A DNA stretch of 64,000 nucleotides from an uncultured Blautia sp. Lineage in GTDB: Bacteria > Bacillota > Clostridia > Lachnospirales > Lachnospiraceae. The stretch is taken from positions 109,906 through 173,905 of the forward strand of contig CAKRMK010000001.1 in NCBI GenBank assembly GCA_934364795.1, given 5' to 3'. The position numbers were made by a program, and so were the translations under genes. Shown in pieces: positions 1 to 64,000 of the stretch (position 1 is its first letter; the number at the start of each line of letters is the position of its first letter). Under the pieces are notes generated by a model that saw only the letters and a program-made list of their open reading frames with translations, made no database searches and had not been told where the DNA came from.

Positions 1-1328
1 TATTCATCTTCCAGCTCTCCTATCAAATCGTACTCCAGAGCACCTGTAACCCGTACTCTTGCAAAATCTCCTGTCATAAGAAGCTCACCAGTCTGTACAA
101 AAATATAACCGTCAACCTTAGGCGCATCTCCATAAGTACGTCCAATATAAGCACTTTCACCGGAGATCTTGCCCTCGATCATAACTGTCAGTACCTGACC
201 TACCCGGTTTTCTCCTTTTTCCAGGGAAATTTCCTGCTGAAGTTCCATGATCTCGTCTCTTCTTGCTTCCTTGACTTCCTCCGGGATCTGATCCTCCATG
301 CCTGCTGCCGGAGTATCCTCCTCTGCAGAATACGGGAAAACGCCAAGGCGGTCAAATTCGATCTCATCTACAAACTCCATCAGTTCTTCATGGTCTTCCT
401 GTGTTTCCCCAGGGAAACCACTGATCAGACTGGTACGCAGGAAAATATCCGGGATCTCACGACGCAGCTTGCCGATTATATCAATCAGCTCCTGTTTGGT
501 AGTGCGGCGTCCCATTCTCTTTAGTACCCTGTCACTTGCATGCTGGATAGGAAGATCCAGGTAATGGCAGATCTTCTTCTCTTCCTTCATGGTCTGAATC
601 AGTTCGTCATAAATTTCTTCCGGATAACAGTACAAAATACGGATCCAGCGGATTCCTTTAATCTTGCACAACTCCTTCAAAAGGATATGAAGGGATTTCT
701 TTCCATAAATATCCTTTCCGTATACAGTTGTCTCCTGGGCAACCAGAATCAGCTCTTTTACGCCTTTTTCAGCAAGAGACTGTGCTTCTTTAATAAGGGC
801 CTCCATAGGAACGCTTCTGTAGCTTCCGCGAAGCTTGGGGATAATGCAGTAGGTACAATGCTTGTCACAGCCCTCTGCAATCTTCAGATATGCAAAATGA
901 CCACCTGTAGTCAGCATACGCTTACCTGAAATATCCGGAAGGAAATCAATGCTCTTATATTCTTCAAAATGCCTTCCAGCCTGGGCTTCCTTAACAGCTT
1001 TGATAATTTCGCCATAGGAAGTGGTGCCAAGAATAGCATCAACTTCCGGAATTTCTTCGGAAATCTCTTTCTTGTAACGCTGCGCCATACATCCGGTAAC
1101 GATCAGTACCTTGCAGGTACCTGCCTTTTTCTTCTCTGCCATTTCCAGAATGGTATTGACACTTTCTTCTTTGGCATCACCAATGAAGCAGCAGGTATTC
1201 ACAATAATAACCTCTGCCTCATCTTCATCGTCTACGATCTGGTGCCCGTCTGCGGCCAGCATTCCAAGCATTTCCTCTGAATCAACCAGATTCTTATCAC
1301 ACCCAAGGGAAATGAACAATAATTTCAT
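1..1328 (-). CDS. rimO: Ribosomal protein S12 methylthiotransferase RimO (3' end at window edge)
   Basis: Radical-SAM enzyme that adds a methylthio group to an aspartate of ribosomal protein S12 in the cytoplasm. My reverse translation starts MKLLFISLGCDKNLVDSE. It shows the N-terminal MTTase cysteines (LGCDKN, NTCCF, TGCMAQ), the radical-SAM cluster motif CDKHCTYC near residue 160, and a C-terminal TRAM-like stretch. The visible 442 codons equal the normal family length. The two bases before the window edge read TA on the coding strand, so the stop codon probably lies exactly there. The ATG at 1328 follows rpoZ almost without a gap, so this is the last gene of the yicC operon. The C-terminal end cannot be confirmed. 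Confidence 0.93.
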   Translation of the reverse strand, partial: MKLLFISLGCDKNLVDSEEMLGMLAADGHQIVDDEDEAEVIIVNTCCFIGDAKEESVNTILEMAEKKKAGTCKVLIVTGCMAQRYKKEISEEIPEVDAILGTTSYGEIIKAVKEAQAGRHFEEYKSIDFLPDISGKRMLTTGGHFAYLKIAEGCDKHCTYCIIPKLRGSYRSVPMEALIKEAQSLAEKGVKELILVAQETTVYGKDIYGKKSLHILLKELCKIKGIRWIRILYCYPEEIYDELIQTMKEEKKICHYLDLPIQHASDRVLKRMGRRTTKQELIDIIGKLRREIPDIFLRTSLISGFPGETQEDHEELMEFVDEIEFDRLGVFPYSAEEDTPAAGMEDQIPEEVKEARRDEIMELQQEISLEKGENRVGQVLTVMIEGKISGESAYIGRTYGDAPKVDGYIFVQTGELLMTGDFARVRVTGALEYDLIGELEDE

Positions 1329-1329
1329 A

Positions 1330-1671
1330 TTATTCTGCACTCTCCTGGGTATCTGTATCAGCAGCAATCTCCCCTGCTGCCTCTTCTGGCTGTACAGGAT
1401 CAAGGCCTGCAATTTCTCTTAAATCTTCTTCCTCATGCTTGCCTGGAAGAATCTTAACCTTGCCGTGATATAACTCATCAATGGCAATGGAAAGAGGCTT
1501 TTTGCCCTTTACGTCATCAGCCAGCGGTTTCGCACCGCCGATCAGCTGGCGGGCACGCTTGCTTGTAGCAAGGATCAGGGAATAACGGCTGTTGAGCACC
1601 ATGCTCTCATCGTCGTCCTCATTGTTTGTATTGATTGCTTCGATTAATTCAGAATAAGATGGATGAATCAT
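1330..1671 (-). CDS. rpoZ: RNA polymerase omega subunit
   Basis: Small accessory subunit that helps assemble RNA polymerase around beta'. The 113-residue product begins MIHPSYSELI and carries the omega core with SRYSLILATSKRARQL (about residues 28-43) followed by KKPLSIAIDEL. An acidic Glu/Ala-rich tail of about 35 residues follows, a common extension in Clostridia. The ATG has an AAAGGAG site a few bases upstream. It lies between gmk and rimO in one operon; the omega-gmk pairing is classical. Confidence 0.95.
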   Translation of the reverse strand: MIHPSYSELIEAINTNNEDDDESMVLNSRYSLILATSKRARQLIGGAKPLADDVKGKKPLSIAIDELYHGKVKILPGKHEEEDLREIAGLDPVQPEEAAGEIAADTDTQESAE

Positions 1672-1741
1672 AATATACTCCTTTCAAATTTAAAGGCACC
1701 AGGGCATTTAAAAGTCCTCTTCGTGCCTGAATTTATATGAT

Positions 1742-1760
1742 GCATGCAAAAAAAGCATGC
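1742..1760 (-). other. Small hairpin between gmk and rpoZ
   Basis: GCATGC, seven A, GCATGC: a 6-bp stem directly after the gmk stop codon. On the coding strand the loop is seven T. There is no T-run after the stem, so it is not a good terminator. It may protect the gmk mRNA end or be incidental. Confidence 0.3.
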
Positions 1761-2387
1761 TCATTCTTGTGCAAATGCAGCTGCCTGCTCCTGTGTCTGA
1801 CGGATAAACGCAAGATTTCTCTTCATGGCAAAGTGCTCACTCTGGATAATCTCATGGAGTCTGTCCACAGCCTGATCAAGCTGGTCATTTACCAGAAGAT
1901 AGTCATACTCCTCTACACCTTCAGCCTCCTGTGCAGCCCTTGCAAGACGCTGGTGGATTACCTCCTTTGTCTCTGTTCCTCTTCCCACAAGACGCTCCCG
2001 CAGCTCTTCCATAGACGGTGCAGTCACAAACACCAGTACTGCCTCCGGGAATTTTTCTTTCACCTTACGGGCACCCTGGATCTCAATCTCAAGGATTACA
2101 TCCCTTCCCTGTGAAAGTTGCTCTTCTACATAGGCCCTGGGTGTGCCGTAATAATTCTCCACATACTGTGCATATTCGATGAGCTGGTCCTGACGGATCA
2201 TTTCTTCGAATTCCTCTTTTGTACGGAAAAAATATTCTCTTCCGTCCTCTTCCCCCGGTCTGGGGTTTCTGGTGGTTGCTGATATGGACAATGCATAATT
2301 GTCATATTTCGCCATCAGGCTTTTCATAATGGTACCTTTTCCTGCTCCGGAAAAACCGGAAACCACTACCAAAACTCCTTTATTCAT
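1761..2387 (-). CDS. gmk: Guanylate kinase
   Basis: Phosphorylates GMP to GDP with ATP in purine nucleotide synthesis. The P-loop SGFSGAGKGT sits near the N-terminus, followed by SATTRNPRPGE (GMP binding) and an EYAQYVENYYGTP segment, all typical of Gmk. I place the start at the ATG at 2387 (MNKGVLVVVSGF, 208 residues), not at the upstream in-frame codon at 2438, because AGGGGAGAGGG precedes it and family members start there. It overlaps the end of remA by 8 nt, which suggests translational coupling. Confidence 0.95.
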   Translation of the reverse strand: MNKGVLVVVSGFSGAGKGTIMKSLMAKYDNYALSISATTRNPRPGEEDGREYFFRTKEEFEEMIRQDQLIEYAQYVENYYGTPRAYVEEQLSQGRDVILEIEIQGARKVKEKFPEAVLVFVTAPSMEELRERLVGRGTETKEVIHQRLARAAQEAEGVEEYDYLLVNDQLDQAVDRLHEIIQSEHFAMKRNLAFIRQTQEQAAAFAQE

Positions 2388-2652
2388 GGCCCTCTCCCCT
2401 ACTTTCAAAATCATGTACCTCTGCAAATCTGCGGGCAATGGTGTCCGGCTGGATTGCAGATAAAATCAGAATGTCATCGGAGGTGACGATTACAGACTTG
2501 GTCTTTCTGCCCTGTGTGGCATCCACCAGGGAGTTCGTCCCCTTCACACTCTGAACCATTCGTTTCACCGGTGCGGCATCCGGGTTCACCACAGCTACGA
2601 TTTTCTGGGAATTCACCACATTGCCGAATCCGATATTGATTAATTTTGCCAT
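2380..2652 (-). CDS. remA: RemA-like extracellular matrix regulator (DUF370)
   Basis: A 90-residue DUF370/RemA protein starting MAKLINIGFGN. RemA in Bacillus is a ring-forming DNA-binding activator of biofilm matrix and osmoprotection genes. The conserved stretches IGFGNVV and SDDILILSAIQPDTIARR are visible. Its place between yicC and gmk is the standard Firmicutes order. The role here is inferred from the family; a link to the exopolysaccharide locus in this window is possible but not shown. Confidence 0.9.
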   Translation of the reverse strand: MAKLINIGFGNVVNSQKIVAVVNPDAAPVKRMVQSVKGTNSLVDATQGRKTKSVIVTSDDILILSAIQPDTIARRFAEVHDFESRGEGHE

Positions 2653-2690
2653 GTTTTCACCCTTCTGTCAATATAAAAGATACACCCGGA

Positions 2691-3569
2691 TCACTCTATA
2701 TTCTGGATCTGTTCACGTATTTTCTCGATCTCGGTTTTCAGGTCAATGGCAATATTGGAAATCACAAGGTCACTGGACTTGGACAGGATAGTGTTCGCCT
2801 CGCGGTTCATTTCCTGTGCCATAAAATCAAGCTTGCGTCCAATTCCTTCTTTCTCTTCCAGCATTTTCTTCATACCCTGGATATGGCTGTGAAGACGTAC
2901 TGTCTCTTCATCATTACAGATCTTATCCGAAAATAGGATCACTTCAGCAGCAATACGGGAATCCTCAATCTGGGAATCCTCCAGAAGCTCATGTACCTTG
3001 GCCTCCAGCTTCTCTCTGTAGGCATCTACCACCAGAGGGGAACGGGCCTCTACCTGGCTTACCTTATCATCTAATGCTTCAAGTTTGGCAATCAGATCGT
3101 TTTTCAGATTCTCGCCTTCTCTTGCACGGGCCATGGCAAATTTCTCACAGGCCTCACGAAGGGGAGCCTCCAGGATTGCCCACATAGCCTCCTCATCTAC
3201 TGACTGTTCTTCCATAGTCAGTACATCCGGATAACGGGAAAGTGCTCCTGCCTTTACATCATTCTCAAGGCCGAATTCCTCTGCCATCTGGCGGATATAT
3301 GCCAGATATTCCCCTGCAAGCTCCCTGTTATATTTCAATGCGCCGCAGCTTAAGGTATAATCTTCATATGTGATAAACACATCTACCTTTCCGCGCTGCA
3401 TATATGTCTTCATAAGATTCCGGATAGCGCCCTCCAGGAAAGCAAGCTTTCTTGGCATCTTGATGCTAAGATCCAGATATCTGTGATTCACAGACTTTAA
3501 TTCAACTGTAATCTTCCGTTCTTTTGTGATCACTTCGGCTCGTCCAAAGCCGGTCATACTTTTAATCAT
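2691..3569 (-). CDS. yicC: YicC-family endoribonuclease
   Basis: YicC/YloC proteins are conserved RNases. This 292-residue protein starts with the family signature MIKSMTGFGRAE and contains the C-terminal DUF1732-like region (GRKLDFMAQEMNREANTI) with acidic and histidine residues found in the family. It is the first gene of an operon yicC-remA-gmk-rpoZ-rimO. A strong promoter lies about 110 bp upstream. Length matches the family. Confidence 0.93.
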   Translation of the reverse strand: MIKSMTGFGRAEVITKERKITVELKSVNHRYLDLSIKMPRKLAFLEGAIRNLMKTYMQRGKVDVFITYEDYTLSCGALKYNRELAGEYLAYIRQMAEEFGLENDVKAGALSRYPDVLTMEEQSVDEEAMWAILEAPLREACEKFAMARAREGENLKNDLIAKLEALDDKVSQVEARSPLVVDAYREKLEAKVHELLEDSQIEDSRIAAEVILFSDKICNDEETVRLHSHIQGMKKMLEEKEGIGRKLDFMAQEMNREANTILSKSSDLVISNIAIDLKTEIEKIREQIQNIE

Positions 3570-3673
3570 AGTAATCTCTTTCTGTATTTAATTATTCTGC
3601 CGCTCAAAGCGGGCAGTACCCCCTACGCATGTTACTGTTCACTTTGTTCACGGCAACCTACGCATACAGATTT

Positions 3674-3702
3674 ATTATAGTTCATTCCAAAACCCTAGTC
3701 AA
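3674..3702 (-). promoter_or_regulatory. Promoter of the yicC operon
   Basis: On the minus strand TTGACT (3702-3697), 17-bp spacer, TATAAT (3679-3674). The implied 5' UTR is about 100 nt and contains two GCGTAGG-like repeats. The region also abuts a plus-strand TATAAT at 3719-3724 for the divergent rqcH gene. Confidence 0.8.
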
Positions 3703-3718
3703 ATCCTTTTTTTGCTGT

Positions 3719-3724
3719 TATAAT
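3719..3724 (+). promoter_or_regulatory. Probable -10 box of rqcH, divergent from the yicC promoter
   Basis: TATAAT on the plus strand. Seventeen bases upstream is a weak -35, TAGTCA (3696-3701), which overlaps the -35 of the divergent yicC promoter on the other strand. The two promoters therefore probably compete for RNA polymerase. Confidence 0.5.
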
Positions 3725-3729
3725 ATCTA

Positions 3730-3805
3730 CGAATTGCGGGAGCTGCTTTGCAGCGGAGCAATTCGCAGATATCAAGTTAGGGGCAAAATTCCTTTTGCCC
3801 CTAAC
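3730..3805. repeat. Two successive palindromic hairpins in the rqcH leader
   Basis: First hairpin: CGAATTGC (3730-3737) pairs with GCAATTCG (3758-3765), with an inner GCTGC-TTT-GCAGC stem. Second: a perfect 13-bp stem (3776-3788 with 3793-3805) around a TTCC loop. Neither is followed by a T-run. They lie in the leader of rqcH and may be REP-like repeats or regulatory structures. Confidence 0.6.
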
Positions 3806-3850
3806 ATCATATCATGATATTGAGAATTGATTTGAAAGGAGTTTTTTCCT

Positions 3851-5596
3851 ATGGCTTTTGATGGAATTACCATTGCTGCAATGGTTTCTGAATTAAATAA
3901 GAACCTTTCTGGCGGCCGCATTAACAAAATTGCACAGCCGGAAAGCGACGAACTGCTGATCACTGCAAAAGGGGCAAACGGACAGAAGCGTCTTCTTCTT
4001 TCTGCCAGTGCTTCCCTTCCTTTAATTTATTTTACAGGAAAAAACCGGATCAGCCCTCTTACTGCCCCTAATTTCTGTATGCTTCTTCGTAAACATATCG
4101 GAAGTGCCAGGATCACAGCTATCCGCCAGCCAGGGTTAGAGCGTGTAGTAGAATTTGAGCTGGAACATCTGAATGAACTTGGAGATGTCTGCCATAAGGT
4201 TCTCATTATGGAACTGATGGGGAAACACAGCAATCTTATTTTCTGTGATGACAAAAATATGATTCTTGACAGCATCAAACACGTATCCTGTAATGTAAGC
4301 TCTGTACGTGAGGTTCTGCCCGGACGCCCTTATTTTATCCCTCATACACAGGATAAGCAGGATCCCCTTACCATTTCAAAGGAAGACTTTATGGAAAAAG
4401 TATGCGGCAAATCTACTGCCATTTCCAAAGCACTTTACCAGACCCTCACCGGCCTTAGCCCGGTTATGGCCCAGGAGCTTTGTTACCGGGCTTCTGTTGA
4501 CGGAAATGACCAGGCAGTTGCTCTTGATGCCACTTCCAAAGAAAAGCTTTATCAGGAATTTTCTGCCATGATGGAGCAGATCCGCAGGGAGGAATTTACT
4601 CCAGTGATCGTCTTTAAAGGAGAAGAGCCGGTTGAATACGGAGTTTTTCCTTTTACCCAGTATGGTCAGGGCTTTTCCTGCCAGACCTTTGAATCTGTAT
4701 CGGAAATGCTGGAAACCTACTATGCATCCCGCGATACCATCACCCGTATCCGTCAGAAATCCTCTGACCTGCGAAAAATCGTGCAGACTGCCCTTGACCG
4801 CAACCGTAAGAAATTAAGTCTTCAGCAGAAGCAAATGAAAGATACCGAGAAGAAGGACAAATACAAAATTTACGGAGAGCTGATCAATACCTACGGCTAT
4901 GGCCTTGAAGAAGGATGTAAATCCTTTAAAGCTGTTAATTATTATAACGGAGAAGAAGTCACTATCCCCCTTGACTCTACTCTCTCCCCGCAGGAGAATT
5001 CCAAAAAATACTTTGACCGTTACGGCAAGCTGAAACGTACCCAGGAAGCTCTGGAAATCCAGATTGCTGACACCACCAGCGAAATCGAACATCTGGAATC
5101 CATTTCCAACGCCCTTGATATTGCCTGTGAGGAAAGCGATCTTTCCCAGATTAAGGAAGAGCTGATGGAATACGGTTACGTGAAACGCCATTATGGAAAC
5201 AAAAAGGGTGCCAAAATGCAGGCAAAATCCAAACCCTTCCATTATATTTCCAGTGACGGCTACGATATTTATGTAGGAAAAAATAATTATCAGAATGATG
5301 AACTGACCTTTAAGTTTGCCACAGGAAACGACTGGTGGTTTCATGCAAAAAAAATGCCTGGTTCCCATGTCGTGGTAAAGACAAAAGACGGCACTCTCCC
5401 GGACCGTACTTTCGAAGAAGCAGGAAGCCTGGCAGCTTATTATTCCAAAGGCCGCACCGCTCCCAAGGTAGAAATCGATTACCTGCAGAAAAAAAATGTG
5501 AAAAAACCGGCAGGGGCAAAACCGGGCTTTGTGGTTTATTATACCAACTACTCCCTGATGGCATCTCCGGATATCACTAGGCTTCATGAAGCCTAG
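3851..5596 (+). CDS. rqcH: RqcH-type ribosome quality control protein (NFACT family)
   Basis: NFACT proteins bind stalled 50S subunits with peptidyl-tRNA and direct alanine tailing of the nascent chain; older annotations call them fibronectin-binding protein FbpA. The 581-residue protein has NFACT-N at about residues 1-220 (MAFDGITIAAMVSELN start, LLRKHIGSARI, GLERVVEFE), a helical coiled-coil middle (about 280-430) and a C-terminal NFACT-R domain with DIYVGKNNYQND and WWFHAKKMPGSHVV near residue 495. Family members often carry Asp-Arg where this one has GLER, a conservative change. AAAGGAG precedes the ATG. The stop codon lies inside a perfect 20-bp palindrome. Confidence 0.92.
   Translation: MAFDGITIAAMVSELNKNLSGGRINKIAQPESDELLITAKGANGQKRLLLSASASLPLIYFTGKNRISPLTAPNFCMLLRKHIGSARITAIRQPGLERVVEFELEHLNELGDVCHKVLIMELMGKHSNLIFCDDKNMILDSIKHVSCNVSSVREVLPGRPYFIPHTQDKQDPLTISKEDFMEKVCGKSTAISKALYQTLTGLSPVMAQELCYRASVDGNDQAVALDATSKEKLYQEFSAMMEQIRREEFTPVIVFKGEEPVEYGVFPFTQYGQGFSCQTFESVSEMLETYYASRDTITRIRQKSSDLRKIVQTALDRNRKKLSLQQKQMKDTEKKDKYKIYGELINTYGYGLEEGCKSFKAVNYYNGEEVTIPLDSTLSPQENSKKYFDRYGKLKRTQEALEIQIADTTSEIEHLESISNALDIACEESDLSQIKEELMEYGYVKRHYGNKKGAKMQAKSKPFHYISSDGYDIYVGKNNYQNDELTFKFATGNDWWFHAKKMPGSHVVVKTKDGTLPDRTFEEAGSLAAYYSKGRTAPKVEIDYLQKKNVKKPAGAKPGFVVYYTNYSLMASPDITRLHEA
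5577..5596. repeat. Perfect 20-bp palindrome over the rqcH stop codon
   Basis: CTAGGCTTCA-TGAAGCCTAG; the final TAG is the stop codon. It could form a hairpin at the mRNA end. No T-run follows, so readthrough into the ABC-F gene is expected. Confidence 0.6.
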
Positions 5597-5599
5597 TAC

Positions 5600-5650
5600 A
5601 GCAAATATGCCCCCAAAATGCTTTCTGCAAAATACACCGCAAAATAAAAA
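5600..5650. repeat. Fragment of a dispersed intergenic repeat
   Basis: Contains CCCCCAAAATG-CTTTCTGCAAAATACACCGC. The same words recur at 13,757-13,884 (ATGCTTTCTGCAAAAT, CAAAATACACC-CAAA), and GGGGGCACGCTC-like words at 35,345. It appears to be a partial member of a dispersed palindromic repeat family. Confidence 0.4.
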
Positions 5651-5674
5651 ATCTACAAAGAACAGGAGTTATCT

Positions 5675-7231
5675 ATGAGTATTTTAAATGTTGAACACCT
5701 TACCCACGGCTTTGGTGACAGAGCTATTTTCCACGATGTGTCTTTCCGTCTGTTAAAGGGAGAACACATCGGTCTGGTAGGCGCCAACGGAGAAGGAAAA
5801 TCCACCTTCTTCAACATTGTAACAAATAAGCTGATGCCAGACGAAGGCAAAATCCAGTGGGCAAAAAATGTCCGGGTAGGTTATCTGGATCAGCACTCTG
5901 TGCTTTCCCAGGGCATGACCATCCGTGATGTACTGAAATCTGCTTTTTCCTGGCTTTTCCAGCTGGAAGAAAGAATGAATGCCATCTGTGATTCTCTTGG
6001 AGAGGCTTCTCCTGAAGAAATGGAGACTCTAATGGAGGAGCTTGGAACCATTCAGGATACCCTTACTTTACACGATTTTTATGTAATTGATTCCAAAGTG
6101 GAAGAGGTTGCCCGTGCGCTTGGTCTTCTGGATCTGGGACTTGACCGTGACGTAACAGATTTAAGTGGTGGTCAGCGAACCAAAGTTCTTCTTGCCAAAC
6201 TGCTTCTGGAAAAGCCTGATATCCTTCTCCTGGACGAGCCCACCAACTACCTTGATGAGGAACACATTGCCTGGCTGAAGCGTTACCTTCAGGATTATGA
6301 AAATGCCTTTATCCTTATTTCCCATGACATTCCTTTCCTCAATGATGTAATCAATATCGTTTACCACATGGAAAACCAGGAGCTGAACCGCTATGTAGGG
6401 GATTATGACCATTTCCAGGAGGTTTATGAAGTAAAAAAATCCCAGCTTGAGGCAGCTTACCGCCGTCAGCAGCAGGAGATCAATGAGCTGAAGGATTTCG
6501 TTGCCAGAAACAAAGCCCGTGTTGCCACAAGAAATATGGCAATGTCCCGTCAGAAAAAGCTGGATAAAATGGATGTAATTGAGCTTACAGCAGAAAAGCC
6601 AAAGCCAGAATTTCACTTCAAACAGGGACGTACCCCTGGCAAATATATTTTTGAGACAAAGGATCTGGTAATCGGTTACGATGAGCCTCTTTCCCGTCCT
6701 CTCACACTTTCCATGGAGCGCGGACAGAAAATTGCACTGGTAGGTGCCAACGGTATTGGAAAAACCACTTTGTTAAAAAGCATCCTCGGACTGATCCCTG
6801 CATTAAAGGGAACAAGAGAATTAGGGGATAACCTTCAGATTGGTTATTTTGAGCAGGAAGTAAAAGGGGATAACAAAACCACCTGTATTGAAGAGATATG
6901 GGCAGAATTTCCTTCTTACACCCAGTATGAAGTCCGCTCCGCTCTTGCAAAATGCGGCCTTACCACCAAACATATTGAAAGCCAGGTCCGGGTTTTAAGC
7001 GGAGGGGAACAGGCGAAGGTCCGTCTTTGCAAGCTGGTAAACAAAGAGACAAATGTCCTTCTTCTTGACGAACCGACCAACCATCTGGATGTAGATGCAA
7101 AAGAATCACTGAAGCAGGCACTGCAGGAATACAGAGGAAGTGTTCTTCTTATCTGCCACGAACCGGAATTTTACCAGGATGTGGTTTCACAGGTGTGGGA
7201 CTGCAGTAAATGGACTACGAAGATTTTATAA
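5675..7231 (+). CDS. ABC-F family ATPase (YkpA/YbiT-like)
   Basis: Soluble twin-ATPase protein of the ABC-F class, which acts on ribosomes. It has no membrane segments. First nucleotide-binding domain: GANGEGKST (about residues 37-45), LSGGQ near 162, LLLDEPTNYLD. Second: GANGIGKTT near 360, LSGGEQ near 441, LLLDEPTNHLD. A charged linker (about 250-290, ATRNMAMSRQKKLDKM) joins the two, as in the YkpA/YbiT subgroup, and the C-terminus VWDCSKWTTKIL also fits that group. A housekeeping translation role is more likely than antibiotic resistance, but sequence alone does not decide this. GGAG precedes the ATG. Confidence 0.9.
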   Translation: MSILNVEHLTHGFGDRAIFHDVSFRLLKGEHIGLVGANGEGKSTFFNIVTNKLMPDEGKIQWAKNVRVGYLDQHSVLSQGMTIRDVLKSAFSWLFQLEERMNAICDSLGEASPEEMETLMEELGTIQDTLTLHDFYVIDSKVEEVARALGLLDLGLDRDVTDLSGGQRTKVLLAKLLLEKPDILLLDEPTNYLDEEHIAWLKRYLQDYENAFILISHDIPFLNDVINIVYHMENQELNRYVGDYDHFQEVYEVKKSQLEAAYRRQQQEINELKDFVARNKARVATRNMAMSRQKKLDKMDVIELTAEKPKPEFHFKQGRTPGKYIFETKDLVIGYDEPLSRPLTLSMERGQKIALVGANGIGKTTLLKSILGLIPALKGTRELGDNLQIGYFEQEVKGDNKTTCIEEIWAEFPSYTQYEVRSALAKCGLTTKHIESQVRVLSGGEQAKVRLCKLVNKETNVLLLDEPTNHLDVDAKESLKQALQEYRGSVLLICHEPEFYQDVVSQVWDCSKWTTKIL

Positions 7232-7232
7232 A

Positions 7233-7287
7233 TAAAAAGAAGTGCAGCCGGAAAATTTTTCTTTTTCCCACTGCACTTCTTTTATTA
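7233..7287. terminator. Bidirectional terminator
   Basis: TAAAAAGAAGTGCAG (7233-7247) pairs with CTGCACTTCTTTTA (7271-7284), with T-runs on both strands. It separates the ABC-F gene from the convergent secreted protein gene. Confidence 0.85.
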
Positions 7288-7347
7288 CTGTTCACAGATA
7301 ATGTTTCGCAAGACATTTTGGCGAACAAAATTCTTTCCTGTCAGATT

Positions 7348-8622
7348 TTATCCCACAAACTGAATGGTACCGGAAACAATACCATATGCATTATCCCAGT
7401 CCTGTTCTGGTGTCAGACCAGTTATGTTTCCACTTATTACAATCTTTCTGGAAGCATCAAAAGCAGATGCATCTGCCTTGATTCCTGAATTCGTAGTGAA
7501 ATCATAGGTGCCCCAAACCTTGTCATCCTCATATTTACCAAAGTTTTTCAGTTTGATATTGCTGAACACTGCATTTACAGAGTCTCCATTTTTTCTTGCA
7601 GAGCCCTCCACACGAAGAGCAAGCTGCTGATTTGCCAGATTAGGATTATGGTAGGTTCCTCTTAAAACTCCGTCTATAAAACATTTGCAGGTTCCGTCAG
7701 TATTTACAGTAAGCATCAGATGATAGGTTCTGTTTCTCTCACCAATTCCGATCCACTGATAATCCTGACCGCCAGCATCATTGGACAGAACATTTTCAGT
7801 CATAAAGGTAGTCTGTCCTGTATACGGAGCCTTTGCATGCTCATCATGCTGGATTCCAAAGCTGAAGCCGGCATATGGTGTACAGATTACCATTTTTGCA
7901 TGATAACCGCTTCCAGTTCCAGTCAGGGTAAGATCTGCTTCAATTGAATATTCAGATGAAGTATTTTGAATTGTTCTGTAAACTACCTTTTTTCCAGAAG
8001 TTTTACAGGAAACAGAAGCTGACAGACCTAAATATTTCCCCTTATAAGCCCGCACTTCATAAGTATAGGCATTTCCAGACAATACAGTGGAGTCTGTGTA
8101 AATATTGGCCTGTGAAGATCCAATCTTGCTTAAATTTCCAGAAGCATCTTTGCGATAAATGTAATATCCGTTTGCTCCTGCAACATGGTTCCAGCTTAAA
8201 ACCGCCTTTTTGCTGTTTGTCTTTGCTTTCAGGCTGGTAGGTGCTGATAGATATACAAGGCGCAGTCCACTTTTATTATAACCGCCGACTTTCTTTCCCT
8301 TGTAACCTTTTACTGTATAGGTATACTTATTTCCGCTGGTAACCTTCTTATCTGTGTAAGAAGTAATACTGGATTTCTTCAGGGTAGCAATCTTCTTCCA
8401 CTTTCCATTACCAGTCTTACGGTAAACGTAGTATCCGGATGCACCGGATGTCTTTTTCCAGGTGATCTTCACACCCTTCTTCACTGCCGAAATGCTCTTA
8501 AGAGCTGTGGTCTTTACTGTAGCTGCCTGTACTGTTCTGACATTATTCCAGGAAAATACCGGAACTGCAAGAATCAGTGCAAGTAAAAGCACAGTAATTT
8601 TCTTCAATGTCTTTCCTTTCAT
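7348..8622 (-). CDS. Secreted protein with two FN3 domains and a LamG-like domain
   Basis: Start set at the ATG at 8622 (MKGKTLKKITVLLLALIL, 424 residues), preceded by AAAGGAGGT. The signal peptide probably ends after QAA near residue 34. Two fibronectin type III-like repeats follow (about 38-120 and 125-205), each with the ASGYYVYRK/ANGYYIYRK strand and TYTVKGYKGK/TYEVRAYKGK. The C-terminal half (about 215-424) resembles concanavalin/LamG carbohydrate-binding folds (IEADLTLTG, YHLMLTVNTDG, CFIDGVLRGT). There is no sortase signal. Likely a secreted or wall-associated glycan-binding protein; the ligand is unknown. Confidence 0.75.
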   Translation of the reverse strand: MKGKTLKKITVLLLALILAVPVFSWNNVRTVQAATVKTTALKSISAVKKGVKITWKKTSGASGYYVYRKTGNGKWKKIATLKKSSITSYTDKKVTSGNKYTYTVKGYKGKKVGGYNKSGLRLVYLSAPTSLKAKTNSKKAVLSWNHVAGANGYYIYRKDASGNLSKIGSSQANIYTDSTVLSGNAYTYEVRAYKGKYLGLSASVSCKTSGKKVVYRTIQNTSSEYSIEADLTLTGTGSGYHAKMVICTPYAGFSFGIQHDEHAKAPYTGQTTFMTENVLSNDAGGQDYQWIGIGERNRTYHLMLTVNTDGTCKCFIDGVLRGTYHNPNLANQQLALRVEGSARKNGDSVNAVFSNIKLKNFGKYEDDKVWGTYDFTTNSGIKADASAFDASRKIVISGNITGLTPEQDWDNAYGIVSGTIQFVG

Positions 8623-8746
8623 TTTTTTACCTCCTTTTTGTCCGTCAGGACGTGCATATTGCGGGGATGAAATATGCCGCAAAGCAGAGAATATGTGAAA
8701 TTTGTTTCAAAAATATTTTTTACATACTCCAAATGCAAAATCATAC

Positions 8747-8780
8747 AAAAAGCGGAGAACCCTTTAACAGAGTCCCCCGC
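8747..8780 (-). terminator. Terminator of the EF-G paralogue gene
   Basis: On the minus strand GCGGGGGA (8780-8773) pairs with TCTCCGC (8758-8752), followed by five T. It stands 66 bp after the stop codon. Confidence 0.7.
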
Positions 8781-8846
8781 CTCAATACTTCATTTCACAA
8801 GCCGCCTGCGGAATCTGGACTCATTCCGTTAAACGGATTATACAAC

Positions 8847-10937
8847 TTATTCGTCTGCTGTGTCAACCTTACTTGCACGAGCTTCTATCTCTTTTTGCTG
8901 GATATCAGATGGAGCCTGCTCATAACGTGCAAATTCATAGGAGAAGTCTCCACTTCCGCCAGTCATAGAACGAAGATCTGTGGAATATCCATAAATCTCA
9001 AGAAGCGGAACATCTGCTTCGATAATGGTATTTCCATTGTGATCTGGATTCATTCCAAGAACACGGCCACGGCGTTTGTTCAGATCGCCCATAACATCAC
9101 CGGTATATTTATCCGGAACTGTAACCTTCATGGAAACAATTGGCTCCAGAAGTACAGGTGAGGCATCCAGGAAACCTTTCTTAAATGCAAGGATAGTTGC
9201 CATCTTAAATGCCATCTCTGAAGAATCTACCGGATGATAGGATCCATCATAAAGAGTTGCCTTAACACCAACTACCGGATATGCTGCAAGAGGTCCCTTC
9301 TGAACACATTCCTGAAGTCCCTTCTCAACTGCCGGGAAGTAGTTCTTCGGAACTGCGCCTCCAACTACAACCTGCTCAAATACGTATGGAGTCTCAAGGT
9401 CACCTGACGGCTCAAAGCGCATCTTAACATGGCCATACTGTCCATGTCCACCGGACTGTTTCTTATGTTTGCCTTCTACATCGGAGTTCTTGCGGATTGT
9501 CTCACGGAACGGAACCTTTGGTTTGGAAAGCTCTACATCTACTTTATAACGCTCTTTCAGCATGCTGACAATCACATCAAGATGCTGGTCGCCCATACCG
9601 TAAATAAGACTCTGACGATTTGCGCCATCATTTACAACGCGGACTGTCTTGTCTTCGCTCATGATCTTGGACAGAGCCTGTGAGATCTTATCCTCATCCC
9701 CTTTATTCACAGCCTTAAATCTCTTATAGGTATAAGGTGTGGAAAGGATTGCCTTCGGATAAAGAACCGGATTGGTTTTGCCGGAAAGGCTGTCACCGGT
9801 CTGAACGCTTACAAGTTTGGCAATGGCACCGATGTCACCTGCATGAAGCTCAGGAACTTCGATTGGTTTGGATCCCTGGAGAACATATAATTTGTTCAGA
9901 CGCTCTTCGGTTCCTTTCTCAACATTGAGAAGGGTATCATCGGATTTGATAACACCGGAGCAAACCTTAATCAGGGAATATTTGCCAAGGAATGGGTCCA
10001 CGATGGATTTCCATACATAAGCGGATTTTGCCTTTGCAAAGTCATAATTTGCTTCAAAAATTTCATTGGTCTTCTGGGAAATACCATTACAGGAACGTTT
10101 GTCCGGGCTTGGGAAATATCCGCAGATGTCATCCAGCAGGTTGGATACGCCACGAAGATTGATCGGGGATCCCATGCATACCGGAACAATGCTTGCTTCC
10201 TGGATATTAGCTGCAAGTGCTGCGGAAACTTCTGTTACGGAGAACTCGTCTCCCTCAAAATATCTGTCCATGAATTCCTCACTGGTCTCTGCTACAGATT
10301 CCATCAGGATATCATGATATTTCTCAAGGTACTCATCCAGGTAAGAAGGAATCTCACACTCTTCCTTCTGTCCCTTGTCAATATATTTTCTTCCGGCCTG
10401 TTTCACAACGTTTACATATCCCACAAATTTACCATCTTCACGAATCGGGAAATGTAATGGGGCAATCTTCTTGCCATAAAGCTCGGTAAGCTGATCTACT
10501 ACCTTACGATAGCTGACATCGTCTACGTCCATATCGGTAACAAAAATCATGCGTGGAAGCTTATACTTCTCACAAAGATTCCATGCCTTCTGTGTACCAA
10601 CCTGTACACCGGCCTTACCTGATACTACGATGATTGCTGCGTCTGCAGCGCTGACAGCTTCCTCAACTTCTCCTACGAAGTCAAAATATCCGGGAGTGTC
10701 CAGAATGTTTACCTTGTTCTTCTGCCACGGGACCGGAATCACAGATGTAGTAATGGAAAAGTGGCGTTTGATTTCTTCTTTATCATAATCACTGACAGTG
10801 TTGCCATCTTCTACTTTGCCTAAACGGTTGGTCAGGCCTGCCAGATATGCCATTGCCTCTGCCAGAGTTGTCTTGCCTGCTCCACCGTGACCTAATAGGA
10901 CTACATTTCTGATTCGGTCAGTTCTAAAAACGTCCAT
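8847..10937 (-). CDS. Elongation factor G paralogue (translational GTPase)
   Basis: Full-length EF-G-like protein (696 residues) with G domain, beta barrel and domains III-V (KYTGDVMGDLNKRRGRVLGM and YGYSTDLRSMTGG in the C-terminal part). G1 is GHGGAGKTT (about 16-24), G3 DTPGYFDF (80-87). The G4 motif, usually NKMD, reads VTDMD (133-137). No tuf, rpsL or rpsG neighbours are present, so this is a stand-alone paralogue rather than the main fusA of the str operon. Proteins of this subgroup are known in Clostridia, but their role is not settled. A strong promoter lies upstream and the gene appears monocistronic. Confidence 0.85.
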   Translation of the reverse strand: MDVFRTDRIRNVVLLGHGGAGKTTLAEAMAYLAGLTNRLGKVEDGNTVSDYDKEEIKRHFSITTSVIPVPWQKNKVNILDTPGYFDFVGEVEEAVSAADAAIIVVSGKAGVQVGTQKAWNLCEKYKLPRMIFVTDMDVDDVSYRKVVDQLTELYGKKIAPLHFPIREDGKFVGYVNVVKQAGRKYIDKGQKEECEIPSYLDEYLEKYHDILMESVAETSEEFMDRYFEGDEFSVTEVSAALAANIQEASIVPVCMGSPINLRGVSNLLDDICGYFPSPDKRSCNGISQKTNEIFEANYDFAKAKSAYVWKSIVDPFLGKYSLIKVCSGVIKSDDTLLNVEKGTEERLNKLYVLQGSKPIEVPELHAGDIGAIAKLVSVQTGDSLSGKTNPVLYPKAILSTPYTYKRFKAVNKGDEDKISQALSKIMSEDKTVRVVNDGANRQSLIYGMGDQHLDVIVSMLKERYKVDVELSKPKVPFRETIRKNSDVEGKHKKQSGGHGQYGHVKMRFEPSGDLETPYVFEQVVVGGAVPKNYFPAVEKGLQECVQKGPLAAYPVVGVKATLYDGSYHPVDSSEMAFKMATILAFKKGFLDASPVLLEPIVSMKVTVPDKYTGDVMGDLNKRRGRVLGMNPDHNGNTIIEADVPLLEIYGYSTDLRSMTGGSGDFSYEFARYEQAPSDIQQKEIEARASKVDTADE

Positions 10938-10971
10938 ATGTAATACCTCCCTGTTTGTCTGATATGTTCAT

Positions 10972-11000
10972 ATTTTACTAAATATTCAGAAGAATTTCAA
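10972..11000 (-). promoter_or_regulatory. Promoter of the EF-G paralogue gene
   Basis: TTGAAA (11000-10995), 17-bp spacer, TAAAAT (10977-10972) on the minus strand. GGGAGG precedes the ATG at 10937. Confidence 0.7.
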
Positions 11001-11067
11001 GTATTTTTTGGGATTTTGACGGTCTTTTTTCAAAAAAGTTGCAATTATTTTGTCATTTTCGTAGGAA

Positions 11068-11096
11068 TTGACAATTTGCGAGGAATCTCGTACAAT
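11068..11096 (+). promoter_or_regulatory. Promoter of tyrA
   Basis: TTGACA (11068-11073), 17-bp spacer, TACAAT (11091-11096). It is divergent from the EF-G paralogue promoter about 70 bp away. Confidence 0.8.
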
Positions 11097-11147
11097 GTCA
11101 TAAGATAGTTTAGTACTTTAATTACGGAAAGGAAACGACATTAAATT

Positions 11148-12257
11148 ATGAAAACAATCGGTTTTATCGGACTTGGTCTGATCGGCGGCTCCATTGCCAG
11201 GGCAATCCGGAAGTATCATCCGGATTATCATATTATTGCTTATAACCGAAGTAAAGAAGCACTTGCCTCTGCCATCAGCAGCGGCATTATAGATGGCGTA
11301 TGTGAAGAAATGAAAGATCCCCGTTTCGGGACCTGCGATTATGTATTTTTATGTGCACCTGTGGAAATCAATCTGGAATGTCTGGCCTATTTAAAGGAAA
11401 TCCGCCAGCCAGGATGTATTATTACAGATGTTGGAAGCGTAAAGGGCATTATCCATCAGAAAGTTGAAGAGCTTGGAATGATGGATTGTTTTATCGGCGG
11501 ACATCCTATGGCAGGTTCAGAGAAAACCGGTTTTGATCATTCCAATGAGCGTATTTTGGAAAATGCTTACTATATTTTGACTCCGGGAGGCGAAGTGGGA
11601 CTGGAATACATTACCGATTTTACAGAACTGATCAGCTCACTTGGTGCCATTCCAATGGTTCTCACTGCCGAAGAGCATGATTTTATCACAGCCGGTGTCA
11701 GTCACCTTCCACACATTATTGCTTCCGCACTTGTAAACCTGGTAAAGACACTGGATAATGATGCAGAATATATGAAAACCATTGCAGCCGGCGGCTTCCG
11801 TGATATCACCCGTATTGCATCTTCCTCCCCTGTAATGTGGCAGCAGATCTGTATGGAAAATCATGAAAACATTTCCAATGTTCTGGACGATTACATCCGC
11901 ATGCTCATTCAGATCCGCTGCTCGGTAGATAACTGTTCTTCTGACAGCAGAGAGGCGGACGCCATTTACCAGATGTTTGCAAGCTCCAGAGATTACCGGG
12001 ATTCCATTGATGTAGTGGACAATGGTCCCATCCGCAAGGCTTATGTGCTCTATATTGACATTGCAGATGAAGCCGGAGGAATTGCTACTATTGCTACCAT
12101 TCTTGCTATGGATAAAATCAGCATCAAGAATATCGGCATTATTCATAACCGGGAATTCGAACAGGGTGTTCTGAAAATTGAGTTTTATGAGCAGGATGCC
12201 ATGGAACGTGGTGCTGCACTGCTTAAGAAGCGCAATTACATTGTGTATGAACGTTAA
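11148..12257 (+). CDS. tyrA: Prephenate dehydrogenase with C-terminal ACT domain
   Basis: Converts prephenate to 4-hydroxyphenylpyruvate with NAD+ in tyrosine synthesis. The Rossmann motif GLGLIGGS is at residues 7-14, the substrate motif GGHPMAGSEKTG near 120, and SHLPHIIASAL near 185. The last 75 residues (AYVLYIDIADEAGGIATIATIL onward, shown here only in part) form an ACT domain, suggesting feedback control by tyrosine. At 369 residues this is the normal Firmicutes form. aroA follows, but the two are separated by a large palindromic element. Confidence 0.92.
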   Translation: MKTIGFIGLGLIGGSIARAIRKYHPDYHIIAYNRSKEALASAISSGIIDGVCEEMKDPRFGTCDYVFLCAPVEINLECLAYLKEIRQPGCIITDVGSVKGIIHQKVEELGMMDCFIGGHPMAGSEKTGFDHSNERILENAYYILTPGGEVGLEYITDFTELISSLGAIPMVLTAEEHDFITAGVSHLPHIIASALVNLVKTLDNDAEYMKTIAAGGFRDITRIASSSPVMWQQICMENHENISNVLDDYIRMLIQIRCSVDNCSSDSREADAIYQMFASSRDYRDSIDVVDNGPIRKAYVLYIDIADEAGGIATIATILAMDKISIKNIGIIHNREFEQGVLKIEFYEQDAMERGAALLKKRNYIVYER

Positions 12258-12273
12258 AGCAGCTACTTAACAA

Positions 12274-12438
12274 CTAGTACATCGAATATTAAGTAACCGC
12301 CATATTGACTTGTCTGATTTTTCATATGCCGCGTTGTCGTCAATCGCCGTAGCCACCGCTACGCCTCATTCCTTCGCCTTGCATATGAGAAAATCATCCG
12401 GCGTCAATATAGCAGATACTTAATTTTCGATGTACTAG
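12274..12438. repeat. About 165-bp interrupted palindrome (MITE-like)
   Basis: Left and right ends match as inverted repeats: CTAGTACATCGAA (12274-12286) with TTCGATGTACTAG (12426-12438), ATTAAGTA (12288-12295) with TACTTAAT (12417-12424), ATATTGAC (12302-12309) with GTCAATAT (12403-12410), and GATTTTTCATATG (12316-12328) with CATATGAGAAAATC (12382-12395). The loop contains a smaller hairpin, CGTAGC-CACC-GCTACG. No ORF lies inside. It fills the tyrA-aroA gap and looks like a non-autonomous element or a very large RNA hairpin. Confidence 0.75.
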
Positions 12439-12482
12439 ATATTTACCAACAATAACGATTTACAATTAAAGGATATTCTACT

Positions 12483-13757
12483 ATGGAAATAAAAAAGCTT
12501 ACCAATCTTCACGGCGAAATCACAGTTCCCGGGGATAAATCCATTTCCCACCGGGCTGTTATGTTTGGCTCCCTGGCATTAGGAACTACCAGGATCACTC
12601 ATTTTCTGGAAGGGGCAGACTGTCTCTCCACCATTTCCTGCTTCCGCAAAATGGGAATTGATATTGAAAATAACAACGGTGAAATTCTTGTTCATGGAAA
12701 GGGGCTTCACGGACTTTCTTCTCCTTCTGGCATTCTGGATGTGGGAAACAGCGGAACTACTACCAGACTGATCTCCGGTATCCTTGCCGGACAGAATTTC
12801 GTATCTGAGCTTACAGGTGATGACTCCATTCAAAGCCGCCCTATGAAGCGAATCATGACTCCTCTTCTTTCCATGGGGGCTGATATCACAAGTATAAAAG
12901 GAAACAACTGCGTTCCTCTTAGAATTGAGGGGCATCCGCTAAAAGCCATTCACTATGACTCTCCCGTCGCTTCTGCACAGGTAAAATCCTGTGTCCTTTT
13001 AGCCGGTATGTACAGTGATGGCATTACCAGTGTGACCGAGCCGGTGCTTTCCAGAAACCACACAGAGATCATGCTGAATTATTTCGGTGCCAAAGTAGCT
13101 TCCCAGGGGACCACTGCTTCCATTGAACCTGAACCATCTCTTTTTGCAAGAGAAATCACTGTACCGGGAGATATTTCCTCTGCTGCTTATTTTATTGCCG
13201 CAGGGCTTCTGGTTCCAGGCAGTGAGATCCTTCTGAAAAACGTAGGCATCAATCCTACAAGAGACGGGCTTCTTCGCGTATGCAAGGATATGGGGGCTGA
13301 TATTACCATGCTGAATGTAAATATGGAAGGAGAACCTACTGCTGATCTTCTGGTACGTACCAGTTCCCTTCATGGCACCACAGTAGGTGGAACGATCATC
13401 CCCACCCTGATTGATGAAATTCCCATGATTGCCATTATGGCCGCTTTTGCCCAGGGAACTACTGTGATCAAAGATGCCAAGGAACTGAAAGTAAAAGAAT
13501 CCGACCGTATTCTTGTTATGGCAGAAAATCTTTCCCGTATGGGCGCAGATATCACCCCTACTGACGATGGAATGATCATTCACGGCGGCAAACCGCTGCA
13601 CGGTGCAGTAATTGATTCCCACCTGGATCACCGTATTGCCATGTCTTTTGCTGTGGCAGGACTTTTGTGTGACGGACCGCTTTCTATTGAAGGTGGTGAC
13701 TGTGTTAAAATTTCTTATCCGGAATTTTATGAGGATCTGTATGGTTTGAGCAAATAA
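12483..13757 (+). CDS. aroA: 3-phosphoshikimate 1-carboxyvinyltransferase (EPSP synthase)
   Basis: Joins phosphoenolpyruvate to shikimate-3-phosphate in the shikimate pathway. At 424 residues it has the normal length. Signatures visible: PGDKSISHRAVMFGSLA (about 17-33), GNSGTTTRLISG near 94, SRPMKRI, and DHRIAMSFAVAGLL near 393. It follows tyrA, so both aromatic genes are probably expressed together unless the palindrome between them blocks transcription. The start has AAAGGA upstream. Confidence 0.95.
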   Translation: MEIKKLTNLHGEITVPGDKSISHRAVMFGSLALGTTRITHFLEGADCLSTISCFRKMGIDIENNNGEILVHGKGLHGLSSPSGILDVGNSGTTTRLISGILAGQNFVSELTGDDSIQSRPMKRIMTPLLSMGADITSIKGNNCVPLRIEGHPLKAIHYDSPVASAQVKSCVLLAGMYSDGITSVTEPVLSRNHTEIMLNYFGAKVASQGTTASIEPEPSLFAREITVPGDISSAAYFIAAGLLVPGSEILLKNVGINPTRDGLLRVCKDMGADITMLNVNMEGEPTADLLVRTSSLHGTTVGGTIIPTLIDEIPMIAIMAAFAQGTTVIKDAKELKVKESDRILVMAENLSRMGADITPTDDGMIIHGGKPLHGAVIDSHLDHRIAMSFAVAGLLCDGPLSIEGGDCVKISYPEFYEDLYGLSK

Positions 13758-13884
13758 ATGCTTTCTGCAAAATGTGCGTCACAATTTGTGGGAGATTTTG
13801 TCCGGATGAGGGAGCCGCAGCGGGCTACGTATGCAAAATTCGGGCAAAATACACCACAAAGTGGGGCGTGCAGATTGCAGGATT
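13757..13884. repeat. Dispersed palindromic repeat copy
   Basis: Contains TGTGGGAGATTTTGTCCGGA-TGAGGGAGCC and, further on, AAAGTGGGGCGTGCAGATTG. The same words, the first in reverse complement, lie at 35,289-35,345 by selB, and its first part matches 5,619-5,640. A 67-codon ORF over this stretch starts immediately at the aroA stop and is a product of the repeat, not a credible gene. Confidence 0.6.
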
Positions 13885-14276
13885 TCTATGATTTTTTCTT
13901 TAAATTTCAACTATTATATCTTGTGAAGTCAAACAATTTTCTTTGGTTTTCTGTTAAATAATAATCAATGTTAGTCTTGTTGAACCATATCTTTTACTAT
14001 GTTCTGTCATATTTTTTCAGGTTTTTATATGCATTTTTAACATTTTATGTTGTATTTATTTGTGCACAATTTTAAATATCGTTCTGTTTTCGATTTTATA
14101 TTGATATTTTTTTAACACAATCGCCGAAGTTAAAAAACTTCCTGTTTTCCCCTTTTTTTCTTCAGAAAAATAACGTATAATCTCACTGTAAGTTGAGAAA
14201 CACTAAAAGACAAACAAAGAAAAAGAGATCGGTCCAGACAAAAAAAGCGGCTGATACATGAAAGGAGCCAGAAATA
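13885..14276. other. AT-rich intergenic region before the D-lactate dehydrogenase gene
   Basis: About 390 bp, very AT-rich, without a credible ORF. The only signal I see is TATAAT at 14176-14181, about 95 bp before the start codon, without a good -35 at normal distance. It could be the dehydrogenase promoter with activator dependence. Confidence 0.4.
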
Positions 14277-15266
14277 ATGAAAATTTTATTTTACGGAACC
14301 AAAAATTACGACGAACAGTTTTTTGACAAACTTCTGCCTGAATTCCCAGGTATTGAAATTAAATTTATTGAAGCAAATATCCACGAAGAAACAGCTTCCC
14401 TTGCAAAGGGATACGAAGCAATCTGTGCATTTGTAAATGCTGATCTTAGCACTACTGTTATCGAAGAATTACATCAGCAGGGCGTAAAACTGATCCTGAT
14501 GCGTTGTGCAGGTTACAACAACGTAGATCTTAAAACCGCCCAGAAATATGGACTCAAAGTTCTTCGTGTACCGGGCTATTCTCCGGAAGCAGTTGCAGAG
14601 CATGCCATGGCACTTGCTCTTACTGCCAACCGCCACACCCACAAAGCATACATCAAATGCCGTGAAAACAACTTTACCTTAAACGGACTTATGGGTGTCA
14701 ACCTTTATAAAAAGACAGCCGGAATCATCGGTACCGGTAAGATCGGCCAGGCCATGGCAAGAATCTGCAAGGGCTTTGGAATGCGTGTAATCGCATACGA
14801 TCTTTATCCAAACAAGAGCCTTGATTTCCTTGAATATGTTTCTATGGATGAGCTGCTTGCTACCAGTGATCTGATCAGCCTTCACTGCCCGCTCACTGAT
14901 GAAACCAAACATATCATTAATGAGAAAACAATTGCCCAGATGAAAGATGGTGTGATCCTTGTAAACACCTCCAGAGGTGGTTTGATCAAAACTGAAGATC
15001 TGATTTCCGGTATCCGCGATCATAAATTCTTTGCAGTTGGACTTGACGTATACGAAGAAGAATCTGACTATGTATTCGAGGATCTGTCTGAAAGCATTAT
15101 GCAGACATCCCTGATCCAGCGTCTTCTTTCCTTCCCGAATGTAACTATGACTTCTCATCAGGGATTCTTTACAGAAGAGGCGCTTACCAACATTGCAGAA
15201 ACCACTATGGAAAATGCCCGTGCTTACATGAACGGCGAAGAGCTGAAAAATGAGGTGCTTTCCTGA
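14277..15266 (+). CDS. ldhA: D-2-hydroxyacid dehydrogenase, probably D-lactate dehydrogenase
   Basis: NAD-dependent reduction of pyruvate to D-lactate is the likely reaction. The 329-residue protein has the LdhA-type beginning MKILFYGTKNYDEQFF, RCAGYNNVDL near 80, the NAD motif GTGKIG near 152, the catalytic region NTSRGGLIKTEDL with its Arg, the Glu region LDVYEEES, and the His in MTSHQGFFTEEAL near 296. LdhA of fermenters is the closest recognisable group; a different 2-hydroxyacid substrate is possible. AAAGGAG precedes the ATG and a strong terminator follows, so it is a single-gene unit. Confidence 0.88.
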   Translation: MKILFYGTKNYDEQFFDKLLPEFPGIEIKFIEANIHEETASLAKGYEAICAFVNADLSTTVIEELHQQGVKLILMRCAGYNNVDLKTAQKYGLKVLRVPGYSPEAVAEHAMALALTANRHTHKAYIKCRENNFTLNGLMGVNLYKKTAGIIGTGKIGQAMARICKGFGMRVIAYDLYPNKSLDFLEYVSMDELLATSDLISLHCPLTDETKHIINEKTIAQMKDGVILVNTSRGGLIKTEDLISGIRDHKFFAVGLDVYEEESDYVFEDLSESIMQTSLIQRLLSFPNVTMTSHQGFFTEEALTNIAETTMENARAYMNGEELKNEVLS

Positions 15267-15300
15267 TATGCCTTTTTAAGGATATGGACACGCTCTAAAG

Positions 15301-15352
15301 TTTCCCCGGATGAAGTTGTTTTTATCAGCAATTTTCATCCGGGGAAATTTTT
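15301..15352. terminator. Terminator after the D-lactate dehydrogenase gene
   Basis: TTTCCCCGGATGAA (15301-15314) pairs perfectly with TTCATCCGGGGAAA (15334-15347), followed by TTTTT. It faces the convergent nfo gene. Confidence 0.9.
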
Positions 15353-15390
15353 GCAATATTTTCTTTTTTCAGCAGCTACAGCCAGTGCTT

Positions 15391-16224
15391 CTACCTGGCA
15401 TATTCTTCTCTTAAAAGAGCAATCTCTCTTGTCCATCCCTCATCATCATTTGGAGTTTCCAGAATAAACGGCTTTCCTTCCAGTGCAGGATGACGGATCA
15501 CTCTTACCAGTGCCTCCAGTCCGATCTGTCCTTCTCCGATCTTTGCATGACGGTCTTTGTGGCTTCCAAGTCCGTTCATACTGTCATTCAGATGAATTGC
15601 TTTCAGATGCTCTAATCCAATCACCTGATCAAATTCATTGAGCACGCCGTCCAGATCATTTACAATATCATAGCCTCCATCCCACACATGGCAGGTATCC
15701 AGACAGATTCCAATTTTCTCTTTTCGCTGAACAAGATCCATGATTCCACGCAGCTCCTGAAAACTGCGTCCCACTTCCGAGCCTTTCCCGGCCATTGTTT
15801 CCAATAATACAGTTGTGGTCTGTTCCTCTGTCAGCACATCATTTAGGATTTCTGCAATTTTCCAAATACCGGTTTCTGCTCCCTGTCCTACGTGGCTGCC
15901 AGGATGGAAATTATAATAATTTCCAGGAATAACTTCCATACGCTTCAGGTCATCTGCAAAAGTTTCCCTGGCGAAATCCCGGAGCTCTTCTTTCGCTGCA
16001 CAGGCATTTAATACATACGGCGCATGAGCCACGATTTTCCCAAACTGGTTCTCTCCTGCAATTTCCAGAAATTTCTCCACATCTGCAGGATCAATTTTCT
16101 TAGCACTTCCCCCTCTTGGATTTCTTGTAAAAAAAGCGAATGTATTGCCGCCATTTTTTACCATCTGACGACCCATGGCTGCAAAGCCTTTGGACGATGA
16201 AGTATGATTACCTATATATAACAT
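15391..16224 (-). CDS. nfo: Endonuclease IV (AP endonuclease)
   Basis: Cuts DNA 5' of abasic sites in base excision repair. The 277-residue TIM-barrel protein shows the zinc-ligand motifs of the family in order: HTSSSKG near 7, HAPYVLN near 66, HPGS near 108, [11 protein letters not shown] near 143, [13 protein letters not shown] near 175, [20 protein letters not shown] near 210-227, and ETPNDDEGW near 260. All metal-binding positions appear intact. Length is normal. It is transcribed alone, convergent with the dehydrogenase gene. Confidence 0.95.
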
Positions 16225-16391
16225 AGTTTCCCTCTTTCTGTCAGGAGCATATCCAGGCAGCTATATCCGTTTATGCAGACATTACCATATATAAAAATCA
16301 GCTCCCAAAAACATGTAAATCTTGTATTACCATTCACTGTGTTTACAGTAACAATATTGTACCATTTTCTATCTCTTTTTCAAGATATTTA

Positions 16392-16420
16392 TTGACGAAA
16401 GCTCTTTTTCTTTCTATACT
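16392..16420 (+). promoter_or_regulatory. Promoter of the symporter gene
   Basis: TTGACG (16392-16397), 17-bp spacer, TATACT (16415-16420). The start codon lies 86 bp after the -10 box. Confidence 0.8.
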
Positions 16421-16506
16421 ATTGAACAGGTATGTTCTTTTTGTAAAAGTAAGATTACCCCAGACTTTTGCAAAAATTCAACCACACAAAAAGGAAGGAA
16501 AGTATC

Positions 16507-17880
16507 ATGAAAGAACGTGAAAAATTTTCATCAAGGCTTGGATTTATTTTAATCTCAGCCGGCTGCGCCATTGGTATCGGTAATGTATGGCGCTTCCCTT
16601 ACATCACAGGACAATACGGCGGTGCCGCTTTTGTACTGATCTATCTTCTGTTCCTGGTTATCCTGGGACTGCCAATCATGGTCATGGAATTTTCTGTAGG
16701 CCGCGCAAGCCGCAAATCCGCAGCCAGAAGCTTCCATCTCCTTGAGCCCAAAGGCACCAAATGGCATCTTTACAGTTACGGTGCAATGCTTGGCAACTAC
16801 ATGCTGATGATGTTTTATACCACAGTAGGTGGATGGATGCTGGCTTACTTCTTTAAAATGGCAAGCGGAACCTTCACCGGACTGGACACCGAAGCTGTAG
16901 GAAATGTATTTAATACTATGCTCTCCAATCCCGGAGAAATGACCTTCTGGATGGTAATTGTTACTGCATTTGGCTTTGGCACCTGCTGCATGGGATTACA
17001 GAAAGGTGTTGAGCGTATCACAAAGGTTATGATGGTATGCCTGCTTACAATCATGGTAATTCTCTGCATAAAAAGCTGTACACTTCCTGGAGCCATTGAG
17101 GGAATCAAATTTTACCTGCTTCCGGATTTTGGACGTCTGAAAGAAAACGGACTTCTTTCCGGTATTTATGCAGCTATGGGACAGGCATTCTTTACCTTAA
17201 GCCTTGGTATTGGTGCTATGGCTATCTTTGGAAGCTATATTGACAAAGACCGCAGCCTTATGGGCGAATCCCTTCAGATTGGTATCCTGGATACCTTTGT
17301 TGCTCTGATGGCAGGTCTTATTATTTTCCCGGCATGTTTCGCATACAACGTGAGCCCAACTCAGGGTGTAGGACTTGTTTTCGTAACTCTGCCGAATATG
17401 TTCAACCAGATGATGGGCGGACGATTCTGGGGTGCATTATTCTTTATCTTTATGACATTTGCTGCCCTTTCCACCATCATTGCAGTATTTGAAAATATTT
17501 TAAGCTTTGCAATGGATCTGTGGGGATGGAGCCGTAAGAAGGCGGTTGCTGTCAACGGAATTGCAATTTTTGTTTTATCCATGCCTTGCGTACTTGGTTT
17601 CAATGTATGGAGCGGCATTCAGCCACTTGGCGCAGGCAGCACCATTCAGGATCTGGAAGATTTTATTATCTCCAACAACCTGCTTCCACTTGGAAGCCTT
17701 GTTTATCTTCTGTTCTGTGTCACCCGCTACGGCTGGGGCTGGGACAACTTCATTAAGGAAGCAGATACCGGAAACGGACTCAAATTCCCCAAATGGGCAC
17801 GTCCGTATCTTACCTATGTACTGCCCCTTATTGTGCTTCTCATTTTTGTAATGGGTTATTACGATAAGTTTTTCCGTTAA
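16507..17880 (+). CDS. Sodium:neurotransmitter symporter family (SNF/NSS) transporter
   Basis: Integral membrane transporter of the LeuT/MhsT class that imports amino acids with sodium. The TM1 signature AGCAIGIGNVWRFPYI is near residue 16. I count about 11 hydrophobic helices over 457 residues, typical of the bacterial 11-TM NSS group. I place the start at the ATG at 16507 (MKEREKFSSRLGF), with AAGGAAGGAA upstream, rather than at an upstream TTG at 16468. It is a single-gene unit between its own promoter and a terminator. The substrate (tryptophan, tyrosine or another amino acid) cannot be read from the sequence. Confidence 0.9.
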   Translation: MKEREKFSSRLGFILISAGCAIGIGNVWRFPYITGQYGGAAFVLIYLLFLVILGLPIMVMEFSVGRASRKSAARSFHLLEPKGTKWHLYSYGAMLGNYMLMMFYTTVGGWMLAYFFKMASGTFTGLDTEAVGNVFNTMLSNPGEMTFWMVIVTAFGFGTCCMGLQKGVERITKVMMVCLLTIMVILCIKSCTLPGAIEGIKFYLLPDFGRLKENGLLSGIYAAMGQAFFTLSLGIGAMAIFGSYIDKDRSLMGESLQIGILDTFVALMAGLIIFPACFAYNVSPTQGVGLVFVTLPNMFNQMMGGRFWGALFFIFMTFAALSTIIAVFENILSFAMDLWGWSRKKAVAVNGIAIFVLSMPCVLGFNVWSGIQPLGAGSTIQDLEDFIISNNLLPLGSLVYLLFCVTRYGWGWDNFIKEADTGNGLKFPKWARPYLTYVLPLIVLLIFVMGYYDKFFR

Positions 17881-17899
17881 TTTTATTACAGTATGTATT

Positions 17900-17945
17900 A
17901 GAGAATGCTTTTTTGTATTTGCCGTATCTGAAAGCATTCTCTTAT
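17900..17945 (+). terminator. Hairpin after the symporter gene
   Basis: AGAGAATGCTTT (17900-17911) pairs with AAAGCATTCTCT (17931-17942), followed by a short TATTAT. It lies directly before the capA-like start and probably terminates or attenuates transcription. Confidence 0.65.
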
Positions 17946-17962
17946 TATCCGGAGTACATATT

Positions 17963-19237
17963 ATGCAAAAGAAAAAAAATATTTATAAAAAATCCAGATA
18001 TTACAGGGAACGTCAAAAGAAGCTACGCCTGATCCTGATGGCGGCAGCAGGAGTATTATTACTGATCCTACTGCTTCTGCTTTTCCGTGGATGCAGGAAG
18101 GCTTCTACAAAGACTGCCAATTCTGAGAATATAGTAAAAACAGAAAATCAAAGCTCAAATGATACAGTTTCAATAAATTCTGAAATTTCCCAGAATGCAG
18201 GCGATTCAACTAACTCGGAGCCTGTTGCAGATTCTGGCACCCCTTCAGCCTCCGACAATTCAGCTGATACGGATAATGGCGAAGTTTCCCACAGCTCCAC
18301 CTTCACGCCTGTGACTTTAACCGTAAGTGTGGTTGGAGACTGCACCCTTGGCACAGATGAAAATTTCGATTACAGCACCAGTCTGAATGCATATTTTGAA
18401 AATTACGGAAAAGAATATTTTTTCCAGAATGTAAAATCAATTTTTGAGGCAGACGATCTGACCATTGCCAACAACGAGGGAACTTTTACCGAAAGCTATG
18501 ACCGTGAGGACAAAACCTTTGCATTTAAAGCTCCTGCATCCTTTGCCGGAATTTATTCCTGCAGTTCTGTGGAGGCGGTAAATACTGCCAATAACCACAG
18601 CCACGACTATGGGGAGCAAAGCTTTTCAGATACCATGAATGCTCTGGATGCGGAGGGAATCGTTCACTTCGGCTATGATGAAACCGCTGTAATGGATGTG
18701 AAGGGCATAAAAGTAGGACTTGTTGGAATTTATGAATTATACGACCACCTTGGCCGCGAACAGCAATTAAAAGATAATATAGAAAAGGTCAAGGCTGACG
18801 GCGCACAACTGATTATCGTTATTTTCCACTGGGGAAACGAAAAAGAAACTGTGCCGGATTCCAACCAGACAACTCTTGGAAGGCTTGCTATTGACCTTGG
18901 TGCCGATCTGGTGTGCGGACATCATCCACATGTCCTTCAGGGAATCGAGGAATATAAGGGCAAAAATATTGTTTACAGTCTTGGTAATTTCTGCTTTGGA
19001 GGAAACAGCTATCCAAGTGATATGGACAGCATGATCTTTCAGCAGACTTTCACCGTTACAGAAGATGGGGTGAAAAATGACAATGTAACCAATATCATCC
19101 CCTGTTCCATTTCCTCTGCATATGGTTATAATAATTATCAGCCAACCCCTGCCCAGGGTGATGAAAAAACCAGAATAATGGAAAAAATCCAGGAAAGAAG
19201 CTCCTGGATTGATACAGAAAACACAACTTCAAATTGA
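17963..19237 (+). CDS. CapA-family protein (calcineurin-like fold, membrane anchored)
   Basis: The 424-residue protein has a basic N-terminus, one membrane helix at about residues 24-42, a Ser/Asn/Thr-rich linker (about 50-110), and a PgsA/CapA domain. Family motifs: VVGDCTLGTDENF near 122, NNEGTF near 172, NTANNHSHDYGE near 210, FHWGNEKE near 293, and CGHHPHVLQG near 318 with SLGNFCFGG. CapA proteins serve poly-gamma-glutamate or capsule export in Bacillus, but many Firmicutes paralogues have no known substrate. No pgsB or pgsC is nearby, so I do not assign poly-glutamate synthesis. Confidence 0.85.
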   Translation: MQKKKNIYKKSRYYRERQKKLRLILMAAAGVLLLILLLLLFRGCRKASTKTANSENIVKTENQSSNDTVSINSEISQNAGDSTNSEPVADSGTPSASDNSADTDNGEVSHSSTFTPVTLTVSVVGDCTLGTDENFDYSTSLNAYFENYGKEYFFQNVKSIFEADDLTIANNEGTFTESYDREDKTFAFKAPASFAGIYSCSSVEAVNTANNHSHDYGEQSFSDTMNALDAEGIVHFGYDETAVMDVKGIKVGLVGIYELYDHLGREQQLKDNIEKVKADGAQLIIVIFHWGNEKETVPDSNQTTLGRLAIDLGADLVCGHHPHVLQGIEEYKGKNIVYSLGNFCFGGNSYPSDMDSMIFQQTFTVTEDGVKNDNVTNIIPCSISSAYGYNNYQPTPAQGDEKTRIMEKIQERSSWIDTENTTSN

Positions 19238-19291
19238 AGCAAACGCTGTAAAATAAAACAATTCAAATAATCTTTACATTACAAAAATAAC

Positions 19292-19376
19292 AAAAACCCG
19301 GAGAATGCAGTGCCGGAATCCATAAAGGGTTCCGGAAGCAGATGCCACGACATCTAACTGCAAACTTCGGGTTTTT
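19292..19376. terminator. Bidirectional terminator folding as a three-way junction
   Basis: Outer stem AAAAACCCG (19292-19300) with CGGGTTTTT (19368-19376), continued by TGCAGT (19306-19311) with ACTGCA (19357-19362) across an AA/AA internal loop. Inside are two hairpins: CCGGAATCC (19313-19321) with GGGTTCCGG (19327-19335), and AGATG (19340-19344) with CATCT (19351-19355). It lies between the convergent capA-like and queA genes. Confidence 0.75.
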
Positions 19377-19409
19377 ATTAATTGCTTTTGTATTCTTTTA
19401 GCATTATTT

Positions 19410-20435
19410 TCATAGAATAAGCATGGCATCTCCAAAAGAGAAAAATCTGTATTTCTCCTGCACTGCCACTTCATAAGCATGCATGATCTTCTCTTTTCCA
19501 GCCAGTGCAGACACCAGCATGACAAGAGTAGACTCCGGCAGATGGAAATTGGTAATCAGGCCATCGATCATCTTGAATTTATAGCCTGGATAAATAAAGA
19601 TCTCTGTCCATCCGCTTCCAGCCTTCAAAACGCCATCTTCACCCGTTGCAGACTCCAGAGTACGACAGCTTGTCGTTCCAACTGCGATTACACGGCCGCC
19701 ATTTTTCTTAGTATCATTAATCAGCTTCGCCTGATCCTCTTCTACCACATAAAATTCAGAATGCATATGATGCTGTTCTACATCATCCACTTTAACCGGG
19801 CGGAACGTTCCAAGACCCACATGAAGGGTCACATGGGCAATATTCACTCCTTTTGCCTTTACCTGCTCCAGAAGCTCCTTTGTAAAATGAAGCCCGGCTG
19901 TAGGTGCTGCTGCAGAACCTTCATTTTTCGCATAGACAGTCTGATAACGGTTCTTATCTTTTAATTTGTGAGTGATATAAGGAGGCAGAGGCATTTCTCC
20001 TAACTGATCCAGAATCTCCTCAAAAATCCCCTCATAGTGGAACTGAATGAGACGGTTTCCCTCATCCACCACATCAATGATCTCACCGGTTAAAATTCCG
20101 TTTCCAAATGTAATCTTCGCACCTGGACGAGCTTTTTTGCCAGGTTTTACCAGACATTCCCAGATATCATTTTCTCTTCTTTTCAGAAGCAGAATCTCGA
20201 TCACTGCGCCGGTTTCTTCTTTATGGCCATAAAGTCTTGCAGGAATAACCTTTGTATCATTGATGACCAAAGTATCTCCTGCATTCAGATAGTCCAGTAT
20301 ATCCCTGAAATGGCGATGTTCAATACTTCCATCTGCCATGCAAAGATGCATAAGTCTGGAAGAGCTTCTGTCCTCCAGTGGATCCTGGGCAATCAGCTCC
20401 TGCGGGAGCTCATAGTAAAAATCAGATGTTTTCAT
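19410..20435 (-). CDS. queA: S-adenosylmethionine:tRNA ribosyltransferase-isomerase
   Basis: Transfers the ribosyl part of SAM to preQ1 in tRNA, making epoxyqueuosine. The 341-residue protein starts [17 protein letters not shown], with [26 protein letters not shown] and [14 protein letters not shown] as family signatures, and [18 protein letters not shown] near the end. Its start overlaps the end of trmD by 14 nt. tRNA modification therefore runs in one operon, rimM-trmD-queA. Confidence 0.95.
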
Positions 20436-21186
20436 CCTTTGTTTCCTCCTCTTTCCACTGTTTTCTTAATTGCCGCACAAAATTCCATTCTTTATTGGTC
20501 AGATCTGCCTTTTTCAACAGATCCGGGCGTCTTTTCGCAGTACGGATAATAGACTGCTCTCTGCGCCACTTTTCTATATTTGCATGATGACCGGACATAA
20601 GAACCTCCGGAACCTTTTTGCCATGCCACTCTTCCGGACGGCTGTACTGAGGATACTCCAGAAGATTTCCTGCAAATGACTCTGTCTCACCGGATTCCTG
20701 ATTGCTAAGAACTCCCGGAACCATACGGGAAATGGAATCCATCATGACCATTGCCGGAAGCTCCCCGCCGGTAAGCACATAATCACCGATGGACACATAA
20801 TCTGTGACAATTTCCTCTAATACACGTTCATCAATTCCTTCATAATGGCCACAGAGAAAAACCAGGTCATCCTCTTTTGCCATATCCCGGGCCATCTGCT
20901 GGTTAAATACCTGTCCCTGGGGAGTAAGATAAACCACTCTTGGACGCTTTCCTGTTTTTTTTGCAATGGCTTCATATGCCAGATAAACCGGCTCTGCCTG
21001 CATCAGCATTCCGGCTCCGCCGCCATAAGTATAATCATCCACCTTCTGATGCTTGTTAAAGGCATAATCACGGATATTTATAGCCTCCAGGGAAAGGATT
21101 CCTGCATTTATGGCGCGGCCTGTAATACTGGTATTCATTCCATTCTGGATCATTTCCGGAAAAAGAGTCAAAACATGGAAATTCAT
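20422..21186 (-). CDS. trmD: tRNA (guanine37-N1)-methyltransferase
   Basis: SPOUT methyltransferase that makes m1G37 in tRNA and prevents frameshifting. The 254-residue protein starts [16 protein letters not shown], with the SAM-binding knot [11 protein letters not shown] near 113 and the [20 protein letters not shown] region near 138. The ATG immediately follows the rimM stop codon, and its 3' end overlaps queA. Confidence 0.96.
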
Positions 21187-21690
21187 TTATAAAAGTCCTT
21201 TCATCAAATGCACTGTCATTACATTCTCCTCCAGATCCACATCCAGAATGCACTCCTTGATTGCAGGGAGAAGTACCTCCTGATGATCTGGAAGCTCTAC
21301 CACATAAACATCATTGGCACCTGTTTCCATAACATCTTTCAAGGTTCCGAAATGGGTTTTATCCTCCAGAACCACTTCCATTCCAATCAGGTCCCCAATG
21401 TAATATTCATCCTCGTCCAGTTCCTGTGCTTCCTCTCTTGGAACCCACAGATCTCTGCCTTTGTACATTTCTATATCATTTATATTATCAATCCCGTCAA
21501 ATTTCAGGATAACAAGATTCTTAAAAAACTTTACGTTCTGGATTTCCAGCTTTTTCATTTCTCTGCCCGCATCCAGAAGTACATATTCAAGATCCAGGAA
21601 ACGATCCGGATCAGTGGTAGGGAAAACCTTTACTTCTCCCCTGACGCCATGAGTTGTAGTGATCACACCAACTTTTAATAAATCTTCCAT
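21187..21690 (-). CDS. rimM: Ribosome maturation factor RimM
   Basis: Binds S19 and assists 30S head assembly. The 167-residue protein has the N-terminal motif GVITTTHGVRGEVKVFP and a PRC-barrel half with EYYIGDLIGMEV near 98 and GANDVYVVELPDHQEVLLPA near 125. It is followed directly by trmD. A strong intrinsic terminator separates it from khpA upstream. Confidence 0.94.
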   Translation of the reverse strand: MEDLLKVGVITTTHGVRGEVKVFPTTDPDRFLDLEYVLLDAGREMKKLEIQNVKFFKNLVILKFDGIDNINDIEMYKGRDLWVPREEAQELDEDEYYIGDLIGMEVVLEDKTHFGTLKDVMETGANDVYVVELPDHQEVLLPAIKECILDVDLEENVMTVHLMKGLL

Positions 21691-21737
21691 TTGAAACTCC
21701 TATAAAAATTTTATATTTTGGGGTACCGATACTACAG

Positions 21738-21769
21738 AAAAAACAGGAGCCATGTCGCCACAGCTCCTG
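21738..21769 (-). terminator. Intrinsic terminator between khpA and rimM
   Basis: On the minus strand CAGGAGC (21769-21763) pairs with GCTCCTG (21750-21744), followed by six T (21743-21738). It splits the ffh-rpsP-khpA genes from rimM-trmD-queA, so it is either an attenuator or the end of the first transcript. I see no clear promoter after it. Confidence 0.85.
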
Positions 21770-21788
21770 CATCCATATATCTTGCTTA

Positions 21789-22019
21789 TCATTGCAGAAT
21801 ATCTACAATCACTTTTTTGCTGCTTTTGGAAGAAGCCGCTTTTACTACGGTACGGATTGCCTTGGCGATTCTGCCCTGACGTCCGATCACCTTACCCATA
21901 TCAGATGGTCCTACCTTCAGTTCGATGACAACAGCGTCATCCTTTTCTGTTTCGGTAACGACTACTTCGTCCGGATTTTCAACAAGAGATTTTGCAATTA
22001 CTTCTACTAATTCTTTCAT
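21789..22019 (-). CDS. khpA: KH-domain RNA-binding protein KhpA
   Basis: A 76-residue single KH domain with the GxxG loop in VIGRQGRIAKAIRTVV (about residues 44-59). KhpA proteins (YlqC) bind RNA, usually with KhpB, and affect cell division and envelope genes in streptococci. Its place between rpsP and rimM is standard. Confidence 0.93.
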   Translation of the reverse strand: MKELVEVIAKSLVENPDEVVVTETEKDDAVVIELKVGPSDMGKVIGRQGRIAKAIRTVVKAASSKSSKKVIVDILQ

Positions 22020-22079
22020 TACACACCTCCCTGACCCGTCCTGACCTGGACGTTACAGAAATACCCCCACAGGTACTTC

Positions 22080-22325
22080 TTATTTCTCAATTCCGGCCTG
22101 TTTGAGGATCTTAGCAACAACTTCTGTAGGCTGAGCACCGTTTGCAAGCCATTTCTTAGCTGCTTCTTCGTCAACCTTGCATACGCTTGGCTCCTGGTTC
22201 GGATCATATGTTCCGATCTCTTCGATACATCTTCCGTCACGTTTGCTGCGGGAATCTGCAACAACGATTCTATAGTAAGGTGCTTTCTTCTGTCCCATTC
22301 TTCTTAATCTGATCTTAACTGCCAT
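22080..22325 (-). CDS. rpsP: 30S ribosomal protein S16
   Basis: The 81-residue protein begins [30 protein letters not shown], the S16 signature (quoted in part: [19 protein letters not shown]). Length matches S16. It follows ffh by 54 bp and precedes khpA. Confidence 0.97.
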
Positions 22326-22379
22326 TTTAATTTTCCTCCAATTTACTTTCTCTTTATTAGTTAATTTAATTATTTTATG

Positions 22380-23732
22380 TTAAAAAGGGAGCTTAAAGCC
22401 GCCTCTTTTACCACCCATTTTGCCGCCGCCCATGAGACCCGGCATCTGCTTCATCATCTTCTTGCTCTGCTCAAACTGCTTCACAAGGCGATTGACTTCT
22501 GCAACATCCACACCTGCTCCCCTGGCAATTCTGTTCTTACGGGAAATATTCAGAATTCCCGGATTGGTGCGCTCCTGAGGAGTCATGGAAAGAATAATTG
22601 ACTTGGTTCTGTCCATAGCCTTCTCATCGATCATGCTCTCCACATCCTTCATCTTGCCGCCTATTCCAGGGAGCATATTCAGGATACTGGAAATACCGCC
22701 CATCTTGTTCATCTGCTCAAGGCTGGTCAGATAGTCATTGAAATCAAAATCCATCTTCTTCAGCTTCTTGGACATTTCCTGGGCTGCTTCCTGATCAACT
22801 GCTGCTTCTGCTTTCTCGATCAGGCTCATCACATCTCCCATACCAAGGATACGGGATGCCATCCTCTGCGGATAAAACTGTTCCAGATCAGAAAGCTTCT
22901 CACCCATACCTACATACAGGATGGGTTTGCCGGTTACGGCTTTGATGGAAAGGGCTGCACCACCACGGGTATCACCATCCATCTTAGTCAGGATCACACC
23001 ATCAATTCCAACCTTCTCAGAGAAGGTCTGTGCAACATTTACTGCGTCCTGTCCTGTCATGGCATCTACTACAAGGATTGTAGCATCTACCTCAATATTA
23101 GACTTGATATCAGCAAGCTCCTGCATCATATCCTCATCAACATGAAGACGTCCTGCTGTATCAATGATTACTACATTCTGCTGATTGGCCTTTGCATGTG
23201 CAATAGCTGCCTTGGCAATGTCTACGGGGCTTTGTTTATCACCCATGGTAAAGACTTCTACACCCTGCTTCTCACCGTTTACCTGCAGCTGTGTGATGGC
23301 CGCGGGTCTGTATACATCGCAGGCTACCAGAAGAGGTCTTTTTCCTTTGGACTTGATCTTACCGGCAAGCTTGGCTGCTGTAGTGGTCTTACCAGCTCCC
23401 TGGAGACCTGCCATCATCAGTACAGTAAGGTCATTGCCCGGCTTAATGGGAAGCTCTGTAGTCTCGCTGCCCATAAGATTAACCAGCTCTTCATTAACAA
23501 TCTTGATGACCATCTGGCCTGGATTCAGTCCGTTCATAACGTCCTGTCCAACTGCACGTTCCTGTACAGATTTCGTGAACTGCTTCACGACTCTGAAGTT
23601 AACGTCCGCTTCAAGGAGCGCCATCTTAACTTCCTTAAGGGCGATCTTAACATCTTCCTCTGTGAGACGGCCTTTGCTTTTCAGCTTTTTGAATACATTC
23701 TGAAGTTTATCTGTTAAGCTTTCAAATGCCAT
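22380..23732 (-). CDS. ffh: Signal recognition particle GTPase Ffh
   Basis: Protein part of SRP that brings ribosomes making membrane proteins to FtsY. It has 450 residues: N domain (1-90), G domain with GLQGAGKTTTAAKLAG near 109, DTAGR near 190 and TKMDGDTRGGAAL near 247, and a C-terminal Met-rich M domain (about 325-440) with Met repeats such as KKMMKQMPGLMGGGKMGG. Its receptor gene ftsY lies 3 kb further along. Just upstream is ylxM, its usual partner. Confidence 0.97.
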   Translation of the reverse strand: MAFESLTDKLQNVFKKLKSKGRLTEEDVKIALKEVKMALLEADVNFRVVKQFTKSVQERAVGQDVMNGLNPGQMVIKIVNEELVNLMGSETTELPIKPGNDLTVLMMAGLQGAGKTTTAAKLAGKIKSKGKRPLLVACDVYRPAAITQLQVNGEKQGVEVFTMGDKQSPVDIAKAAIAHAKANQQNVVIIDTAGRLHVDEDMMQELADIKSNIEVDATILVVDAMTGQDAVNVAQTFSEKVGIDGVILTKMDGDTRGGAALSIKAVTGKPILYVGMGEKLSDLEQFYPQRMASRILGMGDVMSLIEKAEAAVDQEAAQEMSKKLKKMDFDFNDYLTSLEQMNKMGGISSILNMLPGIGGKMKDVESMIDEKAMDRTKSIILSMTPQERTNPGILNISRKNRIARGAGVDVAEVNRLVKQFEQSKKMMKQMPGLMGGGKMGGKRGGFKLPF

Positions 23733-23735
23733 GTA

Positions 23736-24059
23736 TTATAACTCCTCTAAAATCACATTGGATATTGCCACTATATCATCAGCGTGATACCCGGATGCCA
23801 GTTGCTCGATCTTCTGTACCTGTGCCCGGATATTCACAAACTTCTCAACCAGATGCAGCTTTTCTTCATATTCTTCCAGTGCCTTATCGCAGCGCCTTAT
23901 CATATCATGTACGCCCTGACGGCTGATATTCAGCTCTTCTGCAACTTCACTTAAAGAATAATCCTCCAGAACTACGCTCTCGTAGATCTGCTGTTGTCTC
24001 TTCGTAAGAAGCTCTCCATAAAAATCATAGAGCAAAGTACGTTCTACAAACTTTTCCAT
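23736..24059 (-). CDS. ylxM: SRP-associated helix-turn-helix protein YlxM
   Basis: A 107-residue UPF0122 protein. It has a sigma-70 region 4-like helix-turn-helix (about residues 18-60: LLTKRQQQIYESVVLEDYS, then LSEVAEELNISRQGVHDMI). YlxM binds or stimulates SRP in streptococci; the HTH may bind RNA. It is the first gene of the ffh operon, ending 3 bp before the ffh start. Confidence 0.92.
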   Translation of the reverse strand: MEKFVERTLLYDFYGELLTKRQQQIYESVVLEDYSLSEVAEELNISRQGVHDMIRRCDKALEEYEEKLHLVEKFVNIRAQVQKIEQLASGYHADDIVAISNVILEEL

Positions 24060-24076
24060 TCGTTATCACCTTGGGT

Positions 24077-24105
24077 ATCATACCGTATTTTGCAATGTGT
24101 GTCAA
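24077..24105 (-). promoter_or_regulatory. Promoter of the ylxM-ffh operon
   Basis: TTGACA (24105-24100), 17-bp spacer, TATGAT (24082-24077) on the minus strand, close to consensus. The ATG is only 18 bp from the -10 box, giving a very short leader. Confidence 0.85.
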
Positions 24106-24189
24106 GTATTTTTTGTTGACAAAAAAATTTCTGAAAAATTTCATATTTTTTATCCTGTTCCTTTTTGCCCTACCCCATGATATACTATA

Positions 24190-24330
24190 AGAGCTGCCGA
24201 ACCTCCAGCAGAAAGGAGGTGAGTTAAATGGCTGGACAAAGACGAATAGGCAGCAACAGCCTAAACGGATCAGCTCACCGTAACGAGCAAGAAAGCCCTC
24301 AGAGGTCGCAACTCTGGGGGCTTTCATTTC
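24190..24330 (+). ncRNA. Candidate structured RNA, or 43-codon leader ORF, with terminator
   Basis: Plus-strand element in the 366-bp gap between ylxM and trpS. Pairings I see: GCTGCC (24193-24198) with GGCAGC (24249-24254); ACCTCC (24201-24206) with GGAGGT (24215-24220), which would hide a strong Shine-Dalgarno; alternatively GGTGAG (24219-24224) with CTCACC (24274-24279). It ends in a terminator hairpin (24292-24304 with 24312-24324). An ORF of 43 codons (24228-24359, MAGQRRIGSNSL start) begins 7 nt after the GAAAGGAGGT but runs through the hairpin. TATACT at 24181-24186 might be a -10 box. I do not recognise the family. It could be an ncRNA, a leader peptide, or the hairpin could serve trpS from the other strand. 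Confidence 0.4.
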
Positions 24331-24425
24331 GCCACATGGAATCTCACCGCATTCCTTAGCTGTTATTATCATATGCCATAACTAAAAAAATGTCAACTTG
24401 AAAGTTCCATCCATTTACCCATCCA

Positions 24426-25487
24426 CTACTGAATCAGGCTGTTATCATCAAAATAATTGATTCTCATAGAAGCTTTTACATCTTTCAGAGTCTCAGCTGC
24501 TTTTGCCTCTGCAACCTTGCTTCCCTCTCTTAAGATATCATAAACATCCGGAATACGCTGCTCCCACATTTTGCGGCGCTCACGGATTGGTCCAAGCTCT
24601 GCCTGAAGAACATTGTTCAGGAATTTCTTCACCTTCACATCTCCAAGTCCGCCTCTCTTATAGTGATCCTTCAGTTCATCCAGGTTCTGATAATCCGGAA
24701 GGAATTCTGGGAAATACTCCGGCTTGCAGAAAGCATCCAGGTAAATAAATACTGGGTTTCCATCTACATTTCCCGGATCCTGCACACGTAAATGATTTGG
24801 ATCAGTGAACATGGACATAACTTTCTTCTTCACTTCATCTGCCTCATCAGAAAGATAGATGCAGTTTCCAAGGGATTTACTCATTTTTGCCTTGCCGTCA
24901 ATACCTGGCAGACGCAGGCAGGCTTTGTTGGATGGAAGCACGATTTCCGGCTCTGTAAGAGTCTCACCATATACAGTATTAAATTTGTGTACGATTTCCT
25001 TACACTGCTCCAGCATAGGAAGCTGATCCTCTCCAACCGGAACTGCAGTTGCACGGAAAGCTGTGATATCTGCTGCCTGGCTAATGGGATAGCAGAAAAA
25101 TCCAACTGGGATGCTTGCTTCGAAATTACGCTGCTGGATCTCGGATTTTACAGTAGGGTTACGCTGAACACGGGCTACTGTAACCAGATTCATATAATAG
25201 AAAGTAAGCTCTGTCAGTTCCGGAACCATAGACTGAATAAAAATAGTAGATTTATCCGGATCGATTCCGCATGCCAGATAGTCAAGTGCAACCTGGATAA
25301 TATTCTGGCGGACCTTCTCCGGATGCTCTGCGTTATCTGTAAGCGCCTGTGCATCCGCGATCATAATATAAATTTCATCATAATTGCCTGAATTCTGCAA
25401 TTTCACACGTTCAGATAAAGAGCCTACATAATGTCCCACATGGAGACGTCCTGTAGGACGGTCACCTGTTAAAATAACCTTCTTCAT
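24426..25487 (-). CDS. trpS: Tryptophan-tRNA ligase
   Basis: Class I aminoacyl-tRNA synthetase that charges tRNA-Trp. The 353-residue protein shows the HIGH-type motif [16 protein letters not shown] (about residues 8-23) and KMSKSLGN near 205. Length is normal. The gene has its own promoter. I looked for a T-box leader and found none. Confidence 0.96.
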
Positions 25488-25519
25488 TGTTGTATACTCC
25501 TTGTATTATTGTTGTATTT

Positions 25520-25547
25520 ATTATAAATTTCTGAACAACAGCTACAA
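25520..25547 (-). promoter_or_regulatory. Probable promoter of trpS
   Basis: TTGTAG (25547-25542), 16-bp spacer, TATAAT (25525-25520) on the minus strand, then AAGGAG before the ATG at 25487. Confidence 0.6.
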
Positions 25548-25622
25548 ATATTCTCACAAATTTATAGCTCCATAGCTGCCGGACAGTCTTTCATATACAG
25601 TAATGTCCCCAATTATAAGGGA

Positions 25623-26834
25623 TTACAGACTTGCACGGATCACTTTCGGTCTGCATCCGGCCTGCTCCAGTGCTTTCACAATCTGATTCTTATGGTCGGT
25701 GCCAAATGCCTCCAGAGTAATCTTTAATTCTACAGCCGCATTACGGTTCGTGCTTACAAACTGGTTATGATCCAGCTTGATAACGTTGCCCTGATTTTCT
25801 GCAATAATAGAAGCAACACGAACCAGTTCGCCCGGCTTATCCGGAATAAGTACGGAAACAGTAAAGATTCTGTCACGCTGGATCAGTCCGTGCTGTACAA
25901 CAGAGGACATTGTGATCACATCCATATTTCCGCCACTTAAGATGGATACCACTTTCTTATTCTTAAAGTCAAGATGACGAAGCGCTGCAACTGTAAGAAG
26001 GCCGGAATTCTCCACGATCATTTTATGATTCTCTACCATATCAAGGAATGCTACGATCAGCTCATCATCCTCAATGGTAATGATTCCATCCAGGTTTTCC
26101 TGAATATATGGGAAAATATGAGATCCAGGAGTCTGAACAGCAGTACCATCTGCAATTGTATTTACATGAGGAAGTGTGACAACCTCGCCTTTTTCAAGAG
26201 AAGCCTTCATGCAGGCTGCACCTGCCGGCTCAACACCAATTACTTTAATGTGCGGGTTCAGAAGCTTTGCAAGTGTGGAAACACCTGTGGCAAGTCCGCC
26301 TCCACCGATTGGTACCAGAATATAATCAACAAGAGGAAGCTCCTGGATAATCTCCATTGCAATGGTTCCCTGACCGGTAGCAACAGCCGGGTCATCAAAA
26401 GGATGGATAAAAGTATATCCCTCCTGTTCTGCCAGCTCCAGTGCATAGGCACATGCCTCATCATATACATCTCCATGAAGAATTACTTCTGCACCATATC
26501 CTTTGGTACGCTCCACTTTAATAAGAGGTGTAGTGGTAGGCATTACGATCACTGCCTTTACGCCAAACTTATGTGCTGCATAAGCAACACCCTGTGCATG
26601 GTTTCCTGCGGATGCAGTGATCAGGCCCTTTCCTCTTTCCTCATCAGAAAGTGTACTGATCTTATAATAAGCACCACGCACCTTATAAGCGCCTGTTCTC
26701 TGCATATTCTCCGGTTTGAAGAAAACTTTATTTCCTGTAAGTTCAGAAAAATAACTGCTCTTTACAAGCTTTGTCTCCTGGGTCACCTGTTTCACAATCT
26801 CTGCTGCTTCTTCAAAACTCTCTAATGTAAGCAT
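25623..26834 (-). CDS. ilvA: Threonine ammonia-lyase (PLP-dependent, ACT domain)
   Basis: Deaminates threonine to 2-oxobutanoate. The start is placed at the ATG at 26834 (MLTLESFEEAAEIV, 403 residues) behind GGAGGAAG. The PLP lysine is in RTGAYKVRGAYYKI near residue 50, and the phosphate-binding Gly loop in GGGGLATG near 182. An ACT-like domain occupies about residues 325-403 (TVSVLIPDKPGELVRVASII). The single ACT domain of this length is the TdcB/IlvA short form; whether it is biosynthetic or catabolic is not decided by the sequence. It is not in an ilv cluster. Confidence 0.88.
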   Translation of the reverse strand: MLTLESFEEAAEIVKQVTQETKLVKSSYFSELTGNKVFFKPENMQRTGAYKVRGAYYKISTLSDEERGKGLITASAGNHAQGVAYAAHKFGVKAVIVMPTTTPLIKVERTKGYGAEVILHGDVYDEACAYALELAEQEGYTFIHPFDDPAVATGQGTIAMEIIQELPLVDYILVPIGGGGLATGVSTLAKLLNPHIKVIGVEPAGAACMKASLEKGEVVTLPHVNTIADGTAVQTPGSHIFPYIQENLDGIITIEDDELIVAFLDMVENHKMIVENSGLLTVAALRHLDFKNKKVVSILSGGNMDVITMSSVVQHGLIQRDRIFTVSVLIPDKPGELVRVASIIAENQGNVIKLDHNQFVSTNRNAAVELKITLEAFGTDHKNQIVKALEQAGCRPKVIRASL

Positions 26835-26967
26835 TTTCTTCCTCCTGCCTGATACCGAAAATATAAAACAACTCCCTCCGGGAACATGTTTCAGACACAC
26901 TGGGACTATGTTAATATTTACTGTATCTGTACTTTCTAATCTGTTTGAATCTGTTTAAATAATAATG

Positions 26968-27909
26968 TCAGTTTTCCTCTGGATGAATGTCAAACAGCGC
27001 ATCTACAAATGAATTCGCATCAAACTTCTGTAAGTCATCAATGCTTTCACCTACGCCGATATATTTCACCGGAATATCAAGTTCTGACTGGATTGCAACT
27101 GCAATGCCTCCTTTTGCGGTTCCATCCAGTTTGGTAAGAATGATTCCTGTTACATTTGCAACCTCGGCAAACTGTCTTGCCTGTACAAGTGCATTCTGTC
27201 CTGTAGTTCCATCCAGAACCACAAGAGTCTCCAGATAAGCTTCCGGATACTCTTTTTCCAGGATGCGGTAAATCTTGCGAAGCTCTTCCATAAGATTCTT
27301 CTTATTGTGAAGTCTTCCTGCTGTATCACAGATCAGCACATCTGCATTTCTTGCCTTTGCTGCTGCCACAGCATCATAGACAACAGACGCCGGATCTGCT
27401 CCGTCCTGTCCCCCGATAATCTCCACACCGGCCCGGTTCGCCCACTGGGTAAGCTGCTCGCCTGCTGCCGCGCGGAACGTATCTGCTGCTCCAAGAATAA
27501 CCTTCTTTCCCTGGTCCTTCAGCTTTCCGGCCAGTTTTCCAACGGAAGTTGTTTTTCCAACGCCGTTGACACCGATCACAAGAATAACAGATTTGCGGTT
27601 TTCAAACTCGTATTCTGTACTGTCTACTGTCATCTGATCCTTAATGGTATCAATAAGAAGCTGCTTGCACTCCTTTGGATCCTTGATATTACGGATTTTC
27701 ACCTGATCTTTCAATCTTTCCAAAATAGCTGTGGTGGCATTGATTCCAATGTCACCCATGATCAGAATTTCTTCTAATTCTTCATAAAAATCATCATCTA
27801 TTGTAGAATAGCCGGTGAAAAGAGAATCAAATCCTGCCACTATGTTATCTCTTGTCTTTGTCAGACCGCTGACAAGCCTTTTAAAAAAGCCTTTCTTTTC
27901 CTCTGCCAT
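26968..27909 (-). CDS. ftsY: Signal recognition particle receptor FtsY
   Basis: SRP receptor GTPase at the membrane. At 313 residues it has a short N-terminal region without the long acidic A domain of E. coli, then an N domain and a G domain with GVNGVGKTTSVGKLAG near 113, DTAGRLHNKKNL near 197 and TKLDGTAKGG near 258. The ATG follows smc by 15 bp, the usual smc-ftsY pair. Confidence 0.96.
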   Translation of the reverse strand: MAEEKKGFFKRLVSGLTKTRDNIVAGFDSLFTGYSTIDDDFYEELEEILIMGDIGINATTAILERLKDQVKIRNIKDPKECKQLLIDTIKDQMTVDSTEYEFENRKSVILVIGVNGVGKTTSVGKLAGKLKDQGKKVILGAADTFRAAAGEQLTQWANRAGVEIIGGQDGADPASVVYDAVAAAKARNADVLICDTAGRLHNKKNLMEELRKIYRILEKEYPEAYLETLVVLDGTTGQNALVQARQFAEVANVTGIILTKLDGTAKGGIAVAIQSELDIPVKYIGVGESIDDLQKFDANSFVDALFDIHPEEN

Positions 27910-27924
27910 ATTACTCTCCTCCTT

Positions 27925-30900
27925 CTATTGCGTAAGCTGGTTTTCCACAAGATCTACGGAAACCAGCGTAGAAACGCCTTTTTCCTGCATGGTGATACCA
28001 TAAAGCCGGTCTGCAGCATTCATAGTACCACGTCTGTGTGTTATTATAATGAATTGGGTGTTTTTCGTCAACTTCTGAAGATAGCCGGCGAAACGTCCAA
28101 CATTTGAATCATCAAGTGCAGCTTCAATCTCATCAAGAAGACAAAACGGGGACGGTTTCAGGTTCTGAATGGCAAATAATAGTGCAATGGCTGTCAGTGC
28201 CTTTTCTCCACCGGAAAGCTGCATCATGTTCTGGAGCTTTTTGCCCGGGGGCTGGGAAATAATACGGATTCCTGCTTCCAGAATATCTACATCTTCCTCA
28301 AGCTCCAATGTTCCCTTTCCGCCTCCAAACAGTTCCTTAAATGCCTTATCAAATTCCCGCTGGATATCCTGGAATTTCTCTGTAAACTGCTTTCTCATTC
28401 CCTCATCCAGTTCCTGAATGATCTTTTCCAGCTGGGCTTCTGCTGTTTTCAGATCCTCATACTGTGCCGAAAGGAATGTATGACGCTCTGAAATTTCTTT
28501 ATATTCTTCAATTGCATTTACATTTACATTGCCAAGCTTGCGGATTTCATCCTTCACCTGGGCAATTTCCTGTTTCATTTTCTTCAGATCAGTAAGCTCT
28601 TCTTTCTTATATTGAAGCGCATTGTTAGGAGTGATCTCATATTCGCTCCACATATAGGCAATCTGCGCTTCCCTGTGCTCTTCTAACTTCTCAATCTGGC
28701 TTTTCAGACGATAACACTCTTTATCCAGAAGGGAAATCTTACCAGAAAGCTCATCACGCTTCTCAAAAAATGCCTTATGGCTGGTGTTTTTCTCATCCTT
28801 TATGGCCTGCCAGCTTTCCATCTTAGCTTTCGCCTTTATTTCCTCTTCAGAAAGAGAATGGATCACAGCCTCCAGCTCGTCTACTGACTGACGTTTCTTT
28901 TCATTTTCCTCACTGCCAAGCTTTAGCGTTTCATGAATCTCTGTCTCTTCCTGGCGAAGAGCCTCCAGCTCATGTCTTAAACGTTCCAGCGTCTCTGTCG
29001 CAAAGCTTTCTTTTTGCTGGGCAGTACTTGCTTCCAGACGGAGAGCTTCCAGTTTTTTGGAAACCTCCTGCTCGGAAGTCTTCCATTCTTCCAATTCCTG
29101 CTGTCTTGTCTGGATAAAAGTTTCCAGCTCTTTTTCATCCTGCTCGGAAGCTTTCAATTCTTCTGCGATCTTGTTGTGATCAGCTTTTGCCTCCTCAATC
29201 TGACGGCGGATCTCCATCTGCTCTCTCTGGATTTCGCTGTAACCGGTCTGAATTTCCCTGGTCTTTGCCTCTACCTGGTTAATGTTCATTTTTGCCGTGT
29301 TCTGGGCAACATACTGCTGGCGCAGCTTTTCCTGCAAATCCGCAATGGTATCACGCATCACATTACGACGGCTTCTGTTATCATTGATGGCCTTTTGCAT
29401 GTCATCCATATCTTTACGAAGAGCCTTCACGCTGGATTCCAGTTCTTCGATCTCACGGCGCCGTCCCAGAAGATTACTGTTATTCTTAAAAGAACCTCCT
29501 GACATGGAACCACCTGGGCTGAAGGATTCCCCCTCTACAGTTACCATACGCAGGCTGTGTCTGTATTTCCTTGCAATAGCAATGGCATGATCAATGTGAT
29601 CTACCACCAGAACCCTTCCCAGAAGATAGGTGGCAAGACCTGTATATTCCGGTCCTGTGGTCACAAGCTCACTGGCAAGACCGATCACACCTGGCTCCTG
29701 TAAAGCCTCTCTCTGGGTAAAACCACTTTTTGTATTGATGCTGTTCAGTGGAAGAAAGGTTGCCCGTCCAAAACGGTTTTTCTTCAGAAATTCGATCATC
29801 TGCTTGGCAGTCTGTTCATTGTCTGTAACAATATTCTGAATACTTCCGCCAAGAGCAGTTTCAATTGCAATCTCGTATTCTTTATTTACCTGGATCAAAT
29901 CAGCAACAACACCACGTATTCCCGGTGTATGCTCCTTTTGCTCCATAACACGCCGGATACTGTTGCCATATCCGTCATAACGTTCTGTAATATTTTTCAG
30001 AGATTCCAGCCTGGACGCCTCTCTGTGATAAGCGCTCTGTCCGATCTCCATCTGACTGTTCTGCTTTTTCAGCTGGTCTGTAATCTTATGTACTTCATCA
30101 TCCAGACGCTGACATTCTGCATTCATTTCCTCAATAAGAGTGGTAATTCCCTGGAATTTTTCTTTTGCCTTTTCCAGCTCTGACTGCTGCTGGACTTCCT
30201 CTGTTTTCAGATGAAGCTGTCTCTGGCTGATTCCGGCCTTACGGATATCGATCTGTTCCATCATAGTGTCAAAGCGCTGGGCTTTTCCTCTTGTGGTTGC
30301 CCGCAGGTTAAGAAGCTCGATAATCTCATTCTTGCCATTTTCCACAGCCTGTGTACATTCTTCAATCTGCGCCTGTATATTGGAAAGACGGTCTTCCTCT
30401 GCCACCTGACGCTTCTTTGCTTCCAGAAATGCGCCATGAAGCTGTGACTTCTCCTGCTCCTGGATTTCCAGGGCAGCCTGGCGCTCTTTTACATCCGTAT
30501 CAATGGTCTGCAGCCGGTTTTTATAATGTTCCTCATTTTGTACTCCGGAAAGAATCTGTTCCCGTAAAACCTTGATCTCACCGTCCAGCTGCTGTTTGCG
30601 GATAGCCTCATTCTGAGTCTTTTCACGGAGCTGCTCCATCTGGCTGTTCAGCTTCTCCAGTTCTTCCTCCAGACGGTCATACTCTACCCTGGTCTGCTCA
30701 TAAGCCTGCTGGTTCTCTTCCAGCTCTTCGGTGGTCTGCTGGTTCTTTTCTTCCAGCTCCTTTAAATCCCTGCCGATCTGCTCATTTTCAAGAAGGAAGC
30801 TGTTCACATCCAGCTCCCGCAGAGTATCTCTTTTGGAAAGATAAATCCTCGCTGTCTCTGACTGACGTTCCAAAGGTCCCAGCTGTCTGGTCAGCTCACT

Positions 30901-31485
30901 TAAAATATCCGTAACACGGACCAGATTGGACTGTTCGTCCTCAAGTTTCTTAATGGTTGTATTTTTTCTTCTCTTAAACTTTACGATTCCTGCTGCCTCA
31001 TCAAACAGCTCACGCCGTTCTTCCGGCTTACCACTTAAAATCTTGTCAATCTGCCCCTGTCCGATAATGGAATACCCTTCTTTACCGATACCGGTATCAT
31101 AGAACATCTCATTAATATCCCTTAAACGGCAGGCACTTCCGTTAATCAGATACTCACTTTCACCGGAACGGTAAAGCCGTCTGGTAACCGTTACTTCATT
31201 AAAATCTACAGGAAGCTTGTGGTCACTGTTATCCAGTGTGATTGCCACAGAAGCAAAGCTTAAAGGTTTCCTTGTTTCTGTTCCGGAAAAAATAACATCC
31301 TGCATATTGCCGCCTCGAAGCTGCTTGGCACTTTGCTCTCCAAGTACCCAGCGCACTGCGTCGCCAACATTGCTTTTTCCGCTTCCGTTAGGACCTACAA
31401 TTCCGGTAATTCCGTTATGAAATTCGAAATTTATTTTCTGTGCAAAGGACTTAAATCCCTGCACTTCAATATTTTTTAAATACAT
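27925..31485 (-). CDS. smc: Chromosome segregation protein SMC
   Basis: Condensin ATPase that loads at the origin and holds chromosome arms together. The 1186-residue protein has the Walker A GPNGSGKSNVGDA near residue 32, two long coiled coils (about 170-500 and 680-1020), a hinge (about 515-660, with GIRGVVADLIQVNKEYE), the signature LSGGEKALTAIALLFA near 1092 and Walker B CLLDEIEAALDDSN near 1117. It is complete. It lies in the plsX-rnc-smc-ftsY order. Confidence 0.97.
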   Translation of the reverse strand: MYLKNIEVQGFKSFAQKINFEFHNGITGIVGPNGSGKSNVGDAVRWVLGEQSAKQLRGGNMQDVIFSGTETRKPLSFASVAITLDNSDHKLPVDFNEVTVTRRLYRSGESEYLINGSACRLRDINEMFYDTGIGKEGYSIIGQGQIDKILSGKPEERRELFDEAAGIVKFKRRKNTTIKKLEDEQSNLVRVTDILSELTRQLGPLERQSETARIYLSKRDTLRELDVNSFLLENEQIGRDLKELEEKNQQTTEELEENQQAYEQTRVEYDRLEEELEKLNSQMEQLREKTQNEAIRKQQLDGEIKVLREQILSGVQNEEHYKNRLQTIDTDVKERQAALEIQEQEKSQLHGAFLEAKKRQVAEEDRLSNIQAQIEECTQAVENGKNEIIELLNLRATTRGKAQRFDTMMEQIDIRKAGISQRQLHLKTEEVQQQSELEKAKEKFQGITTLIEEMNAECQRLDDEVHKITDQLKKQNSQMEIGQSAYHREASRLESLKNITERYDGYGNSIRRVMEQKEHTPGIRGVVADLIQVNKEYEIAIETALGGSIQNIVTDNEQTAKQMIEFLKKNRFGRATFLPLNSINTKSGFTQREALQEPGVIGLASELVTTGPEYTGLATYLLGRVLVVDHIDHAIAIARKYRHSLRMVTVEGESFSPGGSMSGGSFKNNSNLLGRRREIEELESSVKALRKDMDDMQKAINDNRSRRNVMRDTIADLQEKLRQQYVAQNTAKMNINQVEAKTREIQTGYSEIQREQMEIRRQIEEAKADHNKIAEELKASEQDEKELETFIQTRQQELEEWKTSEQEVSKKLEALRLEASTAQQKESFATETLERLRHELEALRQEETEIHETLKLGSEENEKKRQSVDELEAVIHSLSEEEIKAKAKMESWQAIKDEKNTSHKAFFEKRDELSGKISLLDKECYRLKSQIEKLEEHREAQIAYMWSEYEITPNNALQYKKEELTDLKKMKQEIAQVKDEIRKLGNVNVNAIEEYKEISERHTFLSAQYEDLKTAEAQLEKIIQELDEGMRKQFTEKFQDIQREFDKAFKELFGGGKGTLELEEDVDILEAGIRIISQPPGKKLQNMMQLSGGEKALTAIALLFAIQNLKPSPFCLLDEIEAALDDSNVGRFAGYLQKLTKNTQFIIITHRRGTMNAADRLYGITMQEKGVSTLVSVDLVENQLTQ

Positions 31486-31553
31486 GCTTTTCGAATCCTT
31501 GTCATTATTGTTATAATCTGACGTTTTATTTACTGTTTATACCGCAGATTTTA

Positions 31554-32237
31554 TCAGTGTTTCATTTTTCTGATTGCCTGGTAAGCAGCCTCCTGCTCTG
31601 CTGCTTTCTTGGTATGTCCTACGCCGGTTCCCATCACATCTCCACTTACCAGTACGTCTACGGTAAAGCTCTTATTATGATCTGGTCCCTCCTCTTTCAT
31701 CAGACGGTACTCTACAAGGTGGGTTCCCTTCTCCTGTACGATTTCCTGCAGGATGGTCTTGCTATCGTAAAAGAGCTGTTTGTTCTCAAGGTCATTCAGG
31801 ATAAATTTCAGTACAAACTCCTTTGCACTAGCAAAACCACCGTCCAGATAAATAGCTCCAAGAAGAGCTTCTGTTGCATCGGAAACGATTGAATCACGAT
31901 TTCGTCCACCAGTCATATCCTCACCCTTTCCAAGGAGCAGATACTGGGGCAGTCCAAAATCTCTTGCACAATAGGCAAGGCTTGGCTCACATACCAGGCT
32001 GGCTCTTTTCTTGGTAAGTTCTCCTTCGGGGATCTGCGTGTATTTCTTATAGAGGAAATCACTGCTGATCAGCTCCAGGACAGCATCCCCCAGAAATTCC
32101 AGACGCTCATTGCAGCCTGCTTTCCCAAGTTTTTTTTCATTTGCATAGGAGCTGTGTGTCAATGCAAGGACCAGAAGGTTCTTATTCTTGAACTCATAAC
32201 CAATCCGTGCTTCCAATGCTTTTAACTTTTTTTCCAT
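31554..32237 (-). CDS. rnc: Ribonuclease III
   Basis: Cuts double-stranded RNA in rRNA and mRNA processing. The catalytic signature NERLEFLGDAVLEL lies near residue 40, with further acidic residues in DATEALLGAIYLDGG near 115. A dsRNA-binding domain follows (about 155-225, HLVEYRL to HTKKAAEQEAAYQA). I prefer the ATG at 32237 (MEKKLKALEAR) over the one at 32246, because GGAAGG stands 9 nt before it while it touches the upstream ATG. Confidence 0.95.
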   Translation of the reverse strand: MEKKLKALEARIGYEFKNKNLLVLALTHSSYANEKKLGKAGCNERLEFLGDAVLELISSDFLYKKYTQIPEGELTKKRASLVCEPSLAYCARDFGLPQYLLLGKGEDMTGGRNRDSIVSDATEALLGAIYLDGGFASAKEFVLKFILNDLENKQLFYDSKTILQEIVQEKGTHLVEYRLMKEEGPDHNKSFTVDVLVSGDVMGTGVGHTKKAAEQEAAYQAIRKMKH

Positions 32238-32390
32238 TTTAAACATCCTTCCCTTGAAGTAAGGCAGATATATTTCCTGACAGGCCCAATAGACGAATCA
32301 GACATCCCGCAGGTCTTTGCGGCACGATTTTATCCACCTTACAACATTTTCTTAATCTTCTGCAGGGCAGCTTCATTTTTCAAACGTTTT

Positions 32391-33416
32391 TCAAACTTTC
32401 TCAGGTGCTTCCTCTACCATGTGGGCAGCGATCTTTTCATTGATCTTCTGCTGTCTGAACTGGACACACTGGAAAATTGCGTGACGGATTTCCACCGCCT
32501 TGGCACTTCCATGAGTTTTTACCACAAGACCCTTCAGACCAAGAAGAGGTGCTCCGCCGTACTCGCTGGCATCAAATGCTTTCATGGTTTCTTTGATCGC
32601 CGGTTTCACAAGGAGTGCGCCAAGTTTGCTTCTGATATCTTTCATAAGACCTTGTTTGATCATTTTCAAGAAGGTGCTTCCAAGACCTTCATAAAGCTTC
32701 AGAATTACATTTCCCACAAAAGCCTCACATACGATCACATCTGCATATCCGGCCGGAATATCTCTTGCCTCAATGCTTCCGATAAAATTAATTCCCGGAC
32801 ATTCTTTAAGAAGAGGGAATGTCTCCTTCACAAGAGCATTTCCTTTCTCCTCTTCTGCTCCATTGTTTACAATGGCAACCCGGGGATTCTTGATTCCCAC
32901 AACGTCTTCCATATAAATAGAACCCATTTTTGCAAACTGTACCAGATGGTCCGGTCTTGCATCTACGTTTGCACCGCAATCAATCAGGAGGGAAACTCCC
33001 TTCTGAGTAGGAATCAGCGGTGCCAATGGCGGACGCTGCACCCCTTTGCTTCTGCCTACGATTACCTGTCCACCAACTAAGATGGCGCCTGAGCTCCCAG
33101 AGGAAACAAATGCATCTGCTTCCTGCTTCTTCACAAGGTTCAGGCCTACCACAATGGAAGAATCTTTCTTCTTGCGGATTGCCACAACAGGTGGTTCTGC
33201 CGTCTCGATCACTTCTGTGGCATTCACCACCTGGATTCTTTCCTTGGGGTAATTCTGAAATTTATTCAGCTCATTCTCAATAACATCCTGCTTACCGGTA
33301 AGGATTACCTGAATGTCTTCCCGTTCGGTAACAGCTTCCACAGCTGCTTTCACAGGCTCTGCCGGGGCATTATCACCGCCCATGGCGTCTACTACTACCC
33401 TAACTGTCTCTGCCAT
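32391..33416 (-). CDS. plsX: Phosphate acyltransferase PlsX
   Basis: Makes acyl-phosphate from acyl-ACP for phospholipid synthesis. The 341-residue protein has VDAMGGDNAP near residue 10, SSGSSGAILVGG near 105, PLIPTQKGVSLLIDCGAN near 138 and SEYGGAPLLGLKG near 288. It is first in plsX-rnc-smc-ftsY. The acpP gene often found after plsX is absent; the 153-bp gap to rnc holds no ACP reading frame. Confidence 0.95.
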   Translation of the reverse strand: MAETVRVVVDAMGGDNAPAEPVKAAVEAVTEREDIQVILTGKQDVIENELNKFQNYPKERIQVVNATEVIETAEPPVVAIRKKKDSSIVVGLNLVKKQEADAFVSSGSSGAILVGGQVIVGRSKGVQRPPLAPLIPTQKGVSLLIDCGANVDARPDHLVQFAKMGSIYMEDVVGIKNPRVAIVNNGAEEEKGNALVKETFPLLKECPGINFIGSIEARDIPAGYADVIVCEAFVGNVILKLYEGLGSTFLKMIKQGLMKDIRSKLGALLVKPAIKETMKAFDASEYGGAPLLGLKGLVVKTHGSAKAVEIRHAIFQCVQFRQQKINEKIAAHMVEEAPEKV

Positions 33417-33454
33417 ATTTTTTCTCCTTTCGGAAATTTTAATACAATAATACT

Positions 33455-33484
33455 ATTCTACTTTATCTGCCTATGATAAGTCAA
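33455..33484 (-). promoter_or_regulatory. Promoter of plsX-rnc-smc-ftsY
   Basis: TTGACT (33484-33479), 18-bp spacer, TAGAAT (33460-33455) on the minus strand. Confidence 0.65.
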
Positions 33485-33521
33485 TAGGAGGTTGCTGTTC
33501 TTGCATGAAAAGTAATGTTGC

Positions 33522-33550
33522 TTGACTGCCGGTGCCAACTTGAGTATACT
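33522..33550 (+). promoter_or_regulatory. Promoter of the selenocysteine tRNA gene
   Basis: TTGACT (33522-33527), 17-bp spacer, TATACT (33545-33550). The mature tRNA begins at G33557, seven bases after the -10 box, where transcription would normally start. Confidence 0.8.
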
Positions 33551-33556
33551 TCTTGT

Positions 33557-33653
33557 GGGAGCAGATAGGCGCCGGTGTGCCTCCTGGTCTTCAAAACCAG
33601 TGTGGGGCGCTAATTCCGTCCCGGATGGGTTCGATTCCCATATGTTCCCGCCA
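33557..33653 (+). tRNA. selC: tRNA-Sec (anticodon TCA)
   Basis: Anticodon stem CTGGT/ACCAG with loop CTTCAAA places TCA at 33591-33593. The long acceptor pairs GGGAGCA with TGTTCCC, with one G-T wobble and a possible G-A extension to the eighth pair. There is a long variable arm (GGGGCG/CGTCCC), a T arm ATGGG-TTCGATT-CCCAT and an encoded CCA (33651-33653). The size of 97 nt and the extended arms are those of tRNA-Sec. The gene ends 7 bp before the convergent selB stop. Confidence 0.95.
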
Positions 33654-33660
33654 GATAAAT

Positions 33661-35241
33661 TTATCTCATTTTACGAACCCCATCTTTTAAAATTGTAATA
33701 TGTGCTTTATCAAAGCTTTCCAGCAAAGCAATGGCACATTTTCTGGAAATTCCCATACGATCACGAAATTCCCCTGTCTGGATCACTCCTTCTTCCTTAT
33801 ATAAAGCAGCTGCCATATCAAGTGCTTTCTGCCAAAATTCCCTATGGATATAATGTTTTTCATCGTAATGCACCAGTATCCCGCTGCGGGTCATGGAAAA
33901 AAATATTTCAGAAAAACCTGGCTCTTTTGAAAATTCTGACTTTATCTGCGCTGTAAGCGGAGGAAAGAAACCAGCCGCCAGATATTTTTCTTCAATCTGT
34001 TTATAGATTACACTTTTTTCTTTCCTGTTTTTTTCAGCATTATCATTCCCGTTTTTCTTTATATTTTCCTTTATATCCTCCTTTATATTCTCTTCTATAT
34101 TTTTCTTTTTAATGTCATGCTCATTTATCTCTTTACGTTTTCTTCTCTTTACCCCATTAGGTTCCAGAACAATTCCGCCGCCAATAGTTTCCAGTGGCGA
34201 ATAAAACCGGATAACAAAATGATCTCCTTTTTTCACAGCGCCCGGCTGTTCCAGACGAAGCTGGACTTTTGCTTCCTCTCCCGGCTTTAATAGCTGGCGG
34301 TCTGTCAGGATAATTTTACATACAATTTCTGCTGCGCCGCAGTAAAAATGCACTCTTGTTCCGCTCTTTAGTATCCTTTTTCCAGATTCCAGCATTTTGA
34401 ACTGTACATCCACTATTGTGGTACATTTCATGCTTCCCGCAAGTGCCAGGACTTCCCCTCTGGAAATTTCTTTTTTCTCTATCCCAGCAAGGTTTACTGC
34501 TGTTCTCTGGCCAGGAAATGCCTCATCCACTGTTTTTCCATTAACCTGGATCTGCCTTATTTTCACACTTCTCTCTGGCGGATACAAGACAGCTTCACAT
34601 TCCTTACAAAGGGTGCCATCCAGCAATGTGCCCGTTACCACTGTGCCAAATCCCTTTAAGGAAAACACACGGTCTACTGGAAGTCTAAAACCGGAGGATA
34701 GTTGCCTCGTACTTTTATATGTTTCAATGCACAGCTCTGCCAGTATATTTTTCAGCCGGGTAATCCCTTTTCCTGTCACCGCACTCGTCTCCACAACAGG
34801 TGCATTTTCCAGAAAAGTTCCCTGCACAAAATTCCTGATTTTTTCTTTTATGCCGGGCTGCCAGGTAAGGTCACATTTCGTCAGCACGATCACACCTTTT
34901 GAAATACCAAGAAGAGAAAGGATATCAAGATGCTCCACTGTCTGAGGCATGATTCCCTCATCCGCAGCGATAACCAGCATGGCAATGTGGATTCCACCAG
35001 CTCCCGCAAGCATATTTTTAATAAACTTTTCATGTCCGGGCACATCAATGATCCCGGCCTGGCTTCCATCTGGGAGATCCAAAAATGCAAAACCATTTTC
35101 AATTGTAATTCCTCTTTTTTTCTCCTCTGCCAGACGATCTGTATCTGTTCCTGTAAGTGCTTTTACCAGGCATGTTTTTCCATGATCAATATGGCCAGCA
35201 GTACCGATGATCCTATAAGTTTTATTTTCTGATAAATGCAA
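33661..35241 (-). CDS. selB: Selenocysteine-specific elongation factor SelB (short form)
   Basis: GTPase that brings Sec-tRNA to UGA codons with a SECIS hairpin. The EF-Tu-like part is intact: AGHIDHGKT near residue 15, [14 protein letters not shown] near 64, LTKCDL near 121, then barrel domains II and III. After about residue 365 comes a Lys/Asn/Glu-rich stretch of about 40 residues, then only about 115 residues, enough for two of the usual four winged-helix domains. Total is 526 residues against about 610-640 in well-known SelB proteins. The start is uncertain: no ATG fits, and the TTG at 35241 behind GGAAAGG is my choice. An in-frame extension to 35364 runs into a repeat. Confidence 0.85.
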
Positions 35242-35285
35242 GTTTAATGTATCCTTTCCATAAAATATATTCAAAATATATATAA

Positions 35286-35370
35286 TTCCTTCATCCGGGC
35301 AAAATCTCCCGCAAAGTGGGGCGTGCAGATTGTGGGAATGATTTTGGGGGCACGCTCTAGACAAGTCAAT
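35286..35370. repeat. Dispersed palindromic repeat copy before selB
   Basis: Contains CATCCGGGCAAAATCTCCCG and AAAGTGGGGCGTGCAGATTG, matching the copy at 13,785-13,880. It is followed by GGGGGCACGCTCTAGACAAG. The minus strand of its end offers TTGACT with CAAAAT 17 bp on, so the repeat may supply the selB promoter. Confidence 0.6.
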
Positions 35371-35411
35371 GTGATGGCTGCTTAATATTCACTATACCAG
35401 AATATCAAACA

Positions 35412-35446
35412 GCACGGAGACAAAAGAGCCCCGTGCCGCATTTTTA
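35412..35446. terminator. Terminator after glmS
   Basis: GCACGGAG (35412-35419) pairs with CCCCGTGC (35429-35436) with one G-T wobble. The plus strand has TTTTT after it. On the minus strand, which carries glmS, the T-run is weak (TGTTTGATATT). Confidence 0.6.
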
Positions 35447-35462
35447 TAACAATATTAACATT

Positions 35463-37301
35463 TTACTCAACTGTTACAGATTTTGCCAGATTTCTTGGCT
35501 TATCTACGTCAAGCCCCTTTGCTACGCTGACATAATAGCCCATCAACTGAAGGGGTACGATTGCAAGGCTGGTGGTAAAGAATTTCTCTGTTTTCGGTAC
35601 GTATACAGAGAAGTCAGCCGTATCCTCAATGCTGTAATTGCCATAGCTTGTAAGTCCCATAAGATAAGCACCACGACTCTTAACCTCAACCATATTGCTT
35701 AACGTTTTCTCAAAAAGATCCTTCTGGGTCATAACACCAATGACAAGTGTGCCATCTTCCACAAGGCTGATGGTACCATGCTTCAGTTCTCCTGCAGCAT
35801 ACGCTTCAGAATGGATGTAGCTGATTTCCTTCATCTTCAGGCTGCCCTCCATGCTGATGGCATAATCAATCCCTCTTCCGATAAAGAAAATATCATGTGC
35901 ATTTGCATATTTGCTTGCAAACCACTGGATACGCTCCTTGTCATCCAGAACCCTGCTGATTTTTTCCGGAAGAGTCTCCATCTCAGTAAGAAGCTGCTGG
36001 ACTCTGGATTCTTCCAGTTTGCCCCGTACAAATGCACTCTGGATTGCAAGAAGATACATGGCAATCAGCTGTGTGCTGTAAGCCTTGGTAGTGGCAACGG
36101 AAATCTCCGGTCCTGCATAAGTATACAGAGTATAATCACTCTCTCTTGCAATGCTGGAGCCAACTACGTTTACCACGCTAAGTACGGGAACATTTCTTTC
36201 TTTTGCAAGACGAAGGGCTGCAAGACTGTCTGCTGTCTCCCCTGACTGGGAAATGATCACCACCATGGAATCCTCAACAAGAATAGGATTTCTGTAACGG
36301 AATTCAGATGCAACATCTACCTCAACCGGAATTCCAGCCATAGATTCGATCACATATTTGCCTACCATTCCAACGTGATAAGCGGAACCACATGCAATAA
36401 TATAAATTCTCTTAAGAGAAGCCAGCTTCTCATCTGTAAGGCCAGTCTCGGAAAAATCAATCTGTCCCTCTTTTACATAAGCACCAATGGTATCCTGAAC
36501 TGCTTTTGGCTGTTCGTGGATCTCCTTTAACATAAAATGCTCGTAGCCACCTTTTTCAGCAGCTGCAGCATCCCACTGGATTTCTACAACGTCTTTGTGG
36601 ATTTCTTCACGGTCAATATTGTAAAAATGGATCTCATCACGGGAAAGCTCTGCAATCTCAAGATTTCCAATATAATACACTTTTCTGGTCTGATCCAGAA
36701 TAGCCGGTACATCAGATGCGATCAGGCTTCCGGTATCCTTCTGTCCAATAATCAGAGGGCTGTCCTTACGGGCTGCAAATAATTTGCCCGGATAATCTTT
36801 AAATACTACGCCAAAAGCATAGGAACCACGAATTCGCAGCATGGCCCTTGAAATCGCCTCAAGGGGAGTTCCTGTTTTCTTATAATAATAGTCTACCAGC
36901 TTCACAGCCACTTCTGTATCAGTCTGTGAATAAAAGGTATAGTTGGAACGAAGAAGCTTAGTCTTTAATTCCTGATAATTCTCAATAATTCCGTTATGAA
37001 CAAGAACAACTGACTTGTCATCTGTACAATGTGGATGAGCATTTGTTTCTGACGGCTCACCATGTGTTGCCCAGCGTGTATGACCAATACCACAGGTACC
37101 CGGAACAGCAGAGCCTCCATCCGTTTTCTCAATCAGGGTCTTCAGACGGCCTTTTGCTTTTACAATGGCAATCTTATCAGTCTCTTCATTACGCACTGCA
37201 ATACCTGCTGAATCATAACCTCTGTACTCAAGTTTGGAAAGTCCTGCCAGTAAAATCGGTGCAGCCTGCTCATCTCCTACATAACCTACAATTCCACACA
37301 T
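35463..37301 (-). CDS. glmS: Glucosamine-fructose-6-phosphate aminotransferase (isomerizing)
   Basis: Makes glucosamine-6-phosphate for wall and capsule sugars. The 612-residue protein begins MCGIVGYVGDEQAAP, with the catalytic Cys2 of the glutaminase domain (1-240). Two SIS sugar-isomerase domains follow (about 290-420 and 460-600), with SQSGETADSLAAL near 352 and the conserved C-terminal PRNLAKSVTVE. AGGAGGAAA precedes the ATG. I searched the 132-bp upstream region for a glmS ribozyme and saw none. Confidence 0.96.
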   Translation of the reverse strand: MCGIVGYVGDEQAAPILLAGLSKLEYRGYDSAGIAVRNEETDKIAIVKAKGRLKTLIEKTDGGSAVPGTCGIGHTRWATHGEPSETNAHPHCTDDKSVVLVHNGIIENYQELKTKLLRSNYTFYSQTDTEVAVKLVDYYYKKTGTPLEAISRAMLRIRGSYAFGVVFKDYPGKLFAARKDSPLIIGQKDTGSLIASDVPAILDQTRKVYYIGNLEIAELSRDEIHFYNIDREEIHKDVVEIQWDAAAAEKGGYEHFMLKEIHEQPKAVQDTIGAYVKEGQIDFSETGLTDEKLASLKRIYIIACGSAYHVGMVGKYVIESMAGIPVEVDVASEFRYRNPILVEDSMVVIISQSGETADSLAALRLAKERNVPVLSVVNVVGSSIARESDYTLYTYAGPEISVATTKAYSTQLIAMYLLAIQSAFVRGKLEESRVQQLLTEMETLPEKISRVLDDKERIQWFASKYANAHDIFFIGRGIDYAISMEGSLKMKEISYIHSEAYAAGELKHGTISLVEDGTLVIGVMTQKDLFEKTLSNMVEVKSRGAYLMGLTSYGNYSIEDTADFSVYVPKTEKFFTTSLAIVPLQLMGYYVSVAKGLDVDKPRNLAKSVTVE

Positions 37302-37433
37302 AAAATTTCCTCCTGTAATTCTTGTCCCCTGAAACCTGTTTGAAAAAGCATTCCTACAGTGTTTCTTTTATCAAAGTGTTCCACCACTATCCAGTTTCAT
37401 ATTTTAGATGGTTTCCACTGATATTTCAACATT

Positions 37434-38822
37434 TTATTTTTTTTCTTTTCCTTCTTCCTTCTCCTGTCCGGCTGTTTTCTGCCATGCTTCCACACCTTCT
37501 GTGTTCTCTTTCTGGAAAAGAATCTTGAAAGTAAGCATCAGAAGCTTCAGATCAAGCCGCAGAGAATAAGTCTCAATATAAGTAAGATCCAGCTTCAGCT
37601 TGTCATAAGGTGTGGTGTTATATTTACCATAAACCTGGGCGTAACCGGTAAGTCCGGCTTTTACCTTCAGGCGGTAATCAAATTCAGGAATCTTCTCCCT
37701 GTAAAGAGCTGCAATCTCCGGTCTTTCCGGTCTTGGGCCGACCAGGGACATATCTCCTTTCAGAATATTGAAGATCTGTGGCAGCTCATCGAAATGAATC
37801 CTGCGGATGATCTTGCCTACCGGAGTGATCCTGTCATCCTCTTTCTTTGCAAGCTGCGCGCCTTTCACTTCTGAATCTATTTTCATACTTCTGAATTTCA
37901 GGATCATAAAGATCTTTTTGTCTCTGGTAAGTCTGGGCTGCTTATAAAAAACAGGACCTCCATCATACAGCTTGATAGCAAGAGCGATCACCAGCATAAA
38001 GGGTGATGCGATCACAAGTCCCAGAAGGGAAAAAACAATATCCACAATTCTCTTAAAGAACAGCTGCTCTGCAGTCAGCCTTAAATTCCTTGAAAGAAGT
38101 AAGGTGGTATCAAACAGATGGATATCGTCAGCATTACGCAGCATAATATCAGAAAGCTTTGGTACAGAATAGCATCGGATATCCTTTTCGAAACAGTATT
38201 TCAGCACTGCATTTCTCTCATGTGCCGGAATATCTCCGATGACAACTGCGGAATATCCGTCAATTTTCTCTTTAACCTTATCAAGGCCCTGGGAAATGGA
38301 AATCATTTCCTTAATGGCATATTTATCCTCTCTGGTCTGGATCTTATCCCGAAGATCTACCGGATTATGTCCTCCGTAAACCATCAGCATCTGTCTTGGC
38401 GGATATAGTCTGGTATAGACAAAACGCATACCAACTACCCAGATCAGTACGATCACAAGATCAATTCCTGTCATCACTACCATAGGTCCAAGGTGTTCTC
38501 CAAGGCGCCAGCGGCCGATCAGACAGAGCTGTAAATATGTTATAAAATTAACACAAAATACGGAAAGCACCTGGGAATAAAGGACCTCGAACACCCTCAG
38601 GTATCCAACCTTGAAGCCTCCGTATATTTTATAGAAGAAATACAACATCAGCACATACATGCCGATTACAACCTGGTTTCCTCTGTCAAATCTTCTGCCG
38701 ATCACATCCTTCACAGAATAAAACCGATACCAGATGTAGGCAAAAAGTGCTGTCTCCAATGCCACAATCAGGGCTGAAGCCAGAAACATGATAAGTCTCT
38801 TATATCGTTCGCGATTTTCCAT
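37434..38822 (-). CDS. Polyprenyl-phosphate sugar-1-phosphate transferase (WbaP-like)
   Basis: Starts repeat-unit assembly by moving a sugar phosphate to undecaprenyl phosphate in the membrane. The 462-residue protein has four hydrophobic helices in the first 130 residues, a Rossmann-like middle (about 150-240), and a bacterial sugar transferase domain from about 265: RIVDIVFSLLGLVIASP, FYKQPRLTRDKK, KFRSMKIDSE, FDELPQIFNILKGDMSLVGP and AGLTGYAQVYGKY. It diverges from the phosphatase gene at 39,027 and opens the exopolysaccharide locus. The sugar cannot be told from sequence. Confidence 0.9.
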   Translation of the reverse strand: MENRERYKRLIMFLASALIVALETALFAYIWYRFYSVKDVIGRRFDRGNQVVIGMYVLMLYFFYKIYGGFKVGYLRVFEVLYSQVLSVFCVNFITYLQLCLIGRWRLGEHLGPMVVMTGIDLVIVLIWVVGMRFVYTRLYPPRQMLMVYGGHNPVDLRDKIQTREDKYAIKEMISISQGLDKVKEKIDGYSAVVIGDIPAHERNAVLKYCFEKDIRCYSVPKLSDIMLRNADDIHLFDTTLLLSRNLRLTAEQLFFKRIVDIVFSLLGLVIASPFMLVIALAIKLYDGGPVFYKQPRLTRDKKIFMILKFRSMKIDSEVKGAQLAKKEDDRITPVGKIIRRIHFDELPQIFNILKGDMSLVGPRPERPEIAALYREKIPEFDYRLKVKAGLTGYAQVYGKYNTTPYDKLKLDLTYIETYSLRLDLKLLMLTFKILFQKENTEGVEAWQKTAGQEKEEGKEKK

Positions 38823-38937
38823 TTCTTCCTCCCGTGAAACGATTTTTAATTATATGCTGTATAAGTATAGCACAAAATTTCCAATAGGAAAATGGTTTTT
38901 TTCGGCATCCTTTTTTTGTATATTTTGGAATACAGAC

Positions 38938-38966
38938 TTGATATTCCAAACAAACCGTGATAAAAT
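38938..38966 (+). promoter_or_regulatory. Promoter of the plus-strand exopolysaccharide genes
   Basis: TTGATA (38938-38943), 17-bp spacer, TAAAAT (38961-38966), about 60 bp before the phosphatase start. Confidence 0.7.
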
Positions 38967-39026
38967 CAGTACATATTAGGCAAGAAGTGTACTAATATTT
39001 TATTTACACGTTAAGAAGGACAGCTT

Positions 39027-39764
39027 ATGTATATAATTGATTTCCATTCACATATTCTCCCAGGCATTGACGATGGCGCCAGGAATCTGGAAACCTCCCT
39101 TGCTATGCTGGATATGGTAAAAGCTTATCATGCCGATATTATGCTGGCTACACCACATTTTTACGCATCACGGGATCGAATTGACACTTTTCTTGAACGT
39201 AGAGACAATGCCCGGGATGCGCTTTTTGCGGCCATGGAGGAGGACGGTCAGTCCGGGTATCCTGCAATCCGCTGTGGTGCAGAAGTTGCTTTCTTTGATG
39301 GAATCAGTAAGGCCAAGGATATTGGCAGACTTACAATAGATGGAACCAACATTCTCCTTCTTGAAATGCCTTTTACTCCCTGGACCGATGAGAATCTGAA
39401 GGAAGTAGAAGCTCTGATCCATGACAGAGGGTTCCGTGTACTGATCGCCCATCTGGAGCGTTTTCTCTGGATGCCAGGCAATAAGTCACAGGCAGCACAG
39501 CTTCTCACTCTTCCAGTTACCATACAGATTAATGCAGAAGCATTTGAGGGCAGCTGGCTACATACCAGAGCTCTCGTTCGTATGTTTAAAGAGGGGAAGG
39601 CACATGTGCTTGGCACTGACTGTCACGGTGCACACCACAGGATTCCCAATCTTATACAGGGAAGGGACTTCCTTAAGAAGAAAGCCGGAGCAGATATTTT
39701 ACAGAGAATTGATGAACAAAGCTCCCGCTTCCTATTAGAGAATGAAACTCTTTTGCCATACTGA
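39027..39764 (+). CDS. PHP-family tyrosine-protein phosphatase (CpsB/YwqE-like)
   Basis: Manganese-dependent phosphatase that removes phosphate from the tyrosine kinase regulating capsule synthesis. The 245-residue protein has the PHP metal motifs: DFHSHILPGIDDGA (about 4-17), ATPHFYASRD near 40, AHLERF near 139, and GTDCHGAHHR near 198. The partner BY-kinase is encoded 2 kb downstream in the same direction. Confidence 0.92.
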   Translation: MYIIDFHSHILPGIDDGARNLETSLAMLDMVKAYHADIMLATPHFYASRDRIDTFLERRDNARDALFAAMEEDGQSGYPAIRCGAEVAFFDGISKAKDIGRLTIDGTNILLLEMPFTPWTDENLKEVEALIHDRGFRVLIAHLERFLWMPGNKSQAAQLLTLPVTIQINAEAFEGSWLHTRALVRMFKEGKAHVLGTDCHGAHHRIPNLIQGRDFLKKKAGADILQRIDEQSSRFLLENETLLPY

Positions 39765-39804
39765 TCTGTACCCCTATAAATTATGAAATAAACAGGAGAA
39801 ATAT

Positions 39805-39924
39805 ATGTCAAAAAAATTATCAGTCACTTTATCCGTTATTTTTTTCATTGTTCTTGCAGTGTTAATGGTTCTTGAGGCTACACATCCTACCGGAGGAGCC
39901 GCTTTTCTTGGTCTTGCCGCTTAA
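39805..39924 (+). CDS. 39-residue single-helix membrane peptide in the capsule locus
   Basis: ATG at 39805 with AGGAG seven bases upstream; reads MSKKLSVTLSVIFFIVLAVL, continues with a short Pro/Gly segment (HPTGGAAF) and ends LGLAA. It has a positive start followed by one membrane helix. It lies between the phosphatase and LCP genes on the same strand, and the reading frame, Shine-Dalgarno and location support real translation. I do not recognise a family; it might be a small regulator of the membrane kinase or glycosyltransferase complex. Confidence 0.6.
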   Translation: MSKKLSVTLSVIFFIVLAVLMVLEATHPTGGAAFLGLAA

Positions 39925-39992
39925 TGCTTTAAGGCCAGTATAGGAACCAGGTGAATTTTACAAAATTCCCTACAGACAGCAGAAAGGATCAT

Positions 39993-40994
39993 ATGCGTAG
40001 ATATATAGAACCAAAGGAAAAAAAGAAAAAATTCAAACGTATTATAATCGGATTATCCGTAGGCGTCCTGGGTTTTGGTGCCACTGTGGGTGTTCTCACA
40101 GCAGCCGATAATCAGCCAGTGGCCCAGATAACCTCTACAGAAGATCCAGATGCCATTACATATAAGGGAGTCACCTATGTTCCCAAGGGAAATCTGGAGA
40201 CTTATCTTTTCGCAGGAATTGATTCTTCCGATAAGGTAGAAGAAATCACAGAGTACGATGGTACCGGCCAGTGTGATGTTTTGCTTGTACTTGTCCGCGA
40301 CAGAAGCACAGACAACTGTAAAATTCTTACCATTGACCGTAACACCATGACTCCTGTTCGAAGCCTTGAGGATGACGGCACTTATATTGCCACTACAGAT
40401 GCACAGATCTCACTGGCGCATGCCATGAGCCTTGACCATCTTACCCGTGCTGAGAATACAGTAGATGCTGTATCCACTCTTCTTGGCGGTCATTCCATAG
40501 ATGGCTATGCTATGGTGAATATGGGAGCCATCCAGATTGTAAATGATATGGTAGGCGGTGTTACTGTCACTGTAGAAGAGGATTTTCCAGACAGCGATAC
40601 TCTGAAAAAGGGCGCAACTGTCACCTTACAGGGTGCTGACGCAGAGCGTTATATCCGTGAACGCAAGACCGTTGCAGACGGACTGAATCAGAACCGTATA
40701 AGCCGCCAGACACAGTACGAGGAAGCCTTTAAGCCTGCTTTTCGTGCAAAATGCAGCGAAAATACCACCTTCCCGCTAGATGTTTACCACGCGGTAGAGG
40801 ATTACATGACAACCAATATCAGTGCCAAGAAATTCTCCAGGCTTGCTCTTCTGCTTACAGATGAACAGGCTGAAGAACGGGTTTCCATTGACGGAACCTA
40901 TGACTTCGATGAAGACGGCTGGCAGACATTTACACCAGATAAAGACAGTCTTCAGGAAGCAATTCTTTCGCTCTTTTATAAGGAAGAAAAATAA
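39993..40994 (+). CDS. LCP (LytR-CpsA-Psr) family protein
   Basis: LCP enzymes attach undecaprenyl-linked polymers to peptidoglycan outside the membrane. Start set at the ATG at 39993 (MRRYIEPKEKKKKFKR, 333 residues), with AGAAAGGA upstream; an upstream GTG at 39951 has no such site. One membrane helix is near residues 15-37. The LCP core shows CDVLLVLVRDRST, ILTIDRNTMTP near 117, GYAMVNMGAIQIVNDMVGGV near 170, and ERKTVADGLNQNRISRQ with its Arg residues near 220. Context points to anchoring of the capsule made by this locus. Confidence 0.9.
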   Translation: MRRYIEPKEKKKKFKRIIIGLSVGVLGFGATVGVLTAADNQPVAQITSTEDPDAITYKGVTYVPKGNLETYLFAGIDSSDKVEEITEYDGTGQCDVLLVLVRDRSTDNCKILTIDRNTMTPVRSLEDDGTYIATTDAQISLAHAMSLDHLTRAENTVDAVSTLLGGHSIDGYAMVNMGAIQIVNDMVGGVTVTVEEDFPDSDTLKKGATVTLQGADAERYIRERKTVADGLNQNRISRQTQYEEAFKPAFRAKCSENTTFPLDVYHAVEDYMTTNISAKKFSRLALLLTDEQAEERVSIDGTYDFDEDGWQTFTPDKDSLQEAILSLFYKEEK

Positions 40995-41033
40995 TCTTTC
41001 TTTAAAAAAATAAAAAATTTAAGGAGACCCAAC

Positions 41034-41780
41034 ATGAATGAAGAACTCACAAATGATGAGGTAGAGATTGACCTTGTGGATCTTGCCTACAGTTTACTGG
41101 ATAAATGGCATTATCTTCTGCTCTGCCTTCTGATCGGTGCTGTTGTACTCAATGCATATTCCTTTTTCTTCATTGCACCGACTTATGAAGCTACTTCCAA
41201 GCTTTACGTGGTATCAGCATCTGATGATTCCGTTGTCAGTTTAAGCGACCTGAATCTTGGAACATCCCTGACTGCTGACTATGAACAGTTAATGCTCAGC
41301 TATCCGGTACTGAATCGTGTCATTGACAAGCTTGGTCTTGACACAACTTCCGATCAGCTGAAAAAATCATTTTCACTGAACAACCCGAGTGATACCCGTA
41401 TCCTGGAGATCACTGCTACTTCCACAGATCCGCAGATGGCAAAGGATCTGGCAGAAACCATGGCAGAAGTAGCCATTGATTATCTTCCTGAGACTATGAG
41501 TACCAAAGCTCCGAACCTTGCACAGCATGCCAAGCTGCCGGAGCATAAAGTAGGTCCAAGCTATATGAAATACACCATGATCGGTGCTCTTCTTGGATTT
41601 CTTCTTTGTGCCGCAGTACTTGTTGCAGAATATCTCATGGATGATACCATCCATACTGCTGATGATATGGAGAAGTACTTCAATCTTGTTCCTCTTACTA
41701 CTATTCCTGAAAGCGACCAGGTTGTTGATATGGAAGAAGAACATCACCGCAGCAGAAAGAGAGGTCATAAGAAAAAATGA
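41034..41780 (+). CDS. Chain-length/kinase adaptor protein (Wzz/CpsC-like)
   Basis: Membrane activator of the BY-kinase. The 248-residue protein has a short cytoplasmic start (EIDLVDLAYSLLDKWHYL), a helix at about 27-50, an extracellular part (51-175) with a Wzz-type beginning, a second helix near 182-202 and a basic cytoplasmic tail (HHRSRKRGHKKK). The last bases overlap the start of the kinase gene by 4 nt, as expected for the CpsC-CpsD pair. Confidence 0.9.
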   Translation: MNEELTNDEVEIDLVDLAYSLLDKWHYLLLCLLIGAVVLNAYSFFFIAPTYEATSKLYVVSASDDSVVSLSDLNLGTSLTADYEQLMLSYPVLNRVIDKLGLDTTSDQLKKSFSLNNPSDTRILEITATSTDPQMAKDLAETMAEVAIDYLPETMSTKAPNLAQHAKLPEHKVGPSYMKYTMIGALLGFLLCAAVLVAEYLMDDTIHTADDMEKYFNLVPLTTIPESDQVVDMEEEHHRSRKRGHKKK

Positions 41781-42517
41781 ACCAGTTAAATGTTATCCTT
41801 CCGGATCTGCCTTATGCAGTTGAGGAAGCTATGAACCGTCTGCGTGTCAATATCAAATTCTGTGGAAAGAATACCCGTAAGATCCTGCTGACCAGCTGTC
41901 AGCCCAATGAGGGAAAAAGTACGATTTCCGCTTACCTCTGGAAAATGCTTTCCGAGGCTGGTTTTCCAACTGTACTTGTTGATGTTGACCTTCGTAAATC
42001 TGTTATGAAGCAGCGTTTCCAGATGGAATATGATCCAGATACTACTATGGGTCTGAACCATTATCTGTCCGGTATGGCTGAATACACTGATGTGGTATAC
42101 AGTACCAATATCCCTAATGGATATCTGGTTCCATGTACCCAGTTACTTGAGAATCCATCTGCTCTTCTGGAGGATGTGCGTTTCAAAGAGCTTCTTGAAA
42201 CCCTGTCCCAGAACTACCGTTTCGTGATCATCGATTCACCGCCTCTTGGAAGTGTTTCCGATGGTGCACTGATTGCATCCATGTGTGATGGTGCAGTCCT
42301 GGTAGTACGCGCAGGAATCACTTCTAAGAGCGTTATCCGTCAGTCTTTATATGAAATCCAGCAGTCCGGCTGCAAGCTTCTTGGCACAGTCCTGAACCGT
42401 GCAGAAGTCAAAGGCAGGGCGTATGGTAAATATGGAAAGTATTACGGTAAATACGGCTATGGTTATGGTTACGGCTATGGCTATGGTTATGAACCGTCTA
42501 AGAAATCCAAACATTAA
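41777..42517 (+). CDS. BY-type tyrosine kinase (CpsD-like)
   Basis: Autophosphorylating tyrosine kinase that controls polymer assembly. The 246-residue protein has Walker A TSCQPNEGKST near 36, Walker A' VLVDVDLRKS near 61 and Walker B FVIIDSPPLG near 150. The C-terminal tail from about residue 213 is an alternating Tyr/Gly run (YGKYGKYYGKYGYGYGYGYG and on) with more than ten tyrosines, the likely phosphorylation cluster. It is coupled to the adaptor gene; the PHP phosphatase upstream is the expected counterpart. Confidence 0.92.
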   Translation: MNQLNVILPDLPYAVEEAMNRLRVNIKFCGKNTRKILLTSCQPNEGKSTISAYLWKMLSEAGFPTVLVDVDLRKSVMKQRFQMEYDPDTTMGLNHYLSGMAEYTDVVYSTNIPNGYLVPCTQLLENPSALLEDVRFKELLETLSQNYRFVIIDSPPLGSVSDGALIASMCDGAVLVVRAGITSKSVIRQSLYEIQQSGCKLLGTVLNRAEVKGRAYGKYGKYYGKYGYGYGYGYGYGYEPSKKSKH

Positions 42518-42594
42518 TTAATTCCGTAATAAACTGGTCTGCGTGGGGAGGCCGTTTATTAAATAAAGTAATTAGAGAATAGAGGGTGTTACCA

Positions 42595-43191
42595 ATGAAA
42601 TCATTCAAGAAAGTAGCACTTGCCATCGTTGCAGCAGTTATGATGCTTATGATGAGCGTTAACGTTTTTGCAGCTGATTCACCTGTAAAAACAAACTTCA
42701 ACGCTTCTCTGAAAAAGTATTATACTACTTACAACGGAAAAGTGCAGAAACCAAAAGTTGTTGTTAAAGATGCTAAAGGCAAAACAATCAACAGCAAATA
42801 CTACAAAGTAACTTACAAAAAATCCTATAACTTTAAAGACAACGGAACTTACAGAGTTGTTATTAAAGGTACAGGCAAATACGCTGGATTCCAGAAAACT
42901 CTTACTTACAAGATCAAACTGAGAAACCAGAAAGTTACAATTGCTAAAGACAACTATACAGTAAAGGCTTCTACCGTTAAGAAGAAAGCTAAAACTTATA
43001 AACTTAGTGTTAAACAGCAGAGAGGTAAAGTAACCTACTCTACAGATAACACTAACATTAAGATCAGCAAAGACGGCAAGAAACTTCAGGTTGCTAAGGG
43101 TACCAAGAAAGGTACTTACAACGTAAAAGTTGTTGTTAGAGCTAAAAACTACAGAACTGTTACTAAGTACATCCACGTAACAGTTAAATAA
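42595..43191 (+). CDS. Secreted Lys-rich protein with Ig-like/YDG-type repeats
   Basis: The 198-residue protein starts at the ATG at 42595 (MKSFKKVALAIVAAVMML) with a signal peptide ending near AFA. The mature part is very rich in Lys, Tyr, Thr and Val, and has the strand-turn pattern KGTGKYAGFQKTLTYKI and DGKKLQVAKGTKKGTYNVKV seen in Ig-like modules of Firmicutes surface proteins. No anchor is visible. Codons are strongly biased (AAA, GTT, AAC), unlike neighbours, which suggests high expression. Its position after the capsule kinase suggests a cationic protein that binds the acidic polymer; this is inference. Confidence 0.7.
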   Translation: MKSFKKVALAIVAAVMMLMMSVNVFAADSPVKTNFNASLKKYYTTYNGKVQKPKVVVKDAKGKTINSKYYKVTYKKSYNFKDNGTYRVVIKGTGKYAGFQKTLTYKIKLRNQKVTIAKDNYTVKASTVKKKAKTYKLSVKQQRGKVTYSTDNTNIKISKDGKKLQVAKGTKKGTYNVKVVVRAKNYRTVTKYIHVTVK

Positions 43192-43210
43192 TCTTCGGAT
43201 TATAATGATA

Positions 43211-43240
43211 AAAACTCCCTGACCACGCAGGGAGTTTTTT
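43211..43240. terminator. Bidirectional terminator
   Basis: AAAACTCCCTG (43211-43221) pairs with CAGGGAGTTTT (43228-43238) around ACCACG, with T-runs on both strands, between the Lys-rich protein gene and the convergent ugd gene. Confidence 0.9.
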
Positions 43241-43252
43241 ATATTCTACATT

Positions 43253-44491
43253 TCAGTCTCTTCTGAAAATATCCCGTGTATAAACTTTCTCTTTCACATC
43301 ATCCAGACAGCTGTCATATCGATTTGCAATAATTGCCTGGCTCATTTCCTTAAATTTCTCCAAATCATTCACAATCTTGCTGCCAAAGAATGTAGTTCCA
43401 TCCTCCAGAGACGGCTCATAAATGATAACGGTAGCACCCTTGGCCTTGATACGCTTCATAACACCTTGAATGGAGCTCTGACGGAAATTATCGGAATTTG
43501 ACTTCATGGTAAGGCGGTAAACACCAACGATAACCTCCCGCTCTAATGATGCATTATATGTATTTTCCTCATCATAATCGTAATAGCCAGCCATCTGAAG
43601 AACACGGTCGGCAATAAAATCTTTCCTGGTACGGTTGGATTCCACAATCGCCTTAATAAGATTTTCTGGCACATTCGCATAGTTTGCCAACAGCTGCTTG
43701 GTATCCTTTGGCAGACAATATCCGCCATATCCAAAAGATGGATTGTTATAATGAGATCCAATACGTGGATCCAGGCAGACACCGTTAATAATCTGCTGCG
43801 TGTTCAAGCTTTTCATCTCTGCGTATGTATCCAGCTCATTGAAATAGGAAACTCTAAGTGCCAGATAGGTATTTGCAAACAGCTTCACAGCCTCAGCCTC
43901 GGTAAATCCCATAATCAGAGTGTCTATATCCTCTTTAATTGCTCCCTCCTGCAAAAGAGATGCAAACGTATTTGCAGCTTTTACAAGTCTTGCATTCTCC
44001 ACATCTGTTCCTACAATGATTCTGGACGGATAAAGATTATCATACAGTGCCTTGGATTCCCGCAGAAATTCCGGGCTGAAAATAATATTGTCACAATGAT
44101 ATTTCTCTCTTACACTGGCAGTAAAACCAACTGGAATCGTGGATTTAATTACCATAATGGCATCCGGATTATACTGGATCACCAGTTTGATAACGGTTTC
44201 CACTGCAGAGGTGTCAAAGAAATTCTTCTTACTGTCATAATTGGTAGGTGCAGCAATTACAACAAAATCAGCATCTTTATAAGCTGCTTCTGCGTCCAGT
44301 GTTGCTGTAAGGTTCAGTTCTTTTTCTGTAAGATATTTCTCAATATATTCATCCTGAATAGGTGATTTCCTGTTATTGATCAAATCCACCTTCTCCGGTA
44401 TAATGTCAACTGCCATTACTTCATGATGCTGTGACAGTAATGTTGCAATGGATAATCCAACATAACCAGTGCCAGCTACTGCAATCTTCAT
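43253..44491 (-). CDS. ugd: UDP-glucose 6-dehydrogenase
   Basis: Oxidises UDP-glucose to UDP-glucuronate with two NAD+, supplying acidic sugar for capsule. The 412-residue protein has [13 protein letters not shown] (about 3-15), the [11 protein letters not shown] motif near 119, [19 protein letters not shown] near 140, and the active-site segment [14 protein letters not shown] with its Cys near 254. A related UDP-sugar dehydrogenase activity is possible. Its ATG overlaps the end of the 111-residue ORF upstream by 4 nt, so it is transcribed behind the HipA-like cluster. Confidence 0.9.
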
Positions 44492-44823
44492 ATGTTTTCG
44501 TGCCTCCTGTTTTTTATCATTACAGTTCGATTTGCCCGTTTTCCATATTCCCGTGCTATTTTCGTTTCTTCTGAAATTTTACATGCGTCCTCATAATAAT
44601 ATTTCACTGCTGTTGCAAAAACCCAGGGACGTTTTCCCTGCAAAAGATCAGGACTGAACTTCACTTCTTTTTTATATGGAATGTCTTCATTTTCACAACG
44701 AATAACATTTCTCTGTGTTTTCAGGTCTACAATCAGTTTTGGAGAAGTTCCAATATAAATTTTTTCATCCTTAAATTCTACTTGAAACGGCAAATTTTTT
44801 ACCAATATTTTTCTCTTTTCCAA
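44488..44823 (-). CDS. Hypothetical 111-residue protein in the HipA-like cluster
   Basis: I do not recognise this family. The predicted protein is charged, with no membrane helix; it begins [17 protein letters not shown] and ends [17 protein letters not shown]. The first half looks like beta strands ([14 protein letters not shown]), the second half is helical. It overlaps the HipA-like gene by 25 nt upstream and ugd by 4 nt downstream. The tight packing suggests it is translated together with the kinase, perhaps as a partner or antidote. Confidence 0.6.
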
Positions 44824-46004
44824 ATTTTCTTTCCCTCCTGAAAAAGCTGAATATATTCTATTTTTTTCCGTATGGTTTCTATAATCCGGTCAGCTCTTTC
44901 CATCGGCATATGCGTATATCTTAGCAACAGTTCTTTTACTTCTTCGGGAAAGCCCTGAAGCTTTCGCGAATCAACTAAGTTTTTATTTTTCACGTAGGAA
45001 AGCATATTCACCTCTTTTTCACAGAACGAATTCACCCGAATATTCAACAATCCAGCTTTCACAGGTATCAAATCTTCATTAAAAAAGAGACTATTTCCTG
45101 TATCATATATAGGAGCCATCTTTACCAGATTGTGCTTTGCACTGCTGTATAAAAATCCAAAATTATTATAGTGCCTGTCTGTATTACTTAGAATAAAATC
45201 TGTTAATATCATATATTCCAGCTGCTCTCTTACTTTCTGTTCTTCCATTCCATTCTCTGCTGCCAGAAAAATAATTGCTTCATACTCGGACTGGTCATTT
45301 GGAACTTTATAATTTTTTATCAACTGATATGCCGAAACTAACTCCATTTCCTGTGAGGTAAATAATGGATTTAAACTGCATGGAAATTCCTGATCATTTA
45401 TTTTTATCATATCAATTTCATAAGGTATATAATTTTTCCATTCAAGCCGCTCATGAAGTCTGGAAGCAATTTTTTCATTTACAGCCTGCTGGCCATAATC
45501 ATTTGTATTTATTTTCATAAGATAACGTGTGTTATCACGAACCACCCATTTCTTCTTCATTTCTCCATTCACAGAGGAATCTGGAGAAAAACGTGAAATA
45601 TGTCTGCCAGCATCTATTTTCCCCGTATCCGTCAGTAAATTTCCAAGTTCATCTGAAAAATCATTATCAAAGAAATTGATTTCTGACCAATACAACTCAC
45701 TTGTAACAGGCTGCATCCAATAATGATCCGTCAAACTTAATCCATAAGAAGCCAGCATTAGAGACTGGCTGGTTTCTTCCTTTAATATTTTTAATGTCCG
45801 CTGAATTCCCTTTCGCTTATCTGGAACAGCTCTCATATTCCACCATTCAATAAGCCCGTCACCGTCTGCATCACATCCAAAAGGCAACTCTTCTGGCAGA
45901 TATACTTCCAGAATATACTCTATTCTTCCTGAAAAGGGACTTATTTTTACCATAGCAACATCCAGATCTTTATGCTTCAGTATATATAATTCTGTTCCTT
46001 CCAA
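44799..46004 (-). CDS. HipA-like serine/threonine kinase, without HipB
   Basis: The 401-residue protein carries a HipA C-terminal kinase fold. Visible: a glycine-poor P-loop region SSVNGEMKKKW near 143-153, an ATP-site lysine in RYLMKI near 164, the catalytic loop SNTDRHYNNFGFL with D276, and a DFG-like metal motif YDTGNSLF with D301. The first 120 residues are a family-specific domain, not the HipA N1 domain. The start codon is TTG behind GAGGAG. Toxin HipA kinases phosphorylate aminoacyl-tRNA synthetases, but here no HipB-type repressor is present. A standalone or differently paired kinase is likely. Confidence 0.75.
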   Translation of the reverse strand: MEGTELYILKHKDLDVAMVKISPFSGRIEYILEVYLPEELPFGCDADGDGLIEWWNMRAVPDKRKGIQRTLKILKEETSQSLMLASYGLSLTDHYWMQPVTSELYWSEINFFDNDFSDELGNLLTDTGKIDAGRHISRFSPDSSVNGEMKKKWVVRDNTRYLMKINTNDYGQQAVNEKIASRLHERLEWKNYIPYEIDMIKINDQEFPCSLNPLFTSQEMELVSAYQLIKNYKVPNDQSEYEAIIFLAAENGMEEQKVREQLEYMILTDFILSNTDRHYNNFGFLYSSAKHNLVKMAPIYDTGNSLFFNEDLIPVKAGLLNIRVNSFCEKEVNMLSYVKNKNLVDSRKLQGFPEEVKELLLRYTHMPMERADRIIETIRKKIEYIQLFQEGKKIWKREKYW

Positions 46005-46038
46005 TCTGTCTCACGCTCCTCATATATTTTAACCAGAA

Positions 46039-46272
46039 TTATTCTGGACGAAGCTCTCTCACAAGTGTTCGAAATTCCTGTTCTGTATCAACAAAATGAT
46101 ACGGTGCATATTCACCATACGCTGTTGGCCTGCTGATTGTCACAAGCTGTACTCCTTTGTATCCAACAGCATTGTTTAATTCTCTTTTTAACTCTACAAG
46201 ATGTTTTCCATGACTTGTTTTTAAAGCCAGACATCCATGTGCATCACGCTCTTTCGCTATCAGATAACACAT
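46039..46272 (-). CDS. Small conserved protein, DUF6718-like
   Basis: A 77-residue protein beginning MCYLIAKERDAHGCLALKT, with a conserved-looking HGKHLVELKRELN segment and a SRPTAYGEYAPYHFVD segment. It resembles a small family I associate with DUF6718 in Clostridia; the assignment is from memory and the function is unknown. It lies 34 bp before the HipA-like gene and probably forms an operon with it. Its start lies inside the remnant ORF upstream. Confidence 0.6.
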   Translation of the reverse strand: MCYLIAKERDAHGCLALKTSHGKHLVELKRELNNAVGYKGVQLVTISRPTAYGEYAPYHFVDTEQEFRTLVRELRPE

Positions 46273-46392
46273 TATTCAGTACCTCAACATTATTTTCATC
46301 CCCCAATAGCAATTTCCCAGTCTTATCAACATATAGCTCTGATCTTATCGCCGTATAAAACACGCTGTTATCTGGATTCACAAATCTTTCCA
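46243..46392 (-). pseudogene. N-terminal remnant of an AAA-ATPase-like/PD-(D/E)XK (DUF1703-type) protein
   Basis: A 49-codon ORF reads MERFVNPDNSVFYTAIRSEL then YVDKTGKLLLG and stops. The words FVNPDN...AI.SE.YVDKTG match the start of the large predicted AAA-ATPase plus nuclease family common in Lachnospiraceae, normally over 500 residues. Here only the first 30 residues or so remain before unrelated sequence. It overlaps the DUF6718-like start by 30 nt. Confidence 0.6.
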
Positions 46393-46451
46393 TAAAATTC
46401 ACACTCCAAACTAAAAGGCTCCACAGTATTTTTCTTCTAAATCATATCTGA

Positions 46452-46921
46452 TCAGATCCACCTGGAGCTTTCTATAACTATATCCGGTATCTTCACCACT
46501 TGCAATATATTTTCATTTTTTAACTTTTTTTCCATAATTTCTATATTCTTCCAGGAATTAATCATAACTTCACGGTCTGTATCAAGTTCGTTAATTTTGT
46601 GCGTCAAATATATAACGATAAAAATTAAAAGCAATGGACCTGCCATTTTTACAAAGTCCTGAAAATCCCTCAACTTATACGCTTTACAATTGTACACGTA
46701 TAAAACGTTGCTTTTCTATAATATGCAATTCTGTTCATAATTGGAATAATAATAAAAAATGGGAATAAATATAACAGGGAATTCTTACTTTCTACAGCTA
46801 TTGTAATAATGGTTAATGTGGCAGTTATCATAAAGATCAACAAATTGTTTTGCAATGCTATCTTCTGCTGTATCTCATCATGAAGTATTTCATATTCTTT
46901 ACAAATTAACTCTTTATCCAT
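46452..46921 (-). pseudogene. Small two-part membrane protein, probably frameshifted
   Basis: Two overlapping ORFs in different frames: 46921-46670 (83 residues, MDKELICKEYEILHDEIQQK start, two hydrophobic helices, IMNRIAYYRKA) and 46697-46452 (81 residues, GTG start, helix MAGPLLLIFIVIYLTH). A single protein with helices in this order is common in Firmicutes. The second ORF has no good ribosome site, and the overlap is where one frame ends. I therefore read it as one gene broken by a frameshift, though two coupled small proteins cannot be excluded. Confidence 0.5.
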
Positions 46922-47094
46922 TTATATCCCCCTCTCATATAATCAAGTGCTTTTTTATTGAAAATTCTTATTTTTCAAACGCATTGTCCTCCACAGACTC
47001 ACGTAACTTTTTGGGAATATTTATATAATATTTTTTCTTCATATTATCGTACAATATGCCTATCATAATCACATACAAAACAGTTACAATTACT

Positions 47095-47173
47095 CTCCTT
47101 TTCTACAGTGTATCGAAATCATTCTTGGCTATATTGATATTATACTCTAAATCTGAATTAGTCACAACCGCCA
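47095..47173 (-). repeat. Copy of the 80-bp Rpn promoter segment
   Basis: Matches 61,211-61,290 with one single-base indel and one substitution, including TTGTGA (47167-47162), 17-bp spacer, TATAAT (47144-47139) and AAAAGGAG. Homology stops sharply just before the Rpn start codon on one side, and after CAACCGCCA on the other. No Rpn coding sequence follows here. Confidence 0.85.
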
Positions 47174-47225
47174 TTTTCATCACTACCGCAATGGCTTTTT
47201 TGCCGAACATTACCGAACAATATTC

Positions 47226-47254
47226 TTGTCATTCCTTATAACAAATGATATAAT
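47226..47254 (+). promoter_or_regulatory. Promoter of the nitrilase operon
   Basis: TTGTCA (47226-47231), 17-bp spacer, TATAAT (47249-47254). The ATG at 47282 follows with AGAAGGA. Confidence 0.8.
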
Positions 47255-47281
47255 GTATATCACAAAGAAAGAAGGAATGTT

Positions 47282-48709
47282 ATGGCACCAAAACTCATTG
47301 AATTTTTTAATATCATGGCCATACTGACAAGAAACATCCTGAATCATGGTTTCTATTCAGATAAAGACTTTCAAAGCATATTACATGATCCTGACAATGC
47401 CATTTTAACTCAATTAATCCAAAGCCTTCCTGAATTGATCAATCCCGATCGTACCCCCAACACAATAAGGTTGGCCGAACTTAACAGGAGTTTCTTTGCT
47501 ATATTGAATACGTTCAAAACACAAAATATTTATTCTCAATTATTATTACTTTATTACATGGATCGGGCTATCGAAAGCTGCTATGTCCGCAACTGCAATT
47601 TTGAAGACGATGTAGAACAATTCGATGCACTTAATCATAATATTGAGCAAACCCAAATTGCAATTATAAAAAAGACAAAATGTTGCTGGGAACATACATC
47701 ACCCACAGAAAATTTAACCAATAAAATTTTTTCTGCTTTTTATTACATAGATTATCAGGCCTTACCCAATACTCATGTAATAAATCACATTGTAGATGCA
47801 GAGTTAGCAGCTCCCAGATCACCCGATTGCTATAAAGTTGCAATTTCTCCTATTATGAAGCGTAAAATATTAACCTTAAGTGCTCCCTATCAACGAAAAA
47901 ACAGAAAAACCGGTGCACTCCAAAGTTTATTCAGAATTGAGAAATTGGAGCATGAAAAAGAAGTCACAGATTCTGTCATGGTAAATATTATTGCTGCCGG
48001 TCAGCAGAATACCGATATTTTAGTTTTTCCGGAAATGCTTGGCTCCATTTCCATGCTTAATCAAATCTTAGCAGAAATAAAAGAAAAACATCATCCAGTA
48101 CCTTCACTAATTGTGTTTCCTTCCATCTGGGAAAAAGCTGAAAATGATGAGCAGAACACCAATCACAGCTGTATGATTTTAAATGGCAGGGAAATACTTT
48201 TTCAGCAAAAGAAATACTGCAATTTCAGGTATTTTGAAAAAGGTAAACCTGTTTACGAAGATATTAATGACAGCTCTGACACTACAGAATTACACCTGCT
48301 GCATATTAAAGGGCTTGGACGAATATGTATTATTATATGTTATGATTATTTAGAAGCTGAAAACAGGGAGCGAATTATCAAGAATTTACAACCTACCCTT
48401 ATATGCAGTCCCTCTTTTTCCACAGGCAGTTTCGATTTCCGGCTTCTTGCACAAAGCAATCTCTATCGAAATTGCAACTGGATATGGTGCAACACCTGCT
48501 CCGCATCCAATCATACCGATAAAATACAGAATTTTGAAATCACAGGCATCATTACTACATTAAGCAGACACTGTGATTTTTCAAAAGATAAAGGAATTCA
48601 AATAAACTGTTCTGGTGTGACCCGCTGCCAGAAAGAAAATTGTGATCATTGTATTTTTTATGCTGAAATACCAATAAATGATCTCAAAAATTTAGAAAAG
48701 GTCAGGTGA
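47282..48709 (+). CDS. Nitrilase-superfamily (carbon-nitrogen hydrolase) protein with helical N-terminal domain
   Basis: The 475-residue protein has two parts. Residues 1 to about 180 are helical without a family I recognise. Residues about 185-470 look like a CN-hydrolase fold with a complete triad: Glu251 in LVFPEMLG, Lys310 or 311 in FQQKKYCNF, and Cys353 in CIIICYDYLEAENR. A late segment (LLAQSNLYRNCNWIWCNTCS) matches the family's core helix and strand. Many cysteines are present, including CQKENCDHC near 449-457. The enzyme should cleave an amide or nitrile bond; the substrate is unknown. It is the first gene of a three-gene operon, with the next ATG 4 bp after its stop. Confidence 0.7.
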   Translation: MAPKLIEFFNIMAILTRNILNHGFYSDKDFQSILHDPDNAILTQLIQSLPELINPDRTPNTIRLAELNRSFFAILNTFKTQNIYSQLLLLYYMDRAIESCYVRNCNFEDDVEQFDALNHNIEQTQIAIIKKTKCCWEHTSPTENLTNKIFSAFYYIDYQALPNTHVINHIVDAELAAPRSPDCYKVAISPIMKRKILTLSAPYQRKNRKTGALQSLFRIEKLEHEKEVTDSVMVNIIAAGQQNTDILVFPEMLGSISMLNQILAEIKEKHHPVPSLIVFPSIWEKAENDEQNTNHSCMILNGREILFQQKKYCNFRYFEKGKPVYEDINDSSDTTELHLLHIKGLGRICIIICYDYLEAENRERIIKNLQPTLICSPSFSTGSFDFRLLAQSNLYRNCNWIWCNTCSASNHTDKIQNFEITGIITTLSRHCDFSKDKGIQINCSGVTRCQKENCDHCIFYAEIPINDLKNLEKVR

Positions 48710-48713
48710 TTTT

Positions 48714-49487
48714 ATGAAAACCAAAACATACCATGTAAAAACATATGATACAAATGTTTCCGGAAATAATCAGCACAATAAACAAGCAGCTGCATACGCG
48801 CCCATTTCCAAACCTGAAGTCCAGGATTTTGAAGATCTGCTGGCGACATCTACAGATGCATATTTAGATGCATATGAAAACAACAATTTAGATCAGCTAA
48901 AAGTACTTTTAAACAGCCAGCGTTCTATTCGAAAAGAACTTACCGTTCAGCTTCGTAATTATCCGGATCAAAGAGCCATACTTTCAGCCAAGCTTGTTCA
49001 GACCTACAATATTTTCAACAAGATATTACAGTCTGCTTCAGACAAACGTGAATTAAAAAATCAAGTGGAAATAATTATAAATTCGCATAGCAATGCAAAA
49101 GATATTCTCACTTATCTTTACAAGCATCCTTACATCCGTCATAAAACATTACTCGCAGCACTGGGAATTCCTCGCGGTACACTTACCGGTACTCTTCAGA
49201 TATTAGAACAATATGGTTGTATTGAACGAATTGGTGAAGGCTGGGGAGCATTATATACTTTGACAAATACCGGGCGCAAATACGTCCGGGATAATATAAG
49301 CGGAATTGATGATGAGGTTATCATTGATTATGATTCTTTTCAAAAAAGTTCCTATCAGCTTGTCCAGAATAAAGCTTTATACACAAGTATAGAGACAGAA
49401 TTTGACAATAAAGGTTATCGCAGAGCTACACAGACTTCATATTCCGGCAAAAACTATGACACTGTTGTACTTAAATATAATATATGA
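48714..49487 (+). CDS. Winged-helix DNA-binding protein in the nitrilase operon
   Basis: The 257-residue protein has a disordered start (about 1-35), a helical middle (about 38-115) and a MarR/ArsR-like winged helix near 125-195: ILTYLYKHPYIRHKTLLAAL, then IPRGTLTGTLQILEQYGCIE and a wing in GWGALYTLTNTGRKYV. The C-terminal 60 residues are of unknown type. Its ribosome site AGGTGA overlaps the end of the nitrilase gene, so the two are coupled. It may repress the operon or bind nucleic acid as a sensor. Confidence 0.65.
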   Translation: MKTKTYHVKTYDTNVSGNNQHNKQAAAYAPISKPEVQDFEDLLATSTDAYLDAYENNNLDQLKVLLNSQRSIRKELTVQLRNYPDQRAILSAKLVQTYNIFNKILQSASDKRELKNQVEIIINSHSNAKDILTYLYKHPYIRHKTLLAALGIPRGTLTGTLQILEQYGCIERIGEGWGALYTLTNTGRKYVRDNISGIDDEVIIDYDSFQKSSYQLVQNKALYTSIETEFDNKGYRRATQTSYSGKNYDTVVLKYNI

Positions 49488-49496
49488 GGTAAAAAT

Positions 49497-50111
49497 ATGA
49501 CTTTATTAGAAAAAAAATTAGAAGATTTAAATTCTCTTGATCAGAACTGGCTGCAAACAGTTTCCGACGAAATGAAAAATAAAAATACCCCTTCAACCCC
49601 GGATCTTGTAAAAAACTACAATCAGTTATGGGATATTTTACGTGAATCCTATAAAAAAAATCAGGCTGAAACAATTAAAACATTTAAAACATATGTTGGA
49701 GAAAATAATGGAAACTGGCTATTAGAGGATATTGAAAATTCCCTGAAAATATATTTCTCGCTTGAAAATTTACGTCAAAATCAAACCGAAAAACCAGAAA
49801 AAGTAAAACAGCTCATAGATTATTTATTTGAAAATGTAATTCTTTATTATGACCCACAATTCATAAATGATTACCAGGAATTTCATTATGAAAAAAAGTC
49901 ACAGTTCTGGAGCGCTGCAAAGGCATTAGATGGATTAACTGATTATTATATCAAACATCACTATACAGAAAAAGCAATTATAAAAGATCTGGAAATGGAA
50001 ACAGGATTAAATACAGATTTGTGTACATACATAGAAAACATTATTAAGAAAAACTATCAGACATTACAGTTAAATTATATTATTGATTCCTTGCCATCTA
50101 AGCAGGGTTAG
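49497..50111 (+). CDS. Hypothetical helical protein, third gene of the nitrilase operon
   Basis: I do not recognise this 204-residue family. It begins MTLLEKKLEDLNSLDQNWLQ and is predicted by eye to be almost all helical, rich in Asn, Lys, Glu and Tyr. It has no membrane helix and no catalytic motif I can see. It lies 9 bp after the winged-helix gene and is followed by a 14-bp perfect hairpin. Its tight linkage suggests a structural or regulatory partner of the nitrilase-like enzyme. Confidence 0.6.
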   Translation: MTLLEKKLEDLNSLDQNWLQTVSDEMKNKNTPSTPDLVKNYNQLWDILRESYKKNQAETIKTFKTYVGENNGNWLLEDIENSLKIYFSLENLRQNQTEKPEKVKQLIDYLFENVILYYDPQFINDYQEFHYEKKSQFWSAAKALDGLTDYYIKHHYTEKAIIKDLEMETGLNTDLCTYIENIIKKNYQTLQLNYIIDSLPSKQG

Positions 50112-50115
50112 AGTT

Positions 50116-50154
50116 TGTCCGGTTCATGTACCCTTTTTTTACATGAACCGGACA
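50116..50154. terminator. Perfect hairpin after the nitrilase operon
   Basis: TGTCCGGTTCATGT (50116-50129) pairs with ACATGAACCGGACA (50141-50154). The T-run lies in the loop, not after the stem, so it may be an mRNA stabilising or recombination structure rather than a standard terminator. Confidence 0.6.
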
Positions 50155-50172
50155 GTACATCTCATCTACTCT

Positions 50173-50467
50173 TTAAGACACTGGGTGTTCACCTACCGGA
50201 ATAAAATCTGGATGAGTCCACCCAACTTCACTTTCCTTTCTTATAGCAACGCGCACTTCAAACTCTTTATTACACAGGCTGCATTTTACTTTACGGGCAA
50301 CTATCAGCCCTGGAGGAGACAACAGCGATACTATCGGATTTTCTCCTGCATGTTGCCTTGTGTGTTCGTCTAATACCTGTTGTTCTTCATCTGTTAGACG
50401 TATTCCAATAATATCCATTTTCTCATTTGCAGTCAGATCCTGGGATAGCAGTGCTCCCAGCAATCTA
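50173..50467 (-). pseudogene. Rpn 3' fragment fused to a foreign sequence
   Basis: The ORF (start 50463) begins MLGALLSQDLTANEKMDIIG, matching the intact Rpn at LLGALLSQDLTANEKIDIIG. DNA homology covers about 50404-50467. After that the sequence is unrelated: about 75 residues with TDEEQQVLDEHTRQHAGENP and a zinc-ribbon-like CSLCNKEFEVRV. Homology to Rpn starts 2 bp after the stop codon of the LRR protein gene. No ribosome site is evident, so I treat it as debris. Confidence 0.65.
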
Positions 50468-50468
50468 C

Positions 50469-53400
50469 TTATTTTACCGTTACCTTACATTTTCTCTTAT
50501 ACTTACCACTTGAAACTGTAATCACTGCAGTTCCCTTTTTCTTTCCTTTTATAACTCCTCCGGTTGATACAGTTGCAACCTTTTTATTTGAGGACTTATA
50601 ACTGATTTTTTCATCTGTGTTTTTGGGGACTGCTGTTATTTTCATTTTATATTTTTTCCCGGCTTTAAGATTCACTTTCTTCGGGATACCAAGAAGTTTC
50701 TTTGTTTTTACTTTCGGCACCTGAATCTTGACAACAGCTTTCACATTTCCCGATTTCACTGTAATATTTGCAGTTCCGGCTTTTTTTGCTTTCACTACAC
50801 CTTTTGAATTCACAGACGCCACTGCCCGATTGGAGGAAGTATAAGTAATCTTATCCTCACTGTTCTTCGGATTTAACTGTGGATTTAAGGTTAAGGATTT
50901 TCCCTTTGTAAGAGTTACTTTCTTTTTCAGACCGGAAATGGATGTGGTTTTAACCGGTCCCTGCACGTTTACTTTTATTACAGTGTTAAGACCACTGGCA
51001 AGCTCAATATATACGTCTGCAGTTCCTGCTTTTTTATAAGATGTTAATGTAAAGGTTCCGTTTTTATCAACATTTGACACATTTACGACATCTGTACTTT
51101 TAGATATTACCTGCTTTAAATAATCTTTTCCTGAAAAGCCAGATACTTTTACCACAGAGCTTGTCTGGGAATACTTCATTGTATACTCGGCCATATTCAC
51201 ATGCATGGTATATTTCTGTTTTTCACCCAATGTCTGCTGGTGGCATGTGCTGCACTCCCTATAGCTTTGTGTCTCTCCGTCAATATCCGCAAAAACAACA
51301 TTTCCGTCATTGCCTTTAACAGTACGTACCGCAGTTAATGGCGTAAAAATCCAAGCTCCCCAGGTGTGTGATTTCAAATCAACCACCACATCAGAATCTT
51401 TTATCTTCTGTTTTCCATATGTATCACTAAAGCATCCGTTACAAACTGTACATTTCCAATATGCTATGTTACCTTTTTCTATACAGGTTGCCTGTTTTTC
51501 TGGTATATAAGCCATTTTGTGTGAGAGCTGTTCCGGATCTTTTCTTTCCAGAATCATGGTTCCTTCCGCATTTTGAAAATTAATTCCGCATACATTGCAA
51601 TGCCAGTATTCAATGGAATTCACACAGGCAGTCTGCACTTTTTCATGATGTTCGAGAGTGTCCTCAACATTATGGGAATGGATTCCTGCCCATTTTGCAT
51701 AATGCAGGGCATAGGAATCTTCTGTTCCAATAATAACGAAATCACGATTCATATTATATTTCTTTGAGTCACTGTCATAAGTATACCCGAAGCACTTCTC
51801 TCCCATTTTTGTCTCCGAGCCTGGGATATAAACACTTTTTAGATTATTGCAATTTATAAAGCTGTATTTTCCAATTTCCTGTAAGCTATTGGATATTATA
51901 ACCTCCTGCAGATTTGTACAATCTGCAAATGCACTTTCCCCTACCGTCGCCAGACTTTCTGGCAATGTCATGGTTTCTAATCCCTCGCATTTAGAAAAAG
52001 CTTTTTTGGCTATCCAGCTTAAGCTATCAGGCAAAACAACATTTGCCAAACTGCCACAACCTGAAAATGCCCCTTCGCCAACCCCCTTTATTCCCTCTGG
52101 CAAAATCACATTTTCCAGATTCTCACATCCTGCAAACACTGCATTTCCAATATTTTTAAGGCCCGCTGGCAATGAAACATTCTTCAGAGCATCACAGTCG
52201 CAAAAAGCATAGTCTCCAATATCATTCATGCTGCCTTCAAATGTAACATTTGCCAAAGCATTACATTCATCGAAAGCTTGTATTCCTATACTTTTTATAT
52301 TAGCAGGAATCACGATTTCTTTTAATCCGGTACAGAAAAAATCTCCCGTATTAATAGCTGTTAAATTGCCTGATAATGTCACATTTTCCAGTCCTGTACA
52401 ATACGCAAACACATAGATACCAAGTTCCGTAACACTATCCGGTAATAGTATCTGCGGCAGACTGCGGCATTCCCTGAATGCATAATTCTCAATTACGGTT
52501 AATCCATCTGGAAGCACAATATTCTCCAGTCTGGTACATCCCATAAACGTTTTTTCTTTGATGCTTTTGATTCCATTTGGCAAAGTTACACTGACAAGAT
52601 TGTTACAGTCCATAAATGTACTGACTCCCATATTTACCAGGCTGTCAGGTAAAGTAATGTTCTCCAAACTACTGCAGCCGGAAAAGGCATTATCTCCTAT
52701 ATCCGTCAGACTCTCCGATAATTCTATATTTTTCAAACTGCTGCAGTCACGGAACGCTTCCGAACCGATAGTTTCCAATTTTTTATATTCTGGAAAAGAT
52801 TCCAGTTTTTTGCAACCTGCGAAGGCTCTGTTTCCTATGGTTGTTAAACGTTTGCCATAACCCCAATCTTTTTCTTCAGTGGTTACTTCATATAAACTGC
52901 TACAGCCGTAAAATGCATTCGCTCCAATTTCCTCCATGTTATCCAGATGAATGCTTTTCAGACTGCTGCAACCCGAAAATGCACTGTCTTCTACACTAAG
53001 TATTGCTGGCGTCTCAATGCTTTCCAGACTGGTACAGCCGGAAAATAACGCCTTACCCATCATAGAAAGGGGATATTTTATGCTGGTAAGACTGCGGCAA
53101 TCCTTAAAAACTCCATCCCCAATTCTTAATATCGTATTCGGAATAGAAATATCATTCAGATTGTTGCAAAAACTAAATGCGTACCTTCCAATCTCAATCA
53201 TTGAATCCGGTAATGTCACCTTCGTCAGATTCTTACATCCGTAAAATGCAGAGGCGCCAATACCATTTACTCCGTCATAGATCACCACTTTCTTTATATC
53301 GTTACGGTTTTTAAAAGCATCAACTGCAACCGTTGTTTTTACATTTTTATTATCACTTTTAATTCTTAAATTTCCATTTGAGTACAATTCATAAGTAAGA

Positions 53401-53807
53401 TTAGCACCACAGCCTCCTGTATCATACAAATATGGTTTCTCATTAGGAGCGTCCTCATCTGAATCAGCTTCTAAATCAGCTTCCGGCGTGCCATCTGCAC
53501 TTCCGCCATCTCCTGTAAATTCCAGTTCCTGGTTTTCCCCTGAATCAGCAATATCAGACTCTTCATCATATTCCCCGTCTACAAAATTTCCAAACGCTTC
53601 TGTTTCTTCACGTTCTTCTATTTCTTCATTTTCTTCTGCTTCTCCCCCGCCGGGTTCATTCTCCCATGCATCGTTTGGAATTGTTTCATCTGCAGTTGTT
53701 TCTCCTGTAAACTCTGTCTGCTCCATGCCCTCTGCCTGTGTTCTCACTCCAGTGCCTAACACAAACAAACTACCTGCAAGTAAAATGAACCTGCGTATTT
53801 TTTTCAT
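50469..53807 (-). CDS. BspA-type leucine-rich repeat surface protein with C-terminal Ig-like domains
   Basis: Large secreted protein of 1112 residues. Signal peptide at about 1-25 (MKKIRRFILLAGSLFVLGTG), an acidic Glu/Asp/Gly-rich linker (about 26-120), then about twenty LRR_5 repeats (about 150-690) with the consensus IG.NAF.GCSSLENITLPDSL, and two Big_2-like domains near the C-terminus (about 950-1112, SNRAVASVNSKGVVKAKKAG and SNKKVATVSTGGVIKGKKKG). There is no LPXTG; retention may be by the basic C-terminus. Likely an adhesin or glycan-binding protein. It starts only 18 bp after the DUF2971 gene. Its stop codon directly abuts an Rpn scar. Confidence 0.85.
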   Translation of the reverse strand: MKKIRRFILLAGSLFVLGTGVRTQAEGMEQTEFTGETTADETIPNDAWENEPGGGEAEENEEIEEREETEAFGNFVDGEYDEESDIADSGENQELEFTGDGGSADGTPEADLEADSDEDAPNEKPYLYDTGGCGANLTYELYSNGNLRIKSDNKNVKTTVAVDAFKNRNDIKKVVIYDGVNGIGASAFYGCKNLTKVTLPDSMIEIGRYAFSFCNNLNDISIPNTILRIGDGVFKDCRSLTSIKYPLSMMGKALFSGCTSLESIETPAILSVEDSAFSGCSSLKSIHLDNMEEIGANAFYGCSSLYEVTTEEKDWGYGKRLTTIGNRAFAGCKKLESFPEYKKLETIGSEAFRDCSSLKNIELSESLTDIGDNAFSGCSSLENITLPDSLVNMGVSTFMDCNNLVSVTLPNGIKSIKEKTFMGCTRLENIVLPDGLTVIENYAFRECRSLPQILLPDSVTELGIYVFAYCTGLENVTLSGNLTAINTGDFFCTGLKEIVIPANIKSIGIQAFDECNALANVTFEGSMNDIGDYAFCDCDALKNVSLPAGLKNIGNAVFAGCENLENVILPEGIKGVGEGAFSGCGSLANVVLPDSLSWIAKKAFSKCEGLETMTLPESLATVGESAFADCTNLQEVIISNSLQEIGKYSFINCNNLKSVYIPGSETKMGEKCFGYTYDSDSKKYNMNRDFVIIGTEDSYALHYAKWAGIHSHNVEDTLEHHEKVQTACVNSIEYWHCNVCGINFQNAEGTMILERKDPEQLSHKMAYIPEKQATCIEKGNIAYWKCTVCNGCFSDTYGKQKIKDSDVVVDLKSHTWGAWIFTPLTAVRTVKGNDGNVVFADIDGETQSYRECSTCHQQTLGEKQKYTMHVNMAEYTMKYSQTSSVVKVSGFSGKDYLKQVISKSTDVVNVSNVDKNGTFTLTSYKKAGTADVYIELASGLNTVIKVNVQGPVKTTSISGLKKKVTLTKGKSLTLNPQLNPKNSEDKITYTSSNRAVASVNSKGVVKAKKAGTANITVKSGNVKAVVKIQVPKVKTKKLLGIPKKVNLKAGKKYKMKITAVPKNTDEKISYKSSNKKVATVSTGGVIKGKKKGTAVITVSSGKYKRKCKVTVK

Positions 53808-53825
53808 AAATGTTCTCCTTCTTAT

Positions 53826-55247
53826 TTATAATTTCCAAAACGCCTTTTTACGAATCACAATCTCCTGTTTTTCTTCGTCATATTCGGCCTGATAAAAAGT
53901 AAAATCCTCTAAGTCCGCTTTATGCTTTGCCAATGTATTCAAAATTCTTTTCTTATCATATTCTGACGTATTGATTCCAAAAATTATCCCTTTCAGAATT
54001 TTCCATTCAAAAGGGACATTCCGCTGCTTTGGTTCATTAAATTCACCAAAAGTATTTGTAAGGGCTGCCCGAAACTCATTTTCATGCTCCCATGCATTTG
54101 TTTTGCGGTAAGTTTTGGCTTCATATGTTTCCCAATAACGTTCCTGCCATTTCTCCGGTTCTGAAAATGCCGCCTGATAGCAGCTGCTAATTTCTTCAGT
54201 ACCCAGCAGCCACTCCTTAATCTGCCGCATATTCAAACGGCCAAAAGTCTGGAAAAAATTGCGCTCAATTATATTTCCACCATAAGAAACAGGTTTCACA
54301 TCAAGAGAAATAGAATCCTTCGATACTTTGACTTTTATTTTATCCTCATCTTCAGTATCGTAAACAAGACATACTCCCTTATGGCAGTCCGCATAATTCC
54401 CCCACATAGCTGAATCATCATTTTTTCCTGAAAAACATACAACATAACTCTCTGGATAAATCATTTCCGTCAACTGCTTTACAAATACTTTTGGAAAATC
54501 AATAGCAACTGTCAACCAATCTCTATGTTGCCGTGCTTTGGAAACATCGTCTCTTTTTTCTCTGTCCTTTTTATCTGCGGAAGGATTTCCATAAAGAAAA
54601 GTGTCATCCTGCGAAGCCTGAAGCATATAAGTAAACTCCTGCATATCTTCCGCAAATCTTTCCACCAACTCCATTATCTTAATACGCTTTTCTTCAGATG
54701 AAAGGCTTTTATCCATTTCCTCAAGTGTTTTCCTTACAGGAAGTGGCCGGTCAAAAAAATTAATAAAATGCTCTGCTTCTTCCTCTTCCATTAAATTTCT
54801 TTGCTGAAATTCTCTTAAACAATTCACAAGTGCTTTGCTGTGAATAAGGCGAATAATATATCGAAGTTCTTTCTCTGATACTTTTAGACAATGCCCTTCA
54901 TAAAACTCTGCCAAACGCTGTACATCTGGCTCTTCCAAAAATTGTGTTCCCAGTTTTCTTAGGAGGGAGCCAAAAGGAACATCATCAAATCGATGAACAT
55001 CTGCAATCAAAGTGTTATGATGAAGTAACTCTTCATCAGCTCCTATAAGATATAGCTCCAGTGCCTGCCCAACACTATATATGTAATGCCTGAACAATCC
55101 CTCCCAGGCAGCCTTATCACCCTGCCAGTAAACACGTACAAAACCTTCCAGGGGATCATTTAATTCTTCTCTGGCAGCAAAATGAAAAGTGCCATTGCCA
55201 AGTTCCAGAAGGGCACTATTTATGGAACGATAATGGTATAATTTCAT
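53826..55247 (-). CDS. DUF2971-family protein
   Basis: Start at the ATG at 55247 (MKLYHYRSINSALLELG, 473 residues) after AAGGAGAAA; the ORF continues upstream without a good start. DUF2971 hallmarks: LYHYRS at the N-terminus, FHFAAREELNDPLEG near 20-35, and the WGNYADCHKGVCLVYD block near 300. A central insertion of about 200 residues is charged and helical. The biochemical function of the family is not established to my knowledge; members often lie in accessory islands. Its neighbours here are an Rpn remnant and the STAND ATPase gene, in the same direction. Confidence 0.75.
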   Translation of the reverse strand: MKLYHYRSINSALLELGNGTFHFAAREELNDPLEGFVRVYWQGDKAAWEGLFRHYIYSVGQALELYLIGADEELLHHNTLIADVHRFDDVPFGSLLRKLGTQFLEEPDVQRLAEFYEGHCLKVSEKELRYIIRLIHSKALVNCLREFQQRNLMEEEEAEHFINFFDRPLPVRKTLEEMDKSLSSEEKRIKIMELVERFAEDMQEFTYMLQASQDDTFLYGNPSADKKDREKRDDVSKARQHRDWLTVAIDFPKVFVKQLTEMIYPESYVVCFSGKNDDSAMWGNYADCHKGVCLVYDTEDEDKIKVKVSKDSISLDVKPVSYGGNIIERNFFQTFGRLNMRQIKEWLLGTEEISSCYQAAFSEPEKWQERYWETYEAKTYRKTNAWEHENEFRAALTNTFGEFNEPKQRNVPFEWKILKGIIFGINTSEYDKKRILNTLAKHKADLEDFTFYQAEYDEEKQEIVIRKKAFWKL

Positions 55248-55294
55248 TTTATCATTTCTCCTTCGTTTACCTCTTCTATTATATTTCGCGGCTG

Positions 55295-55621
55295 TCATTC
55301 CGTTTTTTTAATAATCTCTTGAATCTGCTTTTCATCCACCTCTGCTACATCAGCAATCTGAGCAATTGTATAACCCTTGCCGTACATTTTCAGGATCATT
55401 TCTTTTCTTCCCATTTCAATTCCATTTGCAGTGCCAATCTTAATTCCGTTTGCAGTTCCAATCTCAATTCCACTTTCTTTAATCTTCTGGCTCAAATTAC
55501 ACATAACACTCACATCCTCTCTGAAATCTTTTTCCATTGGAATCTCATACTCATTTCCAATAATGTCTATTTTTTCATTTGCAGTCAAATCCTGGGATAG
55601 CAGTACACCCAGCAATCTATG
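55295..55621 (-). pseudogene. Rpn 3' remnant
   Basis: From position 55621 the reading frame matches the C-terminal 100 or so residues of the intact Rpn gene at 60,246: HRLLGVLLSQDLTANEKIDI to the ending VDEKQIQEIIKKTE. It contains an extra in-frame eight-codon unit (GIEIGTAN then GIKIGTAN) compared with the intact copy. Homology begins 4 bp after the stop codon of the STAND ATPase gene. The 5' two thirds of Rpn are missing. Confidence 0.85.
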
Positions 55622-55625
55622 GAAA

Positions 55626-58454
55626 TTAATAAGCTTCCCCAAAATCATGCTTTCCAAAATCCACTCCTGTAAAATTAACATTTTTCCATTCATTTTTTTC
55701 GAATACAGTATTCACAAATTTTGTATTCTCCAGACTGCCACCAAACATTTTCGAATTCCTTATATTAGCGTTTTTGAAATTTCCCCGCTTTATAATACAA
55801 TTCGTAAATATGCTATTAAATATCAGACGTCCACTCAGATTAATATGGTTAAAGCAACAATTGTCACATATCACATCACCAAAATCAAATTTGCTGGCTT
55901 TCGAATAACTCCAGTCAACATTTTCTAGCTTCGTGCCTGCAAATACACAGCTTTCTATAGTACATCCATTGAAATCACCACTTATAATCTCTGTATTATA
56001 GAAATAACATTCCCGAAGGACAGCCCCCACAAAGCTTACATGATCCAATACTGCTCCAGAAAAATCCACACCAATCAGCGTGGCCCCCGCAAATGATACC
56101 TGATCCCCAAGTTTACATTCTCGAAAATTAGTCATATTCAAGGAGCTATATTCAAATGATGTTCCCCTAAACTCGCTTTTTTCAAAATCTTCTCTCTCCA
56201 AATATTTTCTATCAAAAGAAATATTTTGAAATATGCAATTCTCTCCAATAAAAATTCTTTTATCATTAGGAATTGGAATTCTTTTTCGAAATATCTCACT
56301 CCAGTCTGATAAAATATCTGACTTCGCAATATCAGCCAGTGCCTCAGGAGTATCTGCAAATACATTCTTCTGACTCCTAATTCCCAATCCACTCTGCCAG
56401 ACTCTGACCAGAAGTAATACATTTGACACTGTATACTTTATTTTCTGGTAATTATTTCTGCCATAAGAATATTTCCAAATAGTATCATCACAGAAAACAC
56501 TTGAAAAAACCCTTGCAAAAAACTTTTCAGCTTTTTTCCTGTCATATTCTTCCTCTGAAACTTCTCTTTCAAACCTGATTCTTTCATGGAGAAACAAAAG
56601 TGTTTCTACCCAGGTACTTCCCGCAATTTCGCCATATGACAAGATCTGACACATACATTCCAGAAATCCTTTTATATTTTCTTCTGAGTCCGACAGAAGA
56701 AACTCTTTCACTTTGTCATATATGTACTCACAGAAAAAGTAGTCACGTATATTGTTATGATAAAATTCCAGAACACCCTTCTTCTCATTACTTTTCCAAT
56801 ATGCACATAAAACACAACACTTCCGGATCCATTTTTCATATGAAGGCTCCAGATCAAATTCACTTACAATATGATCCAAATCTTTTGACTCTATAAAATA
56901 CTGTTCCTTCTCACTTTTTTTAAAAATTTCAAATGCAATCCTTTCTACAATCTCCAATAAAAGCTCCTTACTCTCTCTGATAGGATGCTTCGAACTGCTA
57001 TAGAAATTTTCATCATACTCTGTCTCTATAATTGCCTTTGTAAAGATTTCATGATACAGTGCCCATATATTCCACTGCAACTCCTCTCTCATCTCACAGG
57101 CTGCCAGCAGATATAAAGCCAACGGAGTGTCTGCTACTCCTGCAACTTTCTCTTTATCGACATTGAGAATATATTCTTTCGTTTCCTGTGGTATTGTTTC
57201 TCCGCATTTCTCATACTTCTCGATCCACGCTTCTCTCATTTTTCTGTCAAAATGCTGCATGCGGACTTCTTTAAACTTAAAAGTTTCACTGGCAAATTTC
57301 TTATAATCAATATATTGAGGACGTGTCGTAACAATAATCTTGTTTTTCTTAAAAATCTTTCTGACAGATTTTATAATATCCTCCAGACTACTCTTTAAGC
57401 GTCCTTCCAACATACTAAGTTCATCTGCACCATCTAAAATTACAATATGATTATGAAACTCTGCTCTATATTCATCAAAGGTTGAAAGGCCTAAATATTT
57501 TGCTATATTATTTTCTATTATGCGATCTTTCTCATCTACTTCCAGATCTCTCAATCTAATACAGATCAGTTTTCCCTGTAGAAAAATCCCTCTGCCTTCT
57601 TCATCCTGTTCTCTGTAGTGATAACACAAATATGAAATAAAACTGCTTTTTCCACAGGCTGCATCCCCTTCAATAAACAATATCCGCCGCTCTGTTTCAT
57701 TCCACAAAAATTTCCCCAATATAGAAACCAGCTCCTGTGGTTTACTATTCAATTCCTGAATTTTCGGCTGCACGAAAACACCTTCTAAGGTAACCTGAGA
57801 ATTCTTCTTATTTGCATGCCGAAATAACTTCGCTTTGAAATTTTCTGCATATTCACTGATAATTGTATCAATATTATTTTTAACTGGAATCTTCGGTTCA
57901 AAAGGACCAAATAAAGCGGAATTCTCATTCATAAATTTTTCCAGTGACGCTATTTTTTCTCTATCTGAGACTTCTGAAAGGCTGTGCACTTTTTTTGAGA
58001 GAATTGAAAAATCATATATATTTTTTCTCTGATCAAAAAATATTCCTGGAGGACATTTATAACCACCATTTCTGCCTTTGTAGTTCACACTTTCTTTTGC
58101 ACTAATTTTCAAAATCACGAAATACAAGGTATACCCGGCTAATTCCGGATCGCACTGTACCATATTTCCAATAGTTTTCAGCGTATCTATTACCTTATCC
58201 GGTCTATCTGTAGATGTCACCTGAACAATAATTTTATCCCTTTTACTGATCAGATCATAGCCTGGGCAGTCAGGGATCATACTATTTGCATTCACTATAT
58301 CCCATCCAAATATGATTCTGAGCAAATCCCTTATAAAGAATTCCGCATCAATATTAATATCGTGTAGCTTACAGCTGTTATTTAAATGTATATAAGCACA
58401 AAGTACGCTCATTCCTGTATTAAATTTTTGAATCAGCTCTTCTCTTTTTATCAT
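55626..58454 (-). CDS. SMEK-NACHT-pentapeptide STAND ATPase (NLR-like defence candidate)
   Basis: The 942-residue protein has three parts. Residues 1-180: SMEK-like domain with a PD-(D/E)XK-type core, PGYDLISKRDKIIVQVTS (D67, Q78), probably the effector or DNA-binding nuclease part. Residues about 250-640: NACHT-type STAND ATPase with Walker A GDAACGKSS (263-271), Walker B IVILDGADEL (337-346) and the arginine segment IIVTTRPQYIDY (373-384). Residues about 775-942: pentapeptide repeats (NFRECKLGDQVSFAGATLIG). Bacterial NACHT proteins act against phages by sensing and oligomerising. The start has GAGG upstream and lies 58 bp after the Kiwa-like membrane gene. Confidence 0.82.
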   Translation of the reverse strand: MIKREELIQKFNTGMSVLCAYIHLNNSCKLHDINIDAEFFIRDLLRIIFGWDIVNANSMIPDCPGYDLISKRDKIIVQVTSTDRPDKVIDTLKTIGNMVQCDPELAGYTLYFVILKISAKESVNYKGRNGGYKCPPGIFFDQRKNIYDFSILSKKVHSLSEVSDREKIASLEKFMNENSALFGPFEPKIPVKNNIDTIISEYAENFKAKLFRHANKKNSQVTLEGVFVQPKIQELNSKPQELVSILGKFLWNETERRILFIEGDAACGKSSFISYLCYHYREQDEEGRGIFLQGKLICIRLRDLEVDEKDRIIENNIAKYLGLSTFDEYRAEFHNHIVILDGADELSMLEGRLKSSLEDIIKSVRKIFKKNKIIVTTRPQYIDYKKFASETFKFKEVRMQHFDRKMREAWIEKYEKCGETIPQETKEYILNVDKEKVAGVADTPLALYLLAACEMREELQWNIWALYHEIFTKAIIETEYDENFYSSSKHPIRESKELLLEIVERIAFEIFKKSEKEQYFIESKDLDHIVSEFDLEPSYEKWIRKCCVLCAYWKSNEKKGVLEFYHNNIRDYFFCEYIYDKVKEFLLSDSEENIKGFLECMCQILSYGEIAGSTWVETLLFLHERIRFEREVSEEEYDRKKAEKFFARVFSSVFCDDTIWKYSYGRNNYQKIKYTVSNVLLLVRVWQSGLGIRSQKNVFADTPEALADIAKSDILSDWSEIFRKRIPIPNDKRIFIGENCIFQNISFDRKYLEREDFEKSEFRGTSFEYSSLNMTNFRECKLGDQVSFAGATLIGVDFSGAVLDHVSFVGAVLRECYFYNTEIISGDFNGCTIESCVFAGTKLENVDWSYSKASKFDFGDVICDNCCFNHINLSGRLIFNSIFTNCIIKRGNFKNANIRNSKMFGGSLENTKFVNTVFEKNEWKNVNFTGVDFGKHDFGEAY

Positions 58455-58512
58455 TGGATTTTCCTCGATTCACTGGTATTTACGAATGGATATAGGAAAC
58501 ATATCTATAAAA

Positions 58513-59079
58513 TCACTTTCGTTTCAACGCCTCAGTGCAATCTAAAACATATTCATTATTTAGATATCTCACCAATATTTTTTCACCAACATTCTTTTTT
58601 AAATACTTTTTGCTTAATACCTTTTTCTCAACCAGCTTATCACCTTCACTCTTATATTTACAGTTATATATTTTGTAATTCATAGCTTCAAGAACCACAT
58701 TCACACAAAAATAGTTGTGTTTGATGCATAACCAGCCAAATATAAGGAAAAAAACCAGAAACAAAATAACACCTTGATGATGAGTAAAATCGAACGCAAA
58801 CATAGGAAAAATAAAAGACATTAAGAACTCTGCTGCAAGAAACTTTTCTTCTTGCACTGCTTCCAGGCATATGCGTTTCACATTATCGCTACTTTTAGAA
58901 TTCAATTTACTTCGCATTTTCCAAACTGCTATAATTAGGAAAAAGGGAATCACCACAACGCTAATATATTCTGTTGTCAGGTATTTATCATTTTCACATA
59001 TGCTGAAAATATCTGTTAATATTACCAAAATCCAAAGTGGAGTAAAAGAAAGATAATACATACTCAGCTGAAATACCAT
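58513..59079 (-). CDS. kwaA: Four-helix membrane protein, KwaA-like
   Basis: Start chosen at the ATG at 59079 (MVFQLSMYYLSF, 188 residues) because GGAGG stands 5 bases before it; the ORF itself continues to 59136. Four hydrophobic segments (about 1-25, 36-55, 85-103, 106-125) are followed by a basic soluble tail of about 60 residues. KwaA of the Kiwa system is a four-helix membrane protein. The call depends mostly on the adjacent kwaB-like gene, because KwaA sequences are poorly conserved. It follows that gene by 13 bp. Confidence 0.6.
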   Translation of the reverse strand: MVFQLSMYYLSFTPLWILVILTDIFSICENDKYLTTEYISVVVIPFFLIIAVWKMRSKLNSKSSDNVKRICLEAVQEEKFLAAEFLMSFIFPMFAFDFTHHQGVILFLVFFLIFGWLCIKHNYFCVNVVLEAMNYKIYNCKYKSEGDKLVEKKVLSKKYLKKNVGEKILVRYLNNEYVLDCTEALKRK

Positions 59080-59092
59080 CACAACCTCCATA

Positions 59093-60019
59093 TCACTGCC
59101 AGCTCTTGGCTGCAGCCACTTCCACGGGAGAATCATCCAACGGATCCAACATAGCCTTATTGCAGAGAAATTTCACCAGACGTGCAGACGTTTTTTCATC
59201 ATTCGTGTCAATCTCATTACCTCTTAGTTTAAGATCAAACATATTCGCCAGTTTTTTCCTTTTACGTACATTTTTCATAGCATCAAGCCGCGACTGATTA
59301 TACGAAACAAACCTTCTTGGATTGGATCCAGATGTTGCAATTCTCTGAAACATTGCTGCATCTGTCAAAAATCCACATTCTATAATTTCATTTACTTTAT
59401 TATTACAAACAGCTTTGTATGCTCTCTCCATTGCAAATAAATTTTCCCCTGCAAGAGTAAGCATATAAACTGTGTTTCCCAGAATAACAACATCAATAGA
59501 TCTTTTCAGAGTCAATATAGGGTCAGTAATTTCCCTGAATGCTTTTTTCTCAAAGTTCAGTAAAAACCTATTTGTCATATTCATCATAGGTGACTGCATC
59601 GAAATAAGCTTTATTGGAACAATCTCAGAATCAATTTCTACTTCTCCAAGAACTATATATGCATTAAATTTCGTATCACCAATGCAACTCTCCGTATCAG
59701 GATCCGCTACCACATTGCACATTTTTCCATACTCTTCTAAAATCAGCGCATTATCTCCGTCAAGCTTATATATCACATTTCCCACAACATCACCTGTATA
59801 TTCATCTACACTAGCATATGTATCATTTTCCATAGCCTTCGAATATTTATCAGCTAGTTCACGGGCAAACATCTCAATTTTCCCCTCCGGATTTAATACA
59901 CACTCTCTGGAATAATATGTCACATCTTCTTTTTTAGATTTTATTTGAAGTAACTGCAATGAAAAACAGGTTGTATTCTTCATTTCATCAAAAGCCTTCT
60001 TAAGTAACTTTTTACTCAA
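59093..60019 (-). CDS. kwaB: DUF4868 (KwaB-like) protein of a Kiwa-type anti-phage system
   Basis: The 308-residue protein fits the DUF4868/KwaB family. It has an N-terminal domain, a middle part (KLISMQSPMMNMTNRFLLNF to ILTLKRSIDVVILGNTVYML), and a C-terminal region with NPRRFVSYNQSRLD near 235 and an ending EVAAAKSWQ. KwaB binds DNA at the membrane-bound KwaA and blocks phage DNA functions in E. coli. The start is TTG at 60019 with GGAGGAG seven bases upstream. Gene order here is kwaB then kwaA, the reverse of the E. coli system. It has its own promoter. Confidence 0.75.
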   Translation of the reverse strand: MSKKLLKKAFDEMKNTTCFSLQLLQIKSKKEDVTYYSRECVLNPEGKIEMFARELADKYSKAMENDTYASVDEYTGDVVGNVIYKLDGDNALILEEYGKMCNVVADPDTESCIGDTKFNAYIVLGEVEIDSEIVPIKLISMQSPMMNMTNRFLLNFEKKAFREITDPILTLKRSIDVVILGNTVYMLTLAGENLFAMERAYKAVCNNKVNEIIECGFLTDAAMFQRIATSGSNPRRFVSYNQSRLDAMKNVRKRKKLANMFDLKLRGNEIDTNDEKTSARLVKFLCNKAMLDPLDDSPVEVAAAKSWQ

Positions 60020-60117
60020 TATTCTTCTCCTCCAGTAGGTTTTATTTACTTATTTTTTCTGAAAATTTATCATAAAAATTCAACCAAAACTGGATGTTTA
60101 CGATAGTGTTTTGTTTT

Positions 60118-60146
60118 ATTATAGGATAAATGACTGGGATATGCAA
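60118..60146 (-). promoter_or_regulatory. Promoter of the Kiwa-like genes
   Basis: TTGCAT (60146-60141), 17-bp spacer, TATAAT (60123-60118) on the minus strand; the TTG start lies about 98 bp on. Confidence 0.75.
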
Positions 60147-60170
60147 ATAATTTTCTTGAATTTTTCTACT

Positions 60171-60202
60171 AAAAACTCGCACCACAGCCTCGGCTGTGGT
60201 GC
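60171..60202 (-). terminator. Terminator after the Rpn gene
   Basis: GCACCACAGC (60202-60193 on the minus strand) pairs perfectly with GCTGTGGTGC (60188-60179), followed by GAGTTTTTAG. It isolates Rpn from the Kiwa-like promoter. Confidence 0.85.
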
Positions 60203-60245
60203 ATTCTTTAAAATTCTAGTATACAAAATTCTTTTATACCGGCAA

Positions 60246-61208
60246 TCATTCATTTTTTTTAATAATATCTTGAATCTGCTTTTCATCCACCTCTGCTACA
60301 TCAGCAATCTGAGCGATTGTATAACCTTTACCGTACATTTTCAGAATCATTTCTTTTCTTCCCATTTCAATTCCATTTGCGGTTCCAATCTCAATTCCAC
60401 TTTCTTTAATCTTCTGGCTCAAATTACACATAACACTCACATCCTCTCTGAAATCTTTTTCCATTGGAATCTCATACTCATTTCCAATAATGTCTATTTT
60501 TTCATTTGCAGTCAAATCCTGGGATAGCAGTGCACCCAGCAATCTATGTAACTCATATTTCTCCTCATGTACGGGAATCTCTTCTGAAAGTCCGATCATA
60601 ACAATATTGAACAAATCCAATTTGCCTTTCCAGCTGTGTGAATTTATGATACTGTCTTTCACCAGATGAATGTGTTCCAGGCTGTTTTCTGGCATATTCA
60701 TGCAGATCCAAATGGAATAAACACGTTTGATATCATTATAATTGGAACCCTCAAAGTCTCTCTCTTTCTGTGAAGAAACCATGCGGCTTACGTAAAAAAT
60801 CGCGCGATTCAATATATCGTATCCACCTGGTTCATCCTTCTGGGCTTCTACATTAATGATAATCTGTGACAGCCCATCCTTCATCCTGACATAAAATATA
60901 ATGTCAAACCGTATCAATCCTTCATGGAGTTCCTGATTTTCAGAATTAAAACCAATCACACGGGATCCTTCTTTTTCAATAAACGTATTCGTAAGTCCCG
61001 GCTCTACTGGAACACGGCTAATAAATGGTTTCCCTTCAATATACGGAACGACATCCTTTGGATTCATTCCGGCAAACTCATCAACGGTTTTCACTAATAT
61101 ATGAGCCAGAATATATTTCTGGCTAAGTAATCTTTTTGCACATTCGTCATACTGTGCATCTTTATCTGTCGTAAGAATTAAATTTCTGATTTCTGTGTTC
61201 AATGGCAT
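60246..61208 (-). CDS. Rpn-family recombination-promoting nuclease/PD-(D/E)XK putative transposase
   Basis: Start at the ATG at 61208 (MPLNTEIRNLIL, 320 residues) behind AAAAGGAG. The N-terminal nuclease domain shows RFDIIFYVR near 121 and IIINVEAQKDEPGG near 137, the D and E-x-Q positions of Rpn nucleases. The C-terminus carries GIEIGTANGIEMGRKE and a small HTH-like motif (YTIAQIADVAEVDEKQI). Rpn proteins promote RecA-independent recombination in E. coli. This is the only intact copy; two 3' remnants and one promoter copy lie elsewhere in the island. It lies between a truncated abiH and the Kiwa-like genes. Confidence 0.88.
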   Translation of the reverse strand: MPLNTEIRNLILTTDKDAQYDECAKRLLSQKYILAHILVKTVDEFAGMNPKDVVPYIEGKPFISRVPVEPGLTNTFIEKEGSRVIGFNSENQELHEGLIRFDIIFYVRMKDGLSQIIINVEAQKDEPGGYDILNRAIFYVSRMVSSQKERDFEGSNYNDIKRVYSIWICMNMPENSLEHIHLVKDSIINSHSWKGKLDLFNIVMIGLSEEIPVHEEKYELHRLLGALLSQDLTANEKIDIIGNEYEIPMEKDFREDVSVMCNLSQKIKESGIEIGTANGIEMGRKEMILKMYGKGYTIAQIADVAEVDEKQIQDIIKKNE

Positions 61209-61210
61209 TT

Positions 61211-61290
61211 CTCCTTTTCTACAGTGTATCGAAATCATTCTTCGGCTATATTGATATTATACTCTAAATCTGAATTGGTCACAACCGCCA
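61211..61290 (-). promoter_or_regulatory. Rpn promoter segment, duplicated at 47,095
   Basis: TTGTGA (61284-61279), 17-bp spacer, TATAAT (61261-61256), then the ribosome site. The same 80 bp occurs at 47,095-47,173. The AbiH reading frame runs into its distal end. Confidence 0.8.
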
Positions 61291-61821
61291 ATATTTGAAA
61301 ATCGGCACTGAAAACAATATTGCATCTACTGATCCATGAATATGTAAAATATGATCTTCCGGAATATTATATAAATTTTCCAGTGTCTTCGTATAATTAA
61401 ATGTTACAAAATAACTATCAGAATAAAAAACATGACGTTTGAAATTATTATCTATAAACTGCTGATCTTCATTCCAAATCCATTCATAAAAAAAATCTCT
61501 CGTAAATTTCTTGATAAATCCATAGCGATTATTTACTTCAATACCAATATCATCCCATCCCGGTGTTCTCTCACTGTCCAAATCGGGATAGTAATTATCT
61601 GTTATTTCAGAAAAAGCGGAATCATAATCTAGCCAAAGCGCATTTTCCAAATCGCTCCATCTACTATTCACATCCACTTCTGCACCCTTGGTATATTCCA
61701 TCATATTAAACTTATATACAAGATCAGGATACTTTTCCGACAAATAATTCCTATAATCCCAGTATGACGTTTTTCTCCCATGATTAAGGTCAAATCCATT
61801 TCCAACTATATAAAGTTTCAT
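61279..61821 (-). pseudogene. AbiH-family abortive infection protein, C-terminally truncated
   Basis: The frame starts MKLYIVGNGFDLNHGRKTSY at 61821 (180 residues), the AbiH signature (IGNGFD at the nucleotide-binding loop). It continues with WSDLENALWLD, FVTFNYTKTLENLY near 150 and HILHIHGSVD near 165. Normal AbiH proteins continue for at least another 90-150 residues after the HIHG motif. Here the frame stops 14 residues later, at the edge of the Rpn promoter segment. GAGG precedes the ATG. It follows the HTH gene closely (11-bp gap). AbiH aborts phage infection in lactococci; this copy is probably inactive. Confidence 0.8.
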
Positions 61822-61832
61822 CTCATAGTACC

Positions 61833-62564
61833 TCACTTTCGTGTCCTTTTTAATTCCATTCTTGCAGCTATCTTCTCTGGCACATCAATCAATCCAAACC
61901 GATAAAATATAGGATATATATAAGAAATCCCCCGTATATCCCCTATGTCTTTTGGTTTTTCAACAATCTTATCATCTAACTCTCTAACCTTTTCATATGC
62001 CAATAATACAGAACTCCATGTCAGACTTTTACTCTTATCTCGTCGATCCACCCACAATTCCCTGTTAAGTATTCCTTTTCTTCCCACCGGAATTTTATAT
62101 AAAAACGGCAGTCCAGAAAAAGTATGAAAGGGATAACCTTGAAACGCAGTTATCGCAGACCATAAAGTATCTTCATCTGGCTTGTTATTCAATAACTCAA
62201 CAGAAACTTTACGTTTTCGATATACCTGTATTCTCGTAGCATTCATGCTCACAATATCTGATTTGTATATAGTCTTTGAATATGGCAAATAGCCATTTAC
62301 TGATGATTTTTTCAATCCTGTAATCTCCATTATCTGCTGTACTGTTTTTCCCTGCCTATATAACTCATTAACTTCATCTGATACTTCATTCCAATATACC
62401 CCTGCAGTAATTAGCATCTTCCGTATTTTCAATGGCGATAAACTAAATTCATTCGCTGTAATCTTTAGCTCTCCAGTTTCTTCATATGATTCTGCTACAG
62501 CTTCTATCAATTCTTTCTGTATTTTATCTGCATTATAATCTGGAAACTTTTTAGGTCTGGGCAT
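61833..62564 (-). CDS. HTH-domain protein, possible partner of the RES protein
   Basis: Start set at the ATG at 62564 (MPRPKKFPDYNADKIQ, 243 residues); the ORF extends to 62594. It has two helix-turn-helix-like stretches: FSLSPLKIRKMLITAGVYWN (about 40-60) and GKTVQQIMEITGLKKSSVNG (about 72-91). The C-terminal 120 residues contain a conserved-looking FSGLPFLYKIPVGRKGILNR block. I associate similar proteins with Lachnospiraceae accessory regions but know no function. It overlaps the RES gene by 14 nt and could be its regulator or antitoxin. Confidence 0.6.
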   Translation of the reverse strand: MPRPKKFPDYNADKIQKELIEAVAESYEETGELKITANEFSLSPLKIRKMLITAGVYWNEVSDEVNELYRQGKTVQQIMEITGLKKSSVNGYLPYSKTIYKSDIVSMNATRIQVYRKRKVSVELLNNKPDEDTLWSAITAFQGYPFHTFSGLPFLYKIPVGRKGILNRELWVDRRDKSKSLTWSSVLLAYEKVRELDDKIVEKPKDIGDIRGISYIYPIFYRFGLIDVPEKIAARMELKRTRK

Positions 62565-63852
62565 TATTGTTACCTGCCTTTCCCTGCAAATCATATGTCT
62601 GATAAACGTTTTTCATATATAATTGTAAGCGTTTCGTATTCATCTTACGCTGTAGTTCTGATTCATCCATACAATCCCTATTTTCTGCAAATAAAACATA
62701 GCATCTGTCACTTACAAAATCTGAATGTTTCTGCTTCTGATCAGCCAAGCTGCTTCTATATTCAATCCCATATAAATTTCCCACTCTCTGCAAATATTTT
62801 GTAAAAACCTGAATAGGTTTATAAAAATCATCCGCCTCATTCCGATTGTCAACGGGAAGTGTTATCTGTTCAATGAATTGTTTTAAGAACAAATAACTTT
62901 CTCTTTTCTCAATATCACTTTGCTCCAAGCTAAATGTACTTGGTCTTTTCCAGCTTTGAACTGTAGACAAATCAAGTACCCTGATTCTTTTATTTGTATG
63001 AAATTCTCCTATTGTAAAAGGATAATTTTCCTTCGTTCCGACCTCTTTTACTGCAATTTTCGGATTAGACGCACCATAAAACATCATATCACCCTTTTCA
63101 TTGAATCTGCCATTTTCTGCAAATTTCGCCGGAGCTGTACCGACCAATGTTGCAGGGATTGTTGTATAACCCTTCGGTGCAAACCCAAACTCATGAAAAT
63201 TAACGCAGCGATATAATGCTTCCCCTGTGTTTATCGTTGTATACGCATATAATTTCTTTGCATGAGCTAAGACTACCCGTAAAACGGCATGAATCTCTTT
63301 CAGGTCATCCGGTGCATCTTTGTTATCACACAAAGATACTATCTGCTCAACAGACATTTCCTTACGTCCATTTACCAAAGAAGTGAATTTCGCCCAAGCC
63401 TTCAAATCCTTATCCGACGTACGATCCTCAAACTCAAAAATTGTTGTTCGATTTTCAGGCTCTAATATGTCAAACAATTCTTTCAATAATTCCGATTCTT
63501 CAACTTGCATTTCGTCAGCCAGTATATCATATACAAAGCTGTATGGATCTATAAATGAACCAAGATATTCTTCCGTTTCCTTGTCGTATGGAATATTACC
63601 ATCTGTACTCATATAATAATAATCTATCGCAGGAATGATTTCTGACATAAGTGATTCTAATGGATACGTTTTTCTATGGCGTATTGGTTTCCCATTTTCA
63701 TCTTTACAAAAACTACAGGTTCCAACCTGGCCTTTAGCACGTATCACTTTCTGAAGATACTGATCCTTGACGCAACCACTGCAAACATACTTATTTGACT
63801 CTCCATAACCTCGTGCTGCAATAGACATCATTTTCTCTTTTGCGACTCCCAT
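62551..63852 (-). CDS. RES-domain protein with N-terminal zinc finger and HEPN-like region
   Basis: The 433-residue protein has a CxxC...CxxC zinc finger (Cys24, 27, 46, 49), a helical region about 65-205 like the HEPN/RES N-terminal domain, and a RES domain about 210-400: LYRCV near 213, NGRFNEKGDMMFYGA near 247 (R249, Y259), AVKEVG near 267 (E270) and EYRSS near 364 (Ser367). RES toxins destroy NAD+ by phosphorolysis, or ADP-ribosylate targets. The long N-terminal part differs from short RES-Xre toxin genes and suggests a sensor. GGAGGTAAT precedes the ATG. The HTH gene overlaps its end. Confidence 0.8.
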   Translation of the reverse strand: MGVAKEKMMSIAARGYGESNKYVCSGCVKDQYLQKVIRAKGQVGTCSFCKDENGKPIRHRKTYPLESLMSEIIPAIDYYYMSTDGNIPYDKETEEYLGSFIDPYSFVYDILADEMQVEESELLKELFDILEPENRTTIFEFEDRTSDKDLKAWAKFTSLVNGRKEMSVEQIVSLCDNKDAPDDLKEIHAVLRVVLAHAKKLYAYTTINTGEALYRCVNFHEFGFAPKGYTTIPATLVGTAPAKFAENGRFNEKGDMMFYGASNPKIAVKEVGTKENYPFTIGEFHTNKRIRVLDLSTVQSWKRPSTFSLEQSDIEKRESYLFLKQFIEQITLPVDNRNEADDFYKPIQVFTKYLQRVGNLYGIEYRSSLADQKQKHSDFVSDRCYVLFAENRDCMDESELQRKMNTKRLQLYMKNVYQTYDLQGKAGNNNAQT

Positions 63853-64000
63853 ATTACCTCCGTTTTCATTTCAATCCAATTCGTTTTATTTTCATGCCAC
63901 CTGTTTTCTGTCTTATCCTTTCATGTGAACTTCCGAAAATAAATCCCCTAAAGGCAGAAACACACTCCAATTAACTGGTTAAATCTGCCGTCCCTACCCT
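63853..64000. other. End of window, no further gene seen
   Basis: 148 bp upstream of the RES gene. I see its ribosome site but no clear promoter and no other ORF. Confidence 0.5.

Follow-up and report, generated by a model that had tools for sequence, protein, structure and literature searches.

A compact accessory unit of three genes, A, B and C, is scattered patchily through one bacterial family, and one copy lies in the window, the whole 64,000-nucleotide stretch of DNA from an uncultured Blautia sp. analysed here. We tentatively read A-B-C as a self-regulated nitrilase effector cassette, accessory and horizontally exchanged, which B and C would hold in check until a trigger, probably phage, sets it free; we consider this reading plausible and a little short of probable. 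Its grounds are the nitrilase fold of A, a conserved catalytic triad, the fixed A-B-C order, purifying selection, a patchy distribution with empty sites, and the constant distance between a promoter repeat and the -35 box. We further infer that C contacts A, that the A enzyme is harmful to the cell, and that phage is the trigger. The initial annotation, whose interpretation as a whole is partly supported, had proposed sensor/effector roles and a cofactor-type substrate, which may hold.

Architecture of the unit

The window unit comprises three consecutive ORFs on the + strand, with intergenic gaps of 4 and 9 bp in the ORF calls, and is framed by the following elements:

47200..47221, + strand: tandem direct repeat TTGCCGAACA/TTACCGAACA(AT), 10-bp period, ending 4 bp before the -35 box, proposed operator
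47226-47254, + strand: promoter TTGTCA-17-TATAAT with an extended -10, from the promoter scan
47230..47279, strand not applicable: 8-nt inverted repeat CATTCCTT / AAGGAATG, reaching from promoter to ribosome site
47282-48709, + strand: gene A, nitrilase-fold enzyme, 475 aa (residues 1-104 helical, 105-177 mixed, ~177-468 nitrilase domain)
48714-49487, + strand: gene B, proposed regulator, 257 aa (helical N-terminus, MarR-like winged helix at residues ~126-195)
49497-50111, + strand: gene C, all-helical protein, 204 aa (residues 82-200 COMMD HN-like in the model)
50116-50130 / 50140-50154, strand not applicable: perfect inverted repeat closing the unit, 15-nt arms, 9-nt loop

The ORF coordinates bear out the operon that had been proposed on first inspection, and the single promoter ahead of it is likewise confirmed as the top promoter-like site of the region (11 of 12 matches); the promoter scan returned 19 sites, compared with an average of 15.4 after shuffling, and weight is given to this top site only. 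As for the closing hairpin, the perfect inverted repeat stands, but it finds no support as a terminator, having no T-run downstream and being absent from the list of the terminator scan. The inverted repeat CATTCCTT / AAGGAATG has no counterpart at the other loci examined and may be a chance occurrence. A non-coding RNA at the window unit was considered and rejected, the one Rfam match being a sub-threshold snoRNA located elsewhere. A LexA-type box at the promoter was ruled out by eye against the LexA consensus, because the repeats are direct rather than inverted.

Gene A encodes a predicted nitrilase-superfamily enzyme

The model of A displays an alpha-beta-beta-alpha nitrilase fold that starts near residue 177-183. 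Of the 180-residue helical domain claimed earlier to precede it, residues 3-104 are indeed helical, and the remainder up to the nitrilase fold is mixed. The alignments place the following residues:

48032-48034, + strand: catalytic Glu251
48212-48214, + strand: catalytic Lys311
48257-48259, + strand: Glu326
48338-48340, + strand: catalytic Cys353
48626..48652, + strand: C-terminal cysteines 449, 454 and 457

The complete triad first read as E251, K310/311 and C353 is confirmed and conserved across homologues, in 59/59 rows and in 20/20 rows of a diverse set; the lysine is residue 311, which is invariant, residue 310 being variable. Glu326, which lies where nitrilases have their fourth catalytic residue, is kept in 58/59 rows (with one gap) and in 20/20. 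Close to the C-terminus, Cys449 (59/59), Cys454 (57/59) and Cys457 (58/59), all three present in 20/20 rows of the diverse set, possibly form a metal site. Window A matches no Pfam family, CN_hydrolase at its cutoff included, and weak CN_hydrolase matches are returned for 5 of the 59 A members (best 7.1e-4). This missing match is a limit of the profile; superfamily membership is decided by fold and triad, and the predicted fold together with the triad places A in the nitrilase (C-N hydrolase) superfamily.

Genes B and C

The winged helix assigned to B in the initial annotation finds a Pfam MarR match, which remains below threshold (21.5 bits against a cutoff of 24.6). PADLOC analysis of B reports generic wHTH-type matches, and its Csa3/CARF matches span mainly the winged helix. 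The model of C is all-helical through to the C-terminus, and its residues 82-200 bear a possible resemblance to the COMMD HN domain (best Foldseek E 0.099, 8-13% identity), with no COMM domain at the helical C-terminus. C occurs as two types without detectable similarity to each other by hhalign, which weakens the case for a single role of C. By hhalign, C shows no similarity to A or to B either, and a shared origin was rejected for these pairs as it was for the two types of C. At L036:11288-12388, a second-type C carries an extra C-terminal stretch with a DUF1828 match just under the cutoff (21.3/22 bits).

A tandem repeat accompanies the promoter

The window repeat CCGAACATTACCGAACAAT at 47203-47221 is the sole match in the window at up to 2 mismatches, with 0.08 expected, and a tandem repeat occupies the same position upstream of A in relatives. 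Repeats with at least 8/9 matches are found in 9/12 A-B-C promoters versus 20/229 regions lying upstream of other ORFs (Fisher 2.7e-7), and those with 9/9 in 6/12 versus 5/229 (1.5e-6), in a post hoc test that was designed after the repeats were noticed and that scored periods of 9-12; an earlier test of the 11-bp period only failed for the window (P 0.976), and the range was then widened to 9-12. Shuffling each locus by itself gives no significance for the window (P 0.070), L003 (0.292), L031 (0.384), L033 (0.100), L034 (0.108) and L035 (0.546). One of five A-only loci reaches 8/9, as do L124, L125 and L127 among the four later loci, where L126 scores only 5; of these, L124 and L127 are closely related to L003. 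In seven promoters (window, L001, L003, L023, L027, L030 and L032), those where script and word concur, the second GAA precedes the -35 TTG by 10-11 bp, and L033 agrees by eye. Since the motif accompanies cassettes carrying B, B may be the protein that binds it.

With one mismatch allowed, CCGAAYNATNCCGAAYNAT matches once in each of G001, G002 and G003, every time at the cassette, against 0 for the reversed control; the sequences of G002 and G003 are almost the same at this place. A host-wide regulon for the repeat was rejected, CCGAAYNATNCCGAAYNAT being confined to the cassette in these three genomes. The looser TGAAYAANNNNTGAAYAA is not unique to the cassette in four other genomes, with 4, 16, 15 and 10 matches (reversed controls 1, 7, 5 and 3), of which 1, 1, 2 and 3 are perfect, one per genome at the cassette.

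Upstream of five cassettes, a second promoter is immediately followed by an 11-bp hairpin and a T-run (GTGGTGRCARAYTTTCTYGG...):

L001:2004-2055: second-promoter hairpin element
L003:9867-9922: second-promoter hairpin element
L124:7723-7776: second-promoter hairpin element
L127:6950-7004, - strand: second-promoter hairpin element
L126:11042-11093, - strand: second-promoter hairpin element, ~20 bp before the A start of a cassette with the second C type

Among the loci examined, this element is found only beside cassettes, and it is absent from the window. Its alignment has 55/55 cells paired, with 2 pairs changed on both sides (n=5 sequences only). It may be a tiny RNA or an attenuator.

Distribution, order and exchange

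Relatives in the protein database number 66 for A, 8 for B and 3 for C, the last two being undercounted because the search was word-based; a genome scan returned three named loci, all with A-B-C. The A profile matches 15 of 397 genomes in the family to which G003 belongs (Lachnospiraceae according to the tree print-out), or 14 after removal of G195, whose match is an ordinary 265-aa nitrilase. A broader profile matches 80 of 391 genomes of the class, full-length only in the already known G003 and G210 and over the nitrilase part in the other 78. At the genus level, the count is 7/58 genomes.

The three genes are kept together in one order in 17 loci (window, L001-L003, L023, L027, L030-L036 and L124-L127), among which A is interrupted in L027, L002 and L003 are near-identical, and the C of L127 was located by tblastn. 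Among the 16 loci measured, intergenic gaps lie between -62 and +74 bp in all but L031, which has a larger one. Comparison of L003 with L127 yields dN/dS values of 0.12 for A, 0.14 for B and 0.18 for C, which indicate purifying selection on all three genes; in pairs further apart, dS approaches or exceeds saturation. By ORF list, A stands without B and C at four loci (L024, L025, L028 and L029), so A can persist without them, and lies at a contig edge in L026; the A proteins of these five loci form one clade (support 100/100).

Two chromosomal sites illustrate the patchiness. Among 30 telA loci scanned for the telA-proS site, 3 have A adjoining telA, 15 lack A and carry proS in the flank, and 12 are indeterminate. 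An rpiR gene (orthologues 71-75% identical) is adjoined by the cassettes L001, L125 and L126 in three species and two orientations, their A proteins sharing 23-28% mutual identity by tblastn, and the rpiR gene of three other species (G1185, G1190 and G003) has a cassette-free 1.5-kb flank. No copy of the cassette was matched in viral contigs, phages or plasmids, so its mobility is read from its distribution alone.

The C profile matches 7 of 387 family genomes, 5 within A-B-C units, the others being an orphan (L122) and a fragment (L123). The orphan (L122:9190-9807, 205 aa) follows a DUF815 ATPase gene, and A and B were not seen in that stretch. Together with the interrupted A of L027, these decay products speak for a toxin-antitoxin-like or abortive module without its own phage sensor, with A as toxin, C or B as neutraliser and B as autoregulator, and the small operon with its dedicated regulator also fits such a module. 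Nonetheless, A is large compared with such toxins, its gene comes first in the order, and the partnerless A-only clade survives, and we hold this explanation to be unlikely.

Genomic setting

The surroundings of the unit in the window include:

33557-33653: tRNA-Sec, the only ARAGORN tRNA of the window
44799-46004, - strand: HipA C-terminal-like protein (Pfam HipA_C 1.4e-10, PADLOC PDC-M03A 8.5e-22)
46039-46272: DUF6718 gene, beside the HipA-C gene
50469-53807, - strand: repeat protein of 1112 aa adjoining the cassette, with repeats that by eye we take to resemble BspA-type leucine-rich repeats
53826-63852, - strand: defence-like cluster (Pfam, PADLOC) with DUF2971/PDC-S31, SMEK-NACHT-pentapeptide, KwaA, KwaB, PDDEXK_2 transposase-like, AbiH and HEPN/RES

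Clear other defence genes are present in 3 of 15 scanned neighbourhoods: that of the window, that of L030 (a type II-A retron, an FRG protein and AbiH) and that of L031 (a Csx1-like CARF-HEPN protein two genes away). The other 12 appear as islets amid housekeeping genes. The neighbour scan covered 121 proteins, encoded by ORFs of 150-900 aa within 7 kb of 13 cassettes other than those of the window and L030, A-only loci being excluded. At E 1e-10, it returned mad3 (4 members), mad8 (2), mad2, dGTPase, RTasPolA, SspA and AriA (1 each), presumed to be housekeeping relatives, and no clear defence protein was traced among the 121 besides the Csx1-like one. The defence island described earlier thus exists around the window unit, with Kiwa, AbiH and NACHT nearby, but is no property of the unit itself, and three neighbourhoods of 15 are suggestive of defence without making a rule.

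The prevalence of housekeeping neighbours would suit a regulated metabolic cassette with no immune role, in which A would be an amidase serving either detoxification or the use of a scarce nitrogen source, B a substrate-sensing regulator and C a chaperone or partner. One regulator with one operator is the typical design of a catabolic operon, and the canonical-nitrilase profile outscores the small DRT profile in 17/17 A proteins. However, neither a transporter nor a pathway gene accompanies the unit, which stays intact while A falls to 15-20% identity, C is of two types and insertion sites are varied. Single-gene homologues in metabolic operons had been named at the outset as evidence against a defence unit; the lone A genes found, four in one clade, go part of the way towards this, but they have no common metabolic neighbour and their surroundings showed no recognisable metabolic operon. 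We regard the metabolic explanation as rather unlikely.

Proposed mechanism and significance

In the effector-cassette reading that we prefer, A would be a nitrilase-superfamily amidase of the Cys-Glu-Lys kind; its activity would be costly or harmful, and restrained under normal conditions. B would bind the tandem repeat beside the -35 box and set the expression of its own operon, as activator or repressor, and C, via its COMMD HN-like protein-binding domain, would restrain or license A, or sense the trigger. Upon the trigger, most likely phage infection, A would act on an abundant small molecule, hydrolysing or transferring an amide in it, and growth would stop. It is possible, if doubtful, that the unit represents a new immune architecture, with a nitrilase effector, a dedicated winged-helix regulator that works through a tandem operator, and a COMMD HN-like gating protein, diverged versions with two C types being swapped at shared chromosomal spots.

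According to PMC13275509, nitrilases are uncommon in defence and the substrate of DRT1 is left open. If the proposal is true, an RT-free nitrilase unit with its own regulator offers a simpler system for finding substrate and switch, and the promoter repeat and triad make regulation and catalysis both directly testable. A COMMD HN-like domain would be unexpected in such a unit, and gating by it would be a bacterial use of a fold known best from the eukaryotic Commander complex.

Comparison with known systems

The unit had been presented as an undescribed system, and it carries no known system name. No paper on it was found in the open-licence literature, and PADLOC 2.0 reports no known anti-phage system with a specific match to all components; window A returns a weak RTasNitrilase match only (E 1.7e-5, residues 76-405), B wHTH-type matches and C none, a pattern that is the same in relatives.

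Like A, DRT1 and the class 3 UG RTs possess a nitrilase fold with Glu-Lys-Cys, and in PMC13275509 the DRT1 nitrilase domain is a toxic anti-phage effector of abortive infection. The weak RTasNitrilase match, returned also for the A proteins of L023 and L024, could mean that the unit is a relict of the DRT class 3 (UG1/UG5) nitrilase systems, or belongs to them without an RT, which we consider very improbable. The unit is devoid of an RT, the one RT noted in the gene lists of units and flanks being that of the type II-A retron ~4 kb from A in L030. By eye, 4/5 presumed DRT nitrilases end in TPP and none has the three-cysteine tail, the reverse of A. The DRT profile, built from 5 sequences only, some cropped, scores under the canonical one, and the nitrilase domain of A is no closer to these five than to canonical nitrilases. 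With no RT and no closer kinship, the DRT1 precedent is one of analogy, not membership, and the unit also differs by its separate regulator B and helical protein C. At L075:493-2403 and L076:511-2400, proteins of ~636 aa are matched twice in tandem by the RTasNitrilase model.

Nitrilases are named among cyclic-nucleotide effectors in PMC8157118. The PADLOC model for the CARF-nitrilase effectors of type III CRISPR (CARF_m7--CARF_nitrilase) matches the A-only homologue L024 (8.7e-8, residues 297-438) in its nitrilase part and not window A. CARF-nitrilases are marked by a CARF sensor domain; for A, the model shows a helical N-terminal region. COMMD proteins, whose HN domain the model of C may resemble, are 8-13% identical to C, which has no COMM domain. 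Lastly, canonical nitrilases (yeast Nit2, amidases and the glutaminase domain of NAD synthetase) are 13-18% identical to A, which differs from them by an additional N-terminal region of ~177 residues, the three-cysteine tail and an operon shared with B and C.
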